A stretch of 26,224 nt of DNA, taken from a virus. Made by a program: the position numbers and the translations under genes. The notes under the pieces are model-generated. The model worked only from the letters and a program-made list of their open reading frames with translations. It did not search any database and had not been told where the DNA came from. This document shows positions 1 through 26,224 of this stretch, one piece after another; position 1 is the stretch's first letter, and each line of letters begins with the position of its first letter. Location: positions 1 to 26,224 of IMG/VR virus record IMGVR_UViG_3300000116_000182; one strand, written 5' to 3'.

Positions 1-546
1 CATCATCCCGGGCACTTTCCAGCGGCCGCCACTTTCATCAATCAAGTTTTTGATCGGCTCCAATATTTCCCAGTCAAAAATCCGGCCATAGTCTGGACCG
101 GTTGCGGCCCGCAGTTCTCCGCCCTGCGCCTGATGTCCGTAAACCTTAATCAGTTCCTTGCCCCGGTTATACTTCAAACCCCATTGGATACAGTCCGCCG
201 CAATAGGTGCAGGCAAGTCGCGCAGATATCCCGCGGGTGCGCCTGCTAATTGTGATAGCTGGCCAAAACTCCAATTGGTGGGGGTGTTGTTATGCTCGCG
301 GCGATTGTCATCCGTATATTCGACAAAGATATTTCCCCGGCTGGGGTTTTCTTCGTCAAAGTCTCCGATGATTTTGACCTTGTGCGTGTCAACGGTGCGG
401 CTTGTCATGCGCTGCGAATCAATCTTTTTGTGCGCCAGCATATCGTCAAGCGTCAAAAACTTTTGATCGTCGGGACGGTTAAACCATTGTGATGAAACTG
501 CACTGTTTCCGATACCATGCGCGAAGGCGTTTGTGGTGTAAGTCAT
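1..546 (-). CDS. DUF932-like phage protein, truncated at left edge
   Basis: An open frame of 182 codons runs from ATG at 546 to the window edge without a stop, so only the N-terminal part is present. The start has a good Shine-Dalgarno (ACGGAG, 8 bases upstream). The end of the visible part reads LRAATGPDYGRIFDWEILE, which resembles the conserved 'R-A-x-x-x-x-x-Y-x-x-x-x-x-x-x-x-L' core of the DUF932 (phage/plasmid-like protein) family. An upstream stretch (QLSQLAGAPAGYLRDLP) resembles the helical part that precedes that core. DUF932 proteins are common on phages and plasmids, but no biochemical role is established that I can cite. A terminator-like hairpin (569-600) sits just upstream, so expression may be attenuated or come by readthrough from the Cys-rich gene. 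The family call is from motif resemblance only. Confidence 0.72.
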   Translation of the reverse strand, partial: MTYTTNAFAHGIGNSAVSSQWFNRPDDQKFLTLDDMLAHKKIDSQRMTSRTVDTHKVKIIGDFDEENPSRGNIFVEYTDDNRREHNNTPTNWSFGQLSQLAGAPAGYLRDLPAPIAADCIQWGLKYNRGKELIKVYGHQAQGGELRAATGPDYGRIFDWEILEPIKNLIDESGGRWKVPGMM

Positions 547-568
547 GTTATTAATCTCCGTAAAAGTT

Positions 569-600
569 AAAAAGAACGGACCATTGCCCGGCCCGCTCTT
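569..600 (-). terminator. Intrinsic terminator or attenuator hairpin before the DUF932-like gene
   Basis: On the minus strand an 11-bp stem (590-600 with 572-582, two G-U pairs) with a 7-base loop is followed by five Ts. It lies after the Cys-rich gene (stop at 651) and only 22 bases before the ATG at 546. It either ends the upstream transcript or acts as a leader attenuator. No strong promoter fits between the T-run and the ATG. Confidence 0.65.
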
Positions 601-650
601 ATAATCTCGCATAAACCTGCATATGATTGCAAGCTTTATTTTCTAAAAAG

Positions 651-1361
651 TTATTCCGCCCCGATATCACCCGCCACATGGTGCCGCACAATAGACCGCG
701 GCGGCAGGCCTTTAACAAACCGCAAAAGCTTTTCCCCGTCGGTTTCATCCGGCTGCGCACCGTTTGCAGTATCATCCCACCATATCCGGCAATTACCGGC
801 GTCCGCATAGCATCCGCCCTTAACGGTTAAATCCGCGGCTTTTCTTTTGCTGGGCCCATGCGCAGTAAATCCAATAATAAAATTGCGATCTAATCGGGCG
901 CAAAGTGGATCACCGTTTCCACAATCTGCGCAGGATATATCCCGGATTTCTGCCGGACACCGCACGACGTTAATACCATGCGGGGCCGGTTGCGTTTTCT
1001 TTCCCTGCCATGATTGCTCGTTTACCACCGCGACGGACGGGACGCCGTTATGAATCGACGCGGCTGCCGCGCCTAAGTTTTCGGTGCTGTAATTAATAAC
1101 GGTTTTATCTGCCCGCAATTTACGGCCCCAATCAAAAACATTTGGATCAAAATGCGAGTAAGTAAATGAAACGCCTTTGGCCGGTTTTGCATCCAGCAAC
1201 GCGTCAAGGTAATCGGCGTCAATCTTTTCGGTGCCTTTCCCGCTGCAATTCATTTTGCACGTGGTCGGGCAGGTCCCGTATTTCTCCCCGGTGCCCGCTC
1301 TATATGTTACCGCAATGCCCTTTGTTTTTTTGGCGCGGCTTAATTCAACAGTCTTTAACAT
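651..1361 (-). CDS. Cys-rich conserved phage protein (DUF7227/GP88-like?)
   Basis: A 236-aa protein whose start at 1361 is set by TTACGGAGG nine bases upstream. It carries two cysteine clusters that look like metal sites: C31-x3-C35-x3-C39 near the N-terminus, then C135, C144-x2-C147 and C154 in the middle, with C184 and C191 near the C-terminus. After the middle cluster comes NFIIGFTAHG (160-169). This arrangement reminds me of phage families labelled DUF7227 or GP88 (mycobacteriophage gene product 88), whose function is unknown; I am not certain of the assignment. No catalytic motif is recognised, and C-x3-C-x3-C is not the radical SAM spacing. It has its own promoter (1397-1426), so it appears to be a single-gene transcription unit. 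Confidence 0.85.
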   Translation of the reverse strand: MLKTVELSRAKKTKGIAVTYRAGTGEKYGTCPTTCKMNCSGKGTEKIDADYLDALLDAKPAKGVSFTYSHFDPNVFDWGRKLRADKTVINYSTENLGAAAASIHNGVPSVAVVNEQSWQGKKTQPAPHGINVVRCPAEIRDISCADCGNGDPLCARLDRNFIIGFTAHGPSKRKAADLTVKGGCYADAGNCRIWWDDTANGAQPDETDGEKLLRFVKGLPPRSIVRHHVAGDIGAE

Positions 1362-1396
1362 GGTTTGCCCTCCGTAATGTATGCGACTTATCTCAT

Positions 1397-1426
1397 ACTA
1401 TAGCGCAATAAAAAACCCGGCGTCAA
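1397..1426 (-). promoter_or_regulatory. Sigma-70-like promoter of the Cys-rich gene
   Basis: Minus strand: -35 TTGACG (1421-1426), 18-base spacer, -10 TATAGT (1397-1402), then about 30 bases to the TACGGAGG ribosome binding site. The -35 hexamer is exactly the 6-base loop of the terminator hairpin at 1413-1434. A CGCATA hexamer lies at 1380-1385, just downstream of the -10. Confidence 0.75.
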
Positions 1427-1434
1427 CCGGGTTT
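1411..1434 (-). terminator. Intrinsic terminator after the 37-aa gene
   Basis: Perfect 8-bp inverted repeat AAACCCGG/CCGGGTTT around the loop TTGACG (minus strand), followed by a run of six Ts. It lies 8 bases after the stop of the 37-aa gene, so it should end the unit that starts at the 1798-1826 promoter. The flanks are also AT-rich on the other side, so it may work in both directions. Confidence 0.75.
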
Positions 1435-1441
1435 AATTTTA

Positions 1442-1555
1442 TTATTTTTTACGTCGCCGGGGTTTTATCGGCCGCCGTCGCGCCTTTTCGCGTTCCTGTT
1501 TTTCCCACGTCTCTTTCCCGTATAATAATTTACCAAGCCAATTAAATAAAAACAT
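1442..1555 (-). CDS. 37-aa basic small protein, possible membrane anchor
   Basis: The ATG at 1555 directly follows the stop of the 70-aa gene (TAAATG), which indicates translational coupling. The product has a hydrophobic, aromatic N-terminus (MFLFNWLGKLLYG, 1-13) followed by a charged, strongly basic tail ending PRRRKK. It ends 8 bases before a terminator, so it is the last gene of a two-gene unit. The layout (short hydrophobic helix, cationic tail) suits a small membrane-associated or nucleic-acid-binding peptide, but I recognise no family. Its placement between a coupled start and a terminator is the main evidence that it is real. Confidence 0.6.
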   Translation of the reverse strand: MFLFNWLGKLLYGKETWEKQEREKARRRPIKPRRRKK

Positions 1556-1768
1556 TTAACCCCAATCCTTTTGCCCGCCGTCGGCTTCCCCATCGGCATA
1601 ACCTGCATGATAAGCCTTTAATTCAGACGGAGTTAAGTCCGTCACGCAGGTCGCGCAGTTCCTAGTGCTTGTTCCGCCCGTAAAGTAATGAGGGTCAACC
1701 GGTCGGTGATACCAATAGTCTGCCCGCCCGCGGTCATAAGGTCCGCCGTGTCTTTCATCATGTTTCAT
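1556..1768 (-). CDS. Conserved small phage protein (RGRADYWY...KDWG type)
   Basis: A 70-aa protein with an optimal start: GGAG eight bases before the ATG at 1768 and a well-placed promoter (1798-1826). It opens with a polar segment containing DRGRADYWYHR and DPHYF and closes with AYHAGYADGEADGGQKDWG. The pattern 'DRG-x-AD-x-x-Y-x-R ... Y-x-x-GY-x-x-x-E-x-x-G-x-x-KDWG' recurs in many environmental phage genomes as a hypothetical protein; that is from memory, and the function is unknown. Two cysteines (C38, C41) form a single CxxC. It is coupled to the 37-aa gene downstream. Confidence 0.85.
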   Translation of the reverse strand: MKHDERHGGPYDRGRADYWYHRPVDPHYFTGGTSTRNCATCVTDLTPSELKAYHAGYADGEADGGQKDWG

Positions 1769-1797
1769 AATAATCTCCGTAGTTAGTTAGGTCTAAG

Positions 1798-1826
1798 ATA
1801 TTATGCGATCATATGGGAGAAATCAA
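1798..1826 (-). promoter_or_regulatory. Sigma-70-like promoter of the 70-aa/37-aa unit
   Basis: Minus strand: -35 TTGATT (1821-1826), 17-base spacer, -10 TAATAT (1798-1803). The -35 lies inside the 3' end of the nuclease gene (stop at 1809). A CGCATA hexamer (1802-1807) touches the -10. Confidence 0.75.
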
Positions 1827-2270
1827 GCTCATTATTTTATCCCAGTCAAAATCCCCATCGGAGCAATAGACCGGTGCAACCTTCAGGCCTTCCATCTTTA
1901 AATCCATTGCGTCCTTACCGTGGTACAAATAGATCATTTGCGGCTTTGTTTTGGTTTGCAGCTTACGGACCAAAACCCAAACGCTGGCATGACTGTGCGT
2001 TGTAAGCCAAGCGACTTGATGAGGTCGCAGGTCCACTGCGTTTCCAGAAGTCGCCTTTAATTCTACAAAATGAAACTTACCGGTTTCATCGCAGCATAAA
2101 ACATCTGGGATGCCCGGCATGGCCCATGTTTCAATTCGGGTACTTTTCCATGTTCTCGGGCTCTTTTGCATCCCAGTCTTCATCAGCCTCCAAAAGTCGG
2201 CCTCGCGCTTTGTCGCGGTTCTGGGGATTGCTCTCTCCTTCGGGAGTAACGTCGATAGTGATCGGGGCAT
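1809..2270 (-). CDS. VRR-NUC-like PD-(D/E)XK nuclease
   Basis: The core reads GIPDVLCC (53-60), then FHFVELKATSG (66-76), then RPHQVAWL (82-89). This is the G-x-PD ... ExK ... Q layout of VRR-NUC/Holliday-junction-resolvase-like nucleases of the PD-(D/E)XK fold. D56, E70 and K72 are the expected metal-binding and catalytic residues. Such phage enzymes are thought to cut branched DNA during replication or packaging. The start is uncertain: ATG 2270 gives 153 aa and overlaps the terminase gene by 140 bases. ATG 2183 gives a shorter protein but would drop EADFW (23-27), which looks like the normal N-terminal helix of this family. A strong AAGGAGA lies five bases before an ATC codon at 2228 (see findings). 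The gene follows the terminase small subunit on the same strand. Confidence 0.82.
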   Translation of the reverse strand: MPRSLSTLLPKERAIPRTATKREADFWRLMKTGMQKSPRTWKSTRIETWAMPGIPDVLCCDETGKFHFVELKATSGNAVDLRPHQVAWLTTHSHASVWVLVRKLQTKTKPQMIYLYHGKDAMDLKMEGLKVAPVYCSDGDFDWDKIMSLISPI

Positions 2271-2760
2271 AACTTTGTTTAATCTCCTTCAGAGCGTTCA
2301 GCACTTCGTCCTTGCTCATCGAATCGATGCTGCCATGACGGATTTCTGATTTGCTCACATAAATATCGCCTTGCGCTTGCCCCCGCCGATATTCTGCTTG
2401 AACGGCTGCCGAATAGGCTCCGTTGGTTAACGCTGCATCGCGGATGGTTTGAAGGTCGCGCAGATGCCGCTGGTAATTCACGCCAAACTTTTCATCAAGC
2501 TCGGCGCGATATGATTGTATAGCTGCCACCACATGGGGACAGATATTAGGATTGGTCATCTCATATGCTCTGGTGTGCGCTGATCCTGCCGGGTAGCCTG
2601 CATTAACCGCAGCTTCCCGCATAGTGATCTGGCCATCCTTCGAAACAAGCTCTTTTACAAAAAGCTCTTGCCGCCTAGTCAGGACCGCAGCTTTAGTTGA
2701 TTTAGGTCGCCCGCCTTTTTTAGTTTTAGCAGGAGGGTTTGATTTAGCTTTCGACGCCAT
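2131..2760 (-). CDS. terS: Terminase small subunit (probable)
   Basis: A 209-aa protein. The basic N-terminal tail (KKGGRPKSTK) is followed by LTRRQELFVKELVSKDGQ (27-44) and then REAAVNAGY (48-56). This is the 'x-L-T-x-x-Q-x-x-F-V-x-x-L ... A-A-x-x-A-G-Y' helix-turn-helix typical of phage terminase small subunits, which recognise the packaging site and load the large subunit. The middle is helical and charged, and the C-terminus is acidic. An AGGA box lies about eight bases before the ATG. The large subunit is not adjacent in this window, which is unusual. The downstream nuclease gene overlaps its 3' end. An alternative reading is another phage DNA-binding protein with the same HTH. Confidence 0.72.
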   Translation of the reverse strand: MASKAKSNPPAKTKKGGRPKSTKAAVLTRRQELFVKELVSKDGQITMREAAVNAGYPAGSAHTRAYEMTNPNICPHVVAAIQSYRAELDEKFGVNYQRHLRDLQTIRDAALTNGAYSAAVQAEYRRGQAQGDIYVSKSEIRHGSIDSMSKDEVLNALKEIKQSYAPITIDVTPEGESNPQNRDKARGRLLEADEDWDAKEPENMEKYPN

Positions 2761-3070
2761 GATAGTATCCTAGTTATTTGCAGATACTTTACACTCAAAA
2801 CAGCCCCCTTGTATATATAGCTACAAAAATAAAAAATATAAAAAAACTTTTCAGACCCCCTTAACGCACTTCTGCCCCTTACGGTTACACAAACTCTGGT
2901 TACGTTACATTTTTAGAAACTACTTTGTGTTACTTCTAAGTCCCTATATATAAAGAACAAAACACCCAAAGTTACACGGTTACACCGGTTACGCCTATTT
3001 TTACAAAAAATATTTATTTTTATTTCTGGCTCTATATATAAGGGAACGCGTTTATTTGTAACCGCTCCAT
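2761..3070. other. AT-rich non-coding region with iterated GTTAC and TATATATA motifs
   Basis: No credible gene lies here on either strand. The region has homopolymeric A/T stretches, three TATATATA boxes (2812-2819, 2945-2952, 3033-3040), a short inverted repeat TTGTA/TACAA (2809-2813 with 2822-2826) and seven GTTAC repeats between 2884 and 2992. The TATATATA boxes could serve as -10 elements for the terminase small subunit gene, but no convincing -35 is paired with them. The whole resembles an origin or an operator array more than a plain spacer. Confidence 0.6.
2882..2993. repeat. GTTAC iteron cluster
   Basis: GTTAC occurs at 2884, 2899, 2904, 2929, 2971, 2979 and 2988, all in the same orientation. 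A reverse copy (GTAAC) lies at 3058-3062. The 9-mer CGGTTACAC occurs exactly twice (2882-2890 and 2977-2985). The spacing is irregular (15, 5, 25, 42, 8, 9), so this is not a simple tandem repeat. Confidence 0.65.
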
Positions 3071-3099
3071 AAAAAAACCCGCGATCCGTGGACCGCGGG
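3071..3099 (-). terminator. Intrinsic terminator after the 120-aa gene
   Basis: A minus-strand stem CCCGCGGTC/GATCGCGGG (one G-U pair, 4-base loop) is followed by seven Ts (A-run at 3071-3077 on the plus strand). It lies 8 bases past the stop at 3107. Confidence 0.85.
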
Positions 3100-3106
3100 C
3101 TGTTGT

Positions 3107-3469
3107 TTACGCGCTACTATTTTCGATGCTTGAGATATTCTCTGTCATCCATTCGAGGCAGTCCGCGTGTTTGTCGTTAAAATCACCTTTCTTCACGGGC
3201 CTTATAGATCGGCTTGTGACCGTAAAGATTCCAATTGGGGTTGGCGGGTTTTCCGTTTGCCAATTGTATCCTCCAAAGTCTGATACATAAAGCTCGTCAT
3301 CTTTACCGTACACAACGTAGATTGGTATTTTATCTCCGCCGTCGTGTTTATGGGCGTTTTTGATTGCAGTAATTGGATTACTTGCTTTTGCCCATGTGCC
3401 GTAAAGACCGGCAGTTGATGCGAGGAAGGTGTATCCGTTTGGAAGGACGTGATCTTGTGTTTCACTCAT
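3107..3469 (-). CDS. Hypothetical phage protein, 120 aa
   Basis: The start at 3469 is fixed by CTACGGAGG eight bases upstream. The unit has its own strong promoter (3565-3593), a structured leader of about 90 bases and a terminator right after the stop, so it is a monocistronic transcription unit. The protein is globular-looking, with beta-rich segments (IYVVYGKDDELYVSD and IGIFTVTSRSI). There is no signal peptide, membrane segment or catalytic motif that I recognise. The dedicated, elaborate control suggests a protein needed at a particular time or level; its function is unknown. Confidence 0.8.
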   Translation of the reverse strand: MSETQDHVLPNGYTFLASTAGLYGTWAKASNPITAIKNAHKHDGGDKIPIYVVYGKDDELYVSDFGGYNWQTENPPTPIGIFTVTSRSIRPVKKGDFNDKHADCLEWMTENISSIENSSA

Positions 3470-3477
3470 GGTGAACC

Positions 3478-3560
3478 TCCGTAGTATGTAGGACCGAAGT
3501 CCATTGTCAAATAGCCGTGGGGCTTGCCCGCCCCAGCCGACGGGCTCATCCCATCGACAA
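3478..3560 (-). ncRNA. Structured 5' leader RNA (three hairpins, possible closing stem)
   Basis: Reading the minus strand from the predicted start of transcription: GAUGGG(AUGAG)CCCGUC (6 bp, one G-U), then GGGGC(GGGCAA)GCCCC (5 bp, flanked by a possible CCGU/ACGG), then GGAC(UUCG)GUCC, a perfect UUCG-capped hairpin. UUGUC at the 5' end can pair with GACAA after the second hairpin, closing a multi-branch element. The ribosome binding site follows directly. It matches no riboswitch class that I can name. Confidence 0.5.
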
Positions 3561-3564
3561 TATT

Positions 3565-3593
3565 ATATTACCACAGGTATGCGATAAAGTCAA
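3565..3593 (-). promoter_or_regulatory. Strong sigma-70-like promoter of the 120-aa gene
   Basis: Minus strand: -35 TTGACT (3588-3593), 17-base spacer, -10 TAATAT (3565-3570). The spacer carries CGCATA (3578-3583). It lies in the gap after the 47-aa gene, whose stop is at 3625. Confidence 0.8.
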
Positions 3594-3624
3594 TAGTTAA
3601 CTTTTTAAGAAATTAGGTGCGTTG

Positions 3625-3768
3625 TTAGAACGGCGGTTCTTCTCCATCATATTTTGGTTTCCAAGGCTCGTGGGCCGTGGGCTTTGAGGAGGGTAAGGGG
3701 CTCGTGGGTTTTGTTTCGAGGACGCCGATACGTTTAAGCTCGGCGTCCAAGTGTGGTGGAAGGTTCAC
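3625..3768 (-). CDS. 47-aa small protein with SSB-like C-terminal tip
   Basis: A GTG at 3768 overlaps the stop of the 25-aa ORF as GTGA, a typical coupled start. The product starts NLPPHLDAELKRIGVLE, has a Pro/Ser-rich linker (residues 20-38) and ends KYDGEEPPF. The acidic-Pro-Phe end resembles the C-terminal peptide by which SSB proteins (ending DDIPF in E. coli) dock partner proteins. Two other proteins in this window end similarly (DKDIPF and EAPF). There is no folded domain beyond one short helix. It might be a small adaptor; the start codon and reality of the gene rest on the coupling and on the tail. Confidence 0.55.
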   Translation of the reverse strand: MNLPPHLDAELKRIGVLETKPTSPLPSSKPTAHEPWKPKYDGEEPPF

Positions 3769-3842
3769 CAGTTGGGTCCGAAGACTTTGGCGAACACTTC
3801 ATTGAGCATGATTTCGATTTCGAGGTCGGTCATTTTTTTCAT
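3765..3842 (-). CDS. 25-aa coupled micro-ORF
   Basis: An ATG at 3842 overlaps the stop of the membrane-anchored HTH-like gene (ATGA), and the ORF's own stop overlaps the GTG of the 47-aa gene. The product is acidic and amphipathic (MKKMTDLEIEIMLNEVFAK then VFGPNW). It may be a real small protein, or only a translational relay that lets ribosomes reach the 47-aa gene. There is no Shine-Dalgarno of its own. Confidence 0.4.
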   Translation of the reverse strand: MKKMTDLEIEIMLNEVFAKVFGPNW

Positions 3843-4231
3843 GATACGAAGCTCGACACGATTGCTGCGGCTGCGCCTGCAACGATTGCGGTAACGACGG
3901 CCCGGACTAGGAGTTTATGTCGGACGTACCACGGCTCGTGGTTCACGGTTTCCCACATTTTATTTTCGAATTGCGCGTCGTGGGTTGTGGTGAAGTCCAC
4001 GGCTTCGGCCATCCCGAGTTCTTTGTGGGATGGTTTGCTGAACGTTTTGTTTGAGGCGGCGTACTTTTCTACTTCTGATTCTTTAAAGTGGCGCACACCT
4101 TTAACCATTGTTCCTTTTGGGAAGGGCATGGGGCTACGTTTGGTTACGACTTTCTTAATATGATATTCCAATTTTGGTGCCTTGATGCTGTATTTCAAAC
4201 AGATTTCTTTTTTGGTGAGTGTCTTTGACAT
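3839..4231 (-). CDS. HTH-like protein with C-terminal transmembrane helix
   Basis: 130 aa. The ATG at 4231 is chosen because GGAG lies seven bases upstream; an in-frame ATG 12 bases earlier overlaps that site. The N-terminus (LTKKEICLKYSIKAPKLEYH) looks like a short helix-turn-helix. A basic PMPFPKGTMVKGVRHFKESEVEKY stretch follows in two parts (38-49 and 50-61), as in MerR/excisionase-like winged folds. The last 23 residues (LVRAVVTAIVAGAAAAIVSS then FVS) form one transmembrane helix preceded by KW/R-rich sequence. A tail-anchored DNA-binding-like protein in a phage could tether DNA or a regulator to the membrane; this is inference. It has its own promoter at 4258-4287. Confidence 0.8.
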   Translation of the reverse strand: MSKTLTKKEICLKYSIKAPKLEYHIKKVVTKRSPMPFPKGTMVKGVRHFKESEVEKYAASNKTFSKPSHKELGMAEAVDFTTTHDAQFENKMWETVNHEPWYVRHKLLVRAVVTAIVAGAAAAIVSSFVS

Positions 4232-4257
4232 GATTATCTCCATAGTTAGGTGGGATT

Positions 4258-4287
4258 ACTATATGGGATATTATGCGCTAGTGTCAA
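4258..4287 (-). promoter_or_regulatory. Sigma-70-like promoter of the HTH-TM/25-aa/47-aa unit
   Basis: Minus strand: consensus -35 TTGACA (4282-4287), 18-base spacer, -10 TATAGT (4258-4263). CGCATA (4272-4277) lies in the spacer. It starts 3 bases after the upstream gene's stop codon. Confidence 0.8.
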
Positions 4288-4290
4288 GCT

Positions 4291-4578
4291 TTAGTGTATT
4301 TCGTCGGAACCGCGGTGGTTTTGCTGTTTGATTTGCATTTCTTCTGCATTGACGGTTGCGTTGTGTATGCAGGAGGACAGGACTTTCATGGCGGTATCAT
4401 TATCGGGGGCGAGGGACATGAGCGCGGTGAGTGTTTGCGTAAGCATTCCCCCGATAGCTGCGCCCATGTTCATATCGTTTGCGTTCATTTCTTGGATAAG
4501 TTCATGAGCGCATTCCATTGACCAAAAGAAGTCATCTTTTATTTCGTCTTCGACTTCTTGTAGCGAGGATGGCTTCAT
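4291..4578 (-). CDS. Hypothetical acidic helical protein, 95 aa
   Basis: The ATG at 4578 immediately follows the TGA of the preceding HTH gene (TGAATG), so the two are coupled. The protein is acidic and mostly helical, with the segments LQEVEDEIKDDFFWSMECAH and AAIGGMLTQTLTALMSLAP, and a polar C-terminal tail. The second segment is moderately hydrophobic but contains Gln and Thr, so it is more likely a buried helix than a membrane span. No family is recognised. It is the last gene of a three-gene run starting at 5102. Confidence 0.75.
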   Translation of the reverse strand: MKPSSLQEVEDEIKDDFFWSMECAHELIQEMNANDMNMGAAIGGMLTQTLTALMSLAPDNDTAMKVLSSCIHNATVNAEEMQIKQQNHRGSDEIH

Positions 4579-4899
4579 TCAATCTTTCCGAGGCAGATCA
4601 TATCTTTTGACATAATCACGAACAGTACGGAGCAAGATGCCCGTCATGGTCGCAATTTCTTGGTCTGTTATGTTTTTCAGTTTCATATTATTGATTATCT
4701 TAGCCTTGTCGGGCAGTTTTTTAAAGTCTGTTTTTGGTCGGCCGCCTTTGTTGCCAGATTGCTTGCCACCATCCCATGCGGCGCGTTGTCCTAAATCAGA
4801 TTTTAGTTTTGGATTTATCGCATGGTCATACTTTAGCTGCTTGATCCAAGCTGCGCGGTATAGGTCCTGATATTCAGGAGAATCGGGGGTCAGTTTCAT
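4579..4899 (-). CDS. Small HTH DNA-binding protein
   Basis: 106 aa. The ATG at 4899 overlaps the stop of the preceding gene as ATGA and has GGGAGG seven bases upstream, which is better than the farther upstream in-frame start. The middle contains the flexible basic element GNKGGRPKTD (AT-hook-like). The C-terminus reads ITDQEIATMTGILLRTVRDY, a homeodomain-like/resolvase-like helix-turn-helix, followed by VKRYDLPRKD. A role as a phage transcriptional regulator or DNA-site recogniser is likely. It resembles the small HTH proteins that accompany replication genes in other phages. Confidence 0.78.
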   Translation of the reverse strand: MKLTPDSPEYQDLYRAAWIKQLKYDHAINPKLKSDLGQRAAWDGGKQSGNKGGRPKTDFKKLPDKAKIINNMKLKNITDQEIATMTGILLRTVRDYVKRYDLPRKD

Positions 4900-5102
4900 T
4901 TTTTGGCCTCCCATGTGTCCACCTCCGCGTACCAATTGCCGGTGCGGCCACTTTCTTTTACTTGGACGTTTATCCAATCACCGTCTTTTTCGGACAGCCA
5001 CGCGATCAGGTCTTCGCGTTTTATGCTAAGATTGCACTTAACGAAGTCAGGCGCTTTCTCGTTTGGTTTCTTGGCCATCAGGCCGTTAACAAAATCAGGC
5101 AT
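4896..5102 (-). CDS. Conserved phage hypothetical protein, 68 aa
   Basis: The start at 5102 is fixed by AAGGAGG six bases upstream; the longer frame to 5147 would cross the terminator-like hairpin and is rejected. The pattern 'SIKREDLIAWLSEKDGDWIN' followed by VQVKESGRTGNWYAEVDTWE recalls a family of small phage proteins of the type 'W-x-N-V-x-V-K-x-S ... W-Y-A-E-V-D-x-W', which I know only as hypothetical. The fold is probably alpha/beta with two C-terminal strands. A hairpin with a run of eight Ts directly precedes the ribosome binding site, suggesting attenuation. Confidence 0.8.
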   Translation of the reverse strand: MPDFVNGLMAKKPNEKAPDFVKCNLSIKREDLIAWLSEKDGDWINVQVKESGRTGNWYAEVDTWEAKK

Positions 5103-5112
5103 TTTTCCCTCC

Positions 5113-5155
5113 TTAAAAAAAAGATACCCCCAGCCGCGGGCAAGCAACTGGGGGT
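5113..5155 (-). terminator. Terminator-like attenuator hairpin abutting a ribosome binding site
   Basis: Perfect 8-bp stem ACCCCCAG/CTGGGGGT (5148-5155 with 5126-5133), then ATC and eight Ts (5113-5120 region), which run straight into AAGGAGG of the 68-aa gene. There is no room for a promoter after the hairpin, so downstream genes depend on readthrough. Confidence 0.75.
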
Positions 5156-5178
5156 GGTTTTACTACGGAGTGCAACAT
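5113..5178 (-). CDS. Possible 21-aa leader peptide over the attenuator hairpin
   Basis: ATG at 5178 to TAA at 5113-5115 reads MLHSVVKPPPVACPRLGVSFF. The frame spans the whole hairpin and ends exactly where the next gene's AAGGAGG begins. A Pro-Pro-Pro run falls at the start of the first stem arm, where ribosome pausing could alter folding. There is no good Shine-Dalgarno, so this is tentative. Confidence 0.25.
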   Translation of the reverse strand: MLHSVVKPPPVACPRLGVSFF

Positions 5179-5281
5179 GTCGTTACAGCACCTACTTTAC
5201 ATAGAGATATGGGATAAGCAACACTTAATCGCATATTTCCTTTGGAAACTCGGCGGTTTTTGGGTCGTCTATAATTGTTAA
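5177..5281 (+). CDS. Possible 34-aa plus-strand ORF
   Basis: ATG at 5177 is preceded by TTTTACTACGGAG, the same ribosome-binding context used by the real genes at 1768 and 3469. The product begins MSLQHLLYIEIWDK and is hydrophobic and aromatic toward the end (LIAYFLWKLGGFWVVYNC), as in a small membrane peptide. It overlaps the 3' end of the zinc-ribbon gene in antisense. No plus-strand promoter is visible. Confidence 0.25.
   Translation: MSLQHLLYIEIWDKQHLIAYFLWKLGGFWVVYNC
5194..5221 (-). promoter_or_regulatory. Possible promoter ahead of the attenuator
   Basis: Minus strand: TTGCTT (5216-5221), 16-base spacer, TAAAGT (5194-5199). It lies just after the zinc-ribbon gene and would start a leader that carries the hairpin at 5113-5155. 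It is weaker than the other promoters here. Confidence 0.4.
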
Positions 5282-5371
5282 AGTACATGTCTTACAAACC
5301 CGAACAAGTTTTTTTTCTGTCTTTTCAGTTACCTGAAGCACTTGTTCGCACTTCGGACAGCGGTTTTTCAT
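5225..5371 (-). CDS. Zinc-ribbon small protein, 48 aa
   Basis: A 48-aa protein starting MKNRCPKCEQ with a second pair CKTC about 20 residues later. Two CxxC knuckles with this spacing are a classic zinc ribbon. The tail is acidic (IIDDPKTAEFPKEICD). The ATG at 5371 is preferred because it starts just after the RHH gene's stop (5394) and places the ribbon at the N-terminus; an in-frame start at 5422 would overlap that gene. The Shine-Dalgarno is weak for both. The role is unknown; such proteins often bind nucleic acid or RNA polymerase. It is co-transcribed with the RHH gene. Confidence 0.7.
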   Translation of the reverse strand: MKNRCPKCEQVLQVTEKTEKKLVRVCKTCTLTIIDDPKTAEFPKEICD

Positions 5372-5393
5372 AAGTCGTTTGTGAAACGAATTA

Positions 5394-5588
5394 TTACTTT
5401 GATACGAGATTGTCATCCGCAACCACCGCTTCGTTGGATTTCTTTACGAGAGCGCGTTCGAATTTATACCAATCAAAAACCACGCGGAGTTGTCCCCCGA
5501 TTGTTCTGCCTTCTGTTTTAGACAGTTCTTTTATTTCTTCGTACACTTCGCGTGGTACGAGGACACTTTTCCAGCGTGTGGTATCCAT
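5394..5588 (-). CDS. Ribbon-helix-helix (Arc/MetJ-like) DNA-binding protein
   Basis: 64 aa, with a good start (GGAG eight bases before ATG 5588). The layout is an N-terminal strand (RWKSVLVP), a helix (REVYEEIKELSKTEG), a turn, and a second helix (IGGQLRVVFDWYKFERAL), which fits a dimeric ribbon-helix-helix repressor. It is divergent from the plus-strand ATP-grasp gene, 75 bases apart, with direct repeats in the shared gap. It is therefore a candidate regulator of itself and of the ATP-grasp gene. It resembles antitoxin-type RHH proteins, but no toxin is evident nearby. Confidence 0.75.
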   Translation of the reverse strand: MDTTRWKSVLVPREVYEEIKELSKTEGRTIGGQLRVVFDWYKFERALVKKSNEAVVADDNLVSK

Positions 5589-5620
5589 TTTTTATCTCCA
5601 AGTCCCGCTTTGTCTAGGAT

Positions 5621-5648
5621 ATTATAGGAGAATATGCAAGAATGCAAG
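5621..5648 (-). promoter_or_regulatory. Promoter of the RHH gene with overlapping direct repeat
   Basis: Minus strand: consensus -10 TATAAT (5621-5626). The -35 is less certain: CTTGCA (5643-5648) with a 16-base spacer. The plus-strand direct repeat TGCAAGAA (5635-5642 and 5643-5650) covers the -35 region and could be an operator. No clear plus-strand promoter for the ATP-grasp gene could be assigned in the same gap. Confidence 0.55.
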
Positions 5649-5663
5649 AAAAAGGGGGATATA

Positions 5664-6413
5664 ATGAGTTTTGTTTTGTTTGGTCAAATGGATGATCCTA
5701 ATATCGCAGCGTTGCGTCCGCATTTCGATTTGTTTCTGGATCAGGCCGGAGACTACACGTGGGACATAAATACAAATACTCTTGTTTATTGTGACGAACC
5801 GGTTAACATGCGCGGGTTTTTTGGCCGGGCCAACGTGTTCACAGAAAACACGCACCAGCGGTACAATAATTGGTATCTTATGGCCAATTATCTGAAAGCC
5901 AACCCAAAGGTCGCCGTTTACAACCGTAAATATGACCATGTGACGCCCATCAAGGCGGCCAATCTGCGTAGCGCCATGGCCGCGGGCCTTGCGATACCGC
6001 GCACGATCATTGGTAAGGGGCCTTTGGAGGGCGATTGCATTGTCAAACCGCTTACGGGCGGCCAACATTGCCAATCCGGTAATGAATCGATGTACACGGG
6101 AATCATACAGCACCGCATAGCAGGGAATAATCGGCGTTTGTTTCTTATCGGAAACCAGCACTTTGGTTTCAGGTTAGATACGACGGAGCTAGATTACCGG
6201 GACGATCCCCACACAAAGGTTTCGGTGGAACATTTTCCGCAGGATGAGGTCGATAAAGTAAGAACCGTGGCGCGTGGGCTGGGCTTAACCTTTTGTGCTG
6301 CGGATTTCATGGACGATATATTTTTGGAGGTGAACAGCGGGCCCATGTTCGCGGCGTTTGATGCGGTTGTTTACGGAGCCCTTGCGAAGGCTATTCGTGC
6401 AGAGTTAAAATAA
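5664..6413 (+). CDS. ATP-grasp peptide ligase, graspetide-maturase (MvdD)/RimK-like
   Basis: 249 aa. ATG 5664 is chosen because AGGGGG lies five bases upstream; ATG 5634 would add 10 residues and also has a GGAG. The N-terminal domain has variable strands and a YNNWYLMANYL helix. Then come KAANLRSAMAAGLAIPRTII, the conserved entry to the ATP-grasp fold, and DCIVKPLTGG, whose Lys should contact ATP. The C-terminal half has RLFLIGNQHFGFRLDT, a D-Y-R-D element, GLTFCAADFMDDIFLEVNSG and PMFAAFDAV, matching the metal-binding 'D-F ... L-E-V-N' end of the fold. ATP-grasp ligases of this kind join a carboxylate to an amine or hydroxyl, as in graspetide crosslinking or RimK tailing. It is one of only two well-supported plus-strand genes. 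The substrate is unknown. Confidence 0.85.
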   Translation: MSFVLFGQMDDPNIAALRPHFDLFLDQAGDYTWDINTNTLVYCDEPVNMRGFFGRANVFTENTHQRYNNWYLMANYLKANPKVAVYNRKYDHVTPIKAANLRSAMAAGLAIPRTIIGKGPLEGDCIVKPLTGGQHCQSGNESMYTGIIQHRIAGNNRRLFLIGNQHFGFRLDTTELDYRDDPHTKVSVEHFPQDEVDKVRTVARGLGLTFCAADFMDDIFLEVNSGPMFAAFDAVVYGALAKAIRAELK

Positions 6414-6458
6414 AAAAACCCCCAACCTTTGCAGTGCGAAACCTAGCCGGGTCGGGGG
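6412..6458 (-). terminator. Intrinsic terminator of the replication operon
   Basis: Minus strand: 9-bp stem CCCCCGACC/GGTTGGGGG (one G-U pair; 6450-6458 with 6419-6427) followed by seven Ts. It lies 50 bases after the polymerase stop and abuts the end of the convergent ATP-grasp gene, so it also insulates that gene. Confidence 0.85.
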
Positions 6459-6507
6459 CAGTTAGACAAAAGCCACAGGCGTAGCTATGTCGAGCAGGAA
6501 AGAGAGC

Positions 6508-8403
6508 CTACATGGACTCGCCCCAAGACGGTCCCATTTCAACATCACATTTACTCGGGACCTCCAGAGGAAGAACATTCTCCATAATCTTAGCTATTTC
6601 ATTAGCTTCGTCAACATTTTTTACTGACATAGCAATTTCATCGTGGATTTGTATCAGAGGCAAATGTCCTTTCTTGTACAATGCAACCATTGCTTTCTTT
6701 GTCATGTCCGCGGCGGACGCTTGGATGAGCCTGTTCAAAGCTTTGTAGGTGTATGCCCTTTTAAGACGCGTAGTGGGCCCGTAGGTGGACACAGCTTCCC
6801 TGTAAGGTAGTGCTTTGTTCATTGCGAACGTGTCGGGTTCCCACATGTCAAACCTGCACTTACGGCCTCCCAGTGAGCGCAGAGCGCCTGCCGACGATTT
6901 CTCGTTTAACCTGTTCATAACGCCGGTCATCAGTCCTTTTACGAACGGAACGCGATCATGGTATTGTTTGACCAGCTTCTTGGCTTCCTCGACAGGAATG
7001 TCCAAGCTTTCCGCCATTTTGTTTACGCCCATGCCATACATCAGACCGAGGTTAATGGTCTTTGCTTGCTTACGTGGAATGTTTGTCATCTCGGCAACCA
7101 TGGTATGGAAGTCTGTTCCGGGGTCCGTGTTGTATGCTTCAACAAACTCGGCTGCGCCATCCAGAGGGATGCCGCGTGTTTTGCCATAAACGTGAGCGTA
7201 GTGAACCAAGATGCGTGGTTCTTGTTGCGAGTAGTCGATGGCGGCCCATTGGTCACCTTCTTCTGGCAGGAACAGACTGCGGATCATGGGACCTAGTTCT
7301 GGATCGCGGGCCGGGATTTGTTGCAGGTTGGGGTTGGACATTGAAATTCTACCGCTAACGGTGCCCCCATCGTCTGACCGGATTTGGTTTATGTGCGAAT
7401 GTATGCGTCCATCTGTGCGGCAATGCTTCATAATTGTGTTGATAAAGGTGCCTGACGTTTTGTTCAGGTTCCGCGCTTCGACAACCAGCTTTGCCACGGG
7501 GTGCGGGTTTTCGTTTAGGAACTGTTTGGTAAACGACGGAGCGCCTTTTTCTGTTTTAGGGTAAGTTATGTCCAGCTTGTCGAAAGCCTTGGACAGCGAT
7601 TGCGCGGCCCATATTTCCACATCTGTTCCCGTGATGCGTTTAACTTCCTTCATGACTTCTTTTTCGCGCTTGAGGAGCATGTCCTTGGTCCGCTCCACGC
7701 GGTTCACGTCTATGCGAACGCCACGCATTGTCATGTCCACAAGGCACGGTAGGAGGTCGAGTTCTGTGTTAGCTATGTCCCATAGGTCTTCTTTACCCAA
7801 CAGGGTAGAAAAGTAATTCCAAAGCTCCAGCGTAAGTACGGCATCTACCTCGGCATATGGGCCGACATACATAGCGGGCATTTTCCACATCTCGGCTTTT
7901 GGATCGACACCAAACTCCCGAGCGGCTTCAACCAGCGCCTTTTCTGATTTGGTTTTGCCTAAATGTTCGTAGGCCAGAGCGTTGAGACTGTAACTGAACC
8001 GGTTTTCATCAAGCAGAGAGGCGACAAGCATTGTATCGATTATGCGGCCGTTAACCGTGAAGCCCATCTGTTTAACCCAGCCCAAGTCATATTGAGCATT
8101 GTGCATGATCTTATCGGCAGGGCATTCAAAGACTTTGCGCAGCCATTTATTGACTTGTTTTTCGTCCAGATTTCCGCCGCCGAAGTGCCGTATCGGAATG
8201 TAGCCGGACCACCCGTCCACTGCTACGGCATACCCTACGACTTCCCCGTCCCCGGTGGGCCACCCGGGCCCGTTTTTCTTTAAGTTAGGGTCACGGGTTT
8301 CGACATCAATCGCAATCTTTGATGCGCTTGTGATGTCCGGTAACTCAAGGGGTGGGACCCATTCACTTTTTGGAGCGAACATTGCCATTTGTAGATTTGC
8401 CAT
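6508..8403 (-). CDS. polA: DNA polymerase I family (family A) with 3'-5' exonuclease
   Basis: 631 aa, a usual size for phage family A polymerases without a 5' nuclease domain. Exonuclease motifs: DVET (33-36), HNAQYDLGWV (101-110) and Y183-x3-D187. Polymerase motifs: motif A DYSQQEPR (390-397, catalytic D390); the O-helix RKQAKTINLGLMYG (444-457) with K448 and Y456; motif C IHDE (586-589, catalytic D588). L452 occupies the position of E. coli Phe762. It replicates the phage genome together with the upstream primase, helicases and SSB-like protein. GAGG lies upstream of ATG 8403 inside the DUF6378-like gene, which it overlaps by 41 bases. It is the last gene of the operon. Confidence 0.97.
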   Translation of the reverse strand: MANLQMAMFAPKSEWVPPLELPDITSASKIAIDVETRDPNLKKNGPGWPTGDGEVVGYAVAVDGWSGYIPIRHFGGGNLDEKQVNKWLRKVFECPADKIMHNAQYDLGWVKQMGFTVNGRIIDTMLVASLLDENRFSYSLNALAYEHLGKTKSEKALVEAAREFGVDPKAEMWKMPAMYVGPYAEVDAVLTLELWNYFSTLLGKEDLWDIANTELDLLPCLVDMTMRGVRIDVNRVERTKDMLLKREKEVMKEVKRITGTDVEIWAAQSLSKAFDKLDITYPKTEKGAPSFTKQFLNENPHPVAKLVVEARNLNKTSGTFINTIMKHCRTDGRIHSHINQIRSDDGGTVSGRISMSNPNLQQIPARDPELGPMIRSLFLPEEGDQWAAIDYSQQEPRILVHYAHVYGKTRGIPLDGAAEFVEAYNTDPGTDFHTMVAEMTNIPRKQAKTINLGLMYGMGVNKMAESLDIPVEEAKKLVKQYHDRVPFVKGLMTGVMNRLNEKSSAGALRSLGGRKCRFDMWEPDTFAMNKALPYREAVSTYGPTTRLKRAYTYKALNRLIQASAADMTKKAMVALYKKGHLPLIQIHDEIAMSVKNVDEANEIAKIMENVLPLEVPSKCDVEMGPSWGESM

Positions 8404-8689
8404 TATTTATTTCCTCAATAAATTCTGCGCCCAGCGCGGTGTATCCCGCTTTATCAATCCATGAGTCTTCATGATCGATTGTTTCTATGAGCCTGCTTGT
8501 TTTTACCCAGTCCATCATCAACGTGACGTGGGCTGGGGTCAGGTAACCGTGGCTTGCATAAGCTCCACGCATGATTACGTTCCAACCATCCGCGATACGT
8601 TGGTGGTTTTCATACGCATCCCCGTAATCCTTGGCCCGGTCCCCGTTAATTAAGGACTTTGCTTTGTCCAACACTTCATCTCGTTTCAT
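8363..8689 (-). CDS. DUF6378-like phage protein
   Basis: 108 aa. It contains INGDRAKDYGDAYENHQRIA (14-33), then VTLMMDWVKTSRLIE (55-69) and DSWIDKAGYTALGAEF (75-90). The pattern 'N-G-D-R-x-x-x-Y-G ... N-H-x-x-I-A ... K-x-x-R-L ... D-S-W-x-D-x-A-G-Y' is the signature I know as DUF6378, found in many phages next to nucleotide or replication genes; function unknown. The conserved His, Asp and Glu residues suggest an all-alpha, possibly metal-dependent fold similar in style to MazG/HD nucleotide hydrolases, but this is inference. The ATG directly follows the sigma-like gene's TAG with GGAGG eight bases upstream. Confidence 0.85.
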   Translation of the reverse strand: MKRDEVLDKAKSLINGDRAKDYGDAYENHQRIADGWNVIMRGAYASHGYLTPAHVTLMMDWVKTSRLIETIDHEDSWIDKAGYTALGAEFIEEINNGKSTNGNVRSKK

Positions 8690-9340
8690 CTAATCCTCCA
8701 ACAAATCTTGACCAAGAGGTTTAAGAGATAATTCAAGCCGCCAGTGGCGAGCCCTCCCCGTTTCCCAATCATACGGGTCCCACTTAGGGTTCTTAACATC
8801 CATATACCCCAAATTAGACGCAACCTTGCGCATCTTCCGAAAAGCCTTAGCCTCTATCTGACGAACCCGCTCCCGGGAAACTCTCAAAGATGCAGCGCAC
8901 TCATCCAAACTCTGGTCATGCGCAAACCGCCGAGCTAAAACATCCCGCTCCCGAGGAGTCAGTTTCTGAGAAAACTGACTTATTGCACTCAACTGTGATA
9001 TAGTCTTTTCCGACGAACCCTCCTGAACTAACTTCTTTACGTCGTCCAAATCAAGATTAACCTCAGATGTAGATTTATTTAAACGAAGCTCACGCATGTG
9101 ATTCGGCCACAAATCCTCCGGATCACGGCCAACCATCCCCGCAACATCCAAAGCTAAATCCGTCCAACCCTTTGAATTATATGGAACCGACTTCATCGTT
9201 ATTAACTTATTTACCGTTTGCTGCGAACGACTCATCTTTCGGCACATGTCCGCAACAGAAGAATACCGCTCGCGTATCGCACGAAGTAACCTTCCATTGC
9301 GAACAGTTACCTTTAAATTAAAATCCTCATCACTTTTCAA
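8690..9340 (-). CDS. HTH plus sigma-70 region 4 protein (phage sigma-like factor)
   Basis: 216 aa. The N-terminal part (residues 14-85) looks like a Cro/C1-type HTH, with RSQQTVNKLITMKSVP and the DPEDLWP signature seen in Ner-like repressors. The C-terminal part (about 127-172) is a textbook sigma-70 region 4: LTPRERDVLARRFA, then LDECAASLRVSRERVRQIEA and KAFRKMR. Region 2, which binds the -10 and core polymerase, is absent, so it is not a full sigma factor. It may contact the -35 region or act as a regulator that redirects host polymerase. The TTG start overlaps the upstream stop as TTGA, with GAGG about seven bases upstream. It is transcribed within the replication operon. Confidence 0.85.
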   Translation of the reverse strand: MKSDEDFNLKVTVRNGRLLRAIRERYSSVADMCRKMSRSQQTVNKLITMKSVPYNSKGWTDLALDVAGMVGRDPEDLWPNHMRELRLNKSTSEVNLDLDDVKKLVQEGSSEKTISQLSAISQFSQKLTPRERDVLARRFAHDQSLDECAASLRVSRERVRQIEAKAFRKMRKVASNLGYMDVKNPKWDPYDWETGRARHWRLELSLKPLGQDLLED

Positions 9341-9555
9341 TGTTTCACCTCATTACTGTAACCAACAAAGACCATTTCTTTTAACTCGGGATCATATTCA
9401 AATCGAACGGCAGGCAGGTCCTCATCTTTTACTGTGGGATCATTCCACATTTTTTCAGCCCGCACTTTGCCAAGATCAGTCACCCCCAGCTTTTCGTATT
9501 CCTTGCGTTTGGCTTCTTCGTGCGCTTTCCAGTCATCCCATGTCATCTTTTTCAA
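9337..9555 (-). CDS. Hypothetical phage protein, 72 aa
   Basis: The TTG at 9555 overlaps the preceding stop (TTGA) and has GGAGAG at good spacing; an ATG three codons later (9546) is the alternative, but its spacing is too long. The protein is charged and helical at the N-terminus (MTWDDWKAHEEAKRKEYEKL), with a C-terminal FEYDPELKEMVFVGY that could form two strands. No family is recognised. It is translationally coupled on both sides, to the 114-aa gene upstream and the sigma-like gene downstream, so it is surely expressed with the operon. Confidence 0.75.
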   Translation of the reverse strand: MKKMTWDDWKAHEEAKRKEYEKLGVTDLGKVRAEKMWNDPTVKDEDLPAVRFEYDPELKEMVFVGYSNEVKH

Positions 9556-9896
9556 GACTTCTCTCCTTTAAACAATTTACTTTCCCATTGGCACACTTCG
9601 TTAATGTGCGTGTGCCGTGTAGTAGGACGCACCATCCCAACCTTTTCAACCCATCCCAACTTCCGAAGAGACGCCATCATTGCGCCCCAAACGTTATGGT
9701 GATGCGGATCAGCCATGCCCTGCGCTCTACAAAAAGCACAGATTTTACCGCCTTCCACGAACTGATGTTCCGAAAGATATTTGGCAGCATTCTGGTAATA
9801 CTCCTGCTTCCACTCATCGTCTGCGTGGACATAAGCGCGGTCTATCTCAGCTTCGATAAATTCGAACCGCTGTTGTTCAGAAAGAGCTTCAGTCAT
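9552..9896 (-). CDS. Conserved phage protein with CxxC and HHH motifs
   Basis: 114 aa. The start ATG overlaps the helicase stop (ATGA). The N-terminal half is acidic and helical. The second half reads ICAFCRAQGMADPHHHNVWG (53-72), then LRKLGWVEKVGMVRPTTRHT and C102, W103. The CxxC, the three adjacent His and a late Cys suggest a zinc site, and the winged pattern 'A-x-x-x-L-x-x-L-G-W-x-x-x-V-G' resembles a winged helix. I have seen similar proteins in phage genomes only as hypothetical. Its place between helicase and sigma-like genes points to a role in replication or transcription control. Confidence 0.8.
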   Translation of the reverse strand: MTEALSEQQRFEFIEAEIDRAYVHADDEWKQEYYQNAAKYLSEHQFVEGGKICAFCRAQGMADPHHHNVWGAMMASLRKLGWVEKVGMVRPTTRHTHINEVCQWESKLFKGEKS

Positions 9897-11410
9897 AGGT
9901 CGTAACTCCTTGTCGCGTCTTCAGGTTCAACAATATACAAGTTTTGTCGGGTACGCGTGACCCCAACGTAGAAAACTCGGTGCATATCATCAGGGTTAAT
10001 TCGCATGGCATTATCGGCCGCCGCACTTAAATCGGTAAACAACACAACGTTGTCCGCCTCGCCGCCCTTTGACCCGTGGATCGTGGACGCTGTAATGCGG
10101 GGTATGCCGTTAAACTTCTCGCCGCGCCGCAGCATTGCTGTAATGTACGCCCTGTCGATTTCGGGCAGCTTATCCATGGCCTCTGACCATATCATGGTGT
10201 CGTCAATTAATAGCCCATAGTTAACTCGCAAGTCTTGTAAGTTAACCATTTCCTTGTCGTCGAGCCCGGGTATCTTTTTGTATCCGCGTGTGATGCGTGT
10301 TCCGGTAGACATGTAGCTGTAAATCTTACGGGCCACGTCTCCCGATATCTCTTTCCCCTTACGCATTTGCTCCCAGCCGTTGACCGCCTCAGATATCTTT
10401 TCGCTGATGGACCGGTGGCCGCGGTAATTAAACAAGTAACCGTTTGATTTTAAATCGCTTGCCACGGGCTGTAGCTGATAACCGGCTTGGGACAAAATCA
10501 GCCATGAGCCTTGCGCCATATCAAGTGAGCTTATATGATTGATACGCGCCACATTACCTCGGTCGGGTTTTGGATCATATCTTTTCGGAAACCTCCGCGT
10601 GATGCGGCGCACGACATTTTCAGCCAAGTGATGAACGCTCTGGGGTACACGGTATGACTGCGAAAGCGTCTCTGAACCCCCGGGCAGGTTTATGAAGTGG
10701 TCTACGTCCGCCCCGGCCCATCGGTATATGGCTTGGTCATCATCCCCTGCGCAGTACATACGCTTAGAGTTTTCATCTAATATGTGAGCAATGTCCCATT
10801 GTAGCGGGCTTAAATCCTGCGCTTCGTCCAAGAAGCATAGATCAAATTCAGGCCGGAACGTGTTTTTTCCAGAGACAAACTGATCCAACATGTCTGTGAA
10901 GTCGTATAAACCCAAACCCTTTTTGTATTCGCGCAAGCATTTGTCCACGTAATTCACAGTATTCCAGTCTTCTTCCAGATTGCTCTGATTATATTGTTCC
11001 CGAAGGTCTACTTTGCGCAGCCTTGCCAAGTTAATCAGGCCTAGTATGGGATCGTTTCCCGACACTACCGAAGGCATATCTTCGTCAAAGCTGGTGTTTT
11101 TTGCTGCGCCCAGCGATACGCCGATCTTCTGACCAAGCTCTTTAAAGTTAGCTTCCTGCATAACTTGCTCGGGACGGATGTCTGTCATTGTTAGAGCAAG
11201 CGAGTGCAACGTCCGGAAGTAGATTAGGTCTTTCTTGGCATCCAACCCAAAGCGTTCCGCAGCGCGTTCCTTGGCCTCGTTTGCCGCTTTCCGGGTAAAC
11301 GCCAGAAAAGCAATACGGTGAGGAGACATGCCGTTTTCTAAGGCCTCGTCCACCATATTGAGAAGGGTCGTGGTCTTACCTGTCCCGGGCGGTCCAAATA
11401 TCCTAAACAT
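9893..11410 (-). CDS. UvrD/PcrA-like superfamily 1 DNA helicase
   Basis: 505 aa from ATG 11410; the longer in-frame start at 11464 is rejected because it lies within the small HTH gene. SF1 motifs in order: I (Walker A) GPPGTGKTT (6-14); Ia AFLAFTRKAANEA (34-46); II LDEAQD (194-199); III AGDDDQAIYRWAGA (221-234); IV LSQSYR (249-254); V STIHGSKGGEADNV (442-455); VI VFYVGVTRTR (479-488). It should unwind DNA 3' to 5' using ATP. It lacks the long 1B/2B insertions of host UvrD (about 720 aa), as is usual for phage versions. Its start overlaps the HTH gene by 8 bases. It probably supplies the replicative or repair unwinding activity, since no DnaB-type helicase is visible. Confidence 0.95.
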   Translation of the reverse strand: MFRIFGPPGTGKTTTLLNMVDEALENGMSPHRIAFLAFTRKAANEAKERAAERFGLDAKKDLIYFRTLHSLALTMTDIRPEQVMQEANFKELGQKIGVSLGAAKNTSFDEDMPSVVSGNDPILGLINLARLRKVDLREQYNQSNLEEDWNTVNYVDKCLREYKKGLGLYDFTDMLDQFVSGKNTFRPEFDLCFLDEAQDLSPLQWDIAHILDENSKRMYCAGDDDQAIYRWAGADVDHFINLPGGSETLSQSYRVPQSVHHLAENVVRRITRRFPKRYDPKPDRGNVARINHISSLDMAQGSWLILSQAGYQLQPVASDLKSNGYLFNYRGHRSISEKISEAVNGWEQMRKGKEISGDVARKIYSYMSTGTRITRGYKKIPGLDDKEMVNLQDLRVNYGLLIDDTMIWSEAMDKLPEIDRAYITAMLRRGEKFNGIPRITASTIHGSKGGEADNVVLFTDLSAAADNAMRINPDDMHRVFYVGVTRTRQNLYIVEPEDATRSYDL

Positions 11411-11555
11411 TTTCTGCTTTAGCCTTCTTGTATATTTGTTGAACACGCTGCTTTGAAATACCAAACCACTTTGCGACGGCAGTCATGGTCACGTGTTGTT
11501 CATCGATCAGGCGAACTATCTCAGCGTTACGAGCGGCTTTTAGTACATTTGGCAT
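11403..11555 (-). CDS. 50-aa HTH protein (sigma-region-4/resolvase-like)
   Basis: A short gene between primase and helicase: ATG 11555 overlaps the primase stop (TAATG) and its TAG overlaps the helicase start. The product has one N-terminal helix (KAARNAEIVRLIDEQ) and a clear helix-turn-helix MTAVAKWFGISKQRVQQIYK. The recognition helix SKQRVQQIYKKAKA is very like that of sigma region 4 and of Hin-type HTHs. It is too small to be more than the DNA-binding unit. It probably binds a phage site (operator or origin) or assists loading of the helicase it is coupled to; both are inference. Confidence 0.8.
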   Translation of the reverse strand: MPNVLKAARNAEIVRLIDEQHVTMTAVAKWFGISKQRVQQIYKKAKAENV

Positions 11556-13093
11556 TAGAACGGAGCCTCGTGCTGTGATCCAAACTCAGGGGGATCAATA
11601 TCAATATCTACATTGTCGAACGAAGGTATCTGCCATACGCGCACGGCACGTCCTTTGATCTTCATAACAAGACTGCTACCGTTTATGTCCCGCAGGCGTT
11701 GAGCTATCCGGTGTGACTTATATTCAAAGAATTTATTCTTTTTCAGGAAGTTCTCAAAGTCTTTCAAACGGAAGTAAGTGATATTAACTTCCTCGTCTGT
11801 CCAAGGTTTGCGAAGTAAGATTTCTTCTTTATCCTGCGCAACCTGTAAGTGGGCGCAAAACTCCTCCAAATAATCGTAGAACTGTCCGCTGATGCTGGCA
11901 TCTTGCGCGACTTCGATAATTGCGCTCTCGTTATCTTTCATCTCACTTAACAGTGTGCTTATCCGGCTCTCCCATTGCTGCTTGGCAACGGAGCGGGGCA
12001 TGAAGTTAAGTTGTTCCATGCAGGCTTTTTGAAAAGTCGGTTGGTTCATCAAAGCATCTGTGTCCATTTCCAGAGGCTCGCCGTTAACGTCCATAAACCA
12101 TACGGGCGGGGTAGAGTTATACTTGCGGAGGTTTGCGATTGTGGCCCCGGCTACGGCGGCCCCTATGCCGAACTTACGGGTCCGACATAGGTCTTTGTTA
12201 CAGTGCGCGTTGATCGGCGCATCAGAACATTTATATGCGTAATCTTTTCGCTCTACTTGTTTGGCAACAACGTTTACCTCTGAGAGTGGCAGTGGCGGAG
12301 ATATGTACTCCATATTGAAGCGGAGTATCTCTGACTCCCAGCTATCTGGATATGCCTTTCGTAAGTACACGCCAATGTTGAACAGACCATTATTACGTCC
12401 TCCTTCGCTAATACCTGATTTGCACAGTATCTGTAGACAGGGCGGACCGTCCTTTAGCAGGTCGGTTTCACCGCCCCCTACTACTTGAAGCTTAACGATT
12501 TGCTCCGGAGTTTGAACATGTTTTTCGTATAATTCTATAAATTCATCTAAGGTGGCAGACGTGCCATCGTCCAAGAAAGCATAGCGCAATCCGTTTTCAT
12601 GATCGTAATATGGCAGGTTTAAGAAGTTGCCTACGTCTCCACGATCAAGGTGCAGCTTTATTTGCTTTGGAAATATCTCGCTCTCGCCGTATCCAAGGGC
12701 CGCGGCTATTGATTGCAGGGCCTTCTGCATATCTTTGGCTTCTGTCCAACCGCTGGAAAACAGGAAACAATGCGCTCCGCCTGATTTAGATCGGCAGACC
12801 ACCATGGGTATTTTTAACCGGCGTATTTTATCGACAAGAATTTTGTGATCCAGAGGGTACTGATCGATATCAATACAGCCCCATTTACAACAGTTGTCTT
12901 CATTGATGGGGATGATGCCTAACCCGGCTCCTGCCCCCGACAGGTGGTTGTCCCAAAGTTTTTTGTCGCGTGGTTCTCTAAGAATGCCCGCTTTGCCTTT
13001 GGCCTTACCGTTTGCCCCTGTATTTTCTATTTTGAAGTAGCCGTATGCTTCCTTCAAACCATCGAAGATGGCCATAAACTTTTCTGCTGACAT
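11555..13093 (-). CDS. Archaeo-eukaryotic-type primase (TOTE/AEP-like)
   Basis: 512 aa from ATG 13093 (GGGGG seven bases upstream; a GTG at 13105 is the alternative). The N-terminal 190 residues carry the AEP motifs: I CIDIDQY (73-79, metal ligands D75 and D77), II RSKSGGAHCFLF (101-112, catalytic H108), III GNFLNLPYYD (155-164). This arrangement matches primase domains first described in TOTE conflict elements and common in phages. A helical PriCT-like region follows (about 210-300), then a Cys/His cluster (YKCSDAPINAHCNKDLCRTR), probably a zinc-binding element. The C-terminal third has no helicase motifs and ends HEAPF, an SSB-like tip. It should make primers for the family A polymerase encoded in the same operon. 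Confidence 0.85.
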   Translation of the reverse strand: MSAEKFMAIFDGLKEAYGYFKIENTGANGKAKGKAGILREPRDKKLWDNHLSGAGAGLGIIPINEDNCCKWGCIDIDQYPLDHKILVDKIRRLKIPMVVCRSKSGGAHCFLFSSGWTEAKDMQKALQSIAAALGYGESEIFPKQIKLHLDRGDVGNFLNLPYYDHENGLRYAFLDDGTSATLDEFIELYEKHVQTPEQIVKLQVVGGGETDLLKDGPPCLQILCKSGISEGGRNNGLFNIGVYLRKAYPDSWESEILRFNMEYISPPLPLSEVNVVAKQVERKDYAYKCSDAPINAHCNKDLCRTRKFGIGAAVAGATIANLRKYNSTPPVWFMDVNGEPLEMDTDALMNQPTFQKACMEQLNFMPRSVAKQQWESRISTLLSEMKDNESAIIEVAQDASISGQFYDYLEEFCAHLQVAQDKEEILLRKPWTDEEVNITYFRLKDFENFLKKNKFFEYKSHRIAQRLRDINGSSLVMKIKGRAVRVWQIPSFDNVDIDIDPPEFGSQHEAPF

Positions 13094-13111
13094 TATCGCC
13101 CCCACTCGAAA

Positions 13112-13142
13112 GAAAAGCGGCGGGGCATAAGTACCCCGCCGC
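13112..13142 (-). terminator. Hairpin with T-rich tail between SSB-like and primase genes
   Basis: Perfect 9-bp stem GCGGCGGGG/CCCCGCCGC with an 8-base loop (13117-13142), followed on the minus strand by TTTTCTTT. It lies 10 bases after the SSB-like stop and 20 before the primase ATG. Since the operon continues, it probably lowers readthrough so that the SSB-like protein is made in excess of primase. Confidence 0.75.
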
Positions 13143-13151
13143 GAACACTAC

Positions 13152-13937
13152 TTAAAACGGTATATCTTTATCGTTTTGTGCAGCTTCTTCTCCATCCGAG
13201 TGTTTCACAACAACGTCACCCGCGGTGATACTTGCTGCAAATTCTTTGGCCCGAGTATACATGTGCGCCTCTGACACAGGACCCTCGACAGACATTTCCC
13301 ATCCATGCCACGAACCCTTGGAGTTTTCTTCCCCAATTGTTTTAAGATCGTAGATGTAAGCAAAACGAGGTGGTGTGAAGGGTCCTTTCGATCCCATCAT
13401 AGAACGTGACGCCATAATGCTGTTCCATTTACGCGACTTTTTAAGCTGCGTAGATTTCATTGCGATCAGGGCTGTCTCCATTGAGCCGTCTTCCGCGAGC
13501 AAGATAACAAAGTGCTGGTGCGTTTCTTCGATGTATTCACCGGAGCCATCCATCAAATAATCTTTGTTGTCATCTTTTGACCGCTCAACCTTTGGCCGCG
13601 CTTCATGCGGTTCGTAGATGGCTGTCGGCGCACCGCTTCCCACGCCACGTGGGGCCCACTGGATGAAGCGACGTTGATAAGCGCACGGTATGACCCGAAT
13701 GCCCGTTTTGCCCTTGTAAAGGGCTCCTGTGACCGTGTTGTAGATATCCCCTTTACGGGCATCTTCGTTTACGTCCAAGACAGGATCGTTACCAGACAGA
13801 ACCTTTAAGAACGGCAGGGCTAAATCTTCCTGCCCCAAATCCTGAAGGCCGTCCCCGGCATCTTGTTCAAACATTGCCGGGTTAAACTCTGCCAACCCGG
13901 TTTCTTCTTTTTTAGCAACTTGCTTTGACTGTGCCAT
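13152..13937 (-). CDS. Probable phage ssDNA-binding protein
   Basis: 261 aa from ATG 13937 (GAGG eight bases upstream), one base after the previous stop. The body contains beta-rich segments (IRVIPCAYQRRFIQWAPRG, HFVILLAEDGSMETALIAMK) compatible with an OB-like fold. Aromatic and basic residues follow, and the C-terminus is acidic and ends NDKDIPF. The acidic tail ending in Pro-Phe is the partner-docking tip of bacterial SSB, and phage SSBs such as T7 gp2.5 also end in an acidic tail with Phe. Its operon position (before primase, with a terminator-like hairpin that would favour high level) suits an SSB. The fold itself is not proven from sequence alone. Confidence 0.6.
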   Translation of the reverse strand: MAQSKQVAKKEETGLAEFNPAMFEQDAGDGLQDLGQEDLALPFLKVLSGNDPVLDVNEDARKGDIYNTVTGALYKGKTGIRVIPCAYQRRFIQWAPRGVGSGAPTAIYEPHEARPKVERSKDDNKDYLMDGSGEYIEETHQHFVILLAEDGSMETALIAMKSTQLKKSRKWNSIMASRSMMGSKGPFTPPRFAYIYDLKTIGEENSKGSWHGWEMSVEGPVSEAHMYTRAKEFAASITAGDVVVKHSDGEEAAQNDKDIPF

Positions 13938-13938
13938 A

Positions 13939-14520
13939 TTATTTTCCTCTCTTGATGACTGCACGTTGACCGACGTAAGCTCCGAACAATTCCATCGGAA
14001 ACTCTTCTCCTGCCTCGCACCGCTCTTTTACAAACGCACGAAGCGTCTGCGGGTGAATTTCGGTTTTCTGCGTAGGCACAAAACCCTCTTGTTCAGCAAA
14101 TGCTGAAAAAGCGTTAGCTTTATCGTCCTCGCCACGGCCAAACTGACACAAGACAGTATTCTTAATAATGTCATCGTACCCGTTTTCGCGTAGCCAGTCG
14201 TAAGCTTGCGGACGATTGTTAACCAGTATGGAGGCTCCATACGTTTGTTTGACCTCAACGGTAGAACCGTCATCTAAGGCAAACGAAGATATACCTACTT
14301 CGGCAAGCATTGCAGGCATGTCTTCATCCGTCATTTTCAGAAGCTTTTTCTTTGCATTCTTGAGATCGCTCTCCAGAGAAGCAATATATTCTTCTTCATC
14401 GCGGATATGTCGGGCCAACTCAGCCACCGTTTGGAGGCCTTGTTGATCTATCTTTTCGACGGATGAGGCGATAGTGTCCTCAAAATCTTCTTCCATCATT
14501 TTTAGTACGTCGTTACTCAT
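13939..14520 (-). CDS. Conserved phage coiled-coil protein, first gene of the replication operon
   Basis: 193 aa. The N-terminal 70 residues form a charged coiled coil (DEEEYIASLESDLKNAKKKL). A conserved-looking domain follows: KMTDEDMPAMLAEVGISSF, LDDGSTVEVKQTYGASI, WLRENGYDDIIKNTVLCQFG, RGEDDKANAF. The same pattern occurs next to SSB-like genes in other environmental phages, as far as I recall, without an assigned function. It is directly behind the minus-strand promoter at 14572-14599 and one base before the SSB-like start, so it is the first protein made from this operon. A role at the replication fork (loader or SSB partner) is inference from position. Confidence 0.82.
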   Translation of the reverse strand: MSNDVLKMMEEDFEDTIASSVEKIDQQGLQTVAELARHIRDEEEYIASLESDLKNAKKKLLKMTDEDMPAMLAEVGISSFALDDGSTVEVKQTYGASILVNNRPQAYDWLRENGYDDIIKNTVLCQFGRGEDDKANAFSAFAEQEGFVPTQKTEIHPQTLRAFVKERCEAGEEFPMELFGAYVGQRAVIKRGK

Positions 14521-14558
14521 TCCGAGTCTCCTTCGTGGTTAAAGGCACCTGTCGGGCC

Positions 14559-14586
14559 TTGACAAATACGGATAATATCGTATACT
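14559..14586 (+). promoter_or_regulatory. Promoter of the SNF2-like helicase gene
   Basis: Plus strand: consensus -35 TTGACA (14559-14564), 16-base spacer, -10 TATACT (14581-14586). The 5' untranslated region is about 30 bases to ATG 14622. It interleaves with the minus-strand promoter. Confidence 0.82.
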
Positions 14587-14599
14587 CGGCTCTTGTCAA
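14572..14599 (-). promoter_or_regulatory. Promoter of the replication operon
   Basis: Minus strand: consensus -35 TTGACA (14594-14599), 16-base spacer, -10 TATTAT (14572-14577). Its -10 lies inside the spacer of the plus promoter and its spacer contains the plus -10, so both cannot be occupied at once. It is about 50 bases upstream of ATG 14520. Confidence 0.8.
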
Positions 14600-14621
14600 G
14601 CAGTATTTAGGGAAATTTAAA

Positions 14622-16070
14622 ATGCGTGGATTTGAGTACAAAACCAACCCGTATGACCACCAGCGTAAAGCGTTAGAAGCTTCGTGGGCCGAGGAGTATT
14701 ATGCGCTGTTCATGGAGATGGGTACAGGCAAAACAAAAGTGGCTATAGACACCATGGCGGTTCTTCACGAAGCAGGCAAGATAAATGCGGCTTTGGTTGT
14801 AGCACCCAAAGGAGTTTACGATAACTGGGTCAAAAATGAAATACCGGCACACCTTCCGGACCGCATTCAACGAAACATCCTGCGCTGGACCCCTGCCAAG
14901 ACAAAACGCATGGAAACAGACCTTAAAGATTTCATTGTTGGAGATTTACACGGCATCAAAGTGTTTGTTATGAACATAGAGGCGTTTTCCACGAGCCGTG
15001 GGACGGAAGCCGCTCTCGCCTTTCTTTACCAAAACCCCGACAATATTGTGATTGTAGACGAAAGCACCACGATCAAGAACCGTAAGGCGGCTCGGACAAA
15101 GAATATTGTAAAGCTACAAGAGTATTCTAAGTATCGGCGTATCCTGACGGGTTCTCCTATTACCAAAAGCCCCATGGATTTGTTTAGCCAGTGCGACTTC
15201 CTGCGTAACAAGGCGCTTGGTTTTAACAGCTACTTCGCGTTCCAATCGCGTTACGCAAACATTCAACAACGCACAATGGGGCACCGCAGCTTCCAGCAAA
15301 TCGTGGGTTACCGACGGTTAGACGAACTTTCTGAAAAGTTAGACCGCTTTAGCAATAGGGTTTTAAAGCAAGATTGCTTGGACCTGCCTGAGAAGGTTTA
15401 TGTGCGGCGGGAAATCGAGTTCACTCCGGAACAAAAGAAACTGTACACGCAGATGAAGAAGTTGGCTCTAGCTAAGTTAGAAAGCGGGGAGCTTGCCACC
15501 ACTGCGAGCGTTCTTACCCAGATAATGCGTCTTCAGCAAATATGCTGCGGGTTTCTGCAACCAGATGAGGGTGAGATAGAGTCTGTCCCGAGTAACCGTC
15601 TGAAGGAACTTTTGGAGCTTACAGATGAGGTGCAGGGCAAAGCTATAATATGGGCCACATATACGCATGATATTCTGCGCATTGAGAAAGCCATCAAAGA
15701 CCAGTTTGGCGAAGACTCGGTTGCGACGTACTATGGTGGTACACCGCAGGATGAGCGGCAAGATATCGTCACGCGCTTTCAGGATAAGTCTGATCCGCTG
15801 CGTTTCTTCGTTGGTCAGCCGCGGACCGGGGGCTACGGCATCACGCTAACTGCCGCTAACACCGTGATTTACTTTTCAAACAGTTACGACTTGGAAATTA
15901 GATTACAGTCGGAGGATCGCGCTCACCGGATTGGTCAAACCAACAAGGTCACCTATATTGACATGGTTTCGCCCGACACTATCGATGAAAAGATACTACA
16001 GGCCTTGCGGAGCAAGATTGATATTGCTGGTCAGGTTCTAGGCGAAGACGCGAAAGACTGGTTGAAATAA
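14622..16070 (+). CDS. SNF2/Rad54-like DEAD-box-type helicase (SF2)
   Basis: 482 aa from ATG 14622 (AGGGAAA upstream); the longer in-frame start at 14535 would include the promoter and is rejected. SF2/SNF2 motifs: Q-like YDHQRKAL (11-18), I MEMGTGKT (31-38), Ia [13 protein letters not shown] (57-69), [11 protein letters not shown] (145-153, DEST in place of DEAH), III LTGSPI (175-180), [27 protein letters not shown] (430-443). The protein is a compact ATPase core without accessory domains. Phage SNF2 proteins are thought to remodel or translocate on dsDNA during replication or recombination. Its plus orientation separates it from the replication operon, although the two promoters are interlocked. 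Its 3' end overlaps the convergent transglycosylase gene by 40 bases. Confidence 0.95.
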
Positions 16071-18064
16071 CCCTGCGGGTCAGGCCCGCGGACCGGGGGT
16101 GGTCCAGAAACTTCGCCGCCACTTGCAAAGGGGCTGGGCATTTCTTGGTCATAGTCGTATGCGGCATACTGCGCAAAGACGTTTTCTGTCGGTTCTTCGG
16201 GCCGAGCTTGTGGTCTGATCTGCGGAACAGAGGCCTGTTCTACAACTTCAGGTTCTTGAGGCATCATTAGATACTCACTTACCGCTTGTGCGGCAGGAGC
16301 AAACCCCGGTTGACCGAGGCCCGCGGGCCGTCCCCGAGGTTTAGGAGCCGGGTCTGAATTTTCCGTTAGTTGAAAAAAGTCTCCCATGGCTGGTAATATT
16401 TCACCTTTAGGCGCACCGTGAATGATTGAGACGTAATCACGGGTTTCCTCAAAAGGAGGTATTCCGTTGTATTTACGCACATTACCGGGGCCCGCGTTAT
16501 ATGCTGCGAGGGCCAAGGGCACCGTACCAAAGTCCTGTAGTTGTTGCTTGAGATACTTAATCCCACCAATTACGTTTTGTTTTGGATCGTTGGGGTCTAC
16601 ACCCAATTCTTTTGCCGTTTCGGGCATAAGCTGCATTAGGCCTATTGCGCCTTTTCCACTAACGGGGCCCTGACGGCCTTTATTTTCTTGGTATATAACA
16701 CGTAGAACTAGCTCGGGATCAACGTTTTGTTCAAGAGCTAACTCCATGGGATCAAACCCATAATCTTCCATTATTTTCTGTCTTACGGCTGTAAGCTGTT
16801 CAGGGGTAGCCGGTGCCGTTACGACGCCCCCTTCGTTAAAAAGTTGTGCAAACATCCCACCAAGACCGGCTTGCATGGGGTTTCCTAGTTGTCCGGTAGT
16901 CTCAGGGGATTGTTGGAGCATACCAAGTTGCCCTACAGACACGCCGCCTCCGCCATCCTCGCCCATGGCTTGAGTCATAGCCATCATACCGCCTCCGCCA
17001 TCCTCGCCTATAGCGCGTGTCATGGCGTTACCACCCATCATGGGTTCTGGTCTGTTTTCAAATTGAGACATGCTATCAAGGTGCATTTGTCCGCCGCCAA
17101 AGCCAAAGCTTTCTTCGGCTCCAAAGTGAGCCCGCTCTGCTTCGTCAACCAACTGCACAAAATGCTCCACATCTTTTTGCGCAGCTTCCTGAACGGTTTG
17201 TGCGGCTTTTTGACCGTAAGTTCCCATCAAATAGTCTTGGTAATTTTGTAGCGGAGAACCCCGCAAGTTAGCCATTTCACGGCCAAACTGGTTTTGTTGT
17301 TGGAATAAACCGCCAACGCCTTGCATGGGAGGGCCTTGAACCGAGCCCATTTGTTGCATCAGTTGCTGCATCTGATCTTGTTGAGGCCTAGCTGGAGCTA
17401 TTGAGTTTGCATAAGGGTTGGCTATCATACCACCTTCCGCATAATTTTGAACCATACCACCATCTCCATATCCCATTGCCGTAGAACTAAAACCTGCGTT
17501 CCCGGCTAAATTAACGTCCCCAGCTTGAAAACCGGCCGATCCGGCCCCGTCGCGGATTAATTGCTCTCCTGCACCACTACCGTAATTTCCACGAGAGTCA
17601 TTTAAGACAGCCTGCGCCATCGCGCTTGTCATGCCTCTATGTTGAGCCCGTTCTTGAGCGGATTCAACAAACTCATCAACGTCGGCTCCTGAAAAACCGG
17701 GGTCTTCAGGAGCTACTGGAGCCGGGCCACCTTCGAACACAGGAGCCGTCGAGGTGAACTCTCCCGGCGAAGCTACTGTATCGGACCATTCCTCATAAGG
17801 CGTAGTCCGATCCGTTGCATTCCATGCTTCGATGGCCGCGTTGTACGCCTCACGGTCCTCGTTCCATTTAGCAAGTTGCGCGTTCCACGGTTCGATTTGG
17901 TTAAGGTTAAAGTCGTCAACAAGCGACTGATATGCTCCCGCATCTGTTTGATACTGTGTCAAAGCGGAGTTGTATGTTTTTATCCGGTTATCGTAATCAT
18001 CCATGATATCCCGGTCAAACTTATAAAAATCATACTCGGGGGACGCGTATCCTACGATTGACAT
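16031..18064 (-). CDS. Virion protein with lytic transglycosylase (SLT) domain
   Basis: 677 aa. Residues 1-100 are a charged helical region. The middle (170-420) is Gly/Gln/Met-rich and low in complexity, with a short duplication (two GEDGGGG units, 353-374). Residues 442-546 are a soluble lytic transglycosylase domain: [12 protein letters not shown] (452-463) with the likely catalytic E460, [13 protein letters not shown] (472-484), [18 protein letters not shown] (517-534). It should cut peptidoglycan, probably during DNA entry because it sits within a virion block rather than a lysis cassette. Four aromatic-x-x-GG-x-V/I motifs occur (199, 208, 409, 646). The C-terminus is Pro-rich. The start (AGGAG upstream of ATG 18064) lies 4 bases after the previous stop. 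Confidence 0.9.
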
Positions 18065-18067
18065 ATT

Positions 18068-21000
18068 TTACGCTCCTAAACTTCCGATACCACTTTTCAT
18101 TAATTGTGTTGCCGAATCATTGGGGAATAAAGCGGCGTACCTAGTCCTGTCAACGGGTCCGGAGGATTGTACAGGTGCCACGGGGGGTGGCGCAGCGGCC
18201 TGTTGTACAGGACTAGGCTGAGTAACCGGGCCGGTTTGGGTGGGAGGACCCACCGGCACGGTATTCAAGGACCCTTGTTGGTCTGAGGGGGGTAAGGGTA
18301 TTGTTTCTTTTTCTATTTCGTCGTCTATCTCACGTGGAACGGCGGGACCTGCCCGACGTATTGGAGAGAAACCTAAGTCTTTTAACATGCCGCCGATCCG
18401 CTCGGCCACACGTATACGTTCCGCATCCCCCCGAGGTTTTCTCATCATTGCGGCGAGAAGCGTCGGGTTAGCCATAAGCTCGGACATAACGTCAGTTTGC
18501 AGGGCCGCAGGAATGTCGTTAAATATACGACGCATTGTTTCGGCACCTTGACCCGCTGCGATAAGAGCGCCGGGTCCACTTTGACCGCCGGTCACAAGCC
18601 GTTGTGCGCGAGTACCGAGCGCCGATCCAGTAATTCCTAAGTAGAAATCAAACAAAGGACCAGCCCGATCAACAAGCTCTCCAATGTCACCTGCTTTCTC
18701 TGACGCTTCAAAACGAACCATTTCAGATAAATAAGTTTTTAAGTTAGAAAGCTCGGCCTCGTTCATGACCTTGTTTTCTTTCATCCAGTCTACCAAGGAT
18801 ACGCGGCCAGAGGCCCCTTTGATAGGTCGGAACATGTCATCATACAGCGAACTGGGGCTAAACGTTCCAGAGTGACTGCCTCCAGCTTTTGTTGCGGCCC
18901 ATTCCAAAATAGAGGATTTTAGACCCGTCATTGCCTGTTCTTGCATGTCTTCTGGAGCGTTTTTAACAACGTCCAAAAGTCTGTTTAATCCTTTGATAGG
19001 GGCTTTTGTGTTAATAGCCCGAGCTATAGCAGTAGTGGGACTTTCTGTACCGTGAACCCTGCGGCCCGTGTCGCTCACAACAGGGTTCATAAGGTCGTAA
19101 AAGCTAAGTTGTGCCAGTTCTTCCGCTTGTCGTTTCTGATTAATTACGGATGTTTCTTTAAGAAGAACATTTGCACTTTCTGCGTTTTGAAGGTCAAATT
19201 TTAGTGCAGGGAACTGGTCTAACACGTCTGAGTTTTTTGCTACCCATTTAGCCAGAGCGTCGGGATTAACTTGACCGGTGTTGGGGTCAAAGGCCTCCGA
19301 TCTAGCGTTACGAAGAATCTGCTCGGTAACTCCTCGAAGAGTACCAACTGTTGTTTCTGCGTCGGCCAAACCTTCTTCTACGGCAAACATACCAATGTCA
19401 TTGATTTGTTCCAACCGTAAGTATGTTGGATCGTTTCCGCCCTGTAAGATGCGGCGAGCCAAAAGCTCTGGTCCCATGCTCGCGGCTCCCGAGCCTTTTG
19501 TTTTTGTAGCCTCGCCCGCAAAGGCACGAGTAAACGTGTCGTTTAGAGCGCGAGAATAAGCTCTGGCGGTGTCATATTGAAAGCGATAGTTGTCTGCGGC
19601 AGGGCCCAACGAAGCTCCTCCGAGATCATCTAACATTGCACCAGCCATTTCATTAGCAATTCGAGCCGAATTGTAGTCTGGGTTTTCCCCTGACGCAAAA
19701 CGACGAGCATAGTTTAATGCTATGCCCCGAAGTTCTGTTAGTTCTTTGGTGGTAAGCGGAGCGGTTACGGCACCAGAGCCGTCGGCCGCGGGCTGATTTC
19801 CCTGCATGACCATCAAGTCTGCGGTTTTGTCCAAAGCATCAGCTAATTGACGAGTTCGTGGTGTGGACATCCGCCCCCGAGACGAGCTTGCTTCTTGTCT
19901 AAGGCGCGTTAAAATCTCTTGTTGAGTTGCACCCTCGCCAGTCATCGTATCTACGATACTGCTTACCCGGTTTTCGTATGTTGTTCCGGCAAGTTTGTTT
20001 ACAGCTTCTGTTGCTCGTTTCTGGGCAGTTCGTAATTCTGCGGGTACTGGTGGGGGTCCACTCAAGCCCAATTCGTCTGTTTTTCTAACTACAAAAGCTT
20101 GAAGAAGGGGCATATCATCAGCAAGTTTTTCCTGAAGTTCTGGAGATACACCCCGTAACCTATTCCAAGCCGTTATGAAGCTGGGAGTGTTGGTTGTTTC
20201 TCCCGCCGCGTTTGTGAAAGAAGTCAGATCAATATCAGGAACTGCGGACCATAAAACTTTTTCCTTGCTACGTGCCTGTCCCAACTGATTTGTAATTATG
20301 TCGAATAGTTTTTCTGAAAGCTGAATGTTGCTGGTTCCATCTCCAGAAACCTGCGAGAAGGCACTCATCACATTATCGGTTGCAAAGGCCATCCGTTCGT
20401 TTAACTGGGCGCTAAACACGCCCTCGGCTAGATCAGCGGCGGTTTGAATAGCGTCTTGGTCACCTGTTTGTGCCATGGCTAAAATAACGTTCCTCAAAGC
20501 TTTTATAGACGCCTTTGAACCTGCGGTTCTTTCCGCAGACAAGCCACCACCTAATTGCTCTAGGGAAGCTTCGATAGCCAACAGTGCGGGAGAGCCACCT
20601 TTGGCCCCCGCAGTTAAAGGAATCGGTTTACCATCTTCTCCAATGAGAAGCTCACCTAGATCATCTCCCGCTAATCTTGCGATTACGGCTTCTAAGTCTT
20701 CGCCCTCGGCCTCAAGAATGTCTACAATTCGTTCTACAGCTTTTTGTTGGCGTTTAGCCTTTAAAGGAGACAAAACTGCGCTTGCGCCGCCCTGTTCGTA
20801 GGTTTGTTTTACTCTCCGCAAAGCCGGGAGGATTTTGTCATAATTGTTTACAACGGGGACCATTGGACTGGTCACAAGAGTTGTGCCTACGCCGCCCACG
20901 CCTTCAAAGAAAATACGAGCCAATGGGTTGCCTTGAAAGTAAGTCTCAGAAAATCCGGCACCACCAACTTGACCTGCGCCCGCAACCGTTTCTCCTACGA

Positions 21001-21760
21001 GGAAAGGAATCGGTGCGGCGCGGGCCGTGGTTCCCGTTTTGGAAAGCAGATTTTGCGCCCCTTGAAGCAAACGGGTTGACCGAGAAGGTGTTATGCCTTT
21101 CTCTGCCAAGTTTTTAATAAACTCAGCCGTTCCTACGCCTACGTTTTTAGAAATCATAAATGGGAATGGAAGCCACCCCAACACTCCGGCAGCCGTTTTT
21201 CCAGATTCATACGCCGCGGTTTGACTGGGGAGCATGGGGCTTTCGGGTCCAATCAACTCATCCGTTAACAGTTCCCCGCCTTTGTAACCAAACAAAGACC
21301 CCACAACACCCGAGCCCAAAACAAACACACCTTTTGCAAGCGGGTGCGGTATAGGCGCTTTTGAGCCATATTTTACACCGGCTCCAAATCCGCCCAGTGA
21401 TGTTGCGGCTGGCGCAATTTCACGTTCAAAGCCCTGCAAAAACGTTCCGGCCTCAATAGGGTTGCCCTCAGTATCTACGGCAAGAAGATTAATTATTTGG
21501 TCGTTAGTCAGCCCTCTTTCCGCCGGGGCTTTGTCCTTCAATCCGGGGAAAGTGTCAAACAAGGTGGATTGCCCACTTATTAACCCTTGGTATGATCCAG
21601 AGCCCAGAACTTCTTCGGCAAGCATTTCTGCAATTACCTTAGAAGGGTCTTTGCCCTCTCCAGAAAACCCTGCGACATACGCATCAAACTGCGGCTTGTC
21701 AAAAACCACAGGTTTACGGTTAGGGGGGTTGCTATCGGCTGTTACAACTTCGGGTTCCAT
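18068..21760 (-). CDS. Very large internal virion/ejection-type protein, 1230 aa
   Basis: The start ATG overlaps the previous stop (TAATG) with AAGGGGG upstream. Around residues 120-270 there are several Gly- and Ala-rich hydrophobic stretches (GVFVLGSGVVGSLFGYKGG, VGETVAGAGQVGGAG), of glycine-zipper type, as seen in proteins that insert into membranes during phage DNA ejection. The centre (about 350-1050) is mostly long helices with many Ala, Glu and Arg. The last 100 residues are Pro-rich with several PPP/PPV stretches and end GIGSLGA. There are no enzymatic motifs. Position between a coiled-coil protein and the transglycosylase protein supports an ejectosome component analogous to T7 gp16/P22 gp16-like proteins, by analogy only; sequence similarity is not claimed. 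Confidence 0.8.
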   Translation of the reverse strand: MEPEVVTADSNPPNRKPVVFDKPQFDAYVAGFSGEGKDPSKVIAEMLAEEVLGSGSYQGLISGQSTLFDTFPGLKDKAPAERGLTNDQIINLLAVDTEGNPIEAGTFLQGFEREIAPAATSLGGFGAGVKYGSKAPIPHPLAKGVFVLGSGVVGSLFGYKGGELLTDELIGPESPMLPSQTAAYESGKTAAGVLGWLPFPFMISKNVGVGTAEFIKNLAEKGITPSRSTRLLQGAQNLLSKTGTTARAAPIPFLVGETVAGAGQVGGAGFSETYFQGNPLARIFFEGVGGVGTTLVTSPMVPVVNNYDKILPALRRVKQTYEQGGASAVLSPLKAKRQQKAVERIVDILEAEGEDLEAVIARLAGDDLGELLIGEDGKPIPLTAGAKGGSPALLAIEASLEQLGGGLSAERTAGSKASIKALRNVILAMAQTGDQDAIQTAADLAEGVFSAQLNERMAFATDNVMSAFSQVSGDGTSNIQLSEKLFDIITNQLGQARSKEKVLWSAVPDIDLTSFTNAAGETTNTPSFITAWNRLRGVSPELQEKLADDMPLLQAFVVRKTDELGLSGPPPVPAELRTAQKRATEAVNKLAGTTYENRVSSIVDTMTGEGATQQEILTRLRQEASSSRGRMSTPRTRQLADALDKTADLMVMQGNQPAADGSGAVTAPLTTKELTELRGIALNYARRFASGENPDYNSARIANEMAGAMLDDLGGASLGPAADNYRFQYDTARAYSRALNDTFTRAFAGEATKTKGSGAASMGPELLARRILQGGNDPTYLRLEQINDIGMFAVEEGLADAETTVGTLRGVTEQILRNARSEAFDPNTGQVNPDALAKWVAKNSDVLDQFPALKFDLQNAESANVLLKETSVINQKRQAEELAQLSFYDLMNPVVSDTGRRVHGTESPTTAIARAINTKAPIKGLNRLLDVVKNAPEDMQEQAMTGLKSSILEWAATKAGGSHSGTFSPSSLYDDMFRPIKGASGRVSLVDWMKENKVMNEAELSNLKTYLSEMVRFEASEKAGDIGELVDRAGPLFDFYLGITGSALGTRAQRLVTGGQSGPGALIAAGQGAETMRRIFNDIPAALQTDVMSELMANPTLLAAMMRKPRGDAERIRVAERIGGMLKDLGFSPIRRAGPAVPREIDDEIEKETIPLPPSDQQGSLNTVPVGPPTQTGPVTQPSPVQQAAAPPPVAPVQSSGPVDRTRYAALFPNDSATQLMKSGIGSLGA

Positions 21761-24675
21761 TATGGTGTGCCCCCTTGTTGATTAAAGATATGCTGACGCA
21801 AGGCGTTGGCAGTACCGTCATCTACTTTTTGTCCGGACTGCAAAGGCACGGTTGAGAGCATGTTCAATAACCGGTCTATTTCGAAGTTGTTTGACAAAAC
21901 GGCCTGTCTTGTTTTGTCATCTTGAACGCCGTCGCTCAAAGCTTGAAGGTTAGCTCTTTTCTGCGTAGTGGCTAAACGTTTTAATTCGATAAGTTTATTG
22001 GCCTCTGTTTCCGGGTTGGCAAAAAAGCTGTCCGGGTCTGCAAATAGGACTGCAACTTTTTCCATCTCTGCAACCGGGAATCGCGGGTTAACAACCAGAG
22101 CAGAACGAGTTAGAATAGTAAGCCCGCGCAAGAATTGACGGTTTGACTGCGTGTCTTGGAACGCTTCACGAGCTTGCGGGATAAATCCGCCAAAAGTATT
22201 ATCCAAAAATACCGCAAATCCTGCATACGGGCCCGTACCATTACGGGCCGCATTCATGGCGTCTTTCATCAACCCAGCTTCTTCGGAAGACAGTGCCTGC
22301 GGGTTATCCCGCGTACCACCTTTGGCCACAATCCCAAGTTGCTCATCCAAAGCTTCTAAATCTTTGCCCGCTTTTAAAGAAATTCGTTGTTTAGCCGCAA
22401 TGTCGTAAGCAATGTTATCGCTTAGTGGGTTAACACCCGTGGTTGGCATACTTACAGATTGACCACTCGCATCTAAGTATGTTCGTCCCCCATCGTAGCT
22501 TAGTACGTTTCCTAAACCTTGGATGGCGTAAGCTTTGGCCGTCGGAGCGGTGTCTGACCCCATGTTGGAAACTGTAAACTTTTGTGTTCCGCCCGCATTC
22601 GCGTTATTAGCGGCTTCAATTGCTGCACGTCCCGGAGCCGTTGTTATATCTACCACGCGAGTAGTTTGATTGCTCATGTTACGAATAACCTTAAAGACAG
22701 GCTCGGTAGGCGCGGATTCCGCTTGGAATACCGATACCGCCGAATTGTCCGCAGGATTAAATAGCACCAGATCGTTGTCTATCACTTTAAGCGACGGAGC
22801 CAATCTGTCTGCTTTAGCTTCAGCCTCTGTAAACGCTTGCTTGCGAACTGCCATGCTTTCGTTAGCAATCTGAGTAAGCGTCGCCAAATCAAGATTACCT
22901 TGCGAAATATCCAGACCGCGCTCTTTAAACCCATTAAGAACGTCATTCTGAAGCTGTGTAAGCAACCTGTCTTTTTCAGACTCGCTACCGGTAAAGTCCT
23001 GCATGTCCTCTTGCAGCAAGGCTTTGAAGTTTTGCGCTGTAATTTGCAAGTTTTCGCGAGCCGCACGATCTAATGCGTTTTCGGCAGCCGTAGCAATTTG
23101 TTGGTTGTGCGCGGCAGCGGCAGCAATTGTGCCTTTGTGGTCGGCCAGCGCGAGGTTAAAGTCGTGTCCTTTGTCCATCTGAGACAATTCGTAACCGTTT
23201 TTAACACCAGCCACTTTTAAAGTATTGTCCAGATCAACTGCTTTTTCTGTTACACGTAGGCTACTGTTTAATTCTGCCAACTGTCGATCAAGCTCTGCAC
23301 GTTGAGCAATAGTTTTCTCATCATTTGCAAACCCAAGAGCTTGACGTGATGCACTAGCGGCATCAATCGCGTTCTGCAACTCGGTTTTAAACTCTTGTGA
23401 AGAAAGACGTTCTGAAGTCGTGAAGTCAAACTTTTTGCCCTGAAGGACTAAATCGTGAGCTTCCGCCAAACGCGCTTCTTTCGCTTGCAGTTCTTCCCGA
23501 AGTCTAATTTGAGCCTCGGTATTTGCGCCTTCAAGATTGGCCAGTGTCCGGCGACTTTCCGCCAAATCCTTTGCCAAACGTAGAGCATACGTTTGTTCTG
23601 TTTCGCCTTTTTCGCGTTGGAACGAGAACTTGTTGCTTTGCAATAGTAATTCTTGAGCGCGTTCCGCGGCTTTTTCTACTGATTTGCTTTCTGCCAAAGC
23701 GGCAGCCGCAGCGGCATCTATTTCTGCTTGTGTTTCTACACCCAGTTTAGTCTGAGAGGACTGCAACGCGGCCATGTCTAACTGGCGTCTTTGTGCGTCC
23801 TGACCTTGTTTAAATTTTAACAATTCTCCAGAACGGGCGCTAACGTTACCCAAAACAGGTTGCGCTACTTCGGCCAGTCTTTCTGCCGCGCTCATTTGAC
23901 GGTCACCGGGGGTGGCAAATGCCAAAGCGCCTTGCGCAATGTCAAACAACATCTGCGATTGAGTCATTTTCTTCTGTTCGTCATACGCCGCTTGTTGGTC
24001 CCCCACACCTATTAGTTGGTTGTAAAGGGCTTTATCTTGTTGGAAAAGCTCTAAGGCTCGTGGATCAGGGACACCGGCGACACCACCCGGAGCCATATAC
24101 TGGACCGCGCCGCCTTGGTTAAAATTTACTGGAACAGGAGCCTCCTCGGCACCCATATTTACCGTGGACATGATGCCCCCGGCCATATCTCCTTGTATTG
24201 GAGTGTCCATTGCTCCGGGAGCCAAGCTCCCTATTCCTTCGTCAACTGCCGCCATCTGCATGATAGGCTGAACCAAGGTTAGAACCGAATCCGGTGTGCG
24301 TTGAGCGTCTTCTTCGCCAACCACCCCTGCCAGTTCCATCCGGCGCTCCTGCAAGGGCATCTGATCGCCTCGGATTGAGTTAATTACACCCTCGTAATCC
24401 TCGTTTTCCGCGGCAGCATCTATGCCCTCAAAACTCCCTGCGGCCTGACTTAACATTTGCTCTAAAACCGCTGGATCAAGCCCTGCTTGACTTGCCAATT
24501 CGGAAGCTTGTTCCATGCTGCCACCTTCGGGGGGAGGCATACCTGCCATTGCCGCCGAAGGCGGAAGGGCCTGTTCTGGTGCGGGTGGCATCATTGGTGA
24601 CCCGCCTGCTTGCATCCGACGTACCTGTCCACCATTAGCAAACATTTGTCGGCTCATTACGCCTCTATCCATCAT
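21760..24675 (-). CDS. Large coiled-coil virion protein, 971 aa
   Basis: The ATG at 24675 overlaps the previous stop (TAATG); a second ATG at 24657 has a better AGAGG and would begin MSRQMFANGG, so the start is uncertain by six residues. The N-terminal 200 residues are Met/Pro/Gly-rich with FANGGQV (12-18) and FNQGGAV (185-191), motifs shared with the transglycosylase protein. Residues about 230-620 are almost unbroken helix rich in Ala, Glu, Gln and Leu, a long coiled coil. The C-terminal third is mixed and globular. It resembles tape-like or internal virion proteins in composition. It sits in a coupled series with its neighbours, so stoichiometric synthesis is likely. Confidence 0.82.
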   Translation of the reverse strand: MMDRGVMSRQMFANGGQVRRMQAGGSPMMPPAPEQALPPSAAMAGMPPPEGGSMEQASELASQAGLDPAVLEQMLSQAAGSFEGIDAAAENEDYEGVINSIRGDQMPLQERRMELAGVVGEEDAQRTPDSVLTLVQPIMQMAAVDEGIGSLAPGAMDTPIQGDMAGGIMSTVNMGAEEAPVPVNFNQGGAVQYMAPGGVAGVPDPRALELFQQDKALYNQLIGVGDQQAAYDEQKKMTQSQMLFDIAQGALAFATPGDRQMSAAERLAEVAQPVLGNVSARSGELLKFKQGQDAQRRQLDMAALQSSQTKLGVETQAEIDAAAAAALAESKSVEKAAERAQELLLQSNKFSFQREKGETEQTYALRLAKDLAESRRTLANLEGANTEAQIRLREELQAKEARLAEAHDLVLQGKKFDFTTSERLSSQEFKTELQNAIDAASASRQALGFANDEKTIAQRAELDRQLAELNSSLRVTEKAVDLDNTLKVAGVKNGYELSQMDKGHDFNLALADHKGTIAAAAAHNQQIATAAENALDRAARENLQITAQNFKALLQEDMQDFTGSESEKDRLLTQLQNDVLNGFKERGLDISQGNLDLATLTQIANESMAVRKQAFTEAEAKADRLAPSLKVIDNDLVLFNPADNSAVSVFQAESAPTEPVFKVIRNMSNQTTRVVDITTAPGRAAIEAANNANAGGTQKFTVSNMGSDTAPTAKAYAIQGLGNVLSYDGGRTYLDASGQSVSMPTTGVNPLSDNIAYDIAAKQRISLKAGKDLEALDEQLGIVAKGGTRDNPQALSSEEAGLMKDAMNAARNGTGPYAGFAVFLDNTFGGFIPQAREAFQDTQSNRQFLRGLTILTRSALVVNPRFPVAEMEKVAVLFADPDSFFANPETEANKLIELKRLATTQKRANLQALSDGVQDDKTRQAVLSNNFEIDRLLNMLSTVPLQSGQKVDDGTANALRQHIFNQQGGTP

Positions 24676-26224
24676 TAAAATAACCCCGCATTTCTAGCGC
24701 CTGCCGCTGCCGACAGACCCGCTACGCCGAGCCCCAAAATACTTTGGGCAGGCGATACTGAAGGTGCCGTAGTTGCCGAGATACTTTGTTGAGACGACGG
24801 AGCGCCCTTATAAATATCCGACAAGAAAGACACCCGTTGATATGGTTCATAAGCTTCTTGAAGCTCTGTTTGACGGGCTGCTTCCAGTCCCGCTTGCTCT
24901 TGAGCTTGGAACTGTTTGCCAACATCGAACAAGAAACCAGTTTCTTTTTGACCCATGCTTTGATCCAGTTCACCGAGAGATGCTTGACGTAACCCAAGAT
25001 TACCAAGTGCATCACCCTGTGCCAAGCCCAATTGTCCGTATTGTGCGCCAAGGCCACCAATGCCCTCGCCCATCCGGCCTTGCAACTCGGAGCCTTGTAG
25101 ACCCAAACCGCCTGCCGCTTGTGCGCCCTGCATTCCCATGTTGGCCTGCGCTTGGCCAAGCTGACCTTGTTGCGCGGCCATCTGACCGGCAAACTGTTCT
25201 CCGGCAAGCGCGGTTTGACCCGCCTGCGCGGCAATACCAGATTGCGCCTGTGCGCCCTGCAAGCCTAATTGACCCTGTTGACCAGCCATCTGACCCGCTA
25301 ATTGCGCGGCGTTCATGCCTGTTTGCGAGGAAAGTTGTTCTATACTCATACCTGTTTGAGCCAAAGCTTGTGCGTTTGCTGCAGCCATTTGCTCCGCAGA
25401 AAGGCCCAGTGATCCAGCTTGTTGCGCAGTTTGAGCGGCTAATTGTTCCGCCGACATACCAAGTTGCGCGGCCTGACCTGCGGTCTGACCCTGTAATTGT
25501 GCCGCTGACAAACCAAGCTGACCCGCCAATTGTTCCGCGGATTGTCCAAGCTGACCCGCTGTACCTAAGTTTTGAGAAGCAAGTTGCTCGGCAGCCATGC
25601 CTTGCTGACCTGCCGCTGTTTGTGCCGATAGACCAAGTTGTCCCAACTGACCCGCTTGCTGCGCCGCCAGTTGTTCTGCGGATAATCCTAGAGCGCCTGC
25701 CGCTTGTGCTGCTTGAGTTCCAGCTTGTGCGCCTTGTGCGCCAAGTGAACCCGTAAGCTGTGCCGCTTGCTGACCTCGGCCCTGTTGGGCTTCGTATGCT
25801 GCTTGTGCCCGTTGCGCTGCGCTTTCAAAGCCCGCTTGACGCATCCCTGCGGCAGTCCGGCCTTGCTGTTCCAACACGTTTCTTGCCATTTCGGCTTCTT
25901 GAACACCTTGGCGTGATCCGCCAAAGGCCCCTGCGCCAACCGCTTGTGCCCGTTGGCCTTGGGCCGCGATATCACCTTGACGCTGTATGTCTGATAGAGC
26001 CTGTTGAACAGCCGCATCTTCGTACTGGTTCATAAATGCGCCGGTAGAAGTCGGGTCAAAGGCCTCTGTTGTTCCGCTTAAAGCTGCAATGCCTTGCTGG
26101 GCGGATTGCGTTCCTAAAGCCCCGGCTTGTTGTAACGCCGTAGCAGCATCACCCGTAATTCCACGAGCGCCTTGAACGGCTTGATTGCTTTGGTCTAAAG
26201 CTGATTCATACGCGCCAATACCAC
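24675..26224 (-). CDS. Ala/Gln/Gly-rich repeat virion protein, truncated at right edge
   Basis: The frame stays open from the stop at 24675 to the window edge (at least 515 codons). The ATG at 26033 is therefore internal: upstream codons continue in the same style with no stop. The composition is dominated by Ala, Gln, Gly, Leu and Ser, almost without Pro or charged clusters. A central block has units like LGLSAEQLAAQ repeated at steps of exactly 11 or 18 residues, as expected for a hendecad/heptad helical assembly. The C-terminal 100 residues are more ordinary and globular (EAYEPYQRVSFLSDIY), ending GARNAGLF. By position and composition it should be a virion or ejection-conduit protein; no homologue is claimed. 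Confidence 0.88.
   Translation of the reverse strand, partial: GIGAYESALDQSNQAVQGARGITGDAATALQQAGALGTQSAQQGIAALSGTTEAFDPTSTGAFMNQYEDAAVQQALSDIQRQGDIAAQGQRAQAVGAGAFGGSRQGVQEAEMARNVLEQQGRTAAGMRQAGFESAAQRAQAAYEAQQGRGQQAAQLTGSLGAQGAQAGTQAAQAAGALGLSAEQLAAQQAGQLGQLGLSAQTAAGQQGMAAEQLASQNLGTAGQLGQSAEQLAGQLGLSAAQLQGQTAGQAAQLGMSAEQLAAQTAQQAGSLGLSAEQMAAANAQALAQTGMSIEQLSSQTGMNAAQLAGQMAGQQGQLGLQGAQAQSGIAAQAGQTALAGEQFAGQMAAQQGQLGQAQANMGMQGAQAAGGLGLQGSELQGRMGEGIGGLGAQYGQLGLAQGDALGNLGLRQASLGELDQSMGQKETGFLFDVGKQFQAQEQAGLEAARQTELQEAYEPYQRVSFLSDIYKGAPSSQQSISATTAPSVSPAQSILGLGVAGLSAAAGARNAGLF
25164..25691 (-). repeat. In-gene degenerate repeats encoding LGLSAEQL units
   Basis: Counting from the ATG at 26033, units aligned on 'L-G-L/M-S-A-E-Q-L' begin at residues 115, 133, 144, 162, 173, 191, 209, 227, 238 and 256. 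The steps are 18, 11, 18, 11, 18, 18, 18, 11 and 18. The DNA is similar but not identical between units, so the repeat is kept at protein level. Confidence 0.85.

Follow-up and report, generated by a model that had tools for sequence, protein, structure and literature searches.

Graspetides are known as protease inhibitors, small and secreted, that arise from dedicated precursors. Among the described systems, the plesiocin system of the group 2 graspetides, consisting of the synthetase PsnB and the precursor PsnA, most resembles the phage system presented here; PsnB is the best profile and structure match of the phage ligase, the substrates of both systems are multi-core, and the cores of both are of the TTxxxxEE type. 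The microviridin synthetases MdnB/MdnC, AMdnB, and CdnC possess the same fold and ATP-grasp residues as the phage ligase, and RimK as well as RimK-like ATP-grasp proteins of phages have the ATP-grasp fold in common with it. In Leptospira phage LE1 (KF114876, L190), an MvdD-like ligase adjoins a small ORF; positions 5559-7253 encode a 37-aa acidic ORF, the MvdD-like ATP-grasp protein, and a membrane protein, possibly a graspetide cargo cluster. The fecal contig MT835913 (L189, ‘Bacteriophage sp.’) carries at 7164-8840 an ORF with QEG-D/E repeats followed by an MvdD-like ligase, probably another graspetide type and perhaps bacterial. Because such graspetide-like cargo clusters exist in LE1 and in the fecal contig, a graspetide ligase in a phage is not by itself unique. 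Term searches in the surveys PMC8939145 and PMC11118758 did not find a phage-encoded graspetide.

The window, i.e., the whole stretch of DNA analyzed here (26,224 nucleotides of IMG/VR record IMGVR_UViG_3300000116_000182), belongs to an uncultured phage whose polymerase is nearest to those of Phage DSL-LC04 and the Pelagibacter phages HTVC023P and HTVC027P. The ligase gene lies alone on the plus strand, between an RHH gene and the DNA polymerase gene, which are both on the minus strand:

5664..6413, plus strand: graspetide-type ATP-grasp ligase, 249 aa, with a short N-terminal domain (ORF, homologues, fold, dN/dS)
5589..6507, no strand: accessory slot, from RHH start to polymerase stop (sister-phage comparison)
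5394..5588, minus strand: RHH gene, a core phage gene and neighbor only (gene survey of sister phages)
5225..5371, minus strand: zinc-ribbon gene, 48 aa, neighbor only (gene survey of sister phages)
5635..5650, no strand: direct repeat TGCAAGAA, two copies, upstream of the RHH gene (sequence and sister phages)
6412..6458, minus strand: hairpin with a T-run after it, directly adjoining the ligase stop codon and probably terminating the polymerase operon (seen by eye; the automated hairpin scan, limited to loops of 8, did not list it)

Elsewhere, the window encodes a probable phage sigma factor, which has sigma-70 region 4 and an HTH-like N-terminus (8690-9340, minus strand), and a long repeat protein with QLGLSAEQLA-type units, which is without a family match and runs off the window (24675-26224, minus strand).

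For the slot comparison, 80 relatives were collected by their polymerase. The slot of sister phages is mostly empty and about 50-250 bp long, and it measures about 870-920 bp when it contains the ligase. In L026, a slot of 931 bp harbors an Api92-like gene; such a gene (DUF1281_C) occupies the slot of L153 (4082-4603, minus strand) and L023 as well, an exchange of cargo at one site among close relatives. The earlier note had described correctly that the ligase stands alone on its strand near RHH and 48-aa zinc-ribbon genes, but neither gene is a dedicated partner, since both occur in phages without ligase. The RHH gene follows the polymerase gene in almost every sister phage, whether a ligase is there or not, and was therefore rejected as a ligase-specific regulator. 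The distant L111-L114 group, where the ligase overlaps the RHH stop codon, might be an exception, so that a functional link between both genes has some, albeit weak, support. The zinc-ribbon protein, formerly named as the nearest possible substrate, was rejected in this role because the distribution of its gene is not tied to the ligase; it is found in phages with and without ligase and is missing from the ligase-bearing L012-L016. The suspected operator repeats do exist, but near-copies of TGCAAGAA with small changes persist at the same place in L018, L021, and L153, where the ligase is deleted or replaced, and the repeats thus belong to the RHH operon rather than to the ligase.

The ligase ORF is confirmed as a real gene. 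Pairwise dN/dS values within the group range from 0.06 to 0.11 and indicate strong purifying selection. The start is placed at 5664 because the same Met begins nearly all relatives, which have an MSF/MDY/MTY start in common, and because AGGGGG is found upstream. A first viral scan yielded 17 relatives, one of them an internally deleted remnant only, and relatives as distant as 48-50% identity came from later scans; among 50,697 annotated phage records no homologue was found. The sequence motifs from which the ligase had initially been classified are present and are conserved in homologues with 50-95% identity, which keep K97, KP 128-129, GG 132-133, R158, LDYRDDP 176-182, D214, E222, and N224. 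The conserved ATP/metal residues, the loss of which in homologues would have spoken against a ligase according to the earlier note, are therefore retained.

Profile and predicted fold both match PsnB best, bearing out the initial assignment to the graspetide-type ATP-grasp enzymes. When a profile built from the phage and Gemmataceae enzymes was run against all PDB sequences, PsnB came first (E 5e-21), followed by PruB (8e-14), with AMdnB, MdnB (1e-10), MdnC, and CdnC after it, and RimK at 0.005. The AlphaFold model of the ligase (pLDDT 85, pTM 0.82) led in Foldseek to PsnB as first match (7drm, 2e-15, TM 0.77 by query length), then to PruB and AMdnB/MdnC, and then to RimK. K128, R158, D177/R179, D214, E222, and N224 align with PsnB, LDYRDDP lying on its IDFR stretch with the D-x-R motif kept and E222/N224 on its Glu/Asn pair. 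In NCBIfam, TIGR04187 (ATP-grasp ribosomal peptide maturase) is matched with 1e-9, aligning the ATP-grasp half only, and the ligase does not reach the curated cut-offs of TIGR04184/04185/04187 (38 of 350 bits for TIGR04187). A Gemmataceae homologue with a clear adjacent precursor likewise stays below the cut-off (163 bits), so that these models are narrow. The N-terminal region of about 90 aa, which is without a profile match, is predicted to be folded; Pfam, PHROGs, and PADLOC searches with the ligase gave nothing useful. These data support a compact graspetide synthetase of the PsnB (plesiocin) type as the product of the gene. RimK family identity was rejected on the profile values (0.005 versus 5e-21), and the RimK-like modification of a ribosomal protein that had been considered earlier loses its footing with it.

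Two distant relatives pointed to the candidate substrates. A first genome scan with N-terminal patterns found no relative, and the C-terminal part led to a Gemmataceae homologue (MAG L117, 31% identity), which adjoins a protein containing seven repeats, TTLALGEEGNPP being one example. Strong relatives of the L117 ligase occur in eight Gemmataceae genomes, seven of which encode an adjacent multi-core TTxAxGEEG precursor, compared to 0/12 for weaker ATP-grasp matches. Multi-core precursors with an [RK]HPF[DE] start are seen in L169-L172 and L174-L176, those of L171 and L172 running on into a long C-terminal domain. In phages L112-L114, whose distant ligases are about 50% identical to that of the window, the next gene on the ligase strand encodes a protein that carries 5-6 TTxAxGE[ED]-type cores, including TTMAVGEE, TTQAIGED, and TTQAMGEE. 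We take the TTxAxGE[ED] repeat to be a plesiocin-type core of the formula TTxxxxEE, which recurs in phage proteins as TTMAMGEE, TTRMVGEE, and TTQAMGEE. Across the phage set the core reads T-T-x-A-[MILV]-G-E-[ED], with single-Thr variants in the protein described below; Thr, Gly, and Glu are near invariant and the surroundings vary. The core-bearing regions did not match PsnA peptides among PDB chains (phmmer), and a leader motif common to the substrates, sought by eye, was not found.

A six-frame search of the window for T-x-A-[ILMV]-G-E-[DE] gives two matches only, both inside one protein:

16031..18064, minus strand: candidate substrate A, a 677-aa lytic transglycosylase (SLT) protein (core match, domain, gene order)
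16943..17287, minus strand: core module of substrate A, residues ~260-374, with a conserved upstream segment and two cores (homologue comparison)
17000..17020, minus strand: core 1, M-TRAIGED-G (six-frame motif match)
16955..16975, minus strand: core 2, M-TQAMGED-G (six-frame motif match)
16442..16738, minus strand: SLT catalytic domain, residues 443-541 (PF01464, 5e-23)

Two cores arose in 0/200,000 residue shuffles of this protein. Its gene adjoins genes for large internal or ejection-type proteins, one of which corresponds by gene order to the ‘DNA transfer protein’ of DSL-LC04. SLT homologues in the ligase-bearing G007, G013, and G014 have three cores each, with double-Thr forms such as TTQAMGED. 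No core-bearing gene adjoins the ligase in the window, and the earlier note, to which no classical precursor was obvious next door, missed the candidate substrates, which are located some 10 kb from the ligase or outside the window. A candidate of the latter kind becomes visible in a second contig:

1..9028, no strand: stretch 100.000% identical to positions 8758-17785 of contig G001 (IMGVR_UViG_3300007540_000235; 9,028 bp overlap)

Given this identity, G001 shows the part of the genome left of the window. It encodes candidate substrate B (L157 538-1524) roughly 8 kb beyond the edge of the window, between the portal gene, which B immediately follows, and scaffold-type genes; B is a 329-aa protein with four TT-cores (one TTRMVGEE and three TTMAMGEE). 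The homologue of substrate B in G011 has two cores, and in G013, which keeps the ligase, the homologue is without cores and the SLT protein carries three.

One might argue that the ligase makes a conventional small graspetide, e.g., a secreted protease inhibitor, whose precursor is cut from a core protein or encoded elsewhere, and that the phage merely carries a biosynthetic cluster. The G007 homologue of the SLT protein, cut to 232 aa around the cores and devoid of the SLT domain, looks like a precursor, as does the long core protein beside the ligase in L112-L114, and LE1 has its MvdD-like cluster as cargo. However, the cores are located in the middle of an SLT enzyme in the window, G013, and G014, and between portal and scaffold-type genes in G001, and an unsystematic look near the ligase noticed no protease or exporter gene. 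We therefore regard a conventional small product as unlikely.

Ligase and cores occur together. The core DNA pattern is present in 8/50 records scanned, comprising all six with an intact ligase (G001, G007, G011, G013, G014, and G025) and two contigs from the core-module search that end short of the slot (G053 and G055); the 42 records in which no intact ligase was detected all lacked it (Fisher 8e-8, kinship being left uncorrected). They are also lost together. In G020/G021, the ligase has shrunk to 40 codons through an internal deletion that keeps the reading frame and lies at a short repeat, the whole core module is gone from the SLT homologue, and a substrate B homologue was not found. G056 has a polymerase with 96% identity to that of the window; another gene occupies its slot in place of the ligase, and its SLT protein retains the conserved segment upstream of the cores, a conceivable leader, and lacks the cores themselves. 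In the ligase-deleted L128/L129, the SLT homologue has no core module, and L018 shows a further in-frame ligase deletion on a contig too short to show cores. Two independent in-frame ligase deletions at 5-6 bp repeats are located at 2261-2338 in L018 (26-codon scar) and at 8001-8120 in L020-L022 (40-codon scar). The polymerase tree requires at least four or five changes in ligase presence, with the partial record L116 entered as absent though its ligase runs off the contig end. Independent events are few, i.e., two co-losses among records of common ancestry. Computational evidence shows the enzyme class and the core motif as well as the co-occurrence and the co-loss of ligase and cores, and the ligase is an accessory gene of the polymerase-RHH slot that is gained and lost together with the cores.

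The small number of independent lineages, and the position of the cores within Gly-rich linkers, would also suit cores that are merely a structural Gly-rich repeat of virion proteins, associated with the ligase by shared ancestry. Against this speak the recurrence of one motif across three phage proteins that are unrelated to each other as well as across Gemmataceae precursors, the near invariance of its Thr, Gly, and Glu amid varying surroundings, and the loss of both ligase and cores in two lineages, and we consider such an origin improbable. Even less credence is due to the view that the cores are a coincidence and that the enzyme attaches amino acids to some protein of host or phage, as a RimK-like or another peptide ligase would; RimK belongs to the same fold class and RimK-like ATP-grasps are carried by other phages, but the profile E-value of PsnB is 18 orders of magnitude better than that of RimK, and a PsnB-type motif co-occurs with the ligase gene and disappears with it.

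We consider it probable, at roughly three chances in four, that the phage graspetide synthetase ester-staples virion-module proteins of its own phage. Using ATP, the ligase would phosphorylate the Glu/Asp side chains within cores of the form T-(T)-x-A-[MILV]-G-E-[ED]-G, the Thr hydroxyls of which would attack to form side-chain ester hairpins; MTRAIGED-type cores would obtain a single ring, and TTMAMGEE-type cores at most two. Most cores of the SLT protein have a single Thr, so that only one ester is possible in them. In our tally, phage cores without the first Thr end in ED and double-Thr cores in EE or ED, a pattern that would fit, suggestively, an outer Thr-Glu link lost together with its Thr. 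That the cores are the ligase substrate and that esters result is what we infer from the sequences; the substrates would be full-length phage proteins made in trans, i.e., the SLT protein and the portal-adjacent protein, and no small neighboring peptide. Substrates of this size seem feasible, as a synthetase of another group cyclized whole proteins in engineered constructs (PMC12291112). Going only by gene order, both candidate substrates may reside in the virion. Tentatively, stapled hairpins on particle proteins that are ejected with the DNA or exposed on the tail might act during infection as tethered protease inhibitors or protease-proof loops. This somewhat doubtful proposal is our leading idea because characterized graspetides, according to PMC8939145, are protease inhibitors and because the potency of plesiocin rises with the number of cyclized motifs (PMC13097080); speculatively, the most likely purpose would be a loop that resists or inhibits proteases and is borne by a protein of the particle or one that is ejected.

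The genomic company of the ligase suggests that, in this group of uncultured aquatic bacterial viruses, it cross-links short repeated motifs within particle-module proteins of the virus itself and does not make a separate peptide. If true, this would be a graspetide system with substrates encoded in trans and, to our knowledge, the first case in which a structural protein of a virus receives a graspetide modification. Large particle-module targets would carry graspetide chemistry over to viral proteins, enlarging the small set of post-translational cross-links known from virions and providing a natural case of protein stapling at internal loops. Compared to PsnB, the phage ligase lacks about 60-80 aa, most of them N-terminal; unlike plesiocin precursors, the phage substrates would be large proteins encoded in trans, many phage cores have a single Thr and Asp for the second Glu, and a precursor beside the ligase, as for plesiocin, is seen in L112-L114 and not in the window. 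The closest cellular enzymes found, the TIGR04187-type ligases of Gemmataceae (L117, L169-L176; 31% identity), have LDYRDDP in common with the phage ligase and a near-identical core formula, but in this uncharacterized system the precursor adjoins the ligase, starts with [RK]HPF[DE], has a signal-like segment, is probably exported, and contains no phage or SLT domain. Microviridin synthetases differ in their core motifs, small precursors, and weaker match, and for RimK and the phage RimK-like ATP-grasps, which match weakly in sequence, we know of no core-bearing partner. LE1 has a ligase of another family, a small ORF without TTxAxGE cores, and no demonstrated link to virion genes. The chemistry proposed here is thus of a known kind, and what appears to be new is that an enzyme of a phage would act in trans on proteins of the particle module.
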